From Achromobacter sp. Root83 (GTDB lineage Bacteria; Pseudomonadota; Gammaproteobacteria; Burkholderiales; Burkholderiaceae_B), in assembly GCF_001428845.1 (NCBI RefSeq), contig NZ_LMIU01000007.1, forward strand, positions 63,459 through 127,458: 64,000 nucleotides of DNA. Direction: 5' to 3'. Shown here in pieces: positions 1 through 64,000 of this stretch; position 1 is the first letter of the stretch; each line of letters begins with the position of its first letter. Position numbers and translations under genes: made by a program. The notes under the pieces were generated by a model. It was not told where the DNA came from. It ran no database searches and saw only the letters and a list, made by a program, of their open reading frames with translations.

Positions 1-2507
1 CCCACCGCGCTCTCCAGCGTCGCGGCGCCGCCCGCCTGCTTGGCGAAGCCGTAGATCATCGACAGCCCCAGGCCGGTCCCCTCGCCCAGCGGCTTGGTCG
101 TAAAGAAGGGATCGAACGCATGCGCGAGCACATCGGGCGTCATGCCGCAGCCCACATCCGAGACGGAAACCTCGACAAAATCCCCAGGGCTCACGCCGGG
201 AATCTGGCGCAGCGAAGAAGCATCCAGCCGCGCATTCAGCGCGGCGACGGTGAGCACGCCGCCGCTGGGCATCGAGTCGCAGGCATTGATCACCAGGTTG
301 AGCATGGCGTTCTCGAACTGGTTCTTGTCGCACCTTACCGTCCACAGGTCCGGCTCCAGGTCGAACACCAGCGTGACCCGCTCGCCGGTATAGCGATGGA
401 ACAGCGACGCCATGGATTGCAGCGCGGACTGGACGCCGAACGGCTTGGGATCGATGGGCTGGCGGCGCGAAAAGGTCAGCAGGCGCTGCGTCAGATGCGC
501 CGCCCGGTTCGCGGAATCCATGGCGACATTGACGAAACGCTCCGCCTGTTCCGGCTTGCCGCCCGCCACCTTGCGCTGGATCAGATAGAGCGCGCCCGTG
601 ATGCCCTGCAGCATGTTGTTGAAGTCATGCGCGATGCCGCCGGTCAGCCGGCCCACGGCCTCCATTTTCTGCGATTGGCGCAGCGCGTTTTCGGTCTCGA
701 GCAGCACTTCGCTCTGGGCCTTCAGGTCCGTGTCGTCGCGCCCCGCTACGTACAGATTGTCTTGCGACCACGACATGCTCCAGGTGATCCAGCTATAGCC
801 GCCTTCGCGCTTGAGCACGCGGGTCTCCAGATGCCTGACCGGCTGCGCCGCGCCCATCTGCAAGGCGGGCGACCACGCGGCGCGCGTTTTTGCGTGGTCG
901 TCGGGATGGATCAGCTCGGTCATTCCCATCGACAGGAACTGGTCCGGCGTCCAGCCCAGGATCGTCCGCACCGCCGGATTCACGCTGACAAAGCGCCCTT
1001 GCGCGTCGATCACGGCCAGCAGTTCGGGAGAAAGGCGCCAGATGCGGTCGCGTTCGGCGATGGCGTTTTCAACGCGCTGCTCCAGCATGCGGGAATACTG
1101 CGAACGCTCGACGGCATCGCACATCCGTTCGGCGACTTCCTCGATGAAGGCCAGGTCGCCGGCCTTGAGCCGGCTGCTGGACAAGGGCCTGACGATAAGC
1201 GCCCCGCCCTGCCGGGCCCAGCGGCGCATCGGCACCACGATCGCCGACGGACGGATGTCGCCGTCCGCTTCCGCCAGCAAGGGTTGCAGGTACGCCGTGC
1301 GGCCCTTGCGCAGCGCGGCGTAGAACTCTTCGCCGAACTGCGCCGGCTCCAGCGCGGCAAGACCGGCGCGGTCCGCCTCGGAGCGCCAGCAGGTCGACAC
1401 CACGGGCGTGGCGCCTTCGCCGGCCCAATCCAGCACCGCGACCATTCCCAGCGCCAGATGCTGGCCCAGGCCTTCGCAGGCGGTCTGCTCGATGACCGTC
1501 TGATGATGCAGCTCGCGCATCCGGTCGCCCAACGCCAGCAGGAAGTTCTTGCGATGCTGGCCTTCCCACAGTTCGGTCTCGGCGGCCTTGCGCGCCGTGA
1601 CGTCGAGAAACATCGCCATCAACCGGTCGGTGCCGTCCTTGCGCGCCCGCGCTTCGTACCAGGCGTCCCTGGGCGCGGGAACGGCGAACTCGAATTGCGT
1701 GGACTCGCCGGTTTCGACGACCTGGACGAAGGTGTCCATGATCTGGCCCGGCACGCCGGGGATCATTTCGCGCAGGGTGTGCCCCAGTGTGTCGCCTTCC
1801 TTCATGCCGCTCTGCCGTTCGAACGCGGGATTGACTTCCAGAAAGCGGAAATCGATGATGCGTTCGTCGTCGTCGCGCAGGGCCTCGGCCAGAAAGAAGG
1901 CCTCTTGCATGCCATCGAACATCGCCCGCCAGCGCTCGCCGCTGCGCCGCAGCGCGGCGTCGAGCAAATGCCGCTCTATCGCCAGCGCCGCGCTGCGCGT
2001 GACCAGCGCGATCGCGTCGATATCGTGTGCCGAGGGCAGGCGCGCCGTGCCGTAGTAGTTAGAGAACACGCCCAGCAGGCGCCCGTCCGGCGCCTTGATC
2101 GGCGTGGACCAGCAGGCTCTGAGGCCGTGCGCCAGGGCCAGGTCGCGCCAGGGCGCCCAGGCCGGATGCGTGGCGATGTCTTCCGCATAGACCGCGTTGC
2201 CCGAATGCGCCGCGGCGCCCCACGACCCCACCAACGGACCAATCGGCGCACGGTCGACCGCGGCGTTGAAGACGTCCGGCAGGCTCGGCGCCGTGCCGTG
2301 CAGCAGCAGCGTTCCGGTGTCGTCGACCAGCGCGATGGATGCACGCAGCGGGACGCTGGATTGGGCCTCGATGGCGTGCAGCATATGTTGCAGCACCTGT
2401 GGCAAGGGCACGCCGGCGGCGATCCGCTCCAGCATGATGCGTTCGTCTTCCAGACGGGCTAGCGTGTCGGTCCATGGCAGGGACACGCGGTCGTGCTTGG
2501 TCAGCAT
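1..2507 (-). CDS. Multi-PAS/GAF sensor histidine kinase, 3' end cut by window edge
   Basis: Membrane-free sensor kinase expected to autophosphorylate and signal to a receiver domain or partner regulator. 835 codons are visible. Order read from the translation: GAF-like region (about residues 30-180), PAS (about 190-310), second GAF-like region (about 320-460), PAS (about 470-600), then the dimerisation box GGIAHDFNNML with phospho-acceptor His627, and an HATPase domain with NLVINACD (N box), DVGCGM (G1) and GTGLGLSM (G2). The H-box with DFNN is typical of hybrid kinases with a C-terminal receiver, which would lie left of base 1. The ATG at 2507 follows AGGGGA. No transmembrane segment was seen, so the signal is probably cytoplasmic. 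Signal and partner are unknown. Confidence 0.9.
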   Translation of the reverse strand, partial: MLTKHDRVSLPWTDTLARLEDERIMLERIAAGVPLPQVLQHMLHAIEAQSSVPLRASIALVDDTGTLLLHGTAPSLPDVFNAAVDRAPIGPLVGSWGAAAHSGNAVYAEDIATHPAWAPWRDLALAHGLRACWSTPIKAPDGRLLGVFSNYYGTARLPSAHDIDAIALVTRSAALAIERHLLDAALRRSGERWRAMFDGMQEAFFLAEALRDDDERIIDFRFLEVNPAFERQSGMKEGDTLGHTLREMIPGVPGQIMDTFVQVVETGESTQFEFAVPAPRDAWYEARARKDGTDRLMAMFLDVTARKAAETELWEGQHRKNFLLALGDRMRELHHQTVIEQTACEGLGQHLALGMVAVLDWAGEGATPVVSTCWRSEADRAGLAALEPAQFGEEFYAALRKGRTAYLQPLLAEADGDIRPSAIVVPMRRWARQGGALIVRPLSSSRLKAGDLAFIEEVAERMCDAVERSQYSRMLEQRVENAIAERDRIWRLSPELLAVIDAQGRFVSVNPAVRTILGWTPDQFLSMGMTELIHPDDHAKTRAAWSPALQMGAAQPVRHLETRVLKREGGYSWITWSMSWSQDNLYVAGRDDTDLKAQSEVLLETENALRQSQKMEAVGRLTGGIAHDFNNMLQGITGALYLIQRKVAGGKPEQAERFVNVAMDSANRAAHLTQRLLTFSRRQPIDPKPFGVQSALQSMASLFHRYTGERVTLVFDLEPDLWTVRCDKNQFENAMLNLVINACDSMPSGGVLTVAALNARLDASSLRQIPGVSPGDFVEVSVSDVGCGMTPDVLAHAFDPFFTTKPLGEGTGLGLSMIYGFAKQAGGAATLESAV

Positions 2508-2521
2508 GGCTTCCCCTATTC

Positions 2522-2538
2522 CAATACAGAATGTATTG
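2522..2538. promoter_or_regulatory. Perfect palindrome upstream of the sensor kinase
   Basis: CAATACA-GAA-TGTATTG, 7-base arms with a 3-base centre, lies 14 bases upstream of the kinase start, so it overlaps the leader or core promoter. A dimeric repressor site is the natural reading. The protein that binds it is unknown. Confidence 0.45.
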
Positions 2539-2639
2539 CGGGGGGTGCGCACAAGCCGAAACCCTAGGTAACGCGACGCTACGTTTCATCCCGGCAGCCA
2601 TGCGCGCGCACTGCTTGGCCCGCCGGCGGCGGGCTACGC

Positions 2640-3956
2640 CTAGCCGCCCCGCACCGCCGTATTCCCTCGCGCGTGGGCCACCGGCGCCTGCGCGCGGCGC
2701 GATCCGCTCGTGCGCCAGGCCAGGCCCGTGCTGATCACCAGCGCCAGCGCCAACGATCCGCCCGCCATCGCCGCCACGCCCTGCCATTGGCCGACCGTCC
2801 AGAAATGACCGCCCAGCGACCCCAGCACGCTGGAGCCCACGTAGTACACCAGCAGGTACAGCGAGGCGGCCAGCGCCTTGTAGCCGCGCGCCATCTGCCC
2901 GACCCAGCCGCTGGCCACGGCGTGGGCCGCGAAAAAGCCAAAGGTGAACACGACGATGCCCGCGATCAGGATGGGCAGCGCGTCCGACAGGGTCAGCAGC
3001 AGCCCCGCCAGCGCCAGGCCGGTCGAGGCCGACAGCATCATGCCGCGGCCGTGGCGGTCGGCCAGGCGGCCGAAGTACGTGGACGCGAAGATTCCGACCA
3101 GGTAGACCAGAAAGATGAAGCCGATGAAGGTCTGGCTCAGCGAAAACGGCGGCAGCAGCAGGCGGAAACCCACGTAGTTGTAGACCGCGACGAAGGCGCC
3201 CATGAGCAGGCCGCCCATCGCGAACAGCCCGCACAAGGGGCCATTCTTCAGGTGCGCGCCCGCGCCGGCCCGGACATCGCCCAGCACGCCCGACCACCCC
3301 TGCCCGCGCCGGGGCGCGAATCGGCGCGACGCCGGCAGCAGCCACATGAAGGCCACGGCGGCCAGGATGCCCAACAGCCCCAGCGTGCCCATGGCCGCCC
3401 GCCATCCGAAATGGTCGGAGACCAGGCCGGTGATGACACGGCCAGACAGCCCGCCGAAGGCGCTGCCGCTGATGTACAGGCCCATCGCGAAACCCAGCGT
3501 GCCGGGTTCGACCTCTTCGGCCAGATAGGCCATGGCGACGGCCGGCACGCCGCCCATGGCCACCCCTTGCAGCGCGCGCAGCGCCAGCAGGCTGTGCCAA
3601 TCGGGCGCCACGGCGGCAATCGTGCCCAGGACGGCCGAGGCGAACAGCGACAGGGCCATGATGCGCTTGCGCGGCAGGGCCTGCGAAAACAGGCCCACGA
3701 AGAAAATCGCGATCGCCAGCAGGCCCGTGCACAGCGACAGCGCCAGGCTGCTCTGGGCGGGCGACACATTGAAGGCGCTGGTGAACAGCGGCATCAACGG
3801 CTGCACGCAATACAGCAGTGAAAACGTGGAAAACCCGGCGGCGAACAAGGCCCATTGCGCCCGGCGCAGTCCGGGCATGCCTCGGGTCAGGTAGCCGGAT
3901 GCCGACGCCGGGGCGGCATCGGGTTCGGGTGAGGAGCTTGCAGAGGGGGTAGACAT
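2640..3956 (-). CDS. MFS transporter, YnfM-like
   Basis: Inner-membrane secondary transporter of 438 residues. About twelve hydrophobic segments are visible, with an R-x-x-x-G-type loop (ALPRKRIMAL) between the early helices and a second half-repeat after the central LPASRRFAPRR loop. The family includes YnfM-type exporters whose substrates are mostly unknown. The ATG at 3956 (MSTPSAS) is chosen because the longer frame would run into the divergent control region. It is divergent from the LysR gene at 4062, the usual layout for a regulator and its target. Confidence 0.85.
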   Translation of the reverse strand: MSTPSASSSPEPDAAPASASGYLTRGMPGLRRAQWALFAAGFSTFSLLYCVQPLMPLFTSAFNVSPAQSSLALSLCTGLLAIAIFFVGLFSQALPRKRIMALSLFASAVLGTIAAVAPDWHSLLALRALQGVAMGGVPAVAMAYLAEEVEPGTLGFAMGLYISGSAFGGLSGRVITGLVSDHFGWRAAMGTLGLLGILAAVAFMWLLPASRRFAPRRGQGWSGVLGDVRAGAGAHLKNGPLCGLFAMGGLLMGAFVAVYNYVGFRLLLPPFSLSQTFIGFIFLVYLVGIFASTYFGRLADRHGRGMMLSASTGLALAGLLLTLSDALPILIAGIVVFTFGFFAAHAVASGWVGQMARGYKALAASLYLLVYYVGSSVLGSLGGHFWTVGQWQGVAAMAGGSLALALVISTGLAWRTSGSRRAQAPVAHARGNTAVRGG

Positions 3957-4014
3957 CGTGATTCTCGAATGACAACGGGCCGCGAGCCCGTGAAGACAAG
4001 GTAGACTTTTCATC

Positions 4015-4035
4015 TTCATATGTCCAATATATGAA
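4015..4035. promoter_or_regulatory. LysR-type operator in the divergent MFS/lysR promoter
   Basis: Inverted repeat TTCATAT-N7-ATATGAA sits between the two divergent starts and contains a T-N11-A core, the classic LysR-family recognition form. It probably binds the product of the gene at 4062 to control the transporter and itself. Confidence 0.55.
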
Positions 4036-4061
4036 ACCAACCCCGTTCATATTTAAAAAAG

Positions 4062-4961
4062 ATGGAACTGCGTCACCTGCGTTACTTCACCGCCGTGGCC
4101 GAAGAACTGCATTTCACGCGGGCGGCGGCGCGCCTGGGCATCGGCCAGCCGCCCCTGAGCCAGCAGATCCAGCAGCTGGAACGCGAGATCGGCACGCCGC
4201 TTTTCCTGCGCCTGCCCCGGGGCATCGCCTTGACCGAAGCAGGCGCCCAGTTTCTGGAGGACGCCCGCGCCATCCTGGCCAGCGCCGACCGCGCCGTCGA
4301 CCTGGCCCGCCGCCTGGGGCGCGGCGAACGCGGCGCGATCACCGTGGGCTTTACGGCATCGGCCGTGTTCCATCCCTACCTGCCGCGCGCCATCCGCGCG
4401 TACCGGGACCGCTATCCGGACGTGCGCGTCACGTTGACCGAGAGCAACACCGTGACGCTGCTGCGCGGACTGCGGTCAGGTGACGTGGACGTGGCGTTCG
4501 TGCGCCCGCCGTATGTGCTGGACGCGGAGTTCGAATCCGAACGCGTCCTCGATGAGCCCATGCTGGTCGCCCTGCCGCCCGACCACCCCCTCAGCCGCAA
4601 GCGCGGCGTTCCCATCGCGGCGCTGGCCAACGAGGACTTCGTGCTGTATCCACGCCCCATCGGCGCCGGCCTGTACGACGCGATCCAGTCTGCCTGCCTG
4701 CGCGCCGGCTTTGCGCCGCGCGTCATCCAGGAAGCCCCGCAGATGGCGTCCATCGTGAGCCTGGTGGCGGCCGGCGTGGGCATCTCCATCGTGCCCGCCG
4801 CCATGCGCCACATGGGCGCGCAGGGCATCGAATACCGTCCCATCAAGGGCGACGCGCCGCACGCCCTGCTCGACATCGCCTATCGGCGCCACGACCGCTC
4901 GATCGCGGCGGAAAATGCCGTCGCCATGCTGCGCCGTCTGGCGCACCCGGAACTCGCATAG
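4062..4961 (+). CDS. LysR-family transcriptional regulator
   Basis: 299 residues. N-terminal winged helix (MELRHLRYFTAVAEE, then ARLGIGQPPLSQQIQQLE as recognition helix) and a C-terminal two-lobed effector domain starting near residue 90. The length is normal for the family and the N-terminus resembles the BenM/CatM branch. The start overlaps a weak purine-rich ribosome site. It probably controls the divergent MFS gene through the palindrome at 4015-4035. The effector is not predictable. Confidence 0.9.
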   Translation: MELRHLRYFTAVAEELHFTRAAARLGIGQPPLSQQIQQLEREIGTPLFLRLPRGIALTEAGAQFLEDARAILASADRAVDLARRLGRGERGAITVGFTASAVFHPYLPRAIRAYRDRYPDVRVTLTESNTVTLLRGLRSGDVDVAFVRPPYVLDAEFESERVLDEPMLVALPPDHPLSRKRGVPIAALANEDFVLYPRPIGAGLYDAIQSACLRAGFAPRVIQEAPQMASIVSLVAAGVGISIVPAAMRHMGAQGIEYRPIKGDAPHALLDIAYRRHDRSIAAENAVAMLRRLAHPELA

Positions 4962-5114
4962 ACCCCGAGCAAGGCCGACCGGTATCGCCCTGTCGCGTTT
5001 GTCATCTTCTGTAAACCTCGGCGCGCGGCCGCACGTTAAATTCTCGCGCTGTCGCCGATGCGTCCCCCACCCAGGGCGGCATCCGGCCGCGATCAACCTT
5101 TTAGAGGTGTCCCC

Positions 5115-6770
5115 TTGCGACGTACCCTCCTGGCCCTGGCCATTGCAACGCTTCCCGGCCTTGGCGCCGCCGCCGGATTGGCGTCCTCCATCGGCGCGGT
5201 GACCGTCTATCAAGACCGCGCCGTCGTGACCCGAGCGGCCAGCAGCCAACTGCCCGCCGGCGAACACGAGCTGGTGCTGGAAAAGCTGCCTGCCTCGCTG
5301 CAGGAGAATTCGCTGCAGGTGTCGGCAAAGAGCACCGGCCAGGCCACCTTGCTGGACGTGAAGGTGCGGGACGCCTATCAGGCCGATGCGGCCAACGAGC
5401 GCGTCAGGAAGCTGGACGAGCAGATCCGCAAGCTCGAAACGCAGCAGGCCGCGCTGGACGACGAAGCCGCGGTGCTGGACAACCAGCGCGAGCTGGTGCT
5501 GATGATGCAGCGCGGCGCGACGGAACCGGCCAAGGACGGCGCGCGCCTCACGCTGGACGAACTGAAGGCGATACAGACGCTGAGCGCGGACTCGCTTGCC
5601 AGGACGCTGGCGGGCCTGCGCCGCGTCGCCGAACAGAAGGATGCGCTGGACCGCGAGCTGGCCGCGCTGCGCAGCCAGCTCGCCCAGGAGCGCGGCGAAC
5701 TCGGCCGGCGCAGCAAGACCGTCACGTTGCGCGTCAACCTGGCGCAGGCGGGCAAGCTGGACCTGGCCGTTTCCTATGCCGTCGCGGGCGCGCGCTGGAC
5801 GCCGTCGTATGACGCGCGCCTGCGTCCCGCGGACCGTAACGTGGACCTGGGCTACTTTGGCGTCATCCGCCAGAACACGGGCGAAGACTGGAACAACGTC
5901 AAGCTGACCCTGTCCACCGCCAGGCCGTCACTGGGCGGCGGCGCGCCGACCCTGCAGCCGTGGATCATCGATGTGGCAGCCCCGCCGCCGCCTCCCCGTC
6001 CCGCAGCCCTTATCGCGCCCGCCCCGCCGATGGCGGCGATGGAAATGCAGGCCAAGCGCGCGCCGCGCGGCAAGGCCATGGAAGACGCCGCGGCCCCCAT
6101 GCCGGAACCCGATATGGAAGCCATGGACGTGTCCGCGGCCCAGGTCCAGAACGCCCCGACCAGCGCATCGTTCCAGATCAAGAGCCCGGCAACCCTGCCG
6201 TCCGACAACTCCACGCAGCGCGTCGCGATCGCCTCGTCCACGCTGCCCGCCACGCTGCAGTATCAGTCCACGCCCGCGCTGCGCGAAGCCGTCTTCCTGA
6301 CGGCGCAGGCCAGCAACACCACCGACATTCCCTTCCTGGCCGGTCCGCTGAATACGTTCCTGGACGACGCGTTCGTCGCGTCCAGCGCCATGAAGGCAGT
6401 GATGCCCGGCGAGAAGCTCGAACTGGCGCTGGGCGCCGACGACGGCATCTCCATCAAGCGCCAGCTCGTCAACCGGTACACGGAAAGCACGGGTTTTTCG
6501 GGCAGCGGCAAGCGCGTGACCTATGAATACAAGATCACCGTGAAGAACAACAAGGCCACCAAGGAACAGGTGTCTTTCAAAGACCGCCTGCCCATCTCGC
6601 GCAACGAGAAGATCGTGGTCAAGCTGCTTTCGCCCGCCGATCGGGACATCAAGCGCGAAGACGACGGCAAGCTGGTGTGGGACTGGGAACTGGAACCGGG
6701 CAAGTCGCGTGACACGGTGCTGAAGTTCTCGGTCGACTATCCGGGCGATATCGACGTATCCGGCATCTGA
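5115..6770 (+). CDS. MuiA-family secreted protein (DUF4140/DUF4139)
   Basis: 551 residues starting at TTG 5115, behind AGAGG at 5103-5107; this start gives a clean signal peptide (LRRTLLALAIATLPGLGAAA). After it comes an N-terminal beta domain (AVTVYQDRAVVTR, DUF4140), a long coiled coil (about residues 95-180, rich in E, Q, R and L), then the DUF4139 beta-rich region with ARWTPSYDARL and NTGEDWNNVKLTLSTARPS, a proline- and alanine-rich linker (about residues 285-340) and a C-terminal repeat of the fold. The family is named for mucoidy inhibition, but its biochemical role is unknown. The cell location is the periplasm or outer surface. Confidence 0.85.
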   Translation: MRRTLLALAIATLPGLGAAAGLASSIGAVTVYQDRAVVTRAASSQLPAGEHELVLEKLPASLQENSLQVSAKSTGQATLLDVKVRDAYQADAANERVRKLDEQIRKLETQQAALDDEAAVLDNQRELVLMMQRGATEPAKDGARLTLDELKAIQTLSADSLARTLAGLRRVAEQKDALDRELAALRSQLAQERGELGRRSKTVTLRVNLAQAGKLDLAVSYAVAGARWTPSYDARLRPADRNVDLGYFGVIRQNTGEDWNNVKLTLSTARPSLGGGAPTLQPWIIDVAAPPPPPRPAALIAPAPPMAAMEMQAKRAPRGKAMEDAAAPMPEPDMEAMDVSAAQVQNAPTSASFQIKSPATLPSDNSTQRVAIASSTLPATLQYQSTPALREAVFLTAQASNTTDIPFLAGPLNTFLDDAFVASSAMKAVMPGEKLELALGADDGISIKRQLVNRYTESTGFSGSGKRVTYEYKITVKNNKATKEQVSFKDRLPISRNEKIVVKLLSPADRDIKREDDGKLVWDWELEPGKSRDTVLKFSVDYPGDIDVSGI

Positions 6771-6781
6771 GGCAGCACGCC

Positions 6782-6804
6782 CGCCGCGCCGGCATCGCGC
6801 GGCG
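6782..6804. terminator. GC-rich hairpin between convergent genes
   Basis: CGCCGCGC, 7-base loop, GCGCGGCG. It lies between the ends of the MuiA-like gene and the EAL gene. No U-tract follows on either side, so it may only assist termination. Confidence 0.35.
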
Positions 6805-6827
6805 GCATTGCGCGCTTTCCGCAGCTT

Positions 6828-8057
6828 TCATTGCCGCCGGCAGAACTCGACGAAGGCCTCGGGTTCCAACGGCACCGAAATGCCATAGCCCTGGGCCACG
6901 TCGCAACCCAGTTCGCGCAGCAGTTGCACGTCGCGCTCCTGTTCGACGCCCTCGGCCACCACGCGCCGGCCCAGCACCCGCCCCATTTCGATGGCCGCCG
7001 CCACCACCGCGCGCGAGGCCGGCTCGCTGTGCATGTGCACGATGAAGTCGCGGTCTATCTTCAATTCGGTGAAAGGCATCGCCGAAAACAGCCGCATCGA
7101 CGCGATGCCCGCGCCGAAGTCGTCCATCGCCAGCTCGAAGCCGCGTACCCGCAGCAGGTTCAGGCTGGACGACAGCGCCAGCCAGTCGGTCACGGGCTCG
7201 TCTTCGGTCAGCTCCACCTTGATCAGCCGGGCCGGCAGCCCCGCCTGCCCGACGCGCTGCTCCAGCAGGCCTGGCAGGTCGCGAGAGCACAGCGTGGACG
7301 CGGATGCATTGATGGAGATGGGCACGGCGATGTCCTCGTCATGCATCTGGCGCAGCACTTCAAGAACCCGGTCGGTGACGCGGCCGAACAGCATGCGGTC
7401 CAGGCCCAGCCGGTGCGCGGCGGGCACGAAGTCGGCCGCTGAAATCACGCCGAGTTCCGGGTGGACCCAGCGCGACAAGGCCTCGGCGGCCACCACGCGG
7501 CCGGTGGACAGGCTCATCTGCGGCTGCAGCACCACGCTCATGCCCGCGCCGGACACCAGCGCCTGCCCGAGCGCCGCTTCCATCACGTCGCGCCGCACCG
7601 ACTTCTGCCGATGCGGCGAGGCCGGATCGCCGTCGTCGATGCTGTGCAGCGCTGTCTTGATGGCCTGCTGCATGGCGCTGCGCCCCACCGGCTTGGACAG
7701 CGCCTGGGCAGAGGGGCAGCCCGCCTGCAAGGCCAGGCGCACATGGGATTGGAGCAGCTCGTCGCTCAGGCTGCTGATCCAGATGATCGGGGGCATGCTT
7801 TTCAGCCGCCCCGCATCCACCAGCCGGCGCAGATCGTTGGGCAGGCGCGTGCCGTCGCCCTCGCCCATCACGATGTCGCTGATCAGCACGTCATAGTATT
7901 GGCGTGTCAGCGCGCTGACCGCTTCGATGCTGCTGCCCAACCCCGCCACGCGGCGAAACCCCAACGCCAGCAGCATGTTCTGCAGGTAAGCGCGCTCGAC
8001 GGGGTGGTCTTCGACGAGAAGAATCCGTCGGGTCGCTCCAGCATCGGATTTTGGCAT
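6828..8057 (-). CDS. Response regulator with EAL domain (c-di-GMP phosphodiesterase)
   Basis: 409 residues. Receiver domain at about 10-130 with ILLVEDHP, phospho-acceptor in LISDIVMGEGDG and the SKPVG lysine. EAL domain at about 155-405 with AEALSRW (the EAL signature), MDDFGAG, KIDRDF and VAEGVE, so the metal and general-base residues all seem present and it should hydrolyse c-di-GMP to pGpG. The REC-EAL layout matches RocR-type proteins. No partner kinase is adjacent; the sensor kinase at 1-2507 is a candidate only by proximity. It is divergent from the DAHP synthase gene. Confidence 0.9.
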   Translation of the reverse strand: MPKSDAGATRRILLVEDHPVERAYLQNMLLALGFRRVAGLGSSIEAVSALTRQYYDVLISDIVMGEGDGTRLPNDLRRLVDAGRLKSMPPIIWISSLSDELLQSHVRLALQAGCPSAQALSKPVGRSAMQQAIKTALHSIDDGDPASPHRQKSVRRDVMEAALGQALVSGAGMSVVLQPQMSLSTGRVVAAEALSRWVHPELGVISAADFVPAAHRLGLDRMLFGRVTDRVLEVLRQMHDEDIAVPISINASASTLCSRDLPGLLEQRVGQAGLPARLIKVELTEDEPVTDWLALSSSLNLLRVRGFELAMDDFGAGIASMRLFSAMPFTELKIDRDFIVHMHSEPASRAVVAAAIEMGRVLGRRVVAEGVEQERDVQLLRELGCDVAQGYGISVPLEPEAFVEFCRRQ

Positions 8058-8294
8058 TGCTGACCGTCCTAATCTGCATAGGGCGGGCCTTTGCAGGCGA
8101 CCGCTTGGATAACGTGGATCAATGCTACGGCATCCGCGCGGAACGTGTCTTGATTGCTAACGGGTTAATGCAATTTCATCTCCGATAGGCGTAGGCGGGC
8201 CTTGATCCGACGGACGGACGCAGCCCTCGGTCACGCCCGTTTGGCGCCGGTGCGATAATGATGGACTTTCCCGCATCTAGGCACGGAGCTTCCC

Positions 8295-9425
8295 TTGACC
8301 CGCATTGACGACCCCCTGCACGACCGCGAGGTCGGCGCGGCCGACGCCACCCAGGACAACACGCGCACCGACGACACCCGCATCAGCGCGGTGCGTCCGC
8401 TGATTTCACCCGCGCTGCTGCAGGACGAGCTGCCGGTTTCCGCCGCCATCCAGACGCTGGTCGAGCAAAGCCGCGCCGGCATCGCCGACGTGCTGCACGG
8501 CCGCGACGACCGCCTGGTGCTGGTGGTTGGCCCCTGCTCCATCCACGACCATGGCCAGGCCATGGAATACGCGCGGCGCTTGCGCGACGCCGCCGAACAG
8601 CACAAGAAAGAACTGCTGATCGTCATGCGCGTGTACTTTGAAAAGCCCCGCACCACCGTCGGCTGGAAGGGCTATATCAACGATCCGCGCCTGGACGGCA
8701 GCTTCCGCATCAACGAGGGCTTGCGCCGCGCGCGTGAGTTGCTGCTGGACATCAGCGGCCTGGGCCTGCCCATCGCCACGGAGTTCCTGGATCTGCTCAG
8801 CCCGCAGTACATCGCGGACCTGATCGCCTGGGGCGCCATCGGCGCGCGCACCACCGAAAGCCCCAGCCACCGCCAGCTCAGCTCGGGCCTGAGCTGCCCG
8901 CTTGGCTTCAAGAACGGCACCGACGGCGGCGTGCAGATCGCCGCCGACGCCATGGTGGCGGCCAGCGCCAGCCACGCCTTCATGGGCATGACCAAGATGG
9001 GCATGGCCGCCATCTTCGAAACCCGCGGCAACCAGGACACCCACGTCATCCTGCGCGGCGGCAAGCAAGGCCCGAACTACGACGCCGCCAGCGTGGACGC
9101 CTGTTGCGCCGCGCTGCGCGCCGCCGGCCAGCGTGAACAGGTCATGATCGACTGCTCGCACGCCAATTCCAACAAGTCGCACCTGCGCCAGGTCGACGTA
9201 GCCAACGACATCGCCGCCCAGCTCGCCCAGGGCGACACGCGCATCACGGGCGTGATGATAGAAAGCCACCTGGAAGAAGGCCGCCAGGACCTGAAGCCGG
9301 GCCAACCCCTGCGCCACGGCGTGTCCATCACCGACGCCTGCCTGGGCTGGAGCCAGACCGAGCCGGTGCTTGCCGCCCTGGCGCTTGCGGTGCGCCAGCG
9401 CCGCGAAAAAAAAGCCGGGAACTGA
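8295..9425 (+). CDS. aroG: 3-deoxy-7-phosphoheptulonate (DAHP) synthase, class I
   Basis: First step of the shikimate pathway: phosphoenolpyruvate plus erythrose 4-phosphate to DAHP, in the cytoplasm. 376 residues. The AroFGH-type motifs VGPCSIHDH, VYFEKPRTTVGWKG, GAIGARTTESPSHR, GFKNGTDG, HVILRGGKQGPNY and MIDCSHANSNK are all present, giving the metal ligands Cys, His and Glu. The start is a TTG at 8295 behind GGAG. Which aromatic amino acid inhibits it cannot be told from the sequence. The stop codon lies inside the hairpin at 9406-9432. Confidence 0.95.
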   Translation: MTRIDDPLHDREVGAADATQDNTRTDDTRISAVRPLISPALLQDELPVSAAIQTLVEQSRAGIADVLHGRDDRLVLVVGPCSIHDHGQAMEYARRLRDAAEQHKKELLIVMRVYFEKPRTTVGWKGYINDPRLDGSFRINEGLRRARELLLDISGLGLPIATEFLDLLSPQYIADLIAWGAIGARTTESPSHRQLSSGLSCPLGFKNGTDGGVQIAADAMVAASASHAFMGMTKMGMAAIFETRGNQDTHVILRGGKQGPNYDAASVDACCAALRAAGQREQVMIDCSHANSNKSHLRQVDVANDIAAQLAQGDTRITGVMIESHLEEGRQDLKPGQPLRHGVSITDACLGWSQTEPVLAALALAVRQRREKKAGN

Positions 9426-9432
9426 TCCCGGC
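9406..9432 (-). terminator. Intrinsic terminator of the DadA-like gene
   Basis: Read on the minus strand: GCCGGGA, 5-base loop, TCCCGGC, followed by eight U (the A-tract at 9406-9413). It sits just past the stop at 9443 and overlaps the last codons of aroG, so two convergent genes share the DNA. Confidence 0.75.
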
Positions 9433-9442
9433 CGCGCGCCGG

Positions 9443-10678
9443 TCAGCGCCGAAGCCCGTACGGCGCCGGATCGAATTCCGGCGCCTGTCCCGTCATCAGG
9501 GCCGCCAGCAGCTTGCCGGTCACCGGCCCCAGCGTAAAGCCGTGGTGCGCGTGCCCGAACGCCATCCACAAGCCCGGATGGTTGGGCGCGGCGCCGATCA
9601 CGGGCCGCATATCCGGCATGCAGGGACGGCACCCCATCCACGGCTCGCGTTCCACCGCCTGGCCCAGCGGCAGCAACTGGCCCGCCAGAGCGCGGGTGCG
9701 CTGGATCTGAACGGGCGACGGCGGCGCATCCCTGGGCGCGAATTCCGCGCCCGTCGTCAGCCGCACGCCCAGCGTCATGGGCGTCACCACGAAACCGCTT
9801 TCGATATCCGCCACGGGACGCGACAGGCTTGCCCCGCCCTCCAGCGCAAAGTGCTGGTGATAGCCGCGCTTGACGGCCATGGGGATGCGGTAACCCAGCG
9901 GACGCAAGACGTCCGGCGACCACGGCCCCAGCGCCACGACCACGTCGCTCGCCTCGATCAGGCCCAGTACGCCCTGCACCCGCCAGCCCTTGCCCGCGGC
10001 CTGCAGGCTGCGCGCGTCGCCGCGCGCCAACTGCCCGCCGCGCCGCTGGAACAAGGCGGCATAGCCCCGCGTCACCGCGCCCGGGTCCGACACGCTGACC
10101 GGATCCCGCCAATGCACGGCGCCCGCCATCACGGAACTCAACGACGGTTCCAGGGCGGCCAGCGCCCGGCGGTCCAGCACCTGGTGGTTCAAGCCGTAGG
10201 GCGCGAGCGCCTCGGCGTGGGCGATCACGCGCGCCAGGCCGGCCTCGGTGCGCGCGCCGTCGATCCAGCCATCGCGGCGGAACAGGTGGGAGATCCCGGC
10301 ATCGTCCTTCAAGGCGTCGTGCTCGGCCACGCTGCGTTCGATCAGGGGCAGCATCGCCGCGGCCGCTCGCGCCAGGCGCTCTGGCGACGAATGCCACCAA
10401 TAGCGCAGCAGCCACGGCGCGACCCGCGGCAGAAAACGCGGGTGATAGCTGACGTCCGGCGTGTTGTTGCGCGCATACCGCCAGAGCTTGCGCCACTCGC
10501 GCGGAAAGGCGTAGGGAATGACGCTTGCCCGCTCGATCAGCCCGGCATTGCCATAGCTGGTTTCCTCGCCCGGTCCGCGCCGGTCGAGCAAAATCACGGA
10601 GCGGCCTCGGGCCTGTAGATGCAGGGCTGTGCTCACGCCCACGATGCCCGCGCCAAGGACCACCACATCGGTTTTCAT
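9443..10678 (-). CDS. D-amino-acid dehydrogenase-like FAD oxidoreductase
   Basis: 411 residues. N-terminal Rossmann motif VVVLGAGIVGVSTALHL binds FAD, followed by the DadA-family block RRGPGEETSYGNAGLI; near the C-terminus are WMGCRPCMPDMRPVIG and HAHHGFTLGP. The family oxidises D-amino acids, passing electrons to the respiratory chain at the inner membrane face. The start is taken as MKTDVVVLG; ATG 10687 (MRRMKT) is also possible. It stands alone, not beside an alanine racemase, so the substrate may not be D-alanine. Confidence 0.8.
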   Translation of the reverse strand: MKTDVVVLGAGIVGVSTALHLQARGRSVILLDRRGPGEETSYGNAGLIERASVIPYAFPREWRKLWRYARNNTPDVSYHPRFLPRVAPWLLRYWWHSSPERLARAAAAMLPLIERSVAEHDALKDDAGISHLFRRDGWIDGARTEAGLARVIAHAEALAPYGLNHQVLDRRALAALEPSLSSVMAGAVHWRDPVSVSDPGAVTRGYAALFQRRGGQLARGDARSLQAAGKGWRVQGVLGLIEASDVVVALGPWSPDVLRPLGYRIPMAVKRGYHQHFALEGGASLSRPVADIESGFVVTPMTLGVRLTTGAEFAPRDAPPSPVQIQRTRALAGQLLPLGQAVEREPWMGCRPCMPDMRPVIGAAPNHPGLWMAFGHAHHGFTLGPVTGKLLAALMTGQAPEFDPAPYGLRR

Positions 10679-10763
10679 GCGCCGCATTCTGCGCCCGGCG
10701 CCGATGTTCGGCAAGGCCGCCGAAGCGTAGAATTCTTCGCTTCCGCCGTCCGAGGATTCCGCC

Positions 10764-11363
10764 ATGACCTTGCCCGCTCCGCAGCCCGTCACGCTCACTG
10801 GCGACATCGTGCGGCTCGAGCCGCTGGCCGCGCACCACGCCGAGGCGCTCGCGCGCATCGGCCTGCATCCGGATCTCTGGCGCCTGCAGCCGGAACCCGT
10901 CGCCACCCTCGAAGACATGCAGCGCTATGTGGACCGCGCGCTGGCGGACCAGCGATCCGGCACCTGCCTGCCCTTTGTCATCGTGCAGCAAAGCACGGGA
11001 CAGATCATTGGCGCCACGCGCTACATGGATATCGCGCTTGCCCACCGACGGCTCGAAATCGGCGCCACCTGGCTGACGCCGGCCAGCCAGCGGTCCGGGG
11101 CGAACACGGAAGCCAAATTTCTGCTGTTACAGCACGCTTTTGAAACAATTGGTATCATGCGGGTCGTGTTCAAGACGGAGTTGAGCAATACGCAATCGCG
11201 GCAAGCGATACTCCGGATCGGCGGCGTCGAAGAAGGTGTCTTTCGCAAGCACCTCATCGCGCAATCGGGACGCACCCGCGACATGGTCTATTTCGCCATC
11301 CTCGACGAGGACTGGCCGACGGTGAAGGCGCGCCTGCTGGCGCGCATGCGCCATCCCCGATAG
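10764..11363 (+). CDS. GNAT acetyltransferase, RimJ/RimL type
   Basis: 199 residues. It contains the typical block GATRYMDIALAHRRLEIG, then TWLTPASQRSGANTEAK (the acetyl-CoA loop in this branch), and LSNTQSRQAILRIGGVEEGVFRKH with the conserved asparagine near the C-terminus. Such enzymes acetylate protein N-termini, amino acids or small amines; the target is unknown. It is divergent from the DadA-like gene. Confidence 0.85.
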   Translation: MTLPAPQPVTLTGDIVRLEPLAAHHAEALARIGLHPDLWRLQPEPVATLEDMQRYVDRALADQRSGTCLPFVIVQQSTGQIIGATRYMDIALAHRRLEIGATWLTPASQRSGANTEAKFLLLQHAFETIGIMRVVFKTELSNTQSRQAILRIGGVEEGVFRKHLIAQSGRTRDMVYFAILDEDWPTVKARLLARMRHPR

Positions 11364-11431
11364 ACCGGCGCGGTTTGTTCTTTACGCAGTCCCCCGGGCC
11401 CCGCGCCCTTTCCGCATTTTCCCAGTCAGGT

Positions 11432-11926
11432 ATGGATCGTTCTCGCACCGTCCCGGCCGCGCCGGCTTCCTTCTCCAGCGCCCGCCACAGCATTTTTATC
11501 TACACAGAAGAACAGCGCGGCAACCAGATGGTCGAATCGCTGGTGCTCGGCATGATGTCGGATGTCTCCGGCTCCGAGAAACTCATCGTCGTGCAGGATC
11601 CGTTCAGCAGCGTCAAGTTCATCTACCGCATCGACCACGAAAGCAGCAACCTTGACGCGGCCGCGATCACCGAGCACGACGAGGCCGCATTCAACGGCAA
11701 GAACTCCGTGGAAATCAACGCCATGTCCTATCGCCTGGGCACCGCGGAGAACGCCATGAAGCTGTTGCGCGGCAAGACCCACTGGATTCAGGACAAGGGG
11801 TCGGTGCTGTCGGTGCTGCTGCAGAATGCTGCTGCGCGCAAGACGCGCTTCGCGCCGGCACGCATAGAACGCGACCGCATGCGCAAAGTGCCCCAGGGCG
11901 TGCCCGTGGAACTGCTGCCTACATAA
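11432..11926 (+). CDS. Hypothetical protein
   Basis: 164 residues from ATG 11432 (MDRSRTV); an in-frame ATG at 11375 would add 19 residues with no better ribosome site. No motif that I recognise. It begins with a Ser/Ala-rich stretch, then a mixed alpha/beta region (IFIYTEEQRGNQMVESLVLG, KLIVVQDPFSSVKFIYRID) and ends basic. No signal peptide or membrane segment. Codon use matches the neighbours, so I consider it a real gene. It is followed by the DnaA-box hairpin. Confidence 0.6.
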   Translation: MDRSRTVPAAPASFSSARHSIFIYTEEQRGNQMVESLVLGMMSDVSGSEKLIVVQDPFSSVKFIYRIDHESSNLDAAAITEHDEAAFNGKNSVEINAMSYRLGTAENAMKLLRGKTHWIQDKGSVLSVLLQNAAARKTRFAPARIERDRMRKVPQGVPVELLPT

Positions 11927-12274
11927 AACGGACAGTATCCACAGGCTTTTTCTTATCCACAATTTCTGTGGATAAGAAAAAGCCAAACGCACGGCTGATG
12001 GCCTTTCGGGCGACGCCGGACGGCCTGCTCAATTTTTGACCATCCCTGTCTGTGTCCCTGCGCGGATGGCATCCCGGATTCATGCCGCGCCGCCGCATCG
12101 GTGATGATGATATTCTGCGCTGGCGCCGACGACACGACACATCGCGCGCCCCCAACCTGCCGTGCGCACCGCGCGGGCAGAGTTTCCTCCTAGAAGAAGC
12201 CGTAGCATGATTAGAGCGGAAAGCATGATTGTCCTTGGAGCGCCTCCCGCGGAACCGCGGGCGCACGTGGCGCC
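11927..12274. other. 348-base intergenic stretch with DnaA-box hairpin
   Basis: Apart from the DnaA-like boxes at 11935-11984 and a possible leader reading frame at 12207-12278, I see no gene here. The left third is AT-rich compared with the surroundings; the rest is GC-rich leader sequence for the response regulator. Confidence 0.5.
11935..11984. promoter_or_regulatory. Cluster of three DnaA-type boxes inside an 18-bp perfect palindrome
   Basis: Two consensus boxes face each other: TTATCCACA at 11953-11961 and its complement TGTGGATAA at 11967-11975. They form the inner part of the perfect inverted repeat GGCTTTTTCTTATCCACA / 5-base loop / its complement (11944-11984). A third near-consensus copy, GTATCCACA, is at 11935-11943. 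Consensus DnaA boxes are TTATCCACA. The hairpin also ends transcription space after the gene at 11432, so a terminator role is possible, but the stem is not GC-rich and has no clean U-tract. Confidence 0.65.
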
Positions 12275-12278
12275 GTGA
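12207..12278 (+). CDS. Possible 23-residue leader peptide coupled to the response regulator
   Basis: ATG 12207 opens a 23-codon frame (MIRAESMIVLGAPPAEP...) whose TGA overlaps the regulator's GTG start as GTGA. The regulator has no visible Shine-Dalgarno sequence before its GTG, so translational coupling from this leader would explain its initiation. The peptide itself may have no function. It is a small frame and could be chance. Confidence 0.3.
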   Translation: MIRAESMIVLGAPPAEPRAHVAP

Positions 12279-12997
12279 CGATCATCGTCGTCGATGACCA
12301 CGGGGATTGGCGCGACACCATTGCCGAATACATCCACGATCTCGGCCTGGACAAAGCCATACTCACCGCCGGGTCGCTGGCCGAGCTGGACCAGCTTTTG
12401 CTGACCGTGACGCCGGGCATCCTCGTTCTTGACGCGATGCTGCCGGACGGCGACGGCCTGGCCCGCGTCTCTCATCTGCGCACGACCTATCCCTCGATGG
12501 GCATCATCATGCTCACCGGCCGCTTGCTGAGCGAGGACAAGGTATCCGGCCTGAGCCTCGGCGCGGACCACTACCTGACCAAGCCCGTGAACCTGGCCGA
12601 GCTGGGCGCCACGCTGGTGTCGCTATCGCGCCGCCTGCGCGTCGTGCCTCCGGCGGACACCGAAGACGAGGAGTCCGACGCGTGGCGCTTCGACCCCGCG
12701 CGCCGCACCCTCGTGTCCCCGAAGCAGGTCTGCGTGGACATCACCGACACCGAAAGCCGCCTCATCGGCGCGCTGATCCAGGCCGCGCCGCTGCCCTTGT
12801 CGCGAGGCCGCCTGGTCGAGGCGCTGGGCGCCAGCGCCGAAGCCTACGACACCCACCGGCTGGACGCGCACATGCACCGGCTGCGCCGCAAATTGCGGGC
12901 GCAGGCGGGCGGCGACATGGGCATACGCACCGTGTACGGCGTAGGCTATGTCTGCACCACACCCGTGACCATCGTCGGCGGTCTTCCCAAGCCCTGA
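12275..12997 (+). CDS. Orphan OmpR-type response regulator
   Basis: 240 residues. Receiver domain at 1-115 with acidic pair Asp7/Asp8, phospho-acceptor Asp53 (VLDAMLPDGDG), Thr81 and Lys103 (LTKPVN). A C-terminal winged helix (about 140-230) has the LDAHMHRLRRKLR recognition helix and ending RTVYGVGYV. The start is the GTG at 12275. No kinase gene is adjacent. A CitE-like gene follows 13 bases after its stop and may be co-transcribed. Confidence 0.85.
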   Translation: MTIIVVDDHGDWRDTIAEYIHDLGLDKAILTAGSLAELDQLLLTVTPGILVLDAMLPDGDGLARVSHLRTTYPSMGIIMLTGRLLSEDKVSGLSLGADHYLTKPVNLAELGATLVSLSRRLRVVPPADTEDEESDAWRFDPARRTLVSPKQVCVDITDTESRLIGALIQAAPLPLSRGRLVEALGASAEAYDTHRLDAHMHRLRRKLRAQAGGDMGIRTVYGVGYVCTTPVTIVGGLPKP

Positions 12998-13010
12998 AAG
13001 AAACGTCCCC

Positions 13011-13880
13011 ATGAACGCTCCCATCCGCCCCCGCCGTTCCGTCCTGTACATGCCCGGCGCCAACGCGCGCGCGCTGGACAAGGCCCGCAGCTTGGACGCA
13101 GACGCCCTGATCCTGGACCTGGAAGACGCCGTCGCGCCCGACGCCAAGCAACAGGCCCGCGTCCAGGTCGCCGCGGCCCTGCGCGAAGGCGGCTACGGCC
13201 GCCGCGAGTGCATCGTCCGCATCAACGCGCTGGACACCGGCTGGGGCCTGGAAGACGTGCGCGCCATTGCGCGCGCCGGCGCCCACGCCGTGCTGCTGCC
13301 GAAGGTGCAGTCGGCCGCGCAGCTGGCCGAGCTGGCGCAAGCCCTGGACGCGGCGGGCGCCCCGCCGGACCTGCCGCTGTGGGCCATGGCCGAGACGCCC
13401 TTGGGCTTTCTGCGACTGGATGCCATCGCCGGCGGCCATCCCCGGCTGGCGGCCATCGTCGTCGGCACCTCGGACCTGGTGAAGGACCTGCACGCACGCC
13501 ACACGCCGTCGCGCGAGGAAACGCTGCTGGCCCGCTCGCTGGCCGTGATGGCGGCGCGCGCGCATGGACTTGCCGCGCTGGATGGCGTGCACCTGGACCT
13601 GAACGACGGCGCCGGCCTGGCCGCCGCCTGCCAGCAGGGGCGCGACCAGGGCTTCGATGGCAAGACGCTGATCCACCCCAGCCAGATCGCGGCGGCCAAC
13701 GCCGCGTTCGCCCCAAGCGCCGACGAACTGGCCAGCGCGCGCAGGCGCCTGGATGCCTGGCGGGCCGCGCAGGCCGCGGGCATGGGCGTGGCCGTGGTTG
13801 ACGGCGCGCTGGTCGAGAACCTGCACGCGCAAGAGGCCGAACGCGTGCTGGCGCTGGCTGCCGCCATCGGCGAGCAATAA
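13011..13880 (+). CDS. HpcH/HpaI aldolase / CitE-like CoA-ester lyase
   Basis: 289 residues, TIM-barrel lyase. Motifs: RSVLYMPGANARALDKA (CoA/substrate entry), LILDLEDAV (acidic Mg2+ site), VRINALDT (substrate arginine), AMAETPLGF (metal Glu) and GKTLIHPSQI near the C-terminus. The family cleaves or makes malyl-CoA, methylmalyl-CoA, citramalyl-CoA or citryl-CoA, and the stand-alone form here (no CitD/CitF genes) favours a CoA-ester lyase rather than citrate lyase. The exact substrate cannot be told. Confidence 0.8.
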   Translation: MNAPIRPRRSVLYMPGANARALDKARSLDADALILDLEDAVAPDAKQQARVQVAAALREGGYGRRECIVRINALDTGWGLEDVRAIARAGAHAVLLPKVQSAAQLAELAQALDAAGAPPDLPLWAMAETPLGFLRLDAIAGGHPRLAAIVVGTSDLVKDLHARHTPSREETLLARSLAVMAARAHGLAALDGVHLDLNDGAGLAAACQQGRDQGFDGKTLIHPSQIAAANAAFAPSADELASARRRLDAWRAAQAAGMGVAVVDGALVENLHAQEAERVLALAAAIGEQ

Positions 13881-14107
13881 CGCGGTTTCGCGCGGCATCC
13901 TGCCCCCGATCCGGGCTACCGCTGCGCAGCCGCGCCCGGCCCGGTACAATACGGCCCACGAGCGGTCGGCTTGCCCGCCCGTTCAGCCCTTCGCGCCTGG
14001 CGTCTTTTCACTCGCGCGCGATCCCGCCCCGGTTCCCTTTTTTCGCGCCGCCTCTTGTGGCGGGAGCCTTGCCGCGCGCCTGCCGCGCCCCCCCTGCCCC
14101 TAGATTC

Positions 14108-15739
14108 ATGATCCGCTTCCAACAAGTTTCACTCATGCGTGGCGTCAAGCCCTTGCTCGACAAGGTCGACCTGCTGCTGAACCCCGGCGACAAGATCGGT
14201 CTGATCGGCGCCAATGGCGCCGGCAAGTCCAGCCTTTTCGGGCTGCTGCGCGGCACGCTGCACGCCGACCAGGGCGACCTCGACTACCCCGCGAGCTGGC
14301 GCATGGCCTATGTCGCGCAGGAGACCCCCGCGCTGGACCGGCCCGCCATCGAATACGCCATCGACGGCGACGTGACGTTGCGACGCCTCGAAGCGGAACT
14401 GGCCGCGCTCGAAGCCGAGCCCGAGAGTGCCGAGAATGGCCTGCGGATGGGCGATATCTACGCCGCGCTGGCCGATGCCGACGCCTACACGGTGCACTCG
14501 CGCGCCGAACAACTCCTGACTGGCCTGGGCTTCACCCAGGCGCAGATGCACCTGCCGCTGACCAGCTTCTCCGGCGGCTGGCGCATGCGCCTGAACCTGG
14601 CGCAGGCGCTGATGTGCCCGTCCGACCTGCTGCTGCTGGACGAGCCCACCAACCACTTGGACCTGGACGCGATCATCTGGCTGGAAGATTGGCTCAAGCG
14701 CTATCCCGGCACGCTGATCGTCATCTCGCACGACCGCGACTTCCTGGACGGCGTGGTCAACGTCATCGTCCACATCGACGAGCGCAAGCTCAAGCGCTAT
14801 TCGGGCAACTATTCGTCCTTTGAACGCCAGCGCGCCGCGCAACTGGAACTGGCGCAAGGCATGATGGAAAAGCAGATGCGCCAACGCACGCACCTGCAAT
14901 CCTTCATCGACCGCTTCAAGGCGCAGGCCAGCAAGGCCCGCCAGGCCCAGAGCCGGATCAAGGCCCTGGCCCGCATGGAAGAGATGGCGCCCCTGCGCGC
15001 CGCCGCCGAATTCTCGTTCGAATTCCGCGAGCCGCTGCGCGCGCCGAATCCCTTGCTGACCATGGATACCGTCAGCGCCGGGTATCGCATCGAGGACGAA
15101 GAGACCCAGGCCGTTTCCGACAAGATCATCGTGTCGGGCATCAACTTTTCCCTGCAGGCAGGCCAGCGCATCGGCTTGCTGGGGATCAATGGCGCGGGCA
15201 AGTCCACGTTCATCAAGACGATCGCGGGCGAACTGGACACGCTGGCCGGCGACACGCAGTTCAACAAGGGCCTGTCCATCGGCTACTTCGCCCAGCATCA
15301 GGTCGAGATGCTGCGGCACGACGAATCGCCGCTGTGGCACATGGCCAAGCTCGCGCCCACCGTGCGCGAACAGGAGCTGCGCAATTTCCTGGGCAGCTTC
15401 AACTTCAACGGCAACATGGCCACCAGTTCGATCGCCCCGTTCTCGGGCGGTGAAAAGGCCCGCCTGGCGCTGGCGCTCATCGTCTGGCAACGCCCCAACC
15501 TGCTGCTGCTGGACGAACCCACCAACCACCTGGACCTGGAAACGCGAGAAGCGCTGACGACCGCGCTGGCGCAGTTCGAAGGCACGCTGGTGCTGGTATC
15601 GCACGACCGCCACCTGCTGCGCGCGACCACCGACCAGTTCATCATCGTCGCCGACGGCAACGTCAGCCCGTTTGATGGCGACCTGGACGACTACAAGGAC
15701 TGGCTCTACAAGACCAAGCTGGCCGCCAAGGCCGCCTGA
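14108..15739 (+). CDS. ABC-F ATPase, YheS-like, without the usual C-terminal coiled coil
   Basis: 543 residues with two ATPase domains and no membrane segments; ABC-F proteins act on the ribosome. First domain: Walker A GANGAGKSS, signature FSGGWRMRLNLAQAL, Walker B DLLLLDEPTNHLDL; charged linker (about 245-320); second domain: GINGAGKST, FSGGEKARLALAL, LLLLDEPTNHLDLE. Start is ATG 14108, which gives the family N-terminus MIRFQQVSLMRG. YheS of E. coli is roughly 90 residues longer with a C-terminal coiled coil; here the frame ends at LAAKAA with a clear stop and only 133 bases before psd, so the short form is real. A TACAAT -10-like box is at 13945. Confidence 0.9.
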   Translation: MIRFQQVSLMRGVKPLLDKVDLLLNPGDKIGLIGANGAGKSSLFGLLRGTLHADQGDLDYPASWRMAYVAQETPALDRPAIEYAIDGDVTLRRLEAELAALEAEPESAENGLRMGDIYAALADADAYTVHSRAEQLLTGLGFTQAQMHLPLTSFSGGWRMRLNLAQALMCPSDLLLLDEPTNHLDLDAIIWLEDWLKRYPGTLIVISHDRDFLDGVVNVIVHIDERKLKRYSGNYSSFERQRAAQLELAQGMMEKQMRQRTHLQSFIDRFKAQASKARQAQSRIKALARMEEMAPLRAAAEFSFEFREPLRAPNPLLTMDTVSAGYRIEDEETQAVSDKIIVSGINFSLQAGQRIGLLGINGAGKSTFIKTIAGELDTLAGDTQFNKGLSIGYFAQHQVEMLRHDESPLWHMAKLAPTVREQELRNFLGSFNFNGNMATSSIAPFSGGEKARLALALIVWQRPNLLLLDEPTNHLDLETREALTTALAQFEGTLVLVSHDRHLLRATTDQFIIVADGNVSPFDGDLDDYKDWLYKTKLAAKAA

Positions 15740-15784
15740 TCGGATCTGGCACGCAGGCGGGGCCGGACGCGTTACAATCCCGCG

Positions 15785-15861
15785 CATTACGCGCGTCCGT
15801 CATCATCAGGCCTGCGCGGCAGCCTCCAACCACGTCCCGCTGTACGCGGGACGCGTTTTTT
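15785..15861 (+). ncRNA. Candidate small RNA upstream of psd
   Basis: A -10-like TACAAT at 15773-15778 is followed about 60 bases later by a strong intrinsic terminator, all within the 133-base gap between the ABC-F gene and psd. A transcript from about 15785 would be near 77 nucleotides, with a small 5' hairpin and an unpaired CCTCC (anti-Shine-Dalgarno-like) before the terminator. No good -35 box was found. It could instead be a psd leader with attenuation. Confidence 0.35.
15833..15861 (+). terminator. Intrinsic terminator between the ABC-F gene and psd
   Basis: CGTCCCGC, 5-base loop, GCGGGACG, two bases, then six T. It ends only 11 bases before the psd start, so it stops read-through from upstream or attenuates psd. 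Confidence 0.8.
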
Positions 15862-15872
15862 AGCGCTCTTAG

Positions 15873-16742
15873 ATGCCGATCAAAGACCAACTATTTCTTG
15901 CCAGCCAGTATCTTGCGCCCCACCACCTGGTGTCGCGGTTCTTTGGATACGCATCCGACTGCCGCGAGCCCGCGGTCAAGAACTGGATGATCTCGCGCTT
16001 CGTCCGCAAGTACGGCGTGGACATGAGCGAGGCCTTGCAGGAAGACGCATTGGCCTATGACTGCTTCAATGACTTCTTCACCCGCGAACTGAAGGCCGAT
16101 GCGCGGCCGCTGGACGACGAGCCCGGCTCGGTGCTCTGTCCGGCCGACGGCGCCATCAGCCAGATGGGCGCGATCGAACAGGGCCGCATCTTTCAGGCCA
16201 AGGGCCACAGCTACGGCCTGACCGACCTGCTGGGCGGCGACGCCGAACGCGCCGCGCCGTTCCAGGGCGGCCAGTTTGCCACCGTCTATCTGTCGCCCAA
16301 GGACTATCACCGCGTCCACATGCCCGCCGCCGGCACGCTGCGCGAAATGGTGCATGTGCCGGGCCGCCTGTTCTCGGTGAACCCCCTGACCGCCCGCAAC
16401 GTGCCGCGCCTGTTCGCGCGCAACGAGCGCGTCGTCTGCATCTTCGATACCGAACACGGCCCGATGGCCGTCGTGCTGGTCGGCGCCATGATCGTGGCCT
16501 CGATCGAAACGGTCTGGGCGGGGCTGGTCACGCCCCACAAGCGCCGCGTGAAGTCCACCCGCTACGACGCCACCGCCCGCGCGCCCATCCACCTTGAAAA
16601 AGGCGCCGAGATGGGCCGCTTCAAGCTTGGCTCCACCGCCATCGTGCTGTTCGGCCCGGACAAGATCCGCTGGGCGGACACGCCCTCGGTGCTTGGCCCC
16701 GTGCGCATGGGCGAATTGCTGGCGCTGCCTGCCCACGCCTGA
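15873..16742 (+). CDS. psd: Phosphatidylserine decarboxylase proenzyme
   Basis: Converts phosphatidylserine to phosphatidylethanolamine at the inner membrane. 289 residues, the usual bacterial length. Conserved [12 protein letters not shown] near residue 70, PADG (about residue 90), [16 protein letters not shown] with the catalytic His, and the self-cleavage site LGS at residues 252-254: Ser254 becomes the pyruvoyl group, giving a large beta and a small alpha chain. It follows an intrinsic terminator very closely, so its own promoter must lie in or before the candidate small RNA. Confidence 0.97.
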
Positions 16743-16749
16743 ACCGGGG

Positions 16750-16862
16750 TTCTGCGGGACGCGGCTTGCCACACGCGTGAGCCGGGCTTGCGCAGGACGC
16801 GGCCTGCCACCGTGTGGGCCAGGCTTGCGCAGGACGCAGCGCACGGTCGCCGTGCGCCGGGC
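16750..16862. repeat. Three imperfect 37-38 base tandem repeats after psd
   Basis: Units start at about 16750, 16788 and 16825. They share the core TTGCGCAGGACGC (first copy TCTGCGGGACGC) followed by a variable GC-rich block. They occupy most of the 231-base gap before the FMN oxidase gene; the remaining 110 bases are AT-richer and hold its promoter. Confidence 0.6.
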
Positions 16863-16973
16863 CTCGTTCTCCCGCCTGCCGCTATTTCGCCAGAAGCGAA
16901 AAAGCCTTTCCGTATTTATTCGCTTTATGCGATGAAACGGCGTTGCTAGATTACGGGCTTTTGCCGGCCCGCC

Positions 16974-18194
16974 ATGACTTCCACTGCCCTTCCCGCCGCT
17001 CCCTCCCGCGCAAGCGCACGCCCCTTGCCGCGGGCGCTTGGCCGCATGCTGTCCCTGGACGATTTCGAAGGCCTGGCCAGGCGGCGGCTGCCGCGTCCGA
17101 TCTTCGGCTACGTCGCGGGCGCGGCGGAGGACAACCAGTCCCTGCAGGGCAACCGCCAGGCCTTCGCCCACTACGCGTTCACGCCGCGCGTGCTGGTGGA
17201 TGTGTCCCGGCGCACGCAGCAGACCGAGCTCTTCGGCCGCGCCTACGCGTCGCCATTCGGTATCGCGCCCATGGGCATCAGCGCGCTGTCGGCCTATCGC
17301 GGCGATATCGTCCTGGCTCGCGCCGCGCGCGAGCAGAACGTTCCGGCCATCCTCAGCGGCACGTCACTGATTCCGCTTGAAGACGTCATCCGCGAGGCGC
17401 CCGGCACCTGGTTCCAGGCATATCTTCCCGGCGACCCGGCGAAGATCGACGCGCTGGTGGAGCGCGCGCGCCGCGCGGGCTACGAAACGCTGGTGCTGAC
17501 CGTGGATATTCCCGTGTCCGCCAACCGCGAGAACAATGTCCGCACCGGCTTTTCCACGCCGCTGAAACCCAGCCTGCGGCTGGCCTGGGACGGGCTGACC
17601 CGCCCGCGCTGGCTGGCCGGGACGTTTCTGCGCACCTTGCTGGCCCACGGCATGCCGCACTTCGAGAACTCCTTTGCCACGCGCGGCGCGCCCATCGTGT
17701 CGGCGTCGGTGTTGCGCGACTTCACCGCCCGCGATCACCTCAGTTGGGATCATGTGGCGCGGATACGCCGGCAATGGCCCGGCACGTTGATCATCAAGGG
17801 CATCCTGCATCCGCGGGACGCGGCGCTGGCCCGCCGGCATGGGGTGGACGGCATCATCGTGTCCAACCATGGAGGGCGCCAGCTCGACGGCGCGGTCTCG
17901 CCCCTGCGCGCCTTGCCGGGCGTCGTCGCCCAGGCCGGCTCGATGACGGTGATGATGGACAGCGGCGTGCGGCGCGGCAGCGACGTACTGAAGGCGCTGG
18001 CGCTGGGCGCGCGCTGCGTATTCGTCGGACGCCCGTTCAATTACGCGGCGGCCGTGGGCGGCCAGGCGGGCGTGGAGCACGCGATCGGCCTGCTGCGTGC
18101 CGAAGTGGACCGCAACATGGCGATGCTGGGCATCAACCGCGTCCGCGAGATGGACGCCAGCTTCCTCTGCCCCGAAGGCGCGCAGCCGGGCTGA
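16974..18194 (+). CDS. FMN-dependent alpha-hydroxy-acid dehydrogenase (LldD family)
   Basis: 406 residues with a TIM barrel. LSLDDFEGLARRRLPRPIFGYVAGAAED is the family N-terminus; VSNHGGRQLDG carries the catalytic His and the substrate Arg; DSGVRRGSDVLKALALGA and VFVGRPF bind the FMN phosphate. Family members oxidise L-lactate, mandelate or glycolate and pass electrons to quinone or oxygen. No lactate permease or GntR regulator is nearby, so I do not assign the substrate. The preceding AT-rich region probably has its promoter. Confidence 0.88.
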   Translation: MTSTALPAAPSRASARPLPRALGRMLSLDDFEGLARRRLPRPIFGYVAGAAEDNQSLQGNRQAFAHYAFTPRVLVDVSRRTQQTELFGRAYASPFGIAPMGISALSAYRGDIVLARAAREQNVPAILSGTSLIPLEDVIREAPGTWFQAYLPGDPAKIDALVERARRAGYETLVLTVDIPVSANRENNVRTGFSTPLKPSLRLAWDGLTRPRWLAGTFLRTLLAHGMPHFENSFATRGAPIVSASVLRDFTARDHLSWDHVARIRRQWPGTLIIKGILHPRDAALARRHGVDGIIVSNHGGRQLDGAVSPLRALPGVVAQAGSMTVMMDSGVRRGSDVLKALALGARCVFVGRPFNYAAAVGGQAGVEHAIGLLRAEVDRNMAMLGINRVREMDASFLCPEGAQPG

Positions 18195-18292
18195 AGCGAT
18201 CCCGGCGCTGCGCGGCGGCCGCGCGGGCATAGAATGGCGATTCCCTTGCTATCCACGCGCCGGCCGATCGGCCAGGCGCAACCCCGCGCCCA

Positions 18293-19462
18293 GTGTCCCT
18301 ACGCCAATCCTCGTTTTTCCTGCGCTTTCTGACCCTGGGCGCATTGGCCCACGTCTACGTGGGCGCCCGCCTGATTCCCGATGCCCTGCTGGGCGGCGAA
18401 GGTTCCGCCGCCGCCATTCTTGCGCTGGCGCTGTCCTGCGTCCTGATACCCCTGGGCATGCTGGGACGCTCTTCCGTCCATCCGCCATGGGGCGACCGCA
18501 TCGCGTGGGTCGGCCTGTTGGCGATGGGTCTGTTTTCTTCCTTGTTCGTGCTGACCGTGCTGCGCGACGCGCTGCTGCTGGTGGCATGGCTGGCCAATCT
18601 GCCGATAGGCGCCAGCCTGCCCTGGACGGCATGGCGCCGCGCAAGCGCATGGGCCGTGGCGGGACTGGCCTTGGCGGGTACGCTGGCGGGGTTGTACAAC
18701 GCCCGCCGCCGCGCGCGCGTGGTGAACGTGGACGTGCCCATCACGGGCCTGCCGCAAGACCTGGACGGCTTCACCATCGTGCAGATCAGCGACATCCACG
18801 TCGGGCCCACGATCAAGAAGCGCTACGTGCAAGCCATCGTCGACGCCGTTAACGAACAGCTCCCGGACATGATCGCCGTCACCGGCGACGTGGTCGACGG
18901 CAGCGTTGAACACCTTGCCTCCCAGGCCAGTCCGCTCGGGGAATTGCGCGCTCCATACGGCGTCTATCTGGTCACCGGCAACCATGAATATTATTCAGGC
19001 GCCGCCCCCTGGATTGCCGAGTTCCGCCGCCTGGGCCTGCGGGTGCTGCTGAACGAGCACGCGGTCATTCATCCCTCGGGCCTGCCCGTGGTGGTGGCCG
19101 GCGTCACCGACTACAGCGCCGGTTCTTTCGACCCGCAGCAGCGCAGCAGCCCCAAGGCCGCGCTGGCGGGCGCCCCTGCCGACGCGATGCCCAAGATCCT
19201 GCTGGCGCACCAGCCCCGCAGCGCGGCGGCCGCCGAGCCGCTGGGCTACACGCTGCAGCTATCGGGCCATACGCATGGCGGGCAGTTCTTCCCGTGGGGG
19301 TTCTTCGTGCGCTTCCAGCAGCCCTACACGGCGGGCTTGCACCGGATGGGCAAGATGTGGATCTATACCAGCCGCGGCACCGGCTACTGGGGCCCGCCCA
19401 AGCGGCTGGGCGCGCCTTCCGAGATCACCCGCCTGCGCCTGCGCGCCGCACCCGCCCGCTGA
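18293..19462 (+). CDS. Membrane-anchored metallophosphoesterase
   Basis: 389 residues from a GTG start. Four to five hydrophobic helices in the first 135 residues are followed by a calcineurin-type phosphoesterase domain with ISDIHVGP, VTGDVVDG, VTGNHEYY and LSGHTHGGQ, the standard dinuclear metal ligands. Similar proteins (YkuE/YaeI type) are proposed phosphodiesterases or phospholipid phosphatases. The substrate is unknown, and the active site should face one side of the inner membrane. Confidence 0.85.
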   Translation: MSLRQSSFFLRFLTLGALAHVYVGARLIPDALLGGEGSAAAILALALSCVLIPLGMLGRSSVHPPWGDRIAWVGLLAMGLFSSLFVLTVLRDALLLVAWLANLPIGASLPWTAWRRASAWAVAGLALAGTLAGLYNARRRARVVNVDVPITGLPQDLDGFTIVQISDIHVGPTIKKRYVQAIVDAVNEQLPDMIAVTGDVVDGSVEHLASQASPLGELRAPYGVYLVTGNHEYYSGAAPWIAEFRRLGLRVLLNEHAVIHPSGLPVVVAGVTDYSAGSFDPQQRSSPKAALAGAPADAMPKILLAHQPRSAAAAEPLGYTLQLSGHTHGGQFFPWGFFVRFQQPYTAGLHRMGKMWIYTSRGTGYWGPPKRLGAPSEITRLRLRAAPAR

Positions 19463-19535
19463 TCCCGGCTCTGCGCCGCCTGCTGATCCGGCCTCGGCTC
19501 CGCCCGCCGCCGCTTGCGGCGCGGCCGGCGCGGAT

Positions 19536-19991
19536 TCAGGCCTCGTCGGGCAGCGGTCCGCGCTCCAGATAGCTGGTCAGGGCGATGTCGCTGGTCGTGT
19601 TGGTGATGCCCTCGATCTGGTGAATGCGCGCCAGCAACAGCTCCAGCGCCTGCGTGTCGCGCACGCGCACCTTGAGCAGCATGGCGCTCTTGCCCGTGAT
19701 GGTGTGGATCTCTTCCACCTCGGTCAGCTCGGCCAGCCCCAGGACCTGCTGCGTGATGGTCCAGTTGTTCGTATCGACATGCACGAAGGCGAGCAGCGGC
19801 CGGCCGATCTTCGCGCCGTCCAGCTTGGCGGCGATGCCCTTGATCAGCCCATCGCGCTTGAGGCGCTTGACCCGTTCATGCACGGCGGGGGCCGACAGGT
19901 TCAACACCTTGCCCAGTTCCGCGTAACTGGGAGAGGCGTCATCCGCCAGCAGCGTCAATAATTTTCGGTCGCGGTCGTCTAGGTCTGACAT
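19536..19991 (-). CDS. Lrp/AsnC-family transcriptional regulator
   Basis: 151 residues starting at MSDLDDRDRKLL. N-terminal helix-turn-helix (YAELGKVLNLSAPAVHERVKRLKRDGLI), then the RAM ligand domain with ITGKSAMLLKVRVRD. This family senses amino acids. It lies in a cluster with arginine and ornithine catabolic genes (21219-23439) and a MetQ-type binding protein, so an amino-acid-responsive role there is plausible. A palindrome at 20060-20075 upstream may be an autoregulatory site. Confidence 0.9.
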   Translation of the reverse strand: MSDLDDRDRKLLTLLADDASPSYAELGKVLNLSAPAVHERVKRLKRDGLIKGIAAKLDGAKIGRPLLAFVHVDTNNWTITQQVLGLAELTEVEEIHTITGKSAMLLKVRVRDTQALELLLARIHQIEGITNTTSDIALTSYLERGPLPDEA

Positions 19992-20059
19992 TGGAATCAC
20001 ATGCTGCCGAACGGCATTCGAACTTTTATGGGATAAGGGGCGATCAGCGTTAACCCTTA

Positions 20060-20075
20060 TTTTATTCCAATAAAA
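20060..20075. promoter_or_regulatory. AT-rich palindrome upstream of the Lrp gene
   Basis: TTTTATT-CC-AATAAAA, perfect 7-base arms, 69 bases before the Lrp-type start in the minus direction. An AT-rich palindrome of this kind fits an Lrp/AsnC site. The rest of the 242-base gap down to the MetQ stop shows nothing clear. Confidence 0.4.
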
Positions 20076-20233
20076 CCGTTGGACGCCGCGACGGAGCCCC
20101 CCACGGCGGGGCGCTCGTGCCCATATGATTGAAAACGTTTGACCCACGCGCCTCGGCCACGCCCAGCGCCGCGGCGTTGGGTTTGCCCCGGCGCCTGAAC
20201 GGGCACCGGGCGGGCGCCAGCCCGATCCCGGGC

Positions 20234-21055
20234 TTACCAGGGGAAGGTGATCAGGTCCCCGTAAAGCCGCTTCAGCGTGCGCTTCACTTCCGGGGAGTTC
20301 TGGTAGATGGCGATGAACTTCAGCAAGCGCGGATCCTGAGCCTTTTCCGGCGTGGTCACCCAGCGGATGGCGTAGCGGCGGATGCTGTCCGGGTCGGTGT
20401 TGTCGAACGCCAGGCCGTCCTTTTCATTCAGTCCCGCTTGCTTGGCGAAGGTGGTGTAGGTTACCGAGGCCGTCACGTCGTCGAACGTGCGCGCCGACTG
20501 CGAACCTTCGATCTGGACAAACTTCAGGTTCCTGGGATTCGACACCACGTCCTGCAGGGTCGCCTGATGCGCCACGCCCGGCTTGAGCTTGATCAGCCCG
20601 ATCGATTCCAGCAGCAGCAAGGCTCGGCCCGTGTTGACCGGGTCGTTCGGCACCGCGATGGTGGCGCCGTCGGGCACCGCTTCGCCCTTCTTCAGCTTCT
20701 TGGAGAACAGGCCGATCGTGGTGGAATACCCATAGGCGATCGGGGTCAGGTTGGCGCCGCGCCGCTGGTTGAACAGTTGCAGAAAGGGCTCGTGCTGGAA
20801 GAAGTTCGCGTCCACCGAGCCGTCGGCGACGGCGATGTTGGGCAGCACCCAATCGTTGAACTCCACCAGCTTGACCTCCAGCCCCTCATTCCTGGCCTGG
20901 GCGATCGCCTGCTCGGTGGCTTCGTTGGCCACGCTGGGAATCACGCCGATCCGCAGGGGCTTTTCCTGCGCCATCGCGGTCGCGCCAGCGGCCAGCCCCA
21001 GCGCGGCCACGGCCGCGCCGCGCGTCAGTGTCAAAAGTAGTCGGTGCAAAAGCAT
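20234..21055 (-). CDS. NlpA/MetQ-family ABC substrate-binding protein
   Basis: 273 residues. A signal peptide ending AGATAMA-QEK has no lipobox cysteine, so the protein is periplasmic and not a lipoprotein. RIGVIPSVANEATEQAIAQA and GSVDANFFQHEPFL are family hallmarks of MetQ. The start used is MLLHRLL (21055), with GGATGG six bases before it; ATG 21064 is also possible. No permease or ATPase gene is near, so it is an orphan component. The ligand may be methionine, but the context with arginase suggests another amino acid is possible. Confidence 0.8.
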   Translation of the reverse strand: MLLHRLLLTLTRGAAVAALGLAAGATAMAQEKPLRIGVIPSVANEATEQAIAQARNEGLEVKLVEFNDWVLPNIAVADGSVDANFFQHEPFLQLFNQRRGANLTPIAYGYSTTIGLFSKKLKKGEAVPDGATIAVPNDPVNTGRALLLLESIGLIKLKPGVAHQATLQDVVSNPRNLKFVQIEGSQSARTFDDVTASVTYTTFAKQAGLNEKDGLAFDNTDPDSIRRYAIRWVTTPEKAQDPRLLKFIAIYQNSPEVKRTLKRLYGDLITFPW

Positions 21056-21218
21056 GTAGGCCATCCAGGGATAACGGAACGCCGGACGACGGCCGGCACA
21101 GGCGCTATTGTGCAGCAGCCCGGCGCCGCCCCGCCGAAAAGCCTTTGTCACGCAATGGCAATGCCATGGCCGCGCCAGCGGCGCTAAGATGGCTGCATCA
21201 CGCCCTAGGGAGATGCTC

Positions 21219-22454
21219 ATGAGCGCGGTTCTGACCACCCTGCCCGGCGCGCGGTCCGCTGCCCGCCACCGCGACCAGGTCGAAGACCAGCTTGGCGCGC
21301 ACAACTACCATCCGCTGGATGTCGTGATCGCGCGCGGAAGCGGCGTCTGGCTGTATGACGTGGAAGGCCGCAAATACCTGGATTGCCTGGCGGCCTATTC
21401 GGCGGTCAACCAGGGCCACTGCCATCCGCGCATCCTGGCCGCGATGACCGAACAGGCGCAAAAACTGACGCTGACGTCGCGCGCGTTTCGCCATGACCAG
21501 ATGGCGGGCTTCTACGAAGACCTGGCCCGCCTGACCGGCGCGCACAAGATCCTGCCGATGAACAGCGGCGCCGAGGCGGTGGAAACCGCCATCAAGGCCG
21601 TGCGCAAATGGGGTTACGAGGTCCGCGGCGTGCCCGAGGGCCAGGCCGAGGTCATCGTCTGCGCCAACAACTTCCATGGACGCACGCTGGGTATCGTCGG
21701 CTTTTCCACCGACCCCGACGCCTATGGCAGCTATGGCCCGTTCGCGCCCGGATTCAAGGTGGTTCCGTTTGGCGACTACGCCGCCTTCGACGCCGCCATC
21801 ACCCCCAACACCGTCGCCTTCCTGGTCGAACCCATACAGGGCGAAGCCGGCGTCGTGATACCGCCCGCGGGCTATTTCACCAAGGTCCGGCAGCGCTGCA
21901 CCGAACAGGGCATCACCTTGATCCTGGACGAAATCCAGACCGGCCTGGGACGCACGGGCAAGCTGCTGGCCGAAGAGCACGAGGGCATCGAAGCGGACGT
22001 CACCCTCATCGGCAAGGCGCTCTCGGGCGGCTTCTATCCCGTATCCGCGGTGCTCTCCAACGCCGACGTGCTGGGCGTGTTCCAGCCCGGGCAGCACGGC
22101 AGCACCTTCGGCGGCAATCCACTGGCCTGCGCCATCGCTCGCGCGGCGCTGCGCGTGCTGACCGAGGAAGGCATGATCGATAACGCGGCGCAGGTCGGCG
22201 CCTATTTCCTGGAACGCCTGCGCGCGTTGCCGGGCCCCGTCCGCGAAGCGCGCGGGCGCGGACTGATGTTGGCGGTCGAACTGGAACCCGACGCGGGCGG
22301 TGCGCGCCTGTGGTCCGAACGCCTGCTGGCACGGGGCATGCTGGTCAAGGACACGCACGGCCACACGCTGCGGCTGTCGCCGCCGCTGATCGTGACGCGC
22401 GAGCAGGTCGACTGGGCCTGCGACCAGCTGTCCGCGGTACTGTCCGCCCACTAA
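21219..22454 (+). CDS. rocD: Ornithine aminotransferase
   Basis: Transfers the delta-amino group of ornithine to 2-oxoglutarate, giving glutamate semialdehyde; PLP enzyme. 411 residues. Motifs: [54 protein letters not shown] (PLP aspartate) and the PLP lysine in [15 protein letters not shown], all close to the OAT family. Start is the second ATG (21219), placed six bases after AGGGAG; the ATG at 21213 abuts that site. Arginase follows 46 bases later, so the pair runs arginine to ornithine to glutamate semialdehyde. Confidence 0.93.
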
Positions 22455-22500
22455 AGCCCCTGCGCCCACGCACGGGCGTTTGCCCCTTTCGGAGTATCAC

Positions 22501-23439
22501 TTGCAGAACAAAGCCATGCTGCCCGCCCAGATCACCCTGATCGGCGCGCCCACGGATATCGGTGCAGGCGCCCGAGGCGCATCGATGGGACCGGAAGCCT
22601 TGCGCGTGGCGGGCCTGGGCCCGGTCATCGAAGCCCTGGGTTTTCACGTAACGGATCTGGGCAACCTGCCCGGCCCCGCCAATCCCTGGCTGCCTCCGGT
22701 GGATGGCTATCGCCACCTGGAGGAAGTAGCCGCGTGGAACCAGGCGGTGCACGACGCCGTGCACGACGAGCTGGCGTTGGGCCGCCTGCCCGTGCTGCTG
22801 GGCGGCGACCACTGCCTGGGCATCGGCTCGATCAGCGCCGTGGCGCGCCACTGCCGCGCGGCCGGCAAGAAGCTGCGCGTGCTGTGGCTGGACGCCCACG
22901 CCGACTTCAATACCAATGCGCTGACCCCCACCGGCAACATCCACGGCATGCCGGTGGCCTGCCTGTGCGGCTACGGGCCCGCGCCGATCACGGGCATGTC
23001 GGGCCAGACGCCCGACATCGATCCGGCCTGCATCCGCCAGATCGGCATCCGCAGCGTGGATCCGGGCGAAAAACGCCTGGTGCACGAGGCCGGGCTGGAA
23101 GTCTTCGACATGCGCTACCTGGACGAGATGGGCATGCGCGCCACGATGGAGGCCGCGCTGGCGGATCTGGACGCGGGCACCCACCTGCACGTCAGCTTCG
23201 ACGTGGACTTTCTGGATCCCGAGATCGCTCCGGGCGTGGGCACGACGGTGCGCGGCGGCCCCACCTATCGCGAGGCCCAGCTCTGCATGGAGATGATCGC
23301 CGACACCGGCCTCATGCGTTCGCTGGACGTGGTGGAACTGAATCCCGCCTTCGACGTGCGCAACAAGACCGCGGAACTGGCGGTGGACCTGATCGAAAGC
23401 CTGTTCGGCAAATCCACGCTGGTGCGCCGCGGCGCCTAG
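22501..23439 (+). CDS. rocF: Arginase
   Basis: Hydrolyses arginine to ornithine and urea. 312 residues with the Mn-binding signatures GGDHCLGIGS, DAHADFNT and SFDVDFLDPE; length and motifs match the arginase/agmatinase fold, and RocD upstream favours arginase. The start is a TTG at 22501 with GGAG at 22491; ATG 22516 is the alternative. The stop overlaps the convergent IclR gene by 4 bases. Confidence 0.9.
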   Translation: MQNKAMLPAQITLIGAPTDIGAGARGASMGPEALRVAGLGPVIEALGFHVTDLGNLPGPANPWLPPVDGYRHLEEVAAWNQAVHDAVHDELALGRLPVLLGGDHCLGIGSISAVARHCRAAGKKLRVLWLDAHADFNTNALTPTGNIHGMPVACLCGYGPAPITGMSGQTPDIDPACIRQIGIRSVDPGEKRLVHEAGLEVFDMRYLDEMGMRATMEAALADLDAGTHLHVSFDVDFLDPEIAPGVGTTVRGGPTYREAQLCMEMIADTGLMRSLDVVELNPAFDVRNKTAELAVDLIESLFGKSTLVRRGA

Positions 23440-24182
23440 CTGAAACCCTCGCGGTCCCGCCGGATCGCGTCGGCGGCCTGGCGCAGGTGATGCAGGTTTT
23501 CTTCCCGGCGTTCCCAGACACGCGGCGTCGGTCCGGCCATGCATAGCGCATACCATTCGCCCCCCAGGTCCAGCGCCACCGCCAGCCCCGTCAGGTCAGC
23601 CACGCTTTCTCCTACGTTCGAGGCCCAGCCCTGGCCCGCCGCGCGCTCCACATCGGCCAGCAGCGCATCGCGCGTGACCAGGGTGTTGTCCGTATAACGG
23701 ATGTATTGCGCGGCGGCCAGCACGTGTTCGCGGGCGGCGGGCGGCAAACGCGCCAGGATGGCCTTGGCCACCGAACTGGTGTGCAGGGGCCGGCGTTCGC
23801 CAGGCCGCGCGGCATAGTGCACGGGTTGCGTGGACTCCACCACATCCAGGAACAGCACGCCGCCGTCCTGGATCTTGCCCAGCATCACCGTTTCATTGGC
23901 CGCGTCGCGCAAGGCCGCAAGCCGTGGACGCACCTGCTGCAGCCAGGGATCGCCCGCCAGGATCTGCGTGCTCAGGCCGTGCAGCTTGGCTGTCGGGTAG
24001 TAGCCGCCCCGGCGCCGCACCTCGTACAGATAGCCCCGCGCCACCAGCGTTCGCACCAGCGCCAGGCAACTGGACATGGGCGCGCGCAGACCCTGCGCCA
24101 GTTCCGTCAGGGGCATCGGCCGCCGCGTCTGCGCAAACAGCTCGATCAGTTCCAGCGTGCGGACGACGAGTTTCACTTCCAT
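23436..24182 (-). CDS. IclR-family transcriptional regulator
   Basis: 248 residues from ATG 24182 behind AAGGA. Winged helix at about 1-75 (LTELAQGLRAPMSSCLALVRTL), then the effector domain with HTSSVAKAILA (a hallmark of the family) and SNVGESVADLTGLAVAL. It is divergent from the ABC binding-protein gene at 24405 and alcohol dehydrogenase at 25670, which it probably controls through the palindrome at 24267-24288. The ligand is unknown. Confidence 0.88.
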   Translation of the reverse strand: MEVKLVVRTLELIELFAQTRRPMPLTELAQGLRAPMSSCLALVRTLVARGYLYEVRRRGGYYPTAKLHGLSTQILAGDPWLQQVRPRLAALRDAANETVMLGKIQDGGVLFLDVVESTQPVHYAARPGERRPLHTSSVAKAILARLPPAAREHVLAAAQYIRYTDNTLVTRDALLADVERAAGQGWASNVGESVADLTGLAVALDLGGEWYALCMAGPTPRVWERREENLHHLRQAADAIRRDREGFS

Positions 24183-24266
24183 GGCGGCGATCCTTTCCGG
24201 CGTTCCCGGCCAGTCCTGCTGTCGGCCTAGGTCATCCACTATGTTGACTTTTCCAGCCCCGGTACA

Positions 24267-24288
24267 TAAATTCTTGCACAGGAATTTA
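24267..24288. promoter_or_regulatory. Palindrome between the divergent IclR and binding-protein genes
   Basis: TAAATTC-N8-GAATTTA, perfect 7-base arms, in the most AT-rich part of the 222-base divergent region. A likely IclR operator. Confidence 0.5.
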
Positions 24289-24404
24289 CATTCACCAATA
24301 AGAAATAGATTTCAGCCGGCTGGAGAACCGGCGCCCCAGCCCGAGGTTCCGCGTCATCGACAACATTCAATAATCGGCCCGCGAACGGGCTGGGAGACAG
24401 ACAG

Positions 24405-25613
24405 ATGCGTATCAAACCCGTGTTGGCGGCGTTGGCCGCCGCCCTGGCCGCCACCGCGGCCCATGCCCAGTCCGACGTGGTGCGCCTGGGGGTGTCGAAC
24501 GACAGGTCCGGCATCTATTCGGACCTGGGCGGAATGGGATCCGAAATGGCCGTGCGCATGGCTGTCGAGGACTTTGGCGGCAAGGTGGCCGGCAAGACCG
24601 TCGAGGTCATCGGCGCCGACAACCAGAACAAGGCCGACGTCGCCTCAGCGCTGGTGCGCCGCTGGTTCGACACACAGGGGCTGGTGGCGGTGGTGGACGG
24701 CGGCGCCAGCTCGGCCGGCCTGGCCGCGCAGGGCGTGGCGCGCGAAAAAGGCGGCACCGCCCTGATCAGCGGCGGCTTTGCCGGCGATTTCAGCGGCAAG
24801 CAATGCAGCCCCCTGAGCACGCAATGGGCGCCCGACACCTACGCCCTGGCCAACGCGGTCGTCAAGAGCGTGGTGGAAGGCGGCGGCAAATCCTGGTATT
24901 TCATCACCACCGATTACGTCTTCGGCAAGTCTCTGGAAAGCAACGCCACGCGCTTCGTGCAAAGCGCCGGCGGCCAGGTCATAGGCAGCACGCGCCATCC
25001 GCTCGGCGCCCTGGACTTCGCCTCTTTCCTGGTGCAGGCGCAATCGTCCAAGGCCGATGTCGTGGGCCTGGCCAGCGCCGGCGGCGACCTGGTCAACCTG
25101 ATCAAGCAGGCGCAGGAGTTCGGGCTGGCCGGCGGCAAGCAGCGCATGCTGACCTTCCTGACCTTCATCAACGACGTGCAGGCGATGGGCCTGCCCGTCG
25201 CCCAGGGCCTGGCCTTCCCCACCGGCTTCTATTGGGACGCCGACGAGGACACGCGCGCCTGGACCCAACGCTGGCAGAAAAAGATGGGCGTGACGCGCGC
25301 GCCGTCGATCGTGCAGGCGCTGAGCTACGTGTCCACCACGCACTATCTGCAGGCCGCGCAGGCGGCCGGCACCTTCGAAGGCGCGGCGGTCAACCAGAAG
25401 ATGCGCGAATTGCCCATCACGACCAAATTGATCAAGAATGCCCGGGTGCGTCCCGAAGATGGCCGCGTCATCATGGACCTGTACCTGGTTGAAGTGAAAA
25501 AGCCCGCCGAATCCAAATACCCGGGCGACTTCTACCGCATCCTGTCCACGGTGCCGGGCGAAAAGGTATTCGTATCCCTGGCCGACAGCGAATGCCCGCT
25601 GGTCAAGAAGTGA
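24405..25613 (+). CDS. Branched-chain-type ABC substrate-binding protein
   Basis: 402 residues. Signal peptide LAALAAALAATAAHAQ, then a type I periplasmic binding fold: RLGVSNDRSGIYSDLGG, VDGGASSAGLAAQGVAREKG, SWYFITTDYVFGKSLE. It matches LivJ/HpaA-like receptors of aromatic or small acid uptake systems. No permease genes follow, so it would have to use a transporter encoded elsewhere. An alcohol dehydrogenase follows at 57 bases and they are probably co-transcribed. Confidence 0.85.
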   Translation: MRIKPVLAALAAALAATAAHAQSDVVRLGVSNDRSGIYSDLGGMGSEMAVRMAVEDFGGKVAGKTVEVIGADNQNKADVASALVRRWFDTQGLVAVVDGGASSAGLAAQGVAREKGGTALISGGFAGDFSGKQCSPLSTQWAPDTYALANAVVKSVVEGGGKSWYFITTDYVFGKSLESNATRFVQSAGGQVIGSTRHPLGALDFASFLVQAQSSKADVVGLASAGGDLVNLIKQAQEFGLAGGKQRMLTFLTFINDVQAMGLPVAQGLAFPTGFYWDADEDTRAWTQRWQKKMGVTRAPSIVQALSYVSTTHYLQAAQAAGTFEGAAVNQKMRELPITTKLIKNARVRPEDGRVIMDLYLVEVKKPAESKYPGDFYRILSTVPGEKVFVSLADSECPLVKK

Positions 25614-25669
25614 ATGCCGCGCGCCGCGCCCGGCGGCGCGGCGGATAGAACAATCCAAGGAGACATCCC

Positions 25670-26731
25670 ATGAAGTGCTATTGCGTCGTCAATTTCCGCG
25701 AACCCCTCCAGGAAATGGACCAGCCCACGCCCACGCCGCAAGGGTCGCAGGTGCTGCTGAAGGTCCGCGCGGCCGGCGTATGCCACAGCGATATCCACTT
25801 GTGGGAAGGCGGCTACGACCTCGGCCAGGGACGCACGCTGGCGCTGAAAGACCGCGGCGTGTCGCTGCCGCTGACCATGGGCCATGAAACCGTGGGTGCG
25901 GTGATCTCGGCGGGCCCCGACGCCCAGGGGCTCTCTTCAGCCAGCAATTATCTGGTCTATCCGTGGATCGGCTGCGGCAAATGCGCGTCCTGCGCATCGG
26001 GCATGGAAAACCACTGCACCGCGCCCGCCTGCCTGGGCGTGCATCGCGCGGGCGGCTATGCCGATCACATCCTGGTGCCGCACCCGCGCTACCTCATCGA
26101 CATCGGCGACCTGGATCCGGCGCAGATCGCGCCCTACGCTTGTTCGGGGCTCACCACCTATTCGGCGCTGAAGAAGATCGGCGCCGACATCTATCGAGAA
26201 CATCCCGTCGTGATCTTCGGCGCGGGCGGCCTCGGGCTGATGAGCCTGACCTTGATCAAGGCCCTGGGCGGCGCGGGCGCGATCGTGGTCGACATCGATC
26301 CGGCCAAGCGCCAGGCGGCGATGGACGCCGGGGCGCTGGCCGCCATCGACGGTGCGGCGCCCGACGCCGCGCAGCAGATCATCAAGGCCGCGGGCGGCAA
26401 GCCGGTGCAGGCCGCGATCGACCTGGTCGGTGCGCCCGCCACCACCTCGCTGGCGTTCGACTTCCTGACCAAGGGCGGCAAACTGATCATCGTGGGCCTG
26501 TTCGGCGGCGCGTCGTCATGGCCGATCGCGCTGATCCCGATGAAGGCGATGTCCATCATCGGCAGCTACGTCGGCAACCTGGCCGAATTGCAGGAACTGA
26601 TGGAACTGGTGCGGGCGGGCAAGGTGCCGCCGATGCCGGTGCATCGGCATGCCTTGGCCGAGGCCGACAGCGTGCTCGCATCGCTCAGGGCCGGCAAGGT
26701 CGTGGGCCGCGCGGTGCTGACGGCGGACTAG
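25670..26731 (+). CDS. Zinc-dependent alcohol dehydrogenase
   Basis: 353 residues, medium-chain MDR family. Catalytic zinc ligands in AGVCHSDIH and GHETVG, structural-zinc cysteines in CGKCASCASGMENHC, Rossmann motif GAGGLGL with IVVDID suggesting NAD rather than NADP. Family members oxidise primary or aromatic alcohols. A substrate delivered by the preceding binding protein is a reasonable guess. It ends 5 bases from the convergent RES toxin gene. Confidence 0.9.
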   Translation: MKCYCVVNFREPLQEMDQPTPTPQGSQVLLKVRAAGVCHSDIHLWEGGYDLGQGRTLALKDRGVSLPLTMGHETVGAVISAGPDAQGLSSASNYLVYPWIGCGKCASCASGMENHCTAPACLGVHRAGGYADHILVPHPRYLIDIGDLDPAQIAPYACSGLTTYSALKKIGADIYREHPVVIFGAGGLGLMSLTLIKALGGAGAIVVDIDPAKRQAAMDAGALAAIDGAAPDAAQQIIKAAGGKPVQAAIDLVGAPATTSLAFDFLTKGGKLIIVGLFGGASSWPIALIPMKAMSIIGSYVGNLAELQELMELVRAGKVPPMPVHRHALAEADSVLASLRAGKVVGRAVLTAD

Positions 26732-26736
26732 CGCCC

Positions 26737-27249
26737 TTACCCCGGCCCAAGCCGGGGATCGTAGACAAACCGTTCGCGCCGGACCACGACGATATGTTCC
26801 GCGTCCGGATGCGCCGGATTGATCAGGAAGTTGCAGTCCGGCACGCCGCGATACGGCACGATGGCGCTGGGCAGTTCCAACAGCGCCGACACGCCCGATT
26901 CCACCCAGTTGTCGCCCACCGCCTGCGAGGCCTCGGCGAAAGGCACGGCTTCCCAGAAGGGATAGTTGTCCTGCAGATGGGTCAAGGTCAGGACCTGCCG
27001 GGCCTCGTGCACCGAGCTGGGCACGGCCAGCTCGATCAGGTAGCGGTTGGCCTGTTGCGATGCGCGCGCGGCAAAATGCACCACGGTTTCCAGCACCGCC
27101 AGCGCCACGCTGGACGAGGCATAGACCACGGGCGTGCCGGGGCTGTTGTAGCGCCCGCCCACCGCCGCGGCGCCCGCTCCGCTCAGGTCGTCCGCCCGGT
27201 ACTTGCCCGCCGTTGTGCCGATGCGCCACAACGAGACGAAATCCGTCAT
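26737..27249 (-). CDS. RES-domain toxin of a type II toxin-antitoxin pair
   Basis: 170 residues. The RES core is visible: LWRIGTTAGKYRADDLSGAG, then VGGRYNSPGTPVVYAS with the Arg/Tyr/Ser signature, and FAARASQQANRYL. RES toxins (MbcT, ParT and relatives) degrade or consume NAD+. Its ATG overlaps the antitoxin stop as ATGA, so translation is coupled. The hairpin CCCCGGC-CCAA-GCCGGGG at 26740-26757 lies in its last codons. Confidence 0.88.
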   Translation of the reverse strand: MTDFVSLWRIGTTAGKYRADDLSGAGAAAVGGRYNSPGTPVVYASSSVALAVLETVVHFAARASQQANRYLIELAVPSSVHEARQVLTLTHLQDNYPFWEAVPFAEASQAVGDNWVESGVSALLELPSAIVPYRGVPDCNFLINPAHPDAEHIVVVRRERFVYDPRLGPG

Positions 27250-27731
27250 GCGTAGACGCCGGCCGCGGCGCGGGCCAGGGTGTCTTCGACGATGCGGCTG
27301 CTGGCGTCGGAAGTCAGCAGCGACAGGGGCTTGACGTTGCCCAGCGCGGGCACGGGCGTGTTCAGCCACAGCACCGCCTCTTCGTCGCTGCCCAGAACCT
27401 GGCGGGCCACGCGCGCCACCCGGGCCACGCGCGCGAGGCGGTCGGACTCGCCCAGCGGCAGCATCTGCCCCTCTCGGGTCCAGCGCGACAGGGACGCGGC
27501 CTTGACCTCGGTGATGGCCATGATTTCCGACTTGGACACCTGCAGGTAGTCGGCCGCGGCGTCCACCATCTGGGCGGGCAGGCCCCGGCGCACATCGCGC
27601 GCCATGTCCGTCAAGGGGCTGTCGATCAGCCCGCGAAACAACTGCTTGGCCCGCGCCGCGGCATGGCGCGGCGGCCGCTTGGCGCTTGCGCCGGGCTTGG
27701 AAGGGGATTTGTCGGCAAGGGCGATGGTCAT
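27246..27731 (-). CDS. Xre/MbcA/ParS-type antitoxin (DUF2384)
   Basis: 161 residues. A basic N-terminal tail (about 1-30), a helix-turn-helix region (LPAQMVDAAADYLQVSKSEIMAITEV), then a C-terminal DUF2384 domain (QVLGSDEEAVLWLNTPVPALGN). It neutralises the RES toxin encoded next and usually represses the operon. The antitoxin-first order and 4-base overlap are typical. The operator is probably the inverted repeat at 27778-27814. Confidence 0.85.
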   Translation of the reverse strand: MTIALADKSPSKPGASAKRPPRHAAARAKQLFRGLIDSPLTDMARDVRRGLPAQMVDAAADYLQVSKSEIMAITEVKAASLSRWTREGQMLPLGESDRLARVARVARVARQVLGSDEEAVLWLNTPVPALGNVKPLSLLTSDASSRIVEDTLARAAAGVYA

Positions 27732-27777
27732 GGCCTGACTCCTGGGGCCGCCCCGGCACGCGCCGAAGGCAGCCGAT

Positions 27778-27814
27778 ATTTCCAAAGTGAATTTATAATA
27801 TCCCATTTGGAAAT
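27778..27814 (-). promoter_or_regulatory. Toxin-antitoxin promoter with flanking operator arms
   Basis: Perfect inverted repeat ATTTCCAAA-N19-TTTGGAAAT, 47 bases upstream of the antitoxin start. The spacer on the minus strand carries TATTAT, a -10 candidate, so bound antitoxin would sit on both sides of the -10 box. The TTGCGG about 18 bases upstream is a weak -35. Confidence 0.6.
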
Positions 27815-27941
27815 CCATCCGCAAGGCTCCCGCCCGCGACGAACGGGCCCGGCGCCCCGTAGGCTGCCCCGCAAGCGGCACCGGATTTGGGCCTATCATA
27901 GGCGGTTACAAAACCTCTCGGCACACTCACAAGGACTGGCA

Positions 27942-28319
27942 ATGACGGACCGGCAGCTCACGATACTCGCGGCACTGAACCTGATGGTGGCGGTTGGCGC
28001 GGGCGCCTTCGGCGCGCATGGGCTCAAGCGCATGCTGACGCCGGAACTGCTGGCCGTCTGGCAGACTGGCGTGATGTACCACCTGATCCACGCGCTGGGC
28101 CTGTTCGTGATCGCGCTGCTGGGCGCTCGTTTCGGATCGCCGCTACTGTCCGCGGCCGGCCTGGTCATGTTCGTCGGCATCGTGCTGTTTTCCGGCAGCC
28201 TCTATGTGTTGTCGCTGACCGGCACGCACTGGCTGGGCGCCGTCACGCCATTCGGCGGCGCGGCCTTCCTGGCGGCGTGGGCCATGGTGGCGCTGGCGGC
28301 CTATCGCGCCCAAGGGTAG
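27942..28319 (+). CDS. DUF423 family membrane protein
   Basis: 125 residues, four hydrophobic segments. Start ATG 27942 follows AAGGA at 27931-27935. The block AFGAHGLKRMLTPELLAVWQTGVMYHLIHALGL is the YgdD/DUF423 signature. It is a small inner-membrane protein of unknown function. It is followed closely by the EamA gene, perhaps in the same transcript. Confidence 0.88.
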   Translation: MTDRQLTILAALNLMVAVGAGAFGAHGLKRMLTPELLAVWQTGVMYHLIHALGLFVIALLGARFGSPLLSAAGLVMFVGIVLFSGSLYVLSLTGTHWLGAVTPFGGAAFLAAWAMVALAAYRAQG

Positions 28320-28381
28320 CGCTTCCGCCTTCCCCTCCCCGGCGGCAGGAACCGCCGAATCCGCAGGTTTCAGAGTTTCAG

Positions 28382-29290
28382 ATGTCCACCTCGACCGTAC
28401 TACCCGCCGCCCGTGAACGCTCCGCCGCCGCAGGCATCGCCTGCGTGGTGGGCGGCATTTTCTTCCTGACGCTGAGCGACGCCAATGCCAAATGGCTGGG
28501 CGCGCATTACAACCCGCTGCAGATCCTTTTCCTGCGCGCGCTGATCGCGCTGCCCTTCGTGACGGCGCTGGCGGTCGGCCTGGGCGGACGCCGCGTGCTG
28601 CGCACCACCCATCCCGGCCTGCACCTGACGCGCGGGGCCATCAACGTGGTGTCCGCCTGTTGCTTCTACCTGGGCCTGCGCGCGCTGCCCCTGGCCGAGG
28701 CCACCGCGATCGCGTTCGCCGCGCCGCTGTTCGTCACGGCGCTCTCCGTGCTGATCCTGAAGGAACGCGTCGACGGCAAGCGCTGGGTGGCGGTGCTGGC
28801 GGGCTTTGCCGGCGTGCTGATCGTGGTGCGCCCCGGCACGCAAGCGTTCCAGGCGGCCACCCTGCTGCCGCTGACGACCGCCCTGCTCTACGCGGTCATG
28901 ATGATCACGGCGCGCGGCATCAGCCGCGCCGAAGGCATGCTGACCACCACGTTCTATATCGTGCTGGGCCAATTGGTGTGCAGCGCCGTCGGTCTGCCCT
29001 GGGTCTGGCGGGAGCCCGCCATGGCAGACCTGCCGTACTTCGGCGCGGTGGCGCTCTTCAGCACGCTGGGGCTGGCGCTGATCACGCAGGGATTCCGCAT
29101 CGGCCCCGCATCGGTGGTTGCGCCGTTCGACTACACCGGCCTGATCTGGGCCACGATACTGGGCTGGATATTCTGGCGCGAGGCGCCGGACGCCTATGCC
29201 TACCTGGGCGCGGTGTTCATCGCGGGCAGCGGCGTCTACATCGCCGTGCGCGAAGCGCGGGCCAAGTCGCGCCGCCGGGTCGAGGCCTGA
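28382..29290 (+). CDS. EamA/DMT-superfamily transporter
   Basis: 302 residues with ten predicted membrane helices in two EamA repeats. FFLTLSDANAKWLGAHYNPLQILFLRALIALP is the first repeat's hallmark, with RGAINVVSACCFYLGLRALPLAEATAIAFAAP. DMT exporters carry amino acids, nucleosides or other metabolites out; the substrate is unknown. The start is ATG 28382. Confidence 0.85.
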   Translation: MSTSTVLPAARERSAAAGIACVVGGIFFLTLSDANAKWLGAHYNPLQILFLRALIALPFVTALAVGLGGRRVLRTTHPGLHLTRGAINVVSACCFYLGLRALPLAEATAIAFAAPLFVTALSVLILKERVDGKRWVAVLAGFAGVLIVVRPGTQAFQAATLLPLTTALLYAVMMITARGISRAEGMLTTTFYIVLGQLVCSAVGLPWVWREPAMADLPYFGAVALFSTLGLALITQGFRIGPASVVAPFDYTGLIWATILGWIFWREAPDAYAYLGAVFIAGSGVYIAVREARAKSRRRVEA

Positions 29291-29312
29291 GCCCGGCCGT
29301 CCATCGATCGCA

Positions 29313-29951
29313 TTATTCGCTGGGCGGCGGAAAGTGCCGCAGCAGCACGCGCCCCACGTTGGGTTCCAGCGCCGCTTCGCGCGCCACCGCCGTCAAGGCC
29401 GGACATACCGTGCCGAACCAGGACGGCCCCGGGCGCCAGTGCGTCATGACCGTCACATAAAGATCCAGCGCCGAGAAGCGCCGCCCCAGCATGTGCGGCG
29501 TGCCGGCCTGGCGTTCCAGTTCCTGCCAAAGATCGGCCCGGCGCATATGCACGCGCTCGCGCAGCAGATCGGCCGGCGGCCCCGCGGTGGTCCATTGGGG
29601 CGGATCGTCGCCGTAGGTGAAGGTGGGGTACACCGCCGCCACCAGGCGCACCAGCAGATTCAGGAACCGCACCCGCTCCGGCTTGTCGGGCCCGGGCGCC
29701 AGACCGGCCTGGGGCGCCACATCGTTAAGGTGCAGGATCATGGCCGCGCTCTCGGTCATGACGTCGCCGTCGGGAGTGACCAGCGTGGGCACCTGGCCCA
29801 GCGGGTTCAGCCGCAGCAGGCGGTCGCGATCCGGACCGGGTTTCAGGTACGGCACGTCGGTCAGCGTATGCGGCACGTTGGCCAGCACAAGCGCCATCTC
29901 GACGATGGCGGAGCCGCAGCCCGCGGACCCGATCAGCTCGTAGGATTTCAT
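29313..29951 (-). CDS. Glutathione S-transferase family protein
   Basis: 212 residues. N-terminal thioredoxin-like domain with SAGCGSAIVEMALVLANVP and the glutathione site NPLGQVPTLVTPDG...MTESAAMILHL; all-helical C-terminal domain after about residue 85. The catalytic Ser/Cys is likely in the SAGCGS loop. The ATG at 29951 is chosen because the GTG at 29960 sits right on the GGGAGG ribosome site, which instead is well placed for the ATG. It is the second gene after the sugar dehydrogenase, whose stop is 6 bases before. Confidence 0.85.
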   Translation of the reverse strand: MKSYELIGSAGCGSAIVEMALVLANVPHTLTDVPYLKPGPDRDRLLRLNPLGQVPTLVTPDGDVMTESAAMILHLNDVAPQAGLAPGPDKPERVRFLNLLVRLVAAVYPTFTYGDDPPQWTTAGPPADLLRERVHMRRADLWQELERQAGTPHMLGRRFSALDLYVTVMTHWRPGPSWFGTVCPALTAVAREAALEPNVGRVLLRHFPPPSE

Positions 29952-29956
29952 GGCAA

Positions 29957-31132
29957 TCACCCTCCCGATTCCGCGGGGGCCAGCCGTAGCAGTTCGCCCG
30001 GCGAAGCATCCGTCAGCACATACACATAACCGTCCGGCCCCTGCCGCACGTCGCGTATCCGGCTCTTGCGGTCAACCAGCAGCCGCTCCTGGGCGACCAC
30101 GCGGTTGCCGTCCAATGTCAGGCGGATCAGGTTCTGGTTGGCCAGCGCGCCGATGAACACCGATTGGCGCCAGGCCGGGAAACGGTCCGCGTCGTAGAAG
30201 GCCATGCCGCTGATGGCCGGAGACTTGGGCCACCAATACAGAGGGGGCTCCATGCCGGGCAGGCTTTCGCCCTTGGCCTCGGGAATCGCCAGGCCCGAGT
30301 AGTTGATGCCGTGCGTGGCCAGCGGCCAGCCATAGTTCTTGCCCGGCTGCACCAGGTTGATCTCGTCGCCGCCGCGGGGACCGTGCTCGTTTTCCCAGAG
30401 TTCGCCCGACCACGGGTTCAGCGCCATGCCTTGCGGATTGCGATGGCCATACGACCAGATTTCAGGCCGGGCGCCCGTCTTGCCCACAAAGGGATTGTCC
30501 GCCGGCACCGTGCCGTCGGTCTTGAGCCGTACCACCTTGCCTTGCAGCTTGTCCAGGTCCTGCGCGGTGGGCCGCTGGTTGTTTTCGCCCAGCGCGATGA
30601 ACAGATATCCCTTGCCGTCGAACACCAGGCGCGATCCAAAGTGCAGTCCGGACGACAGCTTGGGCTCTTGGCGGAACAGCACGCGAAAGTCCAGCAGGCC
30701 GCTGGCGTCGTCGGACAGGCGGCCTCGGCCGACCACGGTACCGCTGTTCGACCCGTCCGACTCCGCGTAGGACAGGTACACGTAGCGGTCCGTCGCGAAG
30801 TCCGGCGACAGCGCCACGTCCAGCAGGCCGCCCTGCCCCCGCGCCGCCACCTTGGGCACGCCGGACAGCGGTTTGGACAGGCCGCCAGGCGTGCGCAGCA
30901 GACGCAGCTTGCCGGGGCGCTCAGTGATCAGCACGCCGCCGTCGGGCAGAAAGGCCATGGACCAGGGATGATCCAGCCCGCCCACCACCGCCGTGACCCG
31001 GGCGGCCACCGAAGGCGGTTCCTGCGCGGCGCGCGCCATCGGAGACGCTGCGACGGCCGCAACGGCCAGCAGGGTCAGGGACAACAGCGGGGGGAGTAGC
31101 GCGCGCGTGCTCGCGGCGGTGCGTGACTGCAT
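29957..31132 (-). CDS. PQQ-type soluble aldose sugar dehydrogenase (YliI-like)
   Basis: 391 residues. A signal peptide (about 1-36, cleaving near MARA-AQE) sends it to the periplasm. A six-bladed propeller fold is read from GLDHPWSMAFLPDGGVLITERPGKLRL, LLDVALSPDF, GSRLVFDGKGYLFIALG, SYGHRNPQGMAL, WENEHGPRGGDEINLV and DVRQGPDGYVYVLTD, which carry PQQ and Ca2+ ligands. Start ATG 31132 has GGAG six bases before it. It oxidises aldoses and passes electrons to the respiratory chain, if PQQ is available. The GST gene follows. Confidence 0.88.
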   Translation of the reverse strand: MQSRTAASTRALLPPLLSLTLLAVAAVAASPMARAAQEPPSVAARVTAVVGGLDHPWSMAFLPDGGVLITERPGKLRLLRTPGGLSKPLSGVPKVAARGQGGLLDVALSPDFATDRYVYLSYAESDGSNSGTVVGRGRLSDDASGLLDFRVLFRQEPKLSSGLHFGSRLVFDGKGYLFIALGENNQRPTAQDLDKLQGKVVRLKTDGTVPADNPFVGKTGARPEIWSYGHRNPQGMALNPWSGELWENEHGPRGGDEINLVQPGKNYGWPLATHGINYSGLAIPEAKGESLPGMEPPLYWWPKSPAISGMAFYDADRFPAWRQSVFIGALANQNLIRLTLDGNRVVAQERLLVDRKSRIRDVRQGPDGYVYVLTDASPGELLRLAPAESGG

Positions 31133-31268
31133 GGACATCTCCGGCGGCGACAGGTTGGATGACGGGCGCGAAGGCATGCCAGGGAGACGGGATGAGTCCC
31201 ATGGTTGGCGTACCATAGCGCCCTGGGACGGGTGGTCTCCCGTCCTTCCTCTCAGGAGACTCCATCAC

Positions 31269-31880
31269 ATGAAACTGTACTACATGCCCGGCGCGTGCTC
31301 GCTCGCATCCCACATCGTCCTGGAGTGGATCGGCAAGCCCTACGAAACGCACAAGCTCAGCCGTGACGAACTCAAGGGTCCGGAGTTTCTGCAGATCAAC
31401 CCGCTGGGCGCCGTGCCCGCGCTGACAGACGGCGGCTGGACCATCACCCAGAACATCGCCATTCTCGAATTCCTGGCCGAACAGGCCCCGCAAAGCCCGT
31501 TGCTTGGCGACGGCACCGGGCGCTCGCGCGCCGAAGTGCGCCGCTGGCTGGGCTTCATCAACTCCGACATCCACAAGACGTTCTCGATGCTCTTTGGCGC
31601 GCAACGCTTCGTGGCGGAAGAAGACGCGCAGAAGCAACTGGCCGCTTCCGCTTCCAAGCTGTTGACCAAGCTGTTTGCCCAACTGGACACGCAACTGGCC
31701 GCCAAGCCCTATCTGGCCGGCAGCGCCGCGTCGGTCGCCGACGCCTACCTGTACGTCGTGCTGCGCTGGGCCCACGCCAAGGAAGTGGACCTGTCCGGCC
31801 TGGACAATCTGTCTGACTTCTTCAAGCGCATGGAAGCAGACGCCGGCGTGCAGGCCGCCCTGAAGGCCGAAGGGCTGTAG
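31269..31880 (+). CDS. Glutathione S-transferase, beta-like
   Basis: 203 residues. MKLYYMPGACSLASHIVLEWIGKPYE is the beta-class N-terminus with Tyr/Cys at the active site, and NPLGAVPALTDGGWTITQNIAILEFL is the glutathione-binding part. The C-terminal helical domain ends ALKAEGL. Bacterial beta-class GSTs detoxify electrophiles or act in aromatic degradation. It is divergent from the sugar dehydrogenase gene. Confidence 0.9.
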   Translation: MKLYYMPGACSLASHIVLEWIGKPYETHKLSRDELKGPEFLQINPLGAVPALTDGGWTITQNIAILEFLAEQAPQSPLLGDGTGRSRAEVRRWLGFINSDIHKTFSMLFGAQRFVAEEDAQKQLAASASKLLTKLFAQLDTQLAAKPYLAGSAASVADAYLYVVLRWAHAKEVDLSGLDNLSDFFKRMEADAGVQAALKAEGL

Positions 31881-31912
31881 GGCTGTGGGGTCGTGGGGCT
31901 GTAGGGCTGTAG
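31872..31912. repeat. Short repeats at the 3' end of the GST gene
   Basis: Copies of GGGCTGTAG and variants run in tandem from the last codons of the GST gene into the gap. The stop codon is inside the first copy, so slippage could change the C-terminus. Confidence 0.45.
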
Positions 31913-31957
31913 GACCATCCGGCTTGCGGCGCGCCGCCCGCAATCCGGCGCCGCGCC

Positions 31958-32923
31958 CTATCCGGCCGATCCCGGCCCCGTCCCTGGCAGCGCCTGGCCT
32001 TCAAGCGTCTTTTTCACGGCAGCCAGAAAGCGCCGCGCCAACAGGGGCGGCGCGCTCAGATTCGAATGCGTGGCCCAGATGTCCACGCTGGCCTCGGGCG
32101 CGATGGGCCGCAGCGCCATGTGCGCGGCCTGATCGGGCGTGACGCACCAGGCGTCCACCAGCGCCGGTCCCAGGCCCTGCTGCACGAACGAACAGGCGGT
32201 CACGGGGGAATGCACTTCCACCGCCGCCGCGCAGCGCGGCCCCTCGCCGAAGAAGGGGGCAAGCGCCCGCCCCAGCGGCGTGTCGCGGGGATAGCCGATC
32301 CACGCCGCCGACGAGAAATCCTCGGGCAGCACCACGTCGTGGCTGGCCAGCGGATGCCCGGGGGGCAGGACACAGATCACGGGCACCCGCGCCAGCCTGA
32401 CCGAGGTCAGGTTGGGATGGTCGGGCGGTTGCATGGAAATGCCGATGTCCGCCTGTCCGGACAGAAAGTACGCCGCCAGCTCATCGAACGTCACGCTGCG
32501 GTAGTCCACCCGCGCGTCGGCATGGCGGGCGCGAAAACGCTCCAGCGCCATCGGAATCAGGCGCTGGCCGAAGCTGGCGCTGGCCACGATCTTCAGCATC
32601 CCCGCGCCCGACTGCCCCAGGCTGGCGGCCAGGTCGTTGACCCGCTGGATGCCGCCATACACCTGCTCGACCTCAGCGTACAGGCGCCGCGCTTCGGCCG
32701 TGGGAGACAGCCGGCTCTTGACCCTTTCGAACAGCCGATAGCCCAGCCGGCTTTCCGTCAGCGCCAGCACCCGGCTCACCGCCGGCTGCGACACATGCAG
32801 CACGCGCCCCGCGCCGCTGATCGAACCGGCCATCATGATGGCGCGGAACACCTCGATCTGGCGCAGGTTCAAGGGCCGTCCGCCGGTGGGTCCGGCCTCG
32901 TCGGCATATACATCCGCATCCAT
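31958..32923 (-). CDS. LysR-family transcriptional regulator
   Basis: 321 residues from ATG 32923, which has GAGGGG six bases before it. Winged helix: LNLRQIEVFRAIMMAGSISGAGRVLHVSQPAVSRVLALTE; effector domain from about 105, with GIGYP-like and PVTACSFVQQGLGPALVD loops. It is divergent from the Bug receptor, D-aminoacylase and racemase genes (33042-36237), which it probably activates. Confidence 0.9.
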   Translation of the reverse strand: MDADVYADEAGPTGGRPLNLRQIEVFRAIMMAGSISGAGRVLHVSQPAVSRVLALTESRLGYRLFERVKSRLSPTAEARRLYAEVEQVYGGIQRVNDLAASLGQSGAGMLKIVASASFGQRLIPMALERFRARHADARVDYRSVTFDELAAYFLSGQADIGISMQPPDHPNLTSVRLARVPVICVLPPGHPLASHDVVLPEDFSSAAWIGYPRDTPLGRALAPFFGEGPRCAAAVEVHSPVTACSFVQQGLGPALVDAWCVTPDQAAHMALRPIAPEASVDIWATHSNLSAPPLLARRFLAAVKKTLEGQALPGTGPGSAG

Positions 32924-33041
32924 TTTCTTCCCCTCGATCGATAACGGCGGATTATAGGTTTTAGACATTTTTCGATGACGCGGTGCCGCAAACACGGGTG
33001 TAACCTGCCCGCTCAACACAACAAAACAGGGGAAATCCACC

Positions 33042-34019
33042 ATGCGCAGCAAGCTCTTACACCGTCTTTCCGTCGCGGCGCTAAGCGTCGCCCTGGCCGG
33101 CACGGCCGCGGCCGCCGGCTATCCGGACAAGCCCATCACCTTCGTGGTGCCGTCCGCCGCGGGCGGATCGCCCGACGTGCTGTCGCGCCTGATCACGACG
33201 CAGATCGCCCGCGACACCGGCGCCACCGTGGTCATCGAGAACCGCCCCGGCGCCGCCGGCAACATCGGCATCGCGCTGATCAAGCGCGCCGCGGCCGACG
33301 GCTACACCGTGGGCTACGGCAACATCAACACGCTGGCCGTCAACCGCTCGCTGTTCAAGCGCCTGCCGTACGACGTCGACCAGGACCTGACCCCGGTCGC
33401 CCATATGTTCGACCTGTACAACGCGCTGATCGTGCCGGCCGACTCCCCCGTCAAAAGCGTGCAGGACCTGATCGACCGCGCCCGCAAGGAGCCCGGCCGC
33501 CTGTCCTACGGCGCCTCCGGCGTGGGCACCACCGGCCACATGGGCGGCGAACTGTTCAAGAGCATGGCCAAGCTGGACGTCATGTTCATCCCCTACAACG
33601 GCGGCCCTGCCGCCATCCAGGACTTGCTGGGCGGCCGCCTGGACTACTTGTTCGTCAACACCTCGGAAGCCACCCCGCTGGTCAAAAGCGGCAAGGTCCG
33701 CGCCATCGGCGTAAGCAGCCTGAAGCGCCTGCCGCTGATGCCCGACGTGCCCACCCTGGACGAAGCCGGCTTGAAGGGCTATGAAACCGTAGCGTGGGGC
33801 GGCGTCGTCGCTCCCAAGGGCACGCCGCCGGACGTCGTGGCCACGCTGAATGCCGCCATCCAGAAAGCGCTGCAGGCGCCGGAAGTGCGCACCGGCCTCG
33901 CCATGCTGGGCGCCGAACCCGCCACCGGCTCGCCCGCCGAGTTCAAGCAACTGATCGATCGTGAAACCGCCAAGTGGCAGCAGATCATCGACAACGCCGG
34001 CATCGAAAAGCTCGACTAG
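33042..34019 (+). CDS. Bug-type tripartite tricarboxylate transport receptor
   Basis: 325 residues. Signal peptide ending LAGTAAAAGYPDKP, followed by the Bug family pattern ITFVVPSAAGGSPDVLSRLI, VVIENRPGAAGNIG, and LSYGASGVGTTGHMGGELF. Bug proteins bind carboxylic acids and amino acids in the periplasm and are numerous in Bordetella and relatives. GGGGA precedes the ATG. It begins a set with D-aminoacylase and racemase, so the ligand may be an N-acyl-D-amino acid or its product. Confidence 0.9.
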   Translation: MRSKLLHRLSVAALSVALAGTAAAAGYPDKPITFVVPSAAGGSPDVLSRLITTQIARDTGATVVIENRPGAAGNIGIALIKRAAADGYTVGYGNINTLAVNRSLFKRLPYDVDQDLTPVAHMFDLYNALIVPADSPVKSVQDLIDRARKEPGRLSYGASGVGTTGHMGGELFKSMAKLDVMFIPYNGGPAAIQDLLGGRLDYLFVNTSEATPLVKSGKVRAIGVSSLKRLPLMPDVPTLDEAGLKGYETVAWGGVVAPKGTPPDVVATLNAAIQKALQAPEVRTGLAMLGAEPATGSPAEFKQLIDRETAKWQQIIDNAGIEKLD

Positions 34020-34027
34020 GCATATCC

Positions 34028-35497
34028 ATGACGGCAGACACCTTGCAGGCTGACTTCATCGTGGCGGGCGCCATGCTTATCGACGGCTCGGGCGGGCCCG
34101 CCCGCCAGGGCGACCTGGCCGTGCGCGGCGGACGCATCGCGGCGGTGGGCAGCTTTGCCCATCCCGCGGGCGTGCCCGTCATCGATGGCGGCGGCCAGGT
34201 GCTGGCGCCGGGCTTCATCGACTCGCATACCCACGATGACGGCTACCTGCTGGCGCATCCCGACATGCTGCCCAAGGTGTCCCAAGGCATCACCACGGTG
34301 GTCACCGGCAACTGCGGGATCAGCCTGGCGCCGCTGTCGCGGACGGACATTCCGCAGCCGCTGGACCTGCTGGGTCCGGCGGAACTGTTCCGCTTCGGCA
34401 CCTTCCGCGCCTGGATGGACGCCTTGCGCGCCACGCCGGCCGCGGTCAACGTGATTCCGCTGGTGGGCCACACGACCTTGCGCGTGGCCGTCATGGACGA
34501 CACGTCCCGGCCCGCCGACGGCCCGGAACGCGCCGCCATGCGCGCCCTGATGCAGGAAGCGCTGGACGCCGGCGCGTTCGGCGTGTCCACCGGCACCTTC
34601 TACCCGCCGGCCAGCGCGGCGCCCACCGATGAGATCATCGACGTGTGCATGCCGCTGCAAGGCCGGTCCGGCATCTACGCCACCCATCTGCGCGACGAAG
34701 CCGACCACATCGTGCCGGCCATGGAAGAGGCGCTGCACATCGGCCGCGAACTCGATTGCCGGGTGGTGTTCTCGCACCACAAGCTGGCGGGCGAACGCAA
34801 CCACGGCCGCACCCGCGAAACGCTGGACATCATCAGCCGCGCCGCGGCTGCTCAGCCCGTCTGCCTGGACTGCCATCCCTACCCCGCCACGTCGACCATG
34901 CTGCGGCTGGACCGCGCGCGCCTCGCCAGCCGCACCATGATCACCTGGTCCAAAGGCTATCCGGAAGCCACGGGCCGCGATTTCAGCGACGTCATGGCCG
35001 AACTGGGCCTGGACGACGAGGCCGCCGTTGCGCGCCTGGCGCCGGCGGGCGCCATCTACTTCCTCATGGATCCGGCGGACGTCAACCGGATCTTCGCGCA
35101 CCCGCTGACCATGGTGGGATCGGACGGACTGCCCTTCGACCCGCATCCACACCCGCGCCAATGGGGCACCTTCACCAATGTGCTGCGCACGATGGTGCGC
35201 GAACAGAACCTGCTGTCGCTCGAAGCCGCCGTCCACAAAATGACCGGGCTGGCGGCCAGCCAGTACGGCGTGACAGAGCGCGGACTGCTGCGCGAGGGGT
35301 ATCATGCTGACCTGGTGCTGTTCGATCCCGCCACCGTGACAGACGTGGCCACTTTTTCAGCTCCCATTCAGGCAAGCCAGGGTATCCACGCGGTGTGGGT
35401 CAATGGCAAGCGGGTCTGGGACGGGGAACGAACCGGCGCCGAACGCCCGGGCCAGGTGCTGACGCCCGGTGATGCATTTTCGGAGTCCATAAAGTGA
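34028..35497 (+). CDS. N-acyl-D-amino-acid deacylase (D-aminoacylase)
   Basis: 489 residues, amidohydrolase family. LAPGFIDSHTHDD provides metal-binding His residues; TGNCGIS, GTFYPPASAA, ATHLRDE and VFSHHK are D-aminoacylase features, with a late MVGSDGLPFDPHPHPR bearing the catalytic Asp. It removes the acyl group from N-acyl-D-amino acids. It starts 8 bases after the Bug gene and overlaps the racemase start by 4 bases, so it forms one operon. Confidence 0.9.
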   Translation: MTADTLQADFIVAGAMLIDGSGGPARQGDLAVRGGRIAAVGSFAHPAGVPVIDGGGQVLAPGFIDSHTHDDGYLLAHPDMLPKVSQGITTVVTGNCGISLAPLSRTDIPQPLDLLGPAELFRFGTFRAWMDALRATPAAVNVIPLVGHTTLRVAVMDDTSRPADGPERAAMRALMQEALDAGAFGVSTGTFYPPASAAPTDEIIDVCMPLQGRSGIYATHLRDEADHIVPAMEEALHIGRELDCRVVFSHHKLAGERNHGRTRETLDIISRAAAAQPVCLDCHPYPATSTMLRLDRARLASRTMITWSKGYPEATGRDFSDVMAELGLDDEAAVARLAPAGAIYFLMDPADVNRIFAHPLTMVGSDGLPFDPHPHPRQWGTFTNVLRTMVREQNLLSLEAAVHKMTGLAASQYGVTERGLLREGYHADLVLFDPATVTDVATFSAPIQASQGIHAVWVNGKRVWDGERTGAERPGQVLTPGDAFSESIK

Positions 35498-36237
35498 AGA
35501 CGTTTTCCCAGGACTGCTACCTGGGTGTATTGGGCGGGATGGGTCCCATGGCCGGCGCGGCCTTTGCCCTCCGCCTGGCGGCGCTGACGCCCGCCGCGAT
35601 CGACCAGCATCACATCCCCACGCTGCTGCGCAATGATCCCCGCATTCCCGACCGGTCCAGCGCCTATATGTCCGGCGGCGAGAACCCCCTGCCCTACATG
35701 GTGGAAGGCGTGCGCTTCCTGGAACAGGCGGGCGCGCGCATCATCGCCATTCCCTGCAATACCGCCCATCTGTGGTTTGACGAGATCGCGGCGTCCACGC
35801 CGCTGCCCGTGCTGCACATCATCGAGGCCGTCATCGAAGACCTGCGCCGCCTGGGCCTGCCCAGCGGCCGGATCGGCCTGATGGGCACCGCCGCCACGCT
35901 CAAGCTGGGCCTCTACCAGCGGCACCTGGAAGCCCAGGGCTACGAGTGCATCGTGCCCGACGACGACGAAGTCGAACGCTACTGCATGGGTTCGATCCGC
36001 GCCGTGAAGGGCAACCGGCTCGAAGACGCTTTCGCGCCCGCCGCCGAATGCATCGCCCGCCTGAAGGCGCGCGGCGCCGACGCCGTGGTGCTGGGCTGCA
36101 CGGAACTGCCCCTGGCCGTGCCGCACGCCCTGCGTCCCAGCCTGGGCGTGACGCTGACGGACTCCATCGACGCCCTCGCCCGCGCAGCCATCGCGCACTA
36201 CCAGGCCAACCAGCCCGAACAATTGATCGCGGCTTGA
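35494..36237 (+). CDS. Aspartate/glutamate racemase family protein
   Basis: 247 residues from a GTG that overlaps the previous stop (GTGA). The two catalytic cysteines are in IPCNTAHLWF and LGCTELPLAV, as in aspartate and glutamate racemases; GGMGPMAGAAFALRL is the N-terminal loop. With D-aminoacylase and the Bug receptor it could convert the released D-amino acid to the L form for catabolism. The preferred amino acid is not clear. Confidence 0.88.
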   Translation: MKTFSQDCYLGVLGGMGPMAGAAFALRLAALTPAAIDQHHIPTLLRNDPRIPDRSSAYMSGGENPLPYMVEGVRFLEQAGARIIAIPCNTAHLWFDEIAASTPLPVLHIIEAVIEDLRRLGLPSGRIGLMGTAATLKLGLYQRHLEAQGYECIVPDDDEVERYCMGSIRAVKGNRLEDAFAPAAECIARLKARGADAVVLGCTELPLAVPHALRPSLGVTLTDSIDALARAAIAHYQANQPEQLIAA

Positions 36238-36241
36238 AGTA

Positions 36242-36428
36242 GGCCCCCACGCTGCGCACACTTCGTGTGCTTGCTGCCCCCCGAGGGGGCTGCCCCGCCT
36301 TGGGGCGGCCCGGCGGCGGGGCGGGCCCCCACGCTGCGCACACTTCGTGTGCTTGCTGCCCCCCAAGGGGGCTGCCCCGCCTTGGGGCGGCCCGGCGGCG
36401 GGGCGGGCCCCCACGCTGCGTGCTTGCC
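36242..36428. repeat. 82-base tandem repeat, two full copies and a partial third
   Basis: Units at 36242-36323 and 36324-36405 are nearly identical (one CCGAGG/CCAAGG change), and a partial third begins at 36406. Each holds internal palindromes, CACACTTCGTGTG, GCCCCCCGAGGGGGC and a CCGCCTTGGGGCGG-like arm. The repeat fills the 241-base gap between the convergent racemase and livF genes up to the terminator. Confidence 0.8.
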
Positions 36429-36456
36429 AAAAAAAAGGCGCACCTTGCGATGCGCC
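36429..36456 (-). terminator. Intrinsic terminator of the liv operon
   Basis: On the minus strand GGCGCA, 8-base loop, TGCGCC, followed by eight U (the A-run at 36429-36436). It lies 23 bases past the livF stop. Confidence 0.8.
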
Positions 36457-36478
36457 CGTTCCCTTCGCGGGGAATATC

Positions 36479-37179
<701 letters not shown>

Positions 37180-37183
<4 letters not shown>

Positions 37184-37947
37184 TCCTCCCCCAGGTACGC
37201 TTTGATGACGCGTTCGTCGTTGCGCACCTGCTCGGGGGTGCCGGTCGTGATGGGCTTGCCGTGTTCCATGACGAGGATGCGGTCCGAAATGCCCATGATC
37301 AGGCTCATGTCGTGCTCGATCAGCAGCACGGCGACACCGAACTCGCGCCGAAGCTGGTCGATCAGCGATTGCAGGTCGCGCTTTTCCTGGGGATTCAGGC
37401 CCGCCGCCGGTTCGTCCAGCATCAGCAGCCGCGGCTTGGTGATCATGCAGCGCGCGATCTCAAGGCGGCGCTGGTGGCCGTAGGCCAGGTTGCCGGCTTC
37501 GCGGTTGGCGAATTCACGCAGACCCATGAAGTCCAGCCATTGCGCGGCGCGCGACAGCGCGTCGGCTTCGGACTGGCGGTAGCTCTTCAGTTTCAGCAGG
37601 CCGGGCAGCAGCCGCGCTTCCACCTGCGTATGCTGCGCCACCAGCAGGTTCTCCAGCACGGTCAACTGCTTGAACAGCCGCACGTTCTGGAAGGTGCGCA
37701 CCAGGCCGTGGCGCGCCACCTTGTGGCTGGGCAGGCCGGTGATCGACTTGCCGTCCATGACGATGTCGCCCGCGGTCGGCGCATAGAACCCGCCCACGCA
37801 GTTGAAGACCGTGGTCTTGCCCGCCCCGTTGGGGCCGATGATGGCGAACACCTCGTCGGACTTGACTTCAAACGCCACGCTGTCGACGGCCAGCAGGCCC
37901 CCGAACCGCATGGTGAGTCCGGATACTTTCAGCAATGCCTCGCTCAT
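37180..37947 (-). CDS. livG: Branched-chain amino acid ABC ATPase LivG
   Basis: 255 residues. Walker [10 protein letters not shown], the LivG-type signature [14 protein letters not shown], Walker [14 protein letters not shown]. It pairs with LivF as the second ATPase. 4-base overlap with livM upstream and livF downstream. Confidence 0.95.
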
Positions 37948-39179
37948 TTAGACAGCTCCACGTGGGGACGCTTCATGGGCAACAATCCCTGCGGACGCCA
38001 CATCATCATCAATACCATCACCAGGCCAAACATCAGCATCCGGTACTCGGCGAATTCGCGCGCAAGCTCCGGCAGGACCGTCAGCAGGATGGCCGCGAGT
38101 ATCACGCCCACCTGCGAGCCCATGCCGCCCAGCACCACGATGGCGAGGATCAGCGCGGATTCGATGAAGGTGAAGGATTCCGGGTTCACCATGCCCTGGC
38201 GCGCCGCGAAGAAGGCGCCGCCGAAGCCCGCGAACATCGCGCCCAGCGTGAAGGCGGACAACTTGATGCGCGTGGGATTCAGCCCCAGGGAACGGCAAGC
38301 GATCTCGTCCTCGCGCAGCGCTTCCCAGGCGCGGCCGACCGGCATGCGGATCAGGCGCGTCGAAACGAACAGCGTGGCCAGCGCCAGCAGCAGCGCCATC
38401 ATGTACAGATAGATCACCATGTCCTGGTTCTGGAACGTCAGCCCGAAGAACTCATGGAACGTCGTGCCGCCTTCCGCGCTGGGCCGGCGTGTCATTTCCA
38501 GGCCGAAGACCGTGGGCTTGGGTATGCCCGAGATGCCGTCCGGACCGCCGGTCAGGGTGTTCAGGTTGATCAGCAGCAGGCGGATCATTTCACCGAAACC
38601 GAGCGTCACGATGGCCAGGTAGTCGCCCCGCAGCCGCAGCACCGGAAAGCCCAGCACGAAGCCGAACAGCGCGGCCATCGCGCCCGAGAACGGCAGCGCT
38701 TCCCAGAAGCTCCAGCCGCCCCAGTGGTACAGCAAGGCGTAGGTGTAGGCGCCCACCGCGTAAAAGCCCACGAAGCCCAGGTCCAGCAGCCCCGCGAAAC
38801 CGACCACGATGTTCAGGCCCAGGCCCAGCATCACGTAGATCAGCACCAGCGTGGCGATGTCCACCGAGCTGCGGCCCGCGAAGAACGGCCAGACCACGGC
38901 GATGGCCAGAATCAGCAGCAGCAGCGCCTTGTTGTTCTTGGCGGGCGCCGAAGGCAGGACCGGCAGGCTCGTCTTGAGCTTGCGGAAAGGAATCGCGATC
39001 CAGGGCCGCAGCATCTGGAACGCGAACACCACCGCCGCGGCCAGCGCCACCAGCGACCAGTTCGACTCCATCGACGTGCGCGCGCCCTGCCGGATCAGTT
39101 GCAGGCCGAACACCGGGGTGACGATGACCGCCGTCAGCACGGCCGCCATCGTGGCGTTTTTCAGATTGTTTTTCGACAT
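37944..39179 (-). CDS. livM: Branched-chain amino acid permease LivM
   Basis: 411 residues with about ten membrane helices. It contains [25 protein letters not shown] and the cytoplasmic EAA-type loop [24 protein letters not shown] that docks the ATPases. It has an N-terminal extension of about 100 residues with extra hydrophobic segments before the conserved core, as in E. coli LivM. Its ATG overlaps the livH TGA (TGATG). Confidence 0.93.
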
Positions 39180-40105
39180 CAGACTTTTTCCACCTCAGGT
39201 TTGCCCAGCAGCCCGGTGGGACGGAACAGCAGAATCAGGACCAGCAGCGAAAACGCCACGATGTCCTTGTACTGCGACGATATATAGGCAGCCGCGAAGG
39301 TCTCGGCCAGGCCCAGCAGCACGCCGCCCAGCATGGCGCCGGGGATGCTGCCGATACCGCCCAGCACCGCCGCCGTGAAGGCCTTGATGCCAGCGAGAAA
39401 GCCGATGAAGGGATTCAACTTGCCGATGGTGATGGCGATCAGCACGCCGCCCACCGCCGCCAGGATCGCGCCCATCACGAACGTGAACGAGATCACGCGG
39501 TTGGTGTCAATGCCCAGCAGGTTGGCCATGTGCATGTCCTGCGAGCAGGCGCGCGAGGCGCGGCCCATGCGGGAATACTTGATGAACAGCGTCAGGGCGA
39601 CCATCAGCACCACCGTGACCACGATGATCATGATGCGCGAGTACGGAATCGTGACGTCGAAGTCGGATCCCATGTGGAACTGCACGGCGCCCGACACCAG
39701 CGAGGGCACGGCCATGTCGCGCGCGCCCTGGCCCAGGGCCACCCAGTTCTGCAGGAAGATGGACATACCGATGGCCGAGATCAGCGCCACCAGCCGGGGG
39801 CTGCTGCGCACCGGCCGGTAGGCCACGCGCTCGACGGAAAAGCCGTAGACGCCGGTGACCGCGATGGCCACGAGCAGCATGGAAGCGATGATGAACGGCA
39901 TCGGCAGACCACTGTTGGTGCCGATGGAAGTGAGCGTGACCAGGCCGACGTAGGCGCCGATCATATAGATTTCGCCGTGGGCGAAGTTGATCATACCGAT
40001 GATGCCGTAGACCATTGTGTAGCCGATGGCGATCAACGCATAGATCGCGCCCAGAGACAATCCGTTGAAGAATTGCTGGGTAAGTTGGGGTATGAGGTCG
40101 GACAT
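39179..40105 (-). CDS. livH: Branched-chain amino acid permease LivH
   Basis: 308 residues with about eight membrane helices. [41 protein letters not shown] is the LivH signature; the [21 protein letters not shown] loop contacts the ATPases. Start ATG 40105, preceded by GGAG at the usual distance. A perfect 12-bp hairpin lies 22 bases upstream. Confidence 0.95.
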
Positions 40106-40126
40106 TGTTTCTCTTGCTCCAAATAG

Positions 40127-40159
40127 TTCCGGCTCCGGTAGAGAGACCCGGAGCCGGAA
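40127..40159 (-). promoter_or_regulatory. Hairpin just upstream of livH
   Basis: Perfect 12-base arms TTCCGGCTCCGG / CCGGAGCCGGAA around a 9-base loop, ending 22 bases before the livH start. There is no U-run, so it may shield or attenuate the RNA or stabilise the livK message rather than stop transcription. Confidence 0.6.
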
Positions 40160-40266
40160 ACCTGGGCGTATTTTATAAGGGCCTGTGGCCACCGCCTGCC
40201 GGCCGCACAGCGCTTTTGGCGCATCGCTACGCGGATTACGGCACAACGAAGACGACAGGCCCTACA

Positions 40267-40285
40267 CGCCGGCGGCATGCCGGCG
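40267..40285 (-). promoter_or_regulatory. Hairpin just after livK
   Basis: CGCCGGC-GGCAT-GCCGGCG, perfect 7-base arms, 11 bases past the livK stop. Together with the hairpin at 40127-40159 it separates the binding-protein gene from the permease genes. Confidence 0.55.
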
Positions 40286-40296
40286 GGATCGCGAGT

Positions 40297-41412
40297 TTAC
40301 AGCTGGGTCTTCTTTCCGTCCTTGTCCCACTTATAGACGGCGAATTCGAAGTCTTTCAAATCGCCCTTGGCATCGTACTCAACCTTGCCGATACCGGTGT
40401 TGAACGTGGTCTTGTGCATGTAGTCGGCCACCTTGGCGGGATCTTCGCCCACGGCGTTGATGCTGTCGGCCAGGATCTGGACCGCGGCGTAGGCCGGCAT
40501 CTGGAAGGCGCCGTCCGGATCGCGCTTGGCGTCCTTGAAGGCCTTGACGATGCTCTCGTTGCCCGGGAGCTTGGTGAAGTCCGCCGGCAGCGTGACCAGC
40601 AGGCCGTCGATGGCCGGGCCGGCGATGGCCACCAGATCCTGGTTGGCGGTGCCTTCCGGACCCATGAACTGGACCTTCAGGCCCTGTTCACGCGCCTGGC
40701 GCAGCAACAGGCCCAGTTCGGGGTGATAGCCGCCGAAATAGACCAGGTCCACGCCCGCCGACTTCAGCTTGGTGATGATGGCCGAGTAGTCGCTGTCGCC
40801 AACGTTGATGCCTTCGAACAGCGCGACGTTGACCTTTTCCTTGGCCAGGGCGTCCCTGACCTGGGTGGCCACGCCGGAGCCGTAGGTCTGCTTGTCGTGC
40901 AGGACGGCGACCTTCTTGGGCTTCAGGGTCTTGGCGATATAGCCGGCGGCGTACGGGCCTTGCTGGTCGTCGCGGCCGATGGTGCGGAAGAAGAAATGCG
41001 GCTTGATGGTGTCGGTGACCAGGGGCGACGTGGCGCCCGGGGTGATGCCGACAATGCCCTCTTCCTCGTAGACCTTTACGGCGGCGACCGTCACGCCCGA
41101 GCAGGCATGGGCCACGGCGAACTTGGCGCCGGAGTTGACCACGCGGTTGGCGGCGGGAACGGCCTGCTTGGGTTCGCAGCCGTCGTCGATCAGGATGGGT
41201 TCGAGCTTCTTGCCCTTGACGCCGCCCTTGGCGTTGATCGTTTCGATGGCGGTCAGCGCGCCGGCCTGGATCTGGTCGCCGTACTGCGTGTTGGGACCGG
41301 TCATGGGCTGGGGAATGCCAATCTTGATCGTGTCGGCGGCGTGCGCGGCGCCAGCCAAGGCAAGTGCCCCAAGCGCCATGGCTACCGGGGTAAGGCGATT
41401 CAGAAACTTCAT
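40297..41412 (-). CDS. livK: Branched-chain amino acid-binding protein LivK
   Basis: 371 residues. Signal peptide ending LAGAAHA-ADT, then IGIPQPMTGPNTQYGDQIQAG, and the Cys pair in LIDDGCEPKQ and VAHACSG that forms a disulfide in LivJ/K. Start MKFLNRL at 41412. A 191-base gap with two hairpins separates it from livH. A paralogue at 47965 shares most of the sequence. Confidence 0.93.
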   Translation of the reverse strand: MKFLNRLTPVAMALGALALAGAAHAADTIKIGIPQPMTGPNTQYGDQIQAGALTAIETINAKGGVKGKKLEPILIDDGCEPKQAVPAANRVVNSGAKFAVAHACSGVTVAAVKVYEEEGIVGITPGATSPLVTDTIKPHFFFRTIGRDDQQGPYAAGYIAKTLKPKKVAVLHDKQTYGSGVATQVRDALAKEKVNVALFEGINVGDSDYSAIITKLKSAGVDLVYFGGYHPELGLLLRQAREQGLKVQFMGPEGTANQDLVAIAGPAIDGLLVTLPADFTKLPGNESIVKAFKDAKRDPDGAFQMPAYAAVQILADSINAVGEDPAKVADYMHKTTFNTGIGKVEYDAKGDLKDFEFAVYKWDKDGKKTQL

Positions 41413-41806
41413 GCGGAGTTCTCCAGCGAGGTTTTGAGCGGCTCTGTTCAATGCGGTTTATCGGGAGAGTGCCCCTTGATCCGCATTGCCCGTCGCCGGC
41501 TTCTTGGGCAAAAACACGGTGTGGGCGGTATTCTGGAAGCAAGCCGCCATACTGTCACTGCGTGTAATCCCCAATATTTACGGAGAACCGATTAATCGTG
41601 ACACATCGGTGCCGCAAGCCGGTGAATTCACTGGATAAATCTCAAAAGCGCCTTAATCGGAAACTGGCGCCGCGCGGCCAAATATGCTTGGCCGTTTCGA
41701 TGAAAATTCATTAATACGCTGTTTAAGCACGCATTTGAATACAGTACTTACGCAGGTCTTACAGATAATGCCAGCCGTATTAATAATGGCCTATTAAAAA
41801 CCGGCG
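41413..41806. other. 394-base AT-richer intergenic stretch upstream of livK
   Basis: No gene found. It is clearly AT-richer than the surroundings, with repeated TTAAT/ATTAAT motifs (for example 41591-41596, 41652-41656, 41710-41714, 41768-41773) and a hairpin CGGCCAA-N6-TTGGCCG at 41675-41694. It should hold the liv promoter and binding sites, and it lies between livK and the end of the transporter gene, both on the minus strand. Confidence 0.5.
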
Positions 41807-42361
41807 CTATGCGTTGGCCGGCTTGGCCAGATTCCACATCAGCGCCCGGAACGGCGCCAGCATGCTGACATTGACCGCCAGCTTGATGGCCAGGTCGCCC
41901 AGCATCCACGTGACCCACGGCGCACCGGTCGCGGCGAAGGCCACGCTGAAGAACACCACGGTGTCCAGCCCGGCTCCCAGCACGCCGGACGCCAGCGGCG
42001 CGCGCCACCAGCGCTGGTCGCGCAGGCGGTCGAACACCCGGATGTCCACGAGCTGCGCGCAGAGATACGCCAGGCCCGAGGCCAACGCGATACGGGGCGA
42101 AGCCACCCATACCGACACGGCCAGCGCGGCGGCGAAACCGAACCAGACGACGCGCCGGGCCGCCGCCGGGCCAAAGCGCCGGTTCAGGACGTCGGTCACC
42201 AGGAAGGCCACCGGATAAGACAGCCCGCCCCAGGTGAGCCAGTCGTTCAGCGGCACCTGGACCAGAATGTTCGAGCCCACCACTACGACCAGCATGCACA
42301 GCACGGCAATGCCGAACTGCAAACGCGTCATGGCCGGAAAGCGCGAAGCCGTGGCGATCAT
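41807..42361 (-). CDS. Queuosine precursor transporter family protein (YhhQ/VUT)
   Basis: 184 residues, about five to six membrane helices. Conserved blocks: VPLNDWLTWGGLSYPVAFLVTDVLNRRFGPAAARRVVWFGF and the later ALASGLAYLCAQLVDIRVFDRLR...GAGLDTVVFFSVAF. The family imports queuine or preQ1 precursors. The ATG overlaps the proC stop (ATGA), so they are translated together, an unusual partnership. The start could also be ATG 42331 (MTRLQFG). Confidence 0.85.
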   Translation of the reverse strand: MIATASRFPAMTRLQFGIAVLCMLVVVVGSNILVQVPLNDWLTWGGLSYPVAFLVTDVLNRRFGPAAARRVVWFGFAAALAVSVWVASPRIALASGLAYLCAQLVDIRVFDRLRDQRWWRAPLASGVLGAGLDTVVFFSVAFAATGAPWVTWMLGDLAIKLAVNVSMLAPFRALMWNLAKPANA

Positions 42362-43191
42362 TTCCCGAACTCCTCGGCCAGCGCGCGCGACCGGCTGGCC
42401 GCGGCCGCCATGGCGTCCTCGACGATGCGGGTAAAGCCCGCCGCCCCGAAAGCGTCCAGCGCGGCGGCCGTGGTGCCGCCCTTGGAGGTGACGCGTTCGC
42501 GCAGCACGGACAGCGGCTCGGGCGATTCCGCGGCAAGCCGGGTGGCCCCGGCCAGGGTGCCCAGGGCAAGCTGCCTGGCCTGGTCGGCCGTCAGGCCCAC
42601 CTTCACGCCGCCCGCCACCAGGGCTTCCAGGAACAGGAATACATAGGCCGGCCCGCTGCCCGACAAGGCCGTCACCGCATCGAGCGCGGCGTCGTCGTCC
42701 ACCCACACCACCTGGCCCACGCTGGACAGCAGGCGGGCGGCCAGATCGCGGTCGGCCTGGTCCACGCCATCCAGCGCCGCCAGTCCGGTCATGCCCTCGC
42801 CCACCAGGGCGGGCGTATTGGGCATGCAGCGCACCAGGCGGCCAAAGGGCGCCTCGGGCGTGCCCAGCCACGCGGCCAGCGTGTCGGCGCGGATGCCGGC
42901 GGCCACGCTTACCACCAAGGTGTCGTCTTGCAGCCACTGACGCGTAGAAGCCACAACGTCTTTCATGTTCTGTGGCTTGACCGCGAACACCCACACCCGG
43001 CACCGCGCCAGGGCATCGCCGGGGGCCGTCGCCGTGGTCATGCCGCGGGCCTGCCAGGCGGCGTGCGCATCCTCGTTTATGTCAATGACATGGATGTTCC
43101 CGGCGGCGCATACTTTGCCGGCCAGTCCGGACGCCAGGGCAGCCGCCATGTTGCCCCCGCCAATGAACGCAATCGAAAGTTCGTTTTTCAT
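42358..43191 (-). CDS. proC: Pyrroline-5-carboxylate reductase
   Basis: 277 residues. NAD(P)H motif IAFIGGGNMAAALASGL, VFAVKPQNMKDV, RCMPNTPALVGEG, and the C-terminal GSGPAYVFLFLEALVAGGVKVGLTADQARQLA and TSKGGTTAAALD. Last step of proline synthesis. In many relatives proC follows yggS; here the next gene is the YhhQ-type transporter. Confidence 0.95.
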   Translation of the reverse strand: MKNELSIAFIGGGNMAAALASGLAGKVCAAGNIHVIDINEDAHAAWQARGMTTATAPGDALARCRVWVFAVKPQNMKDVVASTRQWLQDDTLVVSVAAGIRADTLAAWLGTPEAPFGRLVRCMPNTPALVGEGMTGLAALDGVDQADRDLAARLLSSVGQVVWVDDDAALDAVTALSGSGPAYVFLFLEALVAGGVKVGLTADQARQLALGTLAGATRLAAESPEPLSVLRERVTSKGGTTAAALDAFGAAGFTRIVEDAMAAAASRSRALAEEFGK

Positions 43192-43290
43192 AGGCCGCGA
43201 TTGTAAACGGTCAAGTTCCTTGGAGAAAAAAAAGGAAATGTTCGTTCGCGCCTGAAACGCGCAATTTGACAGGCGTTTGGTCTGATGTGA

Positions 43291-43308
43291 AAGTCACGGT
43301 TTTGTCAC
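43291..43308 (+). promoter_or_regulatory. Candidate Pho box upstream of ugpB
   Basis: Two 7-base direct repeats spaced 11 bases, AAGTCAC-GGTT-TTGTCAC, match the half-site pattern of the PhoB box (CTGTCAT-N4-CTGTCAC). A -10-like TTCATA follows at 43315-43320, so the box occupies the -35 position, as in Pho-activated promoters. Confidence 0.55.
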
Positions 43309-43384
43309 AAACAATTCATAAGGTGTCGTGTTTCATGCGCCCGGACAACCCGGCCGCAACACGCCCAACTGGAGGAACCTCACT

Positions 43385-44698
43385 ATGCGATCCCACCGTA
43401 TTGCCTTGACCTTTGCCGCCATCATGACGGCTTTCGCGGGCGCTTCCGCGCATGCCGCCACCGAGATCCAGTTCTGGCACTCGATGGAAGGCGCCCTGGG
43501 CGACCGCGTGAACGGCCTGGTCGAAGAATTCAACAAGAAGAACCCCGACTACCAGGTGAAGGCTGTCTACAAGGGCAACTATGGTGAGTCCATGAACGCC
43601 GGCATCGCCGCGTTCCGCGCCGGCAACGCCCCGGACATCCTCCAGGTCTTCGAAGTCGGCACCGCCACCATGATGTACGCCAAGGGCGCCATCAAGCCGG
43701 TGCAGCAGATGTCCGAAGAAGCGGGCAACCCGATCGATCCGAAGGAATTCATCGGCGCCGTGGCCGGCTACTACTCGTCGCCCGAAGGCAAGCTGGTGTC
43801 GATGCCCTTCAATAGCTCGACCGTGGTCTTCTACTACAACAAGGACGCCTTCAAGAAGGCGGGCCTGGACGCCGACAATCCTCCCAAGACCTGGGAAGAG
43901 CTGGCCGCCGCCGGCCAGAAGCTGAAGGCCGCGGGCCAGGAATGCGGTTACACCACGTCCTGGCCGTCCTGGACCCAGCTCGAAACCTTCTCGGCCTGGC
44001 ATAACGTGCCGTACGCCACCAAGGACAACGGTTTCGGCGGCCTGGACGCGCGCATCGCCATCAACACCCCGCTGCACGTGCGCCACCTGGAAAACCTGGC
44101 GAAGCTGGGCAAGGAAGGCATCTTCATGTACGGCGGCCGTGGCGACGAACCGAATTCGCTGTTCATCAGCGGCAAGTGCGCCATGATCACCGGCTCGTCC
44201 GGCCTGCGCGCCAACATCGCCAAGAACGCCAAGTTCGAGTTCGGCACGTCCACGCTGCCCTACTACGCCGACGTCAAGGGCGCACCGCAGAACACCATCA
44301 TCGGCGGCGCTTCGCTGTGGGTCTTCGCCAACAAGAAGCCGGAAACCTACAAGGGCGTGACCGCGTTCTTCAAGTTCCTGGCCAGCCCGGAAATCGCCGC
44401 CCGCTGGCACCAGCAGACCGGCTACGTGCCCGTCACCAAGGCCGCGTACGAGCTGACCAAGAAGGACGGCTTCTATGAGAAGAACCCCGGCACCGAAGTG
44501 GGCGTGAAACAGCTCAACGTCGAGACCACCGCGCAGTCGCGCGGCCTGCGCCTGGGCTTCCTGCCGCAGATCCGCGAAATCGAAGACGCCGAAATCGAAC
44601 GTATCGTCTCCGGCAAGGTTGCAGCCAAGGACGGCGCCGAGAACATCGTCAAGCGCGGCAATGAACTGCTGGAAAAGTTCGAGAAGAGTGTAAAGTAG
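43385..44698 (+). CDS. ugpB: sn-Glycerol-3-phosphate-binding protein UgpB
   Basis: 437 residues. Signal peptide ending GASAHA-ATE, then EIQFWHSMEGALGDRVNGLVEEFN, the UgpB N-terminus; later PFNSSTVVFYYNKDAFKKAGLD and GGASLWVFANKKPE. Periplasmic receptor for glycerol-3-phosphate and glycerophosphodiesters. The first ATG of the frame is earlier, but ATG 43385 has the signal peptide. Expression probably depends on phosphate through the Pho box. Confidence 0.93.
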   Translation: MRSHRIALTFAAIMTAFAGASAHAATEIQFWHSMEGALGDRVNGLVEEFNKKNPDYQVKAVYKGNYGESMNAGIAAFRAGNAPDILQVFEVGTATMMYAKGAIKPVQQMSEEAGNPIDPKEFIGAVAGYYSSPEGKLVSMPFNSSTVVFYYNKDAFKKAGLDADNPPKTWEELAAAGQKLKAAGQECGYTTSWPSWTQLETFSAWHNVPYATKDNGFGGLDARIAINTPLHVRHLENLAKLGKEGIFMYGGRGDEPNSLFISGKCAMITGSSGLRANIAKNAKFEFGTSTLPYYADVKGAPQNTIIGGASLWVFANKKPETYKGVTAFFKFLASPEIAARWHQQTGYVPVTKAAYELTKKDGFYEKNPGTEVGVKQLNVETTAQSRGLRLGFLPQIREIEDAEIERIVSGKVAAKDGAENIVKRGNELLEKFEKSVK

Positions 44699-44792
44699 CG
44701 CCCTTTCGCGCGACGATCCCGTCATCCTGTCAATCGGCATTTTCCATGTCGTGACAAGGACTTGGGGGTTTGAGCGCAAGGCTTGACTACGA

Positions 44793-44827
44793 GGCTTAAA
44801 GCCCTGGTTTTTTTAGGGCTTTAAGCC
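44793..44827 (+). promoter_or_regulatory. Large hairpin between ugpB and ugpA
   Basis: Perfect 13-base arms GGCTTAAAGCCCT / AGGGCTTTAAGCC around a T-rich 9-base loop. It may end or slow transcription after ugpB or protect its 3' end. Confidence 0.6.
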
Positions 44828-44900
44828 TATCGTGTTTTTATGAGTGCCGGAGCTTTCGGGTTCCGGGCGCCTCGCGCGATGCTGGCGAAGGCGGTTTCAG

Positions 44901-44927
44901 GCGGCGGTTACTCCAACCGCCGCTTTT
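44901..44927 (+). terminator. Intrinsic terminator 20 bases before ugpA
   Basis: GCGGCGGTT-ACTCC-AACCGCCGC followed by TTTT. It looks like a full intrinsic terminator, so ugpAEC would depend on read-through or on regulation of this element. Confidence 0.65.
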
Positions 44928-44947
44928 CTGTACCTTGGGTTCCCCCT

Positions 44948-45829
44948 ATGGAAAAACGCGTTGTATTCGGGCACAAGACCTTGCCCTATCTGCTGCTCCT
45001 GCCGCAGCTGATCATTACCGTGGTGTTCTTCTTCCTTCCCGCCGGACAAGCCATGTGGCAGTCCATGCGCCTTGAAGATCCCTTCGGTCTGTCCTCCCAG
45101 TTCGTCGGGCTGGACAACTTCATCGAACTGTTCTCGCAACAGGCCTATCTGGATTCCTTCCGCGTCACCGCGTTCTTCTCGGTCATGGTGGCGGGCATCG
45201 GCCTGGGCGTTTCGCTGGTGCTGGCCGTCATGGCCGACCGCGTCATCCGCGGCGCAGGCTTGTACAAGACGCTGCTCATCTGGCCGTATGCCGTGGCGCC
45301 CGCCGTCGTCGGCGTGCTGTGGCTGTTCCTGTTCTCGCCTTCCGTCGGCATCCTGGCCGTGGCCCTGCGCAAATCGGGCGTGGACTGGAATCCGCGCCTG
45401 GACGGCGGCCAGGCCATGACCCTGGTGATCATCGCGGCCGTCTGGAAGCAGGTGTCGTACAACTTCCTGTTCTTCCTGGCGGGCCTGCAATCGATTCCGC
45501 GCTCGCTCATCGAAGCCGCCGCGATCGACGGCGCCAGCCCCGCCCGCCGCTTCTGGACGATCGTGTTCCCGCTGCTGTCGCCCACCACGTTCTTCCTGCT
45601 CGTGGTCAACATCATCTACGCCTTCTTCGACACCTTCGCCGTGATCGATACGACCACGCAGGGCGGCCCCGGCACGGCCACCGCGATCCTCGTCTACAAG
45701 GTGTACAGCGACGGCTTCCGCGGCCTGGACCTCGGTTCGTCCGCCGCCCAATCCGTGGTGCTGATGTTCATTGTGGTTGCCTTGACGGTCGTGCAATTCC
45801 GCTACGTCGACCGCAAAGTGCAGTATTGA
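44948..45829 (+). CDS. ugpA: Glycerol-3-phosphate ABC permease UgpA
   Basis: 293 residues, six membrane helices. The cytoplasmic EAA loop is [30 protein letters not shown]. Start ATG 44948 ([10 protein letters not shown]) has a weak ribosome site. UgpE follows 21 bases after its stop. Confidence 0.93.
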
Positions 45830-45850
45830 TTTTGTTCGAGGCTCATAACA

Positions 45851-46702
45851 ATGGTTGAACGCCGTCCCTGGCTGGATATTCTGGCCCACGTCATTCTGCT
45901 CTGCGGGGTGGCGCTGGTGGCATTTCCGCTTTACGTCACTTTCGTTGCGTCCACCCAGACCGCACAGGAAGTGGCGCAGGCGCCCATGTCGCTGATTCCC
46001 GGTCCGCACTTCGTGGACAACTACATGCAGGCCCTGTTCGGCGGCTCGTCGGGCGGCTCCTCGGGCGCGCCCGTGGGCCGCATGATGTACGTCAGCCTGA
46101 TCATGGCGCTGGCGATTTCCATCGGCAAGATCGCGATCTCGCTGCTGTCGGCGTTCGCGGTGGTGTACTTCCGCTTCCCCGGCCGCATGTTCTTTTTCTG
46201 GATGATCTTCGTCACGCTCATGCTGCCCGTCGAAGTCCGGATCGCGCCCACCTACAAGGTGGTTGCCGACCTGGGGCTGCTCAACAGCTATGCCGGCCTG
46301 ACCTTGCCGCTGATCGCATCGGCCACGGCCACCTTCCTGTTCCGCCAGTTCTTCCTGACGGTGCCGGACGAGCTGATCGAAGCCGCGCGCATCGACGGCG
46401 CCGGCCCCGTGCGCTTCTTCCGCGACGTGCTGCTGCCGCTGTCGAAGACCAGCATCGCCGCGCTCTTCGTGATCCAGTTCATCTATGGCTGGAACCAATA
46501 CCTGTGGCCGCTGCTGGTGACCACGCAGGAAGACATGTACCCCGTCGTCATCGGCATCAAGCGGATGATCAGCGGCGGCGACAGCGTGACCGAATGGAAC
46601 ATCACCATGGCCACCGCCATGCTCGCGATGATCCCACCGGCGCTGGTCGTCATCCTGATGCAGAAATGGTTCGTCAAGGGTCTGGTCGACACTGAAAAGT
46701 GA
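45851..46702 (+). CDS. ugpE: Glycerol-3-phosphate ABC permease UgpE
   Basis: 283 residues, six membrane helices. Conserved [26 protein letters not shown], and the EAA loop [27 protein letters not shown]. It forms the channel with UgpA. Confidence 0.93.
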
Positions 46703-46751
46703 CGCTTGCCCGCCCTCGCCCACCCGAACACGACTCCGAACACGAATAAAC

Positions 46752-47840
46752 ATGGCTACTCTCAGCTTCCGTAACGTCAAGAAAACCTACGCCGGCAACG
46801 TGCCTGTCATCCATGGCATCGACATGGACGTCAAGGACGGCGAATTCATCGTCATCGTCGGCCCGTCCGGCTGCGGCAAATCCACGCTGATGCGCATGGT
46901 CGCGGGCCTGGAAACCGTCACCAGCGGCGACATCGTGATCGACGACAAGGTCGTCAACACCCTCGAGCCCGCCGAACGCGACATCGCGATGGTGTTCCAG
47001 AACTACGCGCTCTACCCGCACATGACCGTGTTTGAAAACATGGCCTACGGCTTGAAGATCCGCAAGTTCTCCAAGGACGAGATCAAGAAGCGCGTGGACA
47101 TCGCCGCGCAGATCCTGGAACTCGGCCACCTGCTCGACCGCCGTCCGCGCGCCCTGTCGGGCGGCCAGCGCCAGCGCGTCGCCATGGGCCGCGCCATCGT
47201 GCGCGAACCCAAGGTGTTCCTGTTCGACGAACCCCTGTCGAACCTGGACGCCAAGCTGCGCGTGGCGATGCGCCTGGAAATCATGAAGCTGCACCGCCGC
47301 CTTGGCACCACCAGCCTGTACGTGACGCACGATCAGGTCGAGGCCATGACGCTGGCGCACCGCATGATCGTCATGTACCAGGGCGTGCCCGAGCAGATCG
47401 GCACCCCGATGGAGGTGTTCGAAAAGCCCGCCTCCACGTTCGTGGCCGGTTTCATCGGCTCGCCGCCGATGAACCTGATGGAAGTGGACGTGGCCGGCGA
47501 CGGCACGGTCCAGACCACCGACCGCAATCACCTGGATATCTCGCCGCTGCAGGTGCCGTCGCAGGTGCGCGGCCGCAAGGTCATCATGGGCCTGCGCCCG
47601 GAACACATGCTGCTGAACACGCAGGGCGTCCCGGCTGAAGTGGAAATGGTCGAGACGCTGGGTTCCGAGCAGCTTGTCCACTGCCGCTGCGGCAAGAGCA
47701 CGCTGGTCGTGCGCTGCACGACGCGCCAGCTGTCCGAGTCCTCGGCCAAGGTCGGCGACCGCGTCAATGTCGGCCCGGACGGCCGTCATCCGCTGCACTG
47801 GTTCGAGGCCGACACCGGCCGCCGCGTGCAGGGCCTGTAG
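46752..47840 (+). CDS. ugpC: Glycerol-3-phosphate ABC ATPase UgpC
   Basis: 362 residues. Walker [10 protein letters not shown], signature [14 protein letters not shown], Walker [16 protein letters not shown], His loop [19 protein letters not shown]-terminal TOBE region (about 240-360) is the regulatory domain of MalK/UgpC-type ATPases. No ugpQ phosphodiesterase gene follows; the operon is ugpBAEC only. Confidence 0.94.
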
Positions 47841-47869
47841 GCCGCATCCGCCACGCGCGGCCGCCGCGC

Positions 47870-47908
47870 AAAAAAACCGGCCCGGAAGCCTTGTCGCTTC
47901 CGGGCCGG
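47870..47908 (-). terminator. Strong intrinsic terminator of the livJ-like gene
   Basis: Perfect 13-base arms CCGGCCCGGAAGC / GCTTCCGGGCCGG with a 6-base loop; on the minus strand seven U follow (A-tract at 47870-47876). It lies between the convergent ugpC and binding-protein genes and may work on both. Confidence 0.85.
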
Positions 47909-47964
47909 TTCCATTTCCGGCGCGGGCGGCGCCGCGCGCGCGGCCCGCCCGGCGATCCGCCGCT

Positions 47965-49092
47965 TTACTTGTAGACGGTCTTGGAACCGTCCTTGTGCCA
48001 GGTGAAGACGTCGAACTGGAAGTTCGTCAGGTCGCCCTGCTTGTTCCACGACACCTTGCCGATGGGCGTCTCGAAGGCGTTGGCATGCAGGTACTTGGCG
48101 ACCTTGGTGGGGTCGTCGCTGCCCGCGCCCTTGATGCCGTCGGCGATGACCTGGGTGGCCGCGTAGGCGGTCATCTGGAACGCGCCGCTGGCGTTGCGCT
48201 TCTTGGCTTCGAATGCCTTCACGATGTCGGCGTTGGCGGCGTTCTGGGTGAAGTCGGCCGGCAGCGTCAGCAGCATGCCTTCGACGGCGTCGCCGGCGAT
48301 GGCGTTGATGTCGGGGTTGCCCGTGCCTTCCGGACCCATCCACTTGGCCTTCACGCCCTGCTCGGCGGCCTGGCGCAGCAGCAGGCCCATTTCAGGGTGG
48401 TAGCCGCCGTAGTACACGAAGTCGACGCCTTGGGCCTTGAGCTTGGTGATGACGGCCGAGTAGTCGCTGTCGCCGGCGTTGATGCCTTCGAAGATCGCGA
48501 CGGCCACGCCGCCCTTTTCGAGGTCGTTCTTGACCGCCGTGGCGATGCCCTGGCCGTACGACTGCTTGTCGTGCAGCACGGCGACCTTCTTCGGCTTGAT
48601 CTTTTCCAGGATGAACTTGGCGGCGGCCGGGCCTTGCTGGTCGTCGCGGCCGATGGTGCGGAAGATGAACTCGTAATTCTTGCCGTCGGTCAGCGCCGGC
48701 GACGTGGCCGAAGGCGTGACCATGACGACGCCTTCGTTGTTGTAGATGTCGGCGGCGGCGATGGTGGCGCCCGAGCACACATGGCCCACGACGAAACCGA
48801 TCTTGCTGTTGACGACACGGTTGGCGGCGACCGGCCCTTGCTTGGGTTCGCAGCCGTCGTCGATCACGACGGTTTCAAGCTTCTTGCCGTTGATGCCGCC
48901 GGCGGCGTTGATGCGTTCCACGGCCGTATCAACCCCTTCACGGACCATGTCGCCATACTGAGTGACCGCGCCGGTGGTGGGGCCTACGACGCCGATCTTA
49001 ATGGTTTGCGCGTGGGCGGCCGCGCCAAACGTCAAACCAGCGGCGACCCCCAGCGCTGCGATGACCGGGGTCAGACGAAATACTGGCTTCAT
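47965..49092 (-). CDS. Branched-chain amino acid-binding protein, LivJ-like, orphan
   Basis: 375 residues. Signal peptide ending FGAAAHA-QTI, then IGVVGPTTGAVTQYGDMVREG, the disulfide pair in VIDDGCEPKQ and VVGHVCSG, and LLLRQAAEQGVKAKWMGPEG. It resembles livK (40297) over the whole length, so it is a paralogue that could feed the LivHMGF complex with a different ligand. It has no permease genes beside it. Confidence 0.9.
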   Translation of the reverse strand: MKPVFRLTPVIAALGVAAGLTFGAAAHAQTIKIGVVGPTTGAVTQYGDMVREGVDTAVERINAAGGINGKKLETVVIDDGCEPKQGPVAANRVVNSKIGFVVGHVCSGATIAAADIYNNEGVVMVTPSATSPALTDGKNYEFIFRTIGRDDQQGPAAAKFILEKIKPKKVAVLHDKQSYGQGIATAVKNDLEKGGVAVAIFEGINAGDSDYSAVITKLKAQGVDFVYYGGYHPEMGLLLRQAAEQGVKAKWMGPEGTGNPDINAIAGDAVEGMLLTLPADFTQNAANADIVKAFEAKKRNASGAFQMTAYAATQVIADGIKGAGSDDPTKVAKYLHANAFETPIGKVSWNKQGDLTNFQFDVFTWHKDGSKTVYK

Positions 49093-49351
49093 GAGTGGAC
49101 TCCTCGAATGGCTTTTAATCGTTGGTACGTTGACGGGGCAGACGCCGGAAACCCTTATATGCCCGCCCTGTCACGGTGCATTTGCAGGGCAAGCATACAC
49201 TGAAATATTGCCGTTTCCGGGGACTGCGCGGCCCGTTTTTGGCGCCGTTTTCTATTGCAGTGCGGCATCCGGATCACCACCGGCCTTATTCCAAACACCG
49301 TATATGCAAAAGACGATTTATTCGTTTGAGTTACTAAAGCCGCGCGGCATC

Positions 49352-49966
49352 ATGCGCCTCATGAGACTCCAACCGATAATCGTCCCGGGCTGGAAAAACT
49401 CCGGCCCCGAACACTGGCAATCGCACTGGCAGGCGTTGCTGCCGCACGCCCAGCGTGTCGAGCAGCGCGACTGGGAGAATCCCCGCGCGGCGGATTGGAT
49501 CGCCCGGCTGGCCGCCGATGTGGACGAGGCCCGCAGTCCGGTCCTCCTCATCGCCCACAGCCTGGGATGCCTGATCAGCGCCGCCCTGCCCGTGCCCCTG
49601 CGCGCCAAGGTCGCCGGCGCGCTGCTGGTGGCGCCGGCCGACGTCGAACGGCCGGACGCGCCCGAGTGCCTGCGCGGATTCGCGCCGGTTCCGCGCCAGC
49701 CCCTGCCGTTCCAGAGCGTGGTGGTCACCAGCGACGACGACCCCTATTGCGCGCTGGAACGCGCGCGCGCGTTCGCGTCGGACTGGGGCAGCCGCGTCAT
49801 CGTGATGACCGGGGCCGGACACATCAATGCCGATAGCGGCCTGGGCGACTGGCCCCAGGGCCTGAAGCTGCTGGGCGCGCTGCGCCGCCGGGCATCCTGG
49901 CGCGTCTCGCCGCCGCCGGAGCGCATTTCCCCCATTCCGATCCGGCCGCTGTCGCAGCAGACCTGA
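49352..49966 (+). CDS. Alpha/beta hydrolase, RBBP9/YdeN family
   Basis: 204 residues from ATG 49352 (MRLMRLQP); ATG 49361 is an alternative. PIIVPGWKNSGPEHWQSHWQ is the family N-terminus, LIAHSLGCLI is the nucleophile elbow with the catalytic Ser, SDDDPYC the acid, and MTGAGHINADSG the His. A small serine hydrolase of unknown substrate. The 259 bases between it and livJ show nothing beyond promoter-like AT-rich parts. Confidence 0.85.
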   Translation: MRLMRLQPIIVPGWKNSGPEHWQSHWQALLPHAQRVEQRDWENPRAADWIARLAADVDEARSPVLLIAHSLGCLISAALPVPLRAKVAGALLVAPADVERPDAPECLRGFAPVPRQPLPFQSVVVTSDDDPYCALERARAFASDWGSRVIVMTGAGHINADSGLGDWPQGLKLLGALRRRASWRVSPPPERISPIPIRPLSQQT

Positions 49967-50311
49967 AACGGCACGTCCCGCGGCCCCGCGCGCCGTTCAT
50001 GACGTGTAAACACCCTGACACCCATGTAAGAAGCCGTTCCAGCCCGAGAGGCAGGCAGAGCGCCTTCGTCCTTGCCACGGCCGTTGGGCGCCAAATGGCG
50101 CGCAACGTTGGCATTAAGAATGTCGGGACTTGAAATATTTGGGGGTCGCATGCCTTCTAGAATCCCCCGGTCTCCAGCGTTGCCGCCTGCCTGACCCGCC
50201 TGCTTGCGGGCCGCGCGGCCCGCCCCGGTCCGGCCTTGGAGCCGGACTGCCTCTTGCAGCAGAGGCCTTAATAACAACGCTGTCAACCAGCTCTTGCTAG
50301 AAGGATCTTGA
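49967..50311. other. 345-base leader and promoter region of the PKS operon
   Basis: No gene seen. Possible promoter: TTGGCA at 50108-50113, 17 bases, TGAAAT at 50131-50136. This gives a long leader of about 170 bases before the PKS ATG, which itself has AAGGA at 50301-50305. Long leaders can hold control elements; I found no clear riboswitch. Confidence 0.35.
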
Positions 50312-53300
50312 ATGGCAAAGCGTGTTGCCCTCATTGGACTCTCGTTCCGATTTCCCAGCACTGACTCCCTGCGTTACTGGCCCGATCTTTTACAGGGCCG
50401 CGACCTCGTCACTGAGGTCGACCCGGACCGCTGGGCCACCGACACCTATCACCACCCCTTGCGCGAGCATCCCGGCACGGCGTATACACGCGCGGCGGGA
50501 TCGCTGGGCGATGTCTCCGGATTCGATGCCGCCTTCTTCGGCATTTCGCCGCGCGAAGCCGCCCTGATGGACCCGCAGCAGCGGATGCTGCTGGAGATGG
50601 CCTGGGAGGCAATCGAGAGCGCCGGGATCAAGCCTTCTTCGCTGCGCGGCAGCGACTGCGGCGTCTATGTGGGCATCGCCAGCGCCGACTATTCCTACCG
50701 CATGGCCGAAGACCTGGGCGTGATCGACGCCGCGTTCGCCACGGGCAACACCAACAGCATCGCCGCGAACCGCCTGTCCTACGTCTACGACCTGCGCGGA
50801 CCGAGCATGGCGGTGGACACCGCGTGTTCGTCGTCGCTCGTCGCGTTCCACCAGGCCTGCCGCGCCATCGAGTCGGGCGACATCTCCCAGGCGCTCGCAG
50901 GCGGCATCAGCCTGCACCTGCATCCCTATGGCTTCCTGATTTTCTCCAAGGCGTCGATGCTCTCGCGCCTTGGGCGCTGCAATGTGTTCGACGCCGCCGG
51001 CGACGGTTACGTCCGCTCGGAAGGCGGCGGCCTGTTCATGCTGAAGGAGCATGACCGCGCGATCGCCGACGGCGACCGCATCCTGGCGGTCGTTGCCGGC
51101 ACCGGCGTCAATACCGACGGCCGCAAATCCGGCCTGACCGTGCCCAGCGCCGAGGCCCAGGCGGCCTTGCTGCGCCAGGCCTACGATCGCGCCGGCATCC
51201 TGCCGGAAGACGTGGACTACCTGGAGGCGCACGGCACCGGCACGCCGGTCGGCGATCCCATCGAGACCCGCGCCATCGGCATGGCGCTGGGACAGCGGCG
51301 TCCCGCGGGCAAACCCCTGCCCATCGGCTCCATCAAGAGCAACATGGGCCACCTGGAAGCGGCCTCCGGCGTGGCCGGTTTGGTGAAGGCGGTTTACAGC
51401 CTGCAGCATCGGACCGTGCCCCCCACCATCGGCGTGCGTGAACTGAATCCCGCCATCCGCGCCGAAGAATGGAACCTGGATATCGTCACGCGCACGCATG
51501 CGCTGCCCGCCACGGGCCGCCTGGTCATCGGCGTGAACTCGTTTGGGTTCGGCGGCGCCAACGCGCACGTGATCCTGCAGACGCCGGACGCTACGCCCGC
51601 CGCGCAGGCCACCATCCCGGCCACCATCCCGGCCACCATCCCGACCTCCCACCCGGCCAACATCCCAGCCGCCATCCCGGCCGCGACGGCGCCCTCGCCC
51701 GCCGTGCCGCTGATCGTGTCGGCGCGCACGCCGCAGGCGCTGAAGGCAGCCGCGCGCGACATGGCGCGGCACCTGCAGGCGTCGCCCGGCTCGACGCTCT
51801 ATGACATCGCCTATCAGGCCGCGCTGAAGCGCGAACGGCATGAGCACCGGGCATTGGCCTGGTGCTCGGACCGCGGCGAGGCGGCGGACCTGCTGCAGCG
51901 CTATGCGGACGATGAAGAGGCTTTTGCGGTGCAGACCGCCGAAGGCCTGCCCGATCCGCAAGGTCCGGTCTTCGTGTACTCGGGCAACGGATCGCAGTGG
52001 GCGGGCATGGGCAGCCGATTGCTCGACAGCCCCGTGTTCCGCGCTGCCATCGACGAGGTGGACGCCCTGTTCGCCCCGCTCGCGGGCTACCGCCTTGCGG
52101 ACGAACTGGCCGGCCAGTTGGACGGTTCGCGCTACGCGCACACGGAGTTCGCACAGCCCGCGCTGTTCGCCCTGCAAGTGGGCGTGACCCGCATGCTCGC
52201 CCAGCTAGGCGTGACGCCGCGCGCGGTCGTGGGCCACAGCGTGGGCGAGGTCGCGGCGGCCTGGGCCTGCGGCGCCCTGTCCCTGCCGGACGCGGTTCAG
52301 GTGATCCATCATCGCAGCAGGCTGCAGGGCGAGACCCGCGGCAGCGGCAAGATGACCGCGATAGGCGTGGACGGCGGCAGCGCGCAGGCCTTGCTGACCG
52401 AGCTGGGCCTGGCGAACGCGCTGGTCGTGGCCGGCTACAACAGTTCCCGTGGCGCGACCATCGCCGGCGAGCCGCTGGCGCTGGCCCGCCTCGAAGCGGC
52501 CCTTCAGCAGCGCGGCGTGGCCAGCAAACGGCTGGACCTGGACTACGCATTCCACAGCCCCGCGATGGACGGCCTTGCGCCCGAACTGCACGCGGCGCTG
52601 AGCGCGCTGGACCCGCGCGCCCCGTCCTGCGATTTCTATTCCGCCGTGACGGGCGGCCCGCTCGCCGCCGATACACTGGACGCCGACTACTGGTGGCGCA
52701 ACATCCGCCAGCCGGTGCGGTTCGAACAGGCATTGACCCAATGCGTGGGGGATGGCCACAGCGTGTTTGTGGAAATCGGCCCGCATGCCGTTTTGCGCGG
52801 TTACGTCAGCGACGCCTTGAAACGGGCCGAACGGCCCGGCCGCGTGGTGGCCACCGTCACGCGCGGCGAGGACGAGCCCCGCAAGGTCGCCAACGCGGCC
52901 GCGCAGCTCATCCTGAGCGGCGCGAACGTGGACTGGAACGCGTCATTCCCCACCCCGGGACTTCCCCACGCCCTGCCCGCCTATCCGTGGCAACGCGAGC
53001 GCCATTGGTACGCCGAAACGCCGCAATCGCTGGGACTGCTTCACCGCCATCGCGTGCACCCGCTGCTTGGATACCGGCTGGCTCAGCAGGAACTGACCTG
53101 GGAGAACCAGCTCGACACGCATTCGCACCCGGAACTGGCCGACCACGTGGTCGGCGAGGCCACGGTGTTCCCGGGCGCGGGCTTTGTCGAAATCGCCCTG
53201 GCCGCCGCGCTGGAACGCCGGCCCGGCGCCTATGCCGAACTCGAAAACCTGGAAATCCACACGCCGCTGCTGCTGGCGGCCGCGCCATCCAAGCTGCTGC

Positions 53301-56300
53301 GCTGCGCCATCGAATCCGAGGATGGGCGCCTGCGCATCCAGGCGCGCGAACTGGGCAGCGACGACGCGTGGACCCGCCACGTGTCGGCGCGTATCCGGCC
53401 TGAACCGGGCGCGGCGCTCCTGACCACCCCCATGCCGGCGCTGCCCGAACGCCAGCCCGACTTCCAGGCCGAAGACCATGCGGCGCTGACGGCGGCGTTC
53501 GGCCTGCACTACGGACCCGCTTATGCCCTGATCGAACATGGCTGGCGCCTCGATCCGGCCACCTTGCTGGCGTGTTTGCGGGTTGACGGGCATGAACAGC
53601 CCGGCCACCTGGAACCCGCCCGCCTGGACAGCGCCTTTCAAATGGCCGTGCATCTGCTCGAAGGGCAATCGTCGATGGGTCTCGGCATGGCGTTCGTGCC
53701 CGCCCGGATCGGCCGGATCGCCCTGCGCACCGGCGCGGGCCAACCCCGCTACGTGCGCTTGCGCGTGACGCGGCGCACGCCCCATGCCTTGACCGTCGAA
53801 ATTGCGTTGTACGGCGAGGACGGCACGCAATTGGCCGCGCTGTCCGAAGTGAGCCTGCGCGGCATCCGCCTCGTCAAACAGACCGAGGACCGCCTGAGCT
53901 TCATCGACGAAGCGCTCACGCCGCGCCCCAGGCCCGACGGCGCCGCCGCCGCGCCGCTGCCCACGCTGCGCCAGGCCCTGTCGGACGCGCTGGCCGACGC
54001 GGCAAAGGACCCGGCTTACGCCTGCTACGCCGACGAAGCCGAACCGCTGCTGGACGCGCTGTGCGACCAGTACGGCCTGCAGGCCTTGCGCGCGCTCGCG
54101 GATCCCCAAGGCGACATCGCCGATGCGGCCTTGCGCGAGCTGCGAACGCGCACGGCCGGCATGGCGCCGATGCTGGATATGCTGCTGGAACGCGCCCAGA
54201 CCGCCGGCGTGGCCGAGCGCAACGCCACAGGCTGGTCGCTGACGATGGACCAGCCGGGCGAAACCGCCGCCGCCGACATCTGGAATGCACTCGCGCGCGA
54301 CTATCCCGCCCACTTCGCGCCGGCGCTCGCCGCCGGCCGCGTCGGCCTGCATCTGGCCGCCTTGCTCCAGGGCGTGTCGCTGCCGGAGACGGTCGCCTCG
54401 CCGCTGTTTGACCCGGCCGACCTTGGCAATCATCTGCTGGCGGCGCCCGCCCGCCAGCAGCTTGCACAATCGCTCTGCGCCATCCTGTCGGACGCGCAGA
54501 CCCGGCTTGCCGCCGGCAAGCGCCTGCGCGTCCTGGAAATGGGCGCGCAAACCCCGCTGCTGGGCGCCGACTGCTGCGCGTCGCTGGACTTCACGCGCGC
54601 GGATTATTGCTATGCCACCGCCACCGAAACCGGCCTGGACGCGGCCGCCGCCCGGCTCGCGGCCTATCCCGACGCCATGTTGCGCCTGATCGGCGACTTG
54701 GCGGATGCGGGATCCATGACCGGCGCCGGGGTGGACCTAGCGGTCGTGCAATGCAATTTCGACTCGCTCGCGCAGACCCGCGCCGCGCTGCACGACGCCC
54801 GCTCCCGCCTGGCGCCGGGCGGCTCCCTGATCATCGTGGGACACCACCCCGCGCACTGGGCCGACTTCGTGTTCGGCGTGCGCGAATCGTGGTGGTCGGA
54901 AGCTGGCGACGGCGGCCGGGTTTCCATGCAGCAGGCGCCCGATTTCTGGCGCCATGAACTGCAGGCGCTGGGCTGCGCCTGCGAGCCGCCCTTGGAATTG
55001 AATCCTGGTGCCGCCGCTGGCGCGTATCTGCTGCACGCGCGGGCAGGCGAATTGACGGAAGCGGCCACCGCCGACGCGGATGCGCCCGTGCCCGCGCCGG
55101 GACGCTGGCTGTTGCTTGCCGACGACCAGGGGCCCGGCGCCGCGCTGGCGGCCACGCTCGCGCGCAAGCTGCGTGAAGATGGCCTCGCGGTGACCCATTT
55201 GGCGCTGGAGGCGGCCTCGCCGTCCGATACGCTGCCCGCCATTGCGCAGGGCGAGCACTACGACCACGTCGTGCACCTGGCGGGCCTGTACGGCGCGGGC
55301 GCCGATGCGCAGTCCGCCTGCCACGCGCAGGCGCGCCGCTGCGCTTTGGCCGCCGCCGCGCTGCGCGCCTGCGAAAAACATGGGCGGCCCGCCACGCTGT
55401 GGCTGTTGACCGCCGGCGCGCGCACCCCGGACGGCCGTCCCGCCACGACCCTGCGCGGCCTTGCCGACGCGGCGCTGAGCGGCTATGGCCGCAGCATCAT
55501 GAATGAATCGGCGGACACCGCCGTGCGCCTGCTGGACATGCCGTCCGCGCCCGACGCCGCGCCCATCGCCGCCTTGCTGCGCGAGCTGACCGATCCGGAC
55601 GCCGAGCTGGAGGTGGTGCTGGATGCGCAGGGCGCGCGCTACGCGCCACGGCTGCGCGTCGTGCCCCGCCCCGTCGCGCCAGGCCCGGCGCCGCTCGCTC
55701 CGATGGTGCGCCGGCTGGGCTTCGAACTGCCCGGGCAGCTTCGCAACCTGCGCTGGGAGAGCCACCCGGCGCGGCCGCCCGCGGACGGCGAACTTGAAAT
55801 CCAGGTGCACGCCACGGGCCTGAACTTCCGCGATGTCATGTACACCTTGGGCCTGCTGGCCGACGAGGCGCTGGAAAACGGCTATGCCGGCGCCAGCCTG
55901 GGCCTGGAGTTCGCGGGCATCGTCCTGCGGACCGGCGCCGGGGTCACCGATTTTGCCCCGGGCGACGCCGTGCTGGGCTTCGGTCCGGCCAGCTTCTCGG
56001 ACCGCGTGCTGACCACGACGACCGCCGTCGCCGCCCTGCCGGAAGGCATGAGCTTCGAGGCCGCCGCCACCATCCCCAGCACCTTCTTCACCGTGTACTA
56101 CGCGCTGCACCATCTGGCACGCCTGGAACCGGGCGAAAAGGTCCTGATCCATGGCGCCGCGGGCGGCGTCGGCATTGCAGCGGTCCAATACGCCCAATGG
56201 CTGGGCGCCGAGATCTACGCCACGGCCGGCTCCGACGAAAAGCGCGATTTCCTGCGGATGATGGGCGTGGCGCATGTGTTCGATTCCCGCTCGCTGTCGT

Positions 56301-57967
56301 ACGCGGACGAGATCCGCGCATTGACGGGCGGGCGTGGCGTGGACGTCGTCCTGAACTCGCTGTCCGGCGAAGCGATCCGCCGCAACCTGGACGTGCTGGC
56401 GCCCTTCGGCCGCTTCCTGGAACTGGGCAAGCGCGACTTCTACGAAGACACCCGCATCGGCCTGCGCCCGTTCCGCAACAACATCAGCTATTTCGGCATC
56501 GACGCCGATCAGCTTCTGGCGGCGCGGCCCGAGCTGGCGCGGCCCCTGTACGCGAAGATGATGGAGCTGTTCCGCGACGGCGCGCTGCATCCGCTGCCGC
56601 AGCGCTGCTTCGAGGCGCGCGATGTCGTCGATGCGTTCCGCTACATGCAGCAGTCGCGCCAGATCGGCAAGATCGTCGTGACTTACCGCAACGGCCTGCC
56701 GTCCGACGCGGCGCCGCCCGCCCGCCAGACGCTGTCGCTGACGGCCGACGGATGCTATGTCGTGAGCGGAGGCCTGTCCGGCTTCGGTTTGCGCACCGCC
56801 TTGTGGCTGGCCGACAAGGGTGCGCGGCACCTGGTGCTTGCGGGCCGCAGCGGCTTGACGTCGGACGAGGCCCGCACCACGGTCGAAGCGCTGCGCGCGC
56901 GCGGCGTGCAGGTCATGGCGCAGGCGTGCGACATCGCCGACGCCGAGGCCGTGGGCGCCATGCTGTCCCTTGCAAGAGCGGCCTTTCCGCCCATCCGGGG
57001 CGTGGTCCACGCCGCCGCCGTGATCGAGGACGGCCTGGCGGCCGGCGCCAGCGAAGACCGCATCGAGCGGGTGCTGCGGCCCAAGATGCAGGGCGCGGCC
57101 GTGCTGCACGCGCTGACGCAGGACGACCCGCTGGACCACTTTGTCCTGTTCTCGTCGGCCACCACGCTCTTCGGCAACCCCGGGCAAAGCGCCTATGTGG
57201 CCGCCAACGCCTGGATGGAGTCGCTGGCGCGCGAGCGGCGCGCGCTTGGCCTGCCCGTGACCTGCGCGCGCTGGGGCGCGATCGGCGACGCGGGCTACCT
57301 GGCCCGCAACGAGGCCATCAGGCAGGCCTTGCAGCATCGCATGGGCGGGGCTGCCCTCAACGCATCCGGCGCGCTGGACGCGCTGGAAGACATGCTGCTG
57401 GCCGGCGCCAGCGGCCTGGGCGTCCTGGAACTGGACTGGCACGCGCTGGCCCGGCACCTGCCCGGCGCAGCCGCGCCCCGTTTTGCGGACATCGCCCGCC
57501 ATGCCGGCGAATCGTCCGACGCCGCCGGCGACTCCGACGACCTGCTGGCGCAACTGGACCAGCTTGACGATGCCGAGCTGGGCCCGCGCGTGATCGAGAT
57601 GCTGAAGCAGGAAGTCAGCGAGATCCTGCGCGTGCCCAAGGACAAGATCGAGGCCTCCCGCTCGCTCTACGACATCGGCCTGGATTCGCTGATGGGCGTC
57701 GAGCTGGTGGTGGCGCTGGAGGCCCGCTTCGGCATCCGGCTGCCGGTCATGGCGCTAAGCGAGAGCCCGACGCTGGACAAGCTGAGCGCCCGCCTGATCG
57801 CCGCCCTGCGAGGCGACAGCCGCCAGGAAACCGGCGACGATATCGCCGCCCAGATCGAAATGGTGGCTTCCCAACATGCGGCGCAGGTCGACCCCGAGCA
57901 TCTGGACGCGATTGCGAAACGCGTCCGCTCGGGCCAGGCGGAAGCCGGACAAGGAATGACCCAATGA
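50312..57967 (+). CDS. Highly reducing type I polyketide synthase (KS-AT-DH-degenerate MT-ER-KR-ACP)
   Basis: 2551 residues; a single-module synthase probably used iteratively. KS (1-425): VDTACSSS with Cys172, His307 (EAHGTGT), His347 (NMGHLEA). A 72-base in-frame repeat gives a TIPA-rich linker (434-457). AT (about 540-840): Ser643 in GHSVGE and YAFHSP, which favours malonyl-CoA over methylmalonyl-CoA. DH (905-1190): His945 (HVVGEATVFP, with Glu for the usual second Gly) and Asp1106 (LDSAFQ). Degenerate MT (about 1200-1560): SAM motif reads LEMGAQTP at 1408-1415. Structural KR part (1570-1790), ER (1800-2125; NADPH motif LIHGAAGGVG at 1945), KR (2140-2330; Ser2282, Tyr2295), ACP (Ser2459 in GLDSLMG). 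There is no thioesterase or reductase after the ACP, only a helical tail of about 60 residues. It resembles, from memory, WcbR of Burkholderia capsule I. The alpha-oxoamine synthase overlaps its stop by 4 bases. Confidence 0.93.
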   Translation: MAKRVALIGLSFRFPSTDSLRYWPDLLQGRDLVTEVDPDRWATDTYHHPLREHPGTAYTRAAGSLGDVSGFDAAFFGISPREAALMDPQQRMLLEMAWEAIESAGIKPSSLRGSDCGVYVGIASADYSYRMAEDLGVIDAAFATGNTNSIAANRLSYVYDLRGPSMAVDTACSSSLVAFHQACRAIESGDISQALAGGISLHLHPYGFLIFSKASMLSRLGRCNVFDAAGDGYVRSEGGGLFMLKEHDRAIADGDRILAVVAGTGVNTDGRKSGLTVPSAEAQAALLRQAYDRAGILPEDVDYLEAHGTGTPVGDPIETRAIGMALGQRRPAGKPLPIGSIKSNMGHLEAASGVAGLVKAVYSLQHRTVPPTIGVRELNPAIRAEEWNLDIVTRTHALPATGRLVIGVNSFGFGGANAHVILQTPDATPAAQATIPATIPATIPTSHPANIPAAIPAATAPSPAVPLIVSARTPQALKAAARDMARHLQASPGSTLYDIAYQAALKRERHEHRALAWCSDRGEAADLLQRYADDEEAFAVQTAEGLPDPQGPVFVYSGNGSQWAGMGSRLLDSPVFRAAIDEVDALFAPLAGYRLADELAGQLDGSRYAHTEFAQPALFALQVGVTRMLAQLGVTPRAVVGHSVGEVAAAWACGALSLPDAVQVIHHRSRLQGETRGSGKMTAIGVDGGSAQALLTELGLANALVVAGYNSSRGATIAGEPLALARLEAALQQRGVASKRLDLDYAFHSPAMDGLAPELHAALSALDPRAPSCDFYSAVTGGPLAADTLDADYWWRNIRQPVRFEQALTQCVGDGHSVFVEIGPHAVLRGYVSDALKRAERPGRVVATVTRGEDEPRKVANAAAQLILSGANVDWNASFPTPGLPHALPAYPWQRERHWYAETPQSLGLLHRHRVHPLLGYRLAQQELTWENQLDTHSHPELADHVVGEATVFPGAGFVEIALAAALERRPGAYAELENLEIHTPLLLAAAPSKLLRCAIESEDGRLRIQARELGSDDAWTRHVSARIRPEPGAALLTTPMPALPERQPDFQAEDHAALTAAFGLHYGPAYALIEHGWRLDPATLLACLRVDGHEQPGHLEPARLDSAFQMAVHLLEGQSSMGLGMAFVPARIGRIALRTGAGQPRYVRLRVTRRTPHALTVEIALYGEDGTQLAALSEVSLRGIRLVKQTEDRLSFIDEALTPRPRPDGAAAAPLPTLRQALSDALADAAKDPAYACYADEAEPLLDALCDQYGLQALRALADPQGDIADAALRELRTRTAGMAPMLDMLLERAQTAGVAERNATGWSLTMDQPGETAAADIWNALARDYPAHFAPALAAGRVGLHLAALLQGVSLPETVASPLFDPADLGNHLLAAPARQQLAQSLCAILSDAQTRLAAGKRLRVLEMGAQTPLLGADCCASLDFTRADYCYATATETGLDAAAARLAAYPDAMLRLIGDLADAGSMTGAGVDLAVVQCNFDSLAQTRAALHDARSRLAPGGSLIIVGHHPAHWADFVFGVRESWWSEAGDGGRVSMQQAPDFWRHELQALGCACEPPLELNPGAAAGAYLLHARAGELTEAATADADAPVPAPGRWLLLADDQGPGAALAATLARKLREDGLAVTHLALEAASPSDTLPAIAQGEHYDHVVHLAGLYGAGADAQSACHAQARRCALAAAALRACEKHGRPATLWLLTAGARTPDGRPATTLRGLADAALSGYGRSIMNESADTAVRLLDMPSAPDAAPIAALLRELTDPDAELEVVLDAQGARYAPRLRVVPRPVAPGPAPLAPMVRRLGFELPGQLRNLRWESHPARPPADGELEIQVHATGLNFRDVMYTLGLLADEALENGYAGASLGLEFAGIVLRTGAGVTDFAPGDAVLGFGPASFSDRVLTTTTAVAALPEGMSFEAAATIPSTFFTVYYALHHLARLEPGEKVLIHGAAGGVGIAAVQYAQWLGAEIYATAGSDEKRDFLRMMGVAHVFDSRSLSYADEIRALTGGRGVDVVLNSLSGEAIRRNLDVLAPFGRFLELGKRDFYEDTRIGLRPFRNNISYFGIDADQLLAARPELARPLYAKMMELFRDGALHPLPQRCFEARDVVDAFRYMQQSRQIGKIVVTYRNGLPSDAAPPARQTLSLTADGCYVVSGGLSGFGLRTALWLADKGARHLVLAGRSGLTSDEARTTVEALRARGVQVMAQACDIADAEAVGAMLSLARAAFPPIRGVVHAAAVIEDGLAAGASEDRIERVLRPKMQGAAVLHALTQDDPLDHFVLFSSATTLFGNPGQSAYVAANAWMESLARERRALGLPVTCARWGAIGDAGYLARNEAIRQALQHRMGGAALNASGALDALEDMLLAGASGLGVLELDWHALARHLPGAAAPRFADIARHAGESSDAAGDSDDLLAQLDQLDDAELGPRVIEMLKQEVSEILRVPKDKIEASRSLYDIGLDSLMGVELVVALEARFGIRLPVMALSESPTLDKLSARLIAALRGDSRQETGDDIAAQIEMVASQHAAQVDPEHLDAIAKRVRSGQAEAGQGMTQ
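51611..51682 (+). repeat. In-frame 12-base minisatellite in the PKS KS-AT linker
   Basis: Six units of 12 bases of the form ACCATCCCGGCC, four close and two diverged, each reading Thr-Ile-Pro-Ala. Multiples of 12 keep the frame, so copy number can vary without breaking the synthase; it may change linker length. Confidence 0.85.
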
Positions 57968-59319
57968 CGCAGGACAGAGGCCCCGCGGGCGGCCGGCCAG
58001 GGCTGGCCGCCAGCATCAAACAACGTCTGATCCAGGAATCGCTGCAGCGCAAGCTGCGCGGCGCCGGACGCCAGGCGCCCGCGGCGCAGGCCACGGGCAG
58101 CCATGCCGAGGTGCCCGAGCAGCACTACCGCTTTGCGCTGCATCCGGGATACCAGCAACTGCGTATCCTCAGCGAAGGCGCGGCCACCCTGGGCGTCAGC
58201 AGTCCCTTCTTCAAGGTGCATGAAGGCAATGCCGGCGCGTCCACCCGGATCTCGGGCCAGCCCTACCTGAACTTCGCCAGCTACAACTACCTGGGCCTGT
58301 CCGGCGATCCGGTGGTGGCGGCCGCGGCCAAGGCGGCGATCGATCATTACGGCACGTCCGTGTCCGCCAGCCGGCTGGTGTCGGGCGAGCGGCCCCTGCA
58401 CCGGGAACTGGAACAGGCGCTGGCGGACCTCTATGACGTGGACGACGCCGTCACCTTCGTCAGCGGCCACGCAACCAACGTTTCGACGCTGGGCTTTCTG
58501 TTCGGCCCCAACGACCTGATCGTGCACGACGACCTGATCCACAACAGCGTCCTGCAAGGCATCCAGCTTTCGGGCGCGCGCCGGCTGTCGTTTCCCCATA
58601 ACGACGCCGACGCCCTGGACGCCCTGCTCGCGGACAACCGCCGCCAGTTCGAGCGCGTCCTGATCGTGCTGGAAGGGATCTACAGCATGGACGGCGACTA
58701 CCCCGACCTGCCCCGCTTCGTCGAGATCAAGCATCGCCACCGCGTGTTCCTGATGGTGGACGAGGCGCATTCCCTGGGCGTGATGGGCAAGCGCGGCCAT
58801 GGCATCCGCGAACATTTCGGCCTGCGCGGCGGCGACGTCGACATCTGGATGGGCACGTTGAGCAAGACCCTAGCGGGCTGCGGCGGCTATATCGCCGGCG
58901 AGCGCGCGCTCGTCGACCATCTGAAGTGCCTGGCCCCCGGGTTTCTGTACAGCGTGGGCATGCCGCCGCCGGTCGCGGCCGCCAGCCTGGCGGCGCTTGG
59001 ACGCCTGCACGCGCTGCCCGACCGCGTGGCGGCCCTGCAGGCGCGCGGCGCCAGCTTCCTGGCGCAGGCGCGCGCGGCCGGCGTCGACACCGGCACCAGC
59101 ACGGGCCTGGCCATCGTTCCGGCCATCGTGGGCACATCGCTCAGGGCCGCCAAGCTGTCGTCCGCGCTGTTTGGCCAGGGCATCAACGCGCAGCCCATCC
59201 TGTATCCGGCCGTGCCCGAGAAGTCGGCGCGGCTGCGGTTCTTCCTGTGCAGCGAGCACAGCGAGGCGGACATCGCCCTGGCTGTCGCCACGCTGGCGCG
59301 GGAACTGGCGCGCCTGTAG
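57964..59319 (+). CDS. PLP-dependent alpha-oxoamine synthase (AONS/SPT/KBL family)
   Basis: 451 residues. The family condenses an acyl thioester with an amino acid and loses CO2, giving an alpha-amino ketone. Motifs: NFASYNYLGLSG, FVSGHATNVST (PLP-stacking His), LEGIYSMDGDYPDLP, VDEAHSLGVMGKRG, and Schiff-base Lys301 in TLSKTLAGCGG. An N-terminal extension of about 60 residues, basic and helical (IKQRLIQESLQRKLRG), is not in ordinary AONS and may dock on the PKS. ATGA overlap with the PKS and lack of a thioesterase there suggest it releases the chain from the ACP. By sequence the donor amino acid (Ala, Ser, Gly) cannot be told. Confidence 0.9.
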   Translation: MTQDRGPAGGRPGLAASIKQRLIQESLQRKLRGAGRQAPAAQATGSHAEVPEQHYRFALHPGYQQLRILSEGAATLGVSSPFFKVHEGNAGASTRISGQPYLNFASYNYLGLSGDPVVAAAAKAAIDHYGTSVSASRLVSGERPLHRELEQALADLYDVDDAVTFVSGHATNVSTLGFLFGPNDLIVHDDLIHNSVLQGIQLSGARRLSFPHNDADALDALLADNRRQFERVLIVLEGIYSMDGDYPDLPRFVEIKHRHRVFLMVDEAHSLGVMGKRGHGIREHFGLRGGDVDIWMGTLSKTLAGCGGYIAGERALVDHLKCLAPGFLYSVGMPPPVAAASLAALGRLHALPDRVAALQARGASFLAQARAAGVDTGTSTGLAIVPAIVGTSLRAAKLSSALFGQGINAQPILYPAVPEKSARLRFFLCSEHSEADIALAVATLARELARL

Positions 59320-59323
59320 GCGG

Positions 59324-59345
59324 CCGGCGCCGCCTCAGGCGCCGG
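59324..59345. terminator. Hairpin between the convergent PKS and capsule operons
   Basis: Perfect 8-base arms CCGGCGCC / GGCGCCGG with a 6-base loop spanning the 15-base gap and the last codons of the phosphotransferase gene. No U-run, so efficiency is uncertain. Confidence 0.5.
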
Positions 59346-60840
59346 ACATCAATCCCATGTGGCGCAGGAAAATGCCGGCAAGATCCGTGGCGGCGACCGC
59401 CTCGGCGTCCGGCCGGCCGGCATGGCCCGGCCGCCACACCAGATAGTCCGTCGCGCCGTCCGGCGCGCCAAGCTGGCGGTAGACCTGCGGCATGATGGGG
59501 ACGTGGTCTCCATAGATGCACAGGCCGGCCGGCCGTGGCAGGTCCGACAGCGTGTGGGCCAGCGACGTGAACATCGCGTCCGCATTGCACAGATGGCGGC
59601 AGTACGCGACCAGGTCGGCGCAACCCGGTGGCAGCGCCTGCGCGCAAACGGCGTCTTCGTCGCCGGGCGCCACGCGCTCCAGATGCAGCGGGCCGTGGTT
59701 TTCCATGGTGATCACATGCACGTACAGCGGCTGCGTGCGTTCACGCCGCAGCACGGACGCGACATGCTCCGCCACGGCGCGATCGCCCACATAGGGCGCG
59801 CCGTCCAGCGGCCCCGCAAACGCGGCGATATCGATGAATTCATCGAAACCCAGCAGCGGAAGCACGCGGTCCCTGCCGTAGAAGCTGCCGTGATAGGGAT
59901 GCACGCAGACCGTGCGATAGCCCTGTTTGCGCAGATAGCTCGCCATCGTGTCCAACCCGGCGCGGGCCAGCCGCCGGTACGGCTGGTAGCGGTGCACGCC
60001 CTGCTCGCGCGGACCCAGTCCCGACAGAAAGGCGAACTCGGTACGCACGGTATTGGCGCCCCACGACGCCACGCGAAGCTGGCCGTGCGCGCACGCCTGC
60101 GCGCGCAATCGATCGAATCCGTGCAGCATGCCGGCACGCAGTTGCGGATACAGCGGGCGCGGATCGAAGAAGGACTCGCTCTGCACGGCCACCAGGTCGG
60201 GCAATGGCCCGGCCACCGCCGGCGCGGCTTGCGAGAACGGCGTGAGCGGCGGGTCGATGAACCGGCGTTCGGCCTGCGCGTAGCGCCACAGCGACATCGC
60301 CAGCCCGAGCCTGCGCAGGTCCTTGCGCGCCTCGAACGACACCGGCACGTTTCTTGAATTCCCCCATGCCGCCAGCACCGCGCCGGCCGCGCCCAGCGCC
60401 GCCGCCAGCGTCCACGCGCGCACGGCGCTTTCCAGCAGCCATCCGGCCGCCACCGCCGCCGCCACGCCGGCGGCCACCGCGAGCGCGCGCGCGATGCCCA
60501 GGAACGGCAGGTACAGCCGTGGATGGCGGATCGCATCGGTGAAGTACTCGAAGTCCGCCCATACGAAGGGTTCGCGCAGCGCCTGGTATTTCGCGTTGTT
60601 CACCGCGACGATCAGGCCGAACGCCGCCAGCAGGATGGCGGCGGCGAAATAAGGCCGCCCCACGATGGCCCATGCGCAGGCAAAGGCAAAGATCCATGCG
60701 CCCGCATGCAGCGCCAGCGCGGCCAACGGCCGGCGCCATGGCGCGCGCGGGCGCGGCGCCAGTCCCGCCTCCAGCAGCCACGTCGCCAGCAGGCCGCCGG
60801 CCAGCGGCGCGGCGACAGCGCTCCAGACCGCGTCAGGCAC
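59335..60840 (-). CDS. Membrane phosphotransferase of the LtaS/sulfatase fold
   Basis: 501 residues. About five hydrophobic helices in the first 160 residues, then an alkaline-phosphatase-like domain. Metal-site Glu222 (VQSESFFDPR), nucleophile Thr264 in GANTVRTEF (aligns with the T-S-D-x-E-F of LtaS), ITMENHGP with a conserved His, and IYGDHVPIM with the metal-binding Asp/His. LtaS, OpgB and EptA relatives move phosphoglycerol or phosphoethanolamine from phospholipids to an outer-leaflet acceptor. Overlaps the SDR by 8 bases. In context, the acceptor may be the capsule or the PKS-derived lipid; that is inference. It may correspond to WcbQ of Burkholderia. Confidence 0.8.
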   Translation of the reverse strand: MPDAVWSAVAAPLAGGLLATWLLEAGLAPRPRAPWRRPLAALALHAGAWIFAFACAWAIVGRPYFAAAILLAAFGLIVAVNNAKYQALREPFVWADFEYFTDAIRHPRLYLPFLGIARALAVAAGVAAAVAAGWLLESAVRAWTLAAALGAAGAVLAAWGNSRNVPVSFEARKDLRRLGLAMSLWRYAQAERRFIDPPLTPFSQAAPAVAGPLPDLVAVQSESFFDPRPLYPQLRAGMLHGFDRLRAQACAHGQLRVASWGANTVRTEFAFLSGLGPREQGVHRYQPYRRLARAGLDTMASYLRKQGYRTVCVHPYHGSFYGRDRVLPLLGFDEFIDIAAFAGPLDGAPYVGDRAVAEHVASVLRRERTQPLYVHVITMENHGPLHLERVAPGDEDAVCAQALPPGCADLVAYCRHLCNADAMFTSLAHTLSDLPRPAGLCIYGDHVPIMPQVYRQLGAPDGATDYLVWRPGHAGRPDAEAVAATDLAGIFLRHMGLMSGA

Positions 60841-61603
60841 CGTAGCCCAGCCTGCGCAGTATCCACCCCGAGCACGCGGGCGGCAGTCCGGCCAGCAGCC
60901 AGCAGCCCAGGCTCAGCGGGAAGGGAAAGCTGATGCGGGCACGATCCGCCGCCAAGCCCAGCCGTATGCGGCCGGCGGCGCGCTCCGCGCTCAGTTCAAA
61001 GGGCTTGGGCCCGGGCATGGCCGCGCACATCGGCGAGGTCACGTAGCCGGGCATCACCACGCTGACCCGTACCCCATGCACCCGCAGCCCGTCGCGCAGG
61101 GCCTCGCCGTAGGCCTTCAAGGCGGCCTTGCTGGCGCTGTAGCTTGGGGTGGCCGGCAGCCCGCGCCACGCGGCTTGCGAGCTCATCAGCGCAATCTGCC
61201 CCGACCCCCGCCGCCGCATGCCTTCGGCCAGCGCGTGCGTGACCGCCAGGGCCGCGCGCAGGTTGACCTCGATGAGCGTTTCCATGTCCTGCCAGGACTC
61301 GCCCTGTCCGGGCGCGGGCGCCGAGATATTGACGCCCGCATTGACGACCGCGAGGTCGGGCAGCCCATCGCCGGCCAGTTCGCGCAGCCAGCCGTCCAGC
61401 GCCGGGCGGTCCCGCAGGTCCAGCACCTTGGCGCGCACGCGCGCGCCGCGCGCCTCGCAGCGCCCAGCGAGTTCGCGCAGGACCGGCTCGCGGCGGCCCT
61501 GCAGCGTCAGGCTGGCGCCGGGCCGGGCATATTCCAGCGCCAGCGCCTGGCCGATGGCGCCCGTGGCGCCGGTGATCAGAACGGATTCGGGTGCGCGCGT
61601 CAT
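60833..61603 (-). CDS. Short-chain dehydrogenase/reductase with hydrophobic C-terminal tail
   Basis: 256 residues. NAD(P) motif LITGATGAIGQALA, TLQGRRE (a basic residue favouring NADPH), VVNAGVN, and catalytic Ser in LMSSQAAW with Tyr155 and Lys159 (YSASKAALKAYGEALR). After residue about 210 comes a strongly hydrophobic tail (SFPFPLSLGCWLLAGLPP), as in membrane-bound sphingolipid ketoreductases. It overlaps KpsS by 4 bases. A plausible role is reduction of the 3-keto group left by the oxoamine synthase. It may correspond to WcbP. Confidence 0.85.
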   Translation of the reverse strand: MTRAPESVLITGATGAIGQALALEYARPGASLTLQGRREPVLRELAGRCEARGARVRAKVLDLRDRPALDGWLRELAGDGLPDLAVVNAGVNISAPAPGQGESWQDMETLIEVNLRAALAVTHALAEGMRRRGSGQIALMSSQAAWRGLPATPSYSASKAALKAYGEALRDGLRVHGVRVSVVMPGYVTSPMCAAMPGPKPFELSAERAAGRIRLGLAADRARISFPFPLSLGCWLLAGLPPACSGWILRRLGYGA

Positions 61604-62823
61604 GCGTATTCCTCCAGCACGGAGCGGTCGCGCTCCATCCGGTCCGCGGCGTGGCGCGTGGCCAGCGCGATCCCCTCGGCGCTGTAGAAGCCGCCGTTGA
61701 TCTGCGTGGCATGCACCACCGCCGCCTTGAACTGCCTGAAGAATACCGGGTCGGGCGGCGCCGCGCCTTGCCAGAAGTCGTCGAGCTGCCCCTGGAAGGT
61801 CAGCCCCTCCAGGTGGTAGACGGCCGCGCTCAGGGCGAGCGTCGGGCAGCCTGCCTCCAGCGCGGCCGCGCCCACGGTGCTGTTCACGGTGACGACGCCC
61901 GCCGCCCGCGCCAGCAGACTGGGCAGATGCCCGGCTTCCAGGTAGATCACCCTGTCGGCCACGCCGAACATGCGCGCCAGATCCCGCACGCCGCTTTCAT
62001 GGCGCGCCACGCCGGGGTCCAGCGGATGGTTCTTCACCACCAGCAGGCTTTGCGCCGGCGCGTGGGCCGCGAACGAGGCCAGCACCAGCGCGGCCACCTG
62101 CCGCATGCTCCGGAAAGGCGAGTGATGCAGGATCTGCGCGTCGCCGTCGAGCTGCAGCGGGAACAGATAGTAGGGGTTTGGCCCGGCGGCCACCCGCGCC
62201 ACCGCCGCGGCGTCGGCGCGGCCGCGCAGGCGCAGCTTGACCGCGCGGCGCACATACGCGCCGTACTCCCTGGCGGCGCCGTACGGCGCATGGGTGCGGT
62301 AGCGTGGATAGCAGACGGGGTTGAGCGCGCCGCACACGTGATAGGCCACGTCGTGGGCCGCCCGGTTCCAGAATGGAGCGCGGAACGGCTGGGGCACCGG
62401 CGCGGACGCCAGCCGCCGGCCCGCTTCGCGATACCAGCCCGGCTCGCGGGGCAGCGCCGAATTGGCGTTCACCCCGCCGCGCTCCAGCGTCACCCAATGC
62501 GGGCGGAAATAGCCTTCTTCAAACACGTGTGTCCGCAGGCCCCGGCCGCGCGCCAGCGCGACGGCGGGACGATGGACTGGCCGGCAATCGCCGAACAGCA
62601 CGATGTCCGTCGCGCCAGAGGCCTGCAGCGCGTCTTCGTAAAATGCGTCCAGGCCGTCCGGACGGCCCCTGAAGGACCATGTCCGGCCGCGCCGCCAGTA
62701 GGCGGAATCGCCCACCGTGAAGTTCACCTTGCCGACGGCATGGCCGCGATCCGCCAGCACACCGGCCAGGCGCTCGAAGAACGGCGAACAAACGCCCTGC
62801 AGAAATAGATACGAACGGCTCAT
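61600..62823 (-). CDS. kpsS: Capsule polysaccharide beta-Kdo transferase KpsS
   Basis: 407 residues. LFLQGVCSPFFERLAGVLADRGHAV and FEEGYFRPHWVTLE are the KpsS/LipB/WcbO hallmarks; GDCRPVHRPAV, VKNHPLDPGV and VTVNSTVGAAALEAGCPTL are typical of the GT99-like fold. KpsS starts the poly-Kdo linker on a lyso-phosphatidylglycerol in the Group 2 capsule model. ATGA overlaps with both neighbours show a tightly coupled operon. Confidence 0.9.
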   Translation of the reverse strand: MSRSYLFLQGVCSPFFERLAGVLADRGHAVGKVNFTVGDSAYWRRGRTWSFRGRPDGLDAFYEDALQASGATDIVLFGDCRPVHRPAVALARGRGLRTHVFEEGYFRPHWVTLERGGVNANSALPREPGWYREAGRRLASAPVPQPFRAPFWNRAAHDVAYHVCGALNPVCYPRYRTHAPYGAAREYGAYVRRAVKLRLRGRADAAAVARVAAGPNPYYLFPLQLDGDAQILHHSPFRSMRQVAALVLASFAAHAPAQSLLVVKNHPLDPGVARHESGVRDLARMFGVADRVIYLEAGHLPSLLARAAGVVTVNSTVGAAALEAGCPTLALSAAVYHLEGLTFQGQLDDFWQGAAPPDPVFFRQFKAAVVHATQINGGFYSAEGIALATRHAADRMERDRSVLEEYA

Positions 62824-64000
62824 GGCGCGAACCGCGCCCGCAGCAAGGTATCCAGCTTGCGCCACTGGCGGCGCGCGTAGCCCACCCGCAGCCGGGCCAG
62901 CTTGCCCTCGCGCGCCAGTTCGTCGCGCGTTTCCACGATCCGGTTCAGCACGGCCTCGCAGGTGGTGTAGCCCTTCAGCTCCCAGTCCCAATACAGCGGA
63001 TAGCGAAGCAGCACGCCGGCCACGAGCTCGTCCAGGCTCAGCGGGCGATCCCGCCGCGCGATGGGCAGGCGGTCCTCGGTGAGGCCCCAGCCCGCATAGA
63101 AGGGACGCCCGTGCGTCACCACCCGCTTGCCCCGCAGCAAGGCATCGAACCCCGACAGCGAAGTCATCGTGTGCACGACATCGCAGGCATCGATGCAGGC
63201 AACCACCGAGGACTCGGTCTCGACGTGGTCCGCCAGCGCCAGCAGGGCCGCCGGCGCCACCGCGCCGCGCCGGTTGCCGGAGGCGACGTCGGGATGCGGC
63301 TTGTACACGATGTAGGCGTCGGGATGGCTGCGCCGCGCCTGCCGCAACAGTTCCAGATTGGTGTCCACGCCGTCGCAGCCCAGGCGCACGGAAACGTCGT
63401 CCTCGACCTGGCCCGGTACCAGCACCACCTCCTTGCCCCGTACCGGCCACCGCACGGCGCGGGTCGGCTCCAGGTTGTACTTGGTGATGCCATGGGCCAC
63501 CATGAATGCGCGCACGCGCCGCGCCGTGGCCAGCTCGCCGGGGCTGAAGCGAACCTGGTTCAGCTCCTGCTCCAGGTCGCTGGGACGGGTCGGGTCGAAA
63601 TACATGCCCTGCCCGTCCAGGGCCAGGCTCAGCGGCCGGATCAGGTCCGATCCCAGCCCCACCGAACGCACGAAACCGTCCTCGACCCGCAGCACCGCGC
63701 AGCCGGTGCGCCGGGCAAGCTGGACCAGCCCGTCCGGCGCCTCCGCGCTCCAATGGACGAGCGCATCGCCGGGGCCCAGATCCAGCGCTTTCGCGCGGCG
63801 GGCGTCCGGCACGAACAGCACGCGATCCGTCTGCAGCGACAGCATCGGCCGGATGTTAGCCGCCTTCCAGCGTCGGAATCCCACGCCCACGATCCTGCGA
63901 GGCAGACGCTCCGCCATGGTCCGCTGCCGCAGCAGCCAGCCGATCGCATCGAAGATGCTGCCCTGCCGGTGGCTGACCGGGTCGAGATAGCGGGTGTAAT
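62820..64000 (-). CDS. kpsC: Capsule polysaccharide beta-Kdo transferase KpsC, 5' end cut by window edge
   Basis: 392 residues visible. The reading frame continues past ATG 63917 to the edge (TRYLDPVSHRQGSIFDAIGWLL), so this is the C-terminal half of a two-domain KpsC (about 650-700 residues). It carries VLRVEDGFVRSVGLGSD, VYKPHPDVASGNRR and TSLSGFDALLRGKRVVTHGRPFYAGWGL, repeated hallmarks of the family. KpsC adds Kdo residues after KpsS. It overlaps kpsS by 4 bases and is the first visible gene of that operon. Confidence 0.92.
   Translation of the reverse strand, partial: YTRYLDPVSHRQGSIFDAIGWLLRQRTMAERLPRRIVGVGFRRWKAANIRPMLSLQTDRVLFVPDARRAKALDLGPGDALVHWSAEAPDGLVQLARRTGCAVLRVEDGFVRSVGLGSDLIRPLSLALDGQGMYFDPTRPSDLEQELNQVRFSPGELATARRVRAFMVAHGITKYNLEPTRAVRWPVRGKEVVLVPGQVEDDVSVRLGCDGVDTNLELLRQARRSHPDAYIVYKPHPDVASGNRRGAVAPAALLALADHVETESSVVACIDACDVVHTMTSLSGFDALLRGKRVVTHGRPFYAGWGLTEDRLPIARRDRPLSLDELVAGVLLRYPLYWDWELKGYTTCEAVLNRIVETRDELAREGKLARLRVGYARRQWRKLDTLLRARFAP

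What the first reader, a model, noticed from the sequence alone, without database searches (positions are those of the whole stretch)
50312..64000. Candidate polyketide-derived sphingoid-type lipid pathway fused to a Group 2 capsule operon
A highly reducing PKS without thioesterase, an alpha-oxoamine synthase, a membrane-tailed SDR and an LtaS-fold phosphotransferase are packed around KpsC and KpsS. Logical order: chain assembly, decarboxylative release with an amino acid, keto reduction, head-group transfer, use with the Kdo-linked capsule. Fungal fumonisin synthesis uses the same two-step logic (reducing PKS plus oxoamine synthase). The standard Group 2 model uses lyso-phosphatidylglycerol as anchor, so a lipid of this type would be new.
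Basis: partly seen in the sequence, partly recalled or inferred. Interest (0 to 1): 0.9.

Follow-up and report, generated by a model that had tools for sequence, protein, structure and literature searches.

The report
Probable sphingolipid-type capsule anchor pathway
These bacterial genes very probably build a sphingolipid on a polyketide assembly line and use it, instead of an ordinary phospholipid, as the root on which the sugar capsule is grown; if true, many well-known capsules are anchored differently from the textbook model.

Summary
The cluster is not new as such: it is the wcbR/T/Q/P/O set of Burkholderia and rkpA/G/H/I/J of rhizobia, long guessed to make a lipid carrier or anchor. The chemistry was shown in 2025 for Pseudomonas SgaA-SgaB: C24-C28 sphinganines and, by mass, phosphoglycerol-sphingolipids (PMC12134224). 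That paper's text never mentions capsule, yet the nearest sgaA relative found here lies in a Kps locus. New evidence joins the two. (1) KpsS, which puts the first Kdo on the lipid, splits by presence of the pathway; KpsC from the same loci does not. (2) The LtaS-like protein belongs with glycerol-phosphate transferases. (3) Three genomes with the LtaS-like gene near that KpsS type but no close AONS all carry canonical serine palmitoyltransferase. Best reading: phosphoglycerol-sphinganine, a lyso-phosphatidylglycerol mimic, is the KpsS acceptor. Sphinganine synthesis is near-certain by homology; anchor use is inferred, about 0.65. Main objections: LtaS topology, and genomes that lack one part.

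The parts
50312..57967 (+). Iterative highly reducing type I PKS (WcbR/RkpA/SgaA type): KS-AT-DH-(decayed MT)-ER-KR-ACP, no thioesterase
   Evidence: motifs (KS DTACSSS aa169, HGTGT 307; AT GHSVGE 641, YAFH 745; DH Asp in DSAFQ 1106; KR YVAAN 2295; ACP GLDSL 2456); 52% identical to the P. putida 31753 relative
57602..57796 (+). ACP domain at the PKS C-terminus; the chain is presumably handed from here to the AONS
   Evidence: PF00550 aa 2431-2495; PKS-AONS and acyl-AMP-ligase-ACP-AONS fusion proteins elsewhere
57964..59319 (+). Alpha-oxoamine synthase (WcbT/RkpG/SgaB type), predicted serine C-acyltransferase on the PKS-bound chain
   Evidence: group of PKS-linked AONS separate from canonical SPT; 69% identical to the L072 protein; SKT motif at aa 300-302, its Lys taken as the PLP lysine by recall
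59335..60840 (-). LtaS/GacH-type membrane phosphotransferase (WcbQ/RkpI), predicted glycerol-phosphate transferase
   Evidence: PF00884; catalytic residues invariant in 20 rows; PDB profile hits GacH 3e-35, LtaP 5.6e-23, LtaS 9e-11
60833..61603 (-). Short-chain dehydrogenase (WcbP/RkpH/SgaC type), predicted 3-ketosphinganine reductase
   Evidence: PF00106; 55% identical to the SDR in L072
61600..62823 (-). KpsS-type beta-Kdo transferase (WcbO/RkpJ), of the class found with sphingoid-base pathways
   Evidence: PF05159; trees
62820..64000 (-). KpsC, dual beta-Kdo transferase; gene runs past the window end (686 aa in L005)
   Evidence: PF05159 in the cut part; trees

Best explanation
The locus makes and uses a sphingolipid as the lipid end of a Kdo-linked (group 2 type) capsule. 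The PKS builds a long reduced acyl chain on its ACP; the AONS takes it off by decarboxylative condensation with serine, giving 3-ketosphinganine; the SDR reduces it to sphinganine (shown for, or proposed in, the Pseudomonas relative; inferred here by homology). The LtaS-like enzyme then moves glycerol phosphate from phosphatidylglycerol onto the primary hydroxyl, giving phosphoglycerol-sphinganine, a single-chain lipid with the same head group as lyso-phosphatidylglycerol (inferred; lipids of that mass exist in MYb115). KpsS adds the first beta-Kdo to its glycerol, KpsC extends the Kdo linker, and the capsule grows on it (inferred). KpsS has split into two acceptor classes accordingly.
For: Chemistry of a relative: PMC12134224 sections 7, 8: deletion of sgaA or sgaB removes C24/26/28 sphinganines; purified SgaB strongly prefers serine; compounds +154 Da read as phosphoglycerol sphingolipids. 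Same locus type: the published sgaA start primer matches 22 of 22 bases at the PKS start of L072 (P. putida 31753), the sgaA end primer 19 of 23 at its end; the sgaB end primer found no close match there. L072 runs PKS, AONS, PhyH, PF05159 gene, GNAT, LtaS-like, SDR, KpsS, KpsC; MYb115 locus tags RS19800 to RS19775 leave room for the same four genes. KpsS tree: 18 KpsS from genomes without close AONS or LtaS-like gene (E. coli UTI89 included, which was not searched genome-wide) against 48 rows with the pathway, one split, SH-aLRT 98. Matched 25 loci: KpsS 1 change, support 94/91; KpsC 6 changes, one clade rejected, dlnL 292.5, p-AU 2.9e-62. Widened to 37 loci: KpsS 1 change, support 85; KpsC 6 changes, p-AU 1e-6. 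Window against G218: KpsC 60% but KpsS 35% identical. LtaS-like family: GacH, LtaP, LtaS and one uncharacterised protein are the only PDB hits at E 0.01. In 398 genomes 17 carry it at 432 bits or more (next 321); 13 have AONS, 3 canonical SPT, 1 neither found. Those 3 SPT genomes have it next to, or one gene from, a KpsS of the pathway class.
Against: LtaS-type catalytic domains face the periplasm (recalled) while KpsS works in the cytoplasm, so a flip back, or another order of steps, is needed. LtaS-like gene not found in 13 of 25 named AONS genomes that lack it locally, nor in G302, G397, G400, G152, G304 (several are MAGs); the Roseibium/Stappia type seems to do without it. G458 and G178 have PKS-AONS-LtaS but no strong KpsS; G152 and G304 have AONS without PF05159. 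G239 (SPT) and G203 (distant AONS) have KpsS of the other class; UTI89 too has an annotated spt gene. The KpsS split is unstarred in both matched sets (94/91; 85). KpsC labels are also more clustered than shuffles (6 against 10.3; 1 of 500 as low), only far less than KpsS. SPT in the three replacement genomes is two families only and may be lineage background (7 of 110 in the phylum; G176 of G451's family has SPT but no listed LtaS-like hit); two genomes with PKS-AONS, G231 and G449, have SPT as well. The head group in MYb115 rests on exact mass. I found no analysed capsule terminus of this type.
Confidence: 0.65

Rival explanations
1. The sphinganine is the anchor, but the LtaS-like enzyme acts later or elsewhere: KpsS primes on sphinganine itself, or on a differently phosphorylated form, in the cytoplasm, and the glycerol phosphate is added at the periplasmic side to the anchor or polymer after export.
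For: Topology of LtaS enzymes (N-terminal hydrophobic stretches seen; side of the catalytic domain recalled); genomes with PKS-AONS and pathway-class KpsS in which no LtaS-like gene was found.
Against: Free lipids of phosphoglycerol-sphinganine mass exist in MYb115 (PMC12134224 section 7); known KpsS enzymes use (lyso)PG with Kdo on its glycerol (PMC10148158, PMC7694667, passages), so a phosphoglycerol head is the simplest acceptor.
Confidence: 0.17
2. The PKS-AONS product is a separate membrane or secreted sphingolipid (a secondary metabolite, as the 2025 paper reads it); the capsule keeps a lyso-PG anchor, and the genes are only neighbours.
For: PMC12134224 shows a free lipid with a host effect; G178 and G458 have the lipid genes without strong KpsS; acyl-AMP-ligase-ACP-AONS relatives occur in stretches without a KpsS or KpsC hit.
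Against: KpsS, much more than KpsC, follows the lipid genes across the tree; packing with kpsS and SDR in genomes of several classes of the phylum; rkpGHIJ are capsule genes by the title of Kiss et al. 1997 (title seen; paper not held).
Confidence: 0.13
3. The LtaS-like enzyme decorates the capsule polymer with glycerol phosphate (as suggested for Cobetia) and has nothing to do with the lipid.
For: PMC11766843 (passages) suggests it for a capsule that does carry glycerol phosphate; the best PDB match GacH is a phosphoglycerol transferase of a cell-wall polysaccharide (recalled).
Against: It stays with the lipid genes while the annotated sugar genes around it differ; the next PDB match is the lipoteichoic acid primase LtaP, which primes a lipid (function recalled); the B. 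pseudomallei capsule repeat given in PMC5507470 (2-O-acetyl-6-deoxy-heptose) has no glycerol phosphate although the gene is in the cluster.
Confidence: 0.05

Closest known systems
SgaA-SgaB-SgaC of Pseudomonas fluorescens MYb115 (PMC12134224)
   Same: Monomodular reducing PKS plus AONS plus SDR; the nearest relative L072 has an AONS of the same group and the LtaS-like, KpsS and KpsC genes in the locus
   Different: Published as a secondary-metabolite cluster; capsul, kps, wcb, rkp, Kdo and polysaccharide have no hit in its main text. In the window LtaS and SDR lie right after AONS, without the PhyH, GNAT and extra PF05159 genes of L072
wcb capsule genes of Burkholderia (wcbR, T, Q, P, O) and Cobetia (wcbPQRT)
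   Same: Same families in one locus by published annotation
   Different: Caballeronia and Paraburkholderia loci, and BPSL2788, add an LpxC-like gene between PKS and AONS, and some a GNAT gene; none is seen between the genes here
rkp-1 region (rkpA, G, H, I, J) of Sinorhizobium
   Same: PKS, AONS, SDR, LtaS-like and KpsS in a row (L057); long proposed to make a lipophilic carrier or anchor (PMC3557214)
   Different: AONS 47%, LtaS-like 28%, SDR 29% identical; no KpsC hit within the L057 stretch
E. coli group 2 capsule initiation (KpsS, KpsC on lyso-PG)
   Same: KpsS and KpsC families; Kdo linker logic
   Different: No PKS, AONS, SDR or LtaS-like gene annotated in the kps stretch of UTI89; its KpsS lies in the other class, 34% identical
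Fungal fumonisin and sphingofungin pathways
   Same: Works alike: PKS, oxoamine synthase, ketosphinganine-type reductase (comparison made in PMC12134224 section 8)
   Different: No membership claimed or tested
swf PKS family of sponge symbionts (PMC3908369)
   Same: Monomodular KS-AT-DH-ER-KR-ACP PKS once filed with WcbR/RkpA
   Different: Reductase-sulfotransferase and radical SAM partners instead of an AONS by its abstract; KS motif HATGT there, HGTGT in the window

Membership tests
wcb/rkp/sga PKS-AONS lipid module | Monomodular reducing PKS ending in an ACP, no thioesterase | tested here: met
wcb/rkp/sga PKS-AONS lipid module | AONS of the PKS-linked group directly after the PKS | tested here: met
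   (16 rows, one side of a branch, SH-aLRT 95); genes overlap
wcb/rkp/sga PKS-AONS lipid module | SDR and LtaS-like genes in the same locus | tested here: met
wcb/rkp/sga PKS-AONS lipid module | AONS accepts serine and a long acyl thioester; product sphinganine | not testable with these tools
   Shown for PfSgaB only (PMC12134224 section 8); the window AONS is 69% identical to the one in L072
Canonical serine palmitoyltransferase | Passes an NCBIfam SPT model cut-off | tested here: not met
   273 of 640, 254 of 500 and 198 of 670 bits
Canonical serine palmitoyltransferase | Groups with SPT in a tree | tested here: not met
   (quick tree): SPT 7 rows and PKS-linked AONS 16 rows are separate groups
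8-amino-7-oxononanoate synthase (BioF) | Passes TIGR00858 cut-off | tested here: not met
   331 of 426 bits
LtaS/GacH glycerol-phosphate transferases | Catalytic residues of the fold: Q-x-E-S, Thr nucleophile, HGP, GDH | tested here: met
   Q220, E222, S223, T264, H382, G383, P384, G444, D445, H446 invariant in 20 rows; roles recalled
LtaS/GacH glycerol-phosphate transferases | Closer to glycerol-phosphate than to ethanolamine-phosphate transferases | tested here: met
   of 8 hits at E<=0.01, 7 are named phosphoglycerol transferase, lipoteichoic acid primase or synthase, 1 is uncharacterised; no ethanolaminephosphotransferase
LtaS/GacH glycerol-phosphate transferases | Five N-terminal membrane helices | tested here: inconclusive
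   hydropathy stretches within aa 5-140; structure prediction not available
LtaS (NCBIfam equivalog) | Passes NF053595 | tested here: not met
   27 of 970 bits
Group 2 (ABC-transporter, Kdo-linked) capsule system | KpsS and KpsC present | tested here: met
Group 2 (ABC-transporter, Kdo-linked) capsule system | KpsM, T, E, D exporter | not tested
Group 2 (ABC-transporter, Kdo-linked) capsule system | (Lyso)phosphatidylglycerol terminus | not testable with these tools
   This is the feature proposed to differ
KpsS equivalog NF050054 | Passes the curated cut-off | tested here: not met
   247 of 600 bits, in line with a diverged acceptor class

The most novel reading that the evidence does not exclude
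A large share of Kdo-linked capsules (Bordetella, Achromobacter, Burkholderia group, Pseudomonas, Methylobacterium, Sinorhizobium and others) is not anchored on lyso-phosphatidylglycerol but on a phosphoglycerol-sphinganine that mimics it, made by a PKS-AONS-SDR-LtaS route or, in some lineages, from canonical serine palmitoyltransferase; KpsS has split into two acceptor classes that follow the lipid, while KpsC, which touches only Kdo, is exchanged between them. Bacterial 'PKS sphingolipids' would then be capsule precursors rather than secondary metabolites.
Probability: 0.55. Interest if true: 0.88.

Novelty: new variant of a known kind. Interest (0 to 1): 0.76.

Why it matters
It names a chemical structure for the capsule lipid that rkp and wcb genes have been suspected to make for decades, explains why a 'secondary metabolite' sphingolipid cluster has Kdo transferases beside it, and gives a reason for two kinds of KpsS. 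It predicts that the textbook lyso-PG terminus does not hold for Bordetella, Burkholderia and rhizobia, which bears on capsule retention, conjugate-vaccine chemistry and symbiosis. The prediction can be tested with mutants that already exist in a harmless worm commensal.

Tried and rejected
Considered and dropped: BioF, glycine C-acetyltransferase or canonical SPT for the AONS (cut-offs not met; tree); an ethanolamine-phosphate head group (no such PDB hit); the swf PKS family (PMC3908369, abstract and passages).

Led nowhere: searches for a published link of these genes with sphingolipid or capsule anchor listed no paper that by its title, abstract start or term counts joins the two; this covers only the open-licence library, and long lists were cut (for example 15 of 293 papers shown, 25 of 242). 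Kiss 1997 and Cuccui 2012 are not held. The first synteny pass lost KpsS through a frame error of mine, corrected. Columns that separate the two KpsS classes were not followed up. Papers: of PMC12134224 I read the outline, sections 7, 8, 15 and passages; of the others passages only.

Selection to keep in mind: the AONS limits (E<=1e-75; 'close' = at least 50% identity) and the LtaS-like limit (432 bits, above a gap) were set after seeing the lists. KpsS rows were the best-scoring ORF per locus (two for the type with two copies), picked with a profile trained on pathway loci. All 26 genomes with PF05159 hits better than E 1e-60 in the 398-genome draw were looked at, plus 8 with weaker hits; other weak ones were not. 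The first matched trees use 25 loci: KpsC pieces under 430 aligned residues were dropped, and of the 27 rows L190 and L201 fell out for lack of KpsS in the same stretch. When told to re-check I lowered the limit to 200 residues: 37 loci, same outcome, weaker support. 21 loci with a KpsS row have no KpsC piece in the stretch held and are in neither matched set. Fisher values ignore kinship.
Full report
What is there. The window lies at G000:C7:63459-127458 and the contig ends about 1 kb beyond it. Six genes fill 50312-64000 in two convergent, overlapping sets: PKS and AONS on the plus strand; KpsC, KpsS, SDR and an LtaS/sulfatase-fold protein on the minus strand. Motifs of KS, AT, KR and ACP are intact; DH keeps its Asp, and its His motif departs from the usual pattern; a decayed methyltransferase-like stretch lies between DH and ER; no thioesterase follows the ACP. 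The organism is not told; the best AONS matches in named isolate genomes are Bordetella and Achromobacter at 72-75% identity, so an Alcaligenaceae member is likely (inference).

What it belongs to. The same families stand together, wholly or in part, in Sinorhizobium (rkpA, G, H, I, J; L057), Pseudomonas, Caballeronia, Paraburkholderia, Shinella, Halomonas, Thiothrix, Accumulibacter and others (KpsS is not in the stretch held for Caballeronia and Halomonas). The B. pseudomallei genes BPSL2786-2792 carry matching names, with an LpxC-like gene in between (PMC4275268, one passage). Of 88 larger loci (L057-L144) 74 have a PKS hit and 36 the LtaS-like gene inside the stretch held (many stretches are cut). 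Of 25 named genomes without it nearby, 12 have it elsewhere, among them the five Bordetella and Achromobacter genomes tried, Nitrosomonas, Leeia and Zoogloea. [quoted passage not shown] So the set and the broad idea are known; I found no work that joins the chemistry to its use.

The chemistry. PMC12134224 (outline, sections 7, 8, 15 and passages) shows that P. fluorescens SgaA (PKS) and SgaB (AONS) are needed for C24-C28 sphinganines, that SgaB strongly prefers serine, and that lipids 154 Da heavier, read as phosphoglycerol sphingolipids, occur too; the SDR SgaC is proposed as ketosphinganine reductase. The published sgaA start primer matches the PKS start in L072 (P. putida 31753) in 22 of 22 bases, and the sgaA end primer 19 of 23; the sgaB end primer has no close match in L072. 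L072 is a capsule locus: PKS, AONS, PhyH, PF05159 gene (split), GNAT, LtaS-like, SDR, KpsS, KpsC. MYb115 locus tags (PKS RS19805, AONS RS19800, SDR RS19775) leave room for the same four genes between AONS and SDR; the MYb115 record itself is not held. The window proteins are 52, 69, 51, 55 and 51% identical to the L072 PKS, AONS, LtaS-like, SDR and KpsS. The PKS-linked AONS form one group apart from canonical SPT, BioF, ALAS and KBL. Fusions PKS-AONS (Planktothrix), KS-AT-ACP-AONS (Streptomyces) and acyl-AMP-ligase-ACP-AONS (a Thermoguttaceae and a Desulfobulbaceae MAG) suggest that this AONS takes its chain from an ACP.

The head group. A profile of 20 LtaS-like proteins finds GacH (3e-35), LtaP (5.6e-23) and LtaS (9e-11) in the PDB; of the 8 hits only VP1736 is uncharacterised. 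The catalytic residues are invariant. This fits glycerol phosphate taken from phosphatidylglycerol, and the +154 Da lipids. The parts of the paper that I read name no enzyme for that step (no hit for LTA).

The link to the capsule. In E. coli, KpsS puts the first Kdo on (lyso)PG and KpsC extends Kdo (PMC10148158, PMC7694667, passages). If the lipid changes, KpsS should change and KpsC need not. That is what is seen. In 66 KpsS rows the 18 from genomes without close AONS or LtaS-like gene, E. coli UTI89 included, are one side of a branch (SH-aLRT 98, quick tree; shuffled labels need 16 changes on average). In 25 loci holding both genes the KpsS split needs one change (94/91; in 93% of 200 bootstrap trees); for KpsC it needs six and a single clade is rejected (dlnL 292.5, p-AU 2.9e-62; some long branches there). 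With shorter KpsC pieces let in, 37 loci: KpsS one change (support 85), KpsC six, p-AU 1e-6. KpsC is thus not free of the label (shuffles need 10.3), but it is exchanged where KpsS is not. The window's KpsC is 60% identical to that of G218, a genome of the same order without the pathway, but their KpsS are 35% identical; the window's KpsS is closer (43%) to that of G231 (L187), a pathway genome of another class. Two more such pairs: L065/L171 (KpsC 49, KpsS 38%) and L193/L170 (49, 35%).

A natural replacement. In the 398-genome draw 17 genomes have the LtaS-like protein at 432 bits or more, the next at 321. Thirteen of the 17 have an AONS. Of the other four, G437, G461 and G451 have the gene next to, or one gene from, a KpsS of the pathway class and carry canonical SPT (618, 610, 470 bits against 240-255 for the other family members listed; G451 also passes NF047599 at 581). 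G237 has neither found, on a short contig of a 93% complete genome. Among 20 KpsS genomes without close AONS, SPT of that strength is in 3 of 3 with and 1 of 17 without the LtaS-like gene (Fisher 0.0035). The three are of two families, SPT is found in 7 of 110 genomes of the phylum, and two genomes with PKS-AONS (G231, G449) have SPT as well, so this is a pointer, not proof.

Against. LtaS-type domains work outside the cytoplasmic membrane (recalled), KpsS inside; single-chain lysolipids can be flipped inwards by known transporters (recalled), but nothing here shows it. Roseibium- and Stappia-like loci have PKS, AONS and two KpsS of the pathway class but no LtaS-like gene was found. G458 and G178 have the lipid genes without strong KpsS; G152 and G304 have AONS but no PF05159. 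G239 has SPT, UTI89 an annotated spt and G203 a distant AONS, all with KpsS of the other class, so a sphingoid base alone does not bring the KpsS type. KpsS may also follow the lipid genes by one old linkage; but KpsC is just as near in many loci and follows far less.

Verdict. The pathway to sphinganine is close to certain by homology to a tested relative; glycerol-phosphate transfer is likely; use as the Kdo acceptor and capsule anchor is the best-supported reading, at about 0.65. It is a new variant of a known kind: a Kdo-linked capsule with a different lipid root.

Noticed in passing
L134 7880-11341; L131 3863-7402; L120 9665-11284: Single proteins of acyl-AMP ligase, ACP and AONS (Thermoguttaceae and Desulfobulbaceae MAGs), and an ACP-AONS protein in a cyanobacterial MAG after what looks like an acyl-AMP ligase: the same AONS family with the PKS replaced by a fatty-acid loading enzyme.
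   Followed up: partly
L207 34177-40445 (E. coli UTI89): Acyl-AMP ligase, epimerase, ACP and an annotated serine palmitoyltransferase next to LptG/LptF homologues, about 29 kb from the K1 capsule ABC transporter genes: a possible canonical sphingolipid operon in E. coli. Its KpsS is of the ordinary class.
   Followed up: no
L059 14021-14947; L062 13887-14801: An LpxC-like deacetylase gene sits between PKS and AONS in Caballeronia and Paraburkholderia (also BPSL2788 by PMC4275268), and GNAT genes lie in L058, L062 and L072: possible changes at the amino group of the sphingoid base.
   Followed up: partly
L125, L127, L128, L130, L140, L202: Two KpsS paralogues in tandem near PKS-AONS and no LtaS-like gene found in the genome: perhaps a second Kdo step or another head group.
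   Followed up: partly
L143 9905-12491: Two AONS genes in tandem after one PKS in a Dechloromonas MAG.
   Followed up: no
window 43328-47840: A binding-protein ABC transporter set that looks like ugpB-A-E-C (glycerol phosphate type, from reading only) lies upstream of the PKS, then a branched-chain amino acid type binding protein (47965-49092, minus); both look like ordinary neighbours.
   Followed up: no
L058 (Pseudomonas sp. TMW 2.1634 plasmid), L062, L064: Capsule loci with PKS-AONS on plasmids; the first is predicted mobilizable and has an IS5 transposase and restriction genes nearby, the second IS66 and IS21 elements: the module may travel.
   Followed up: no
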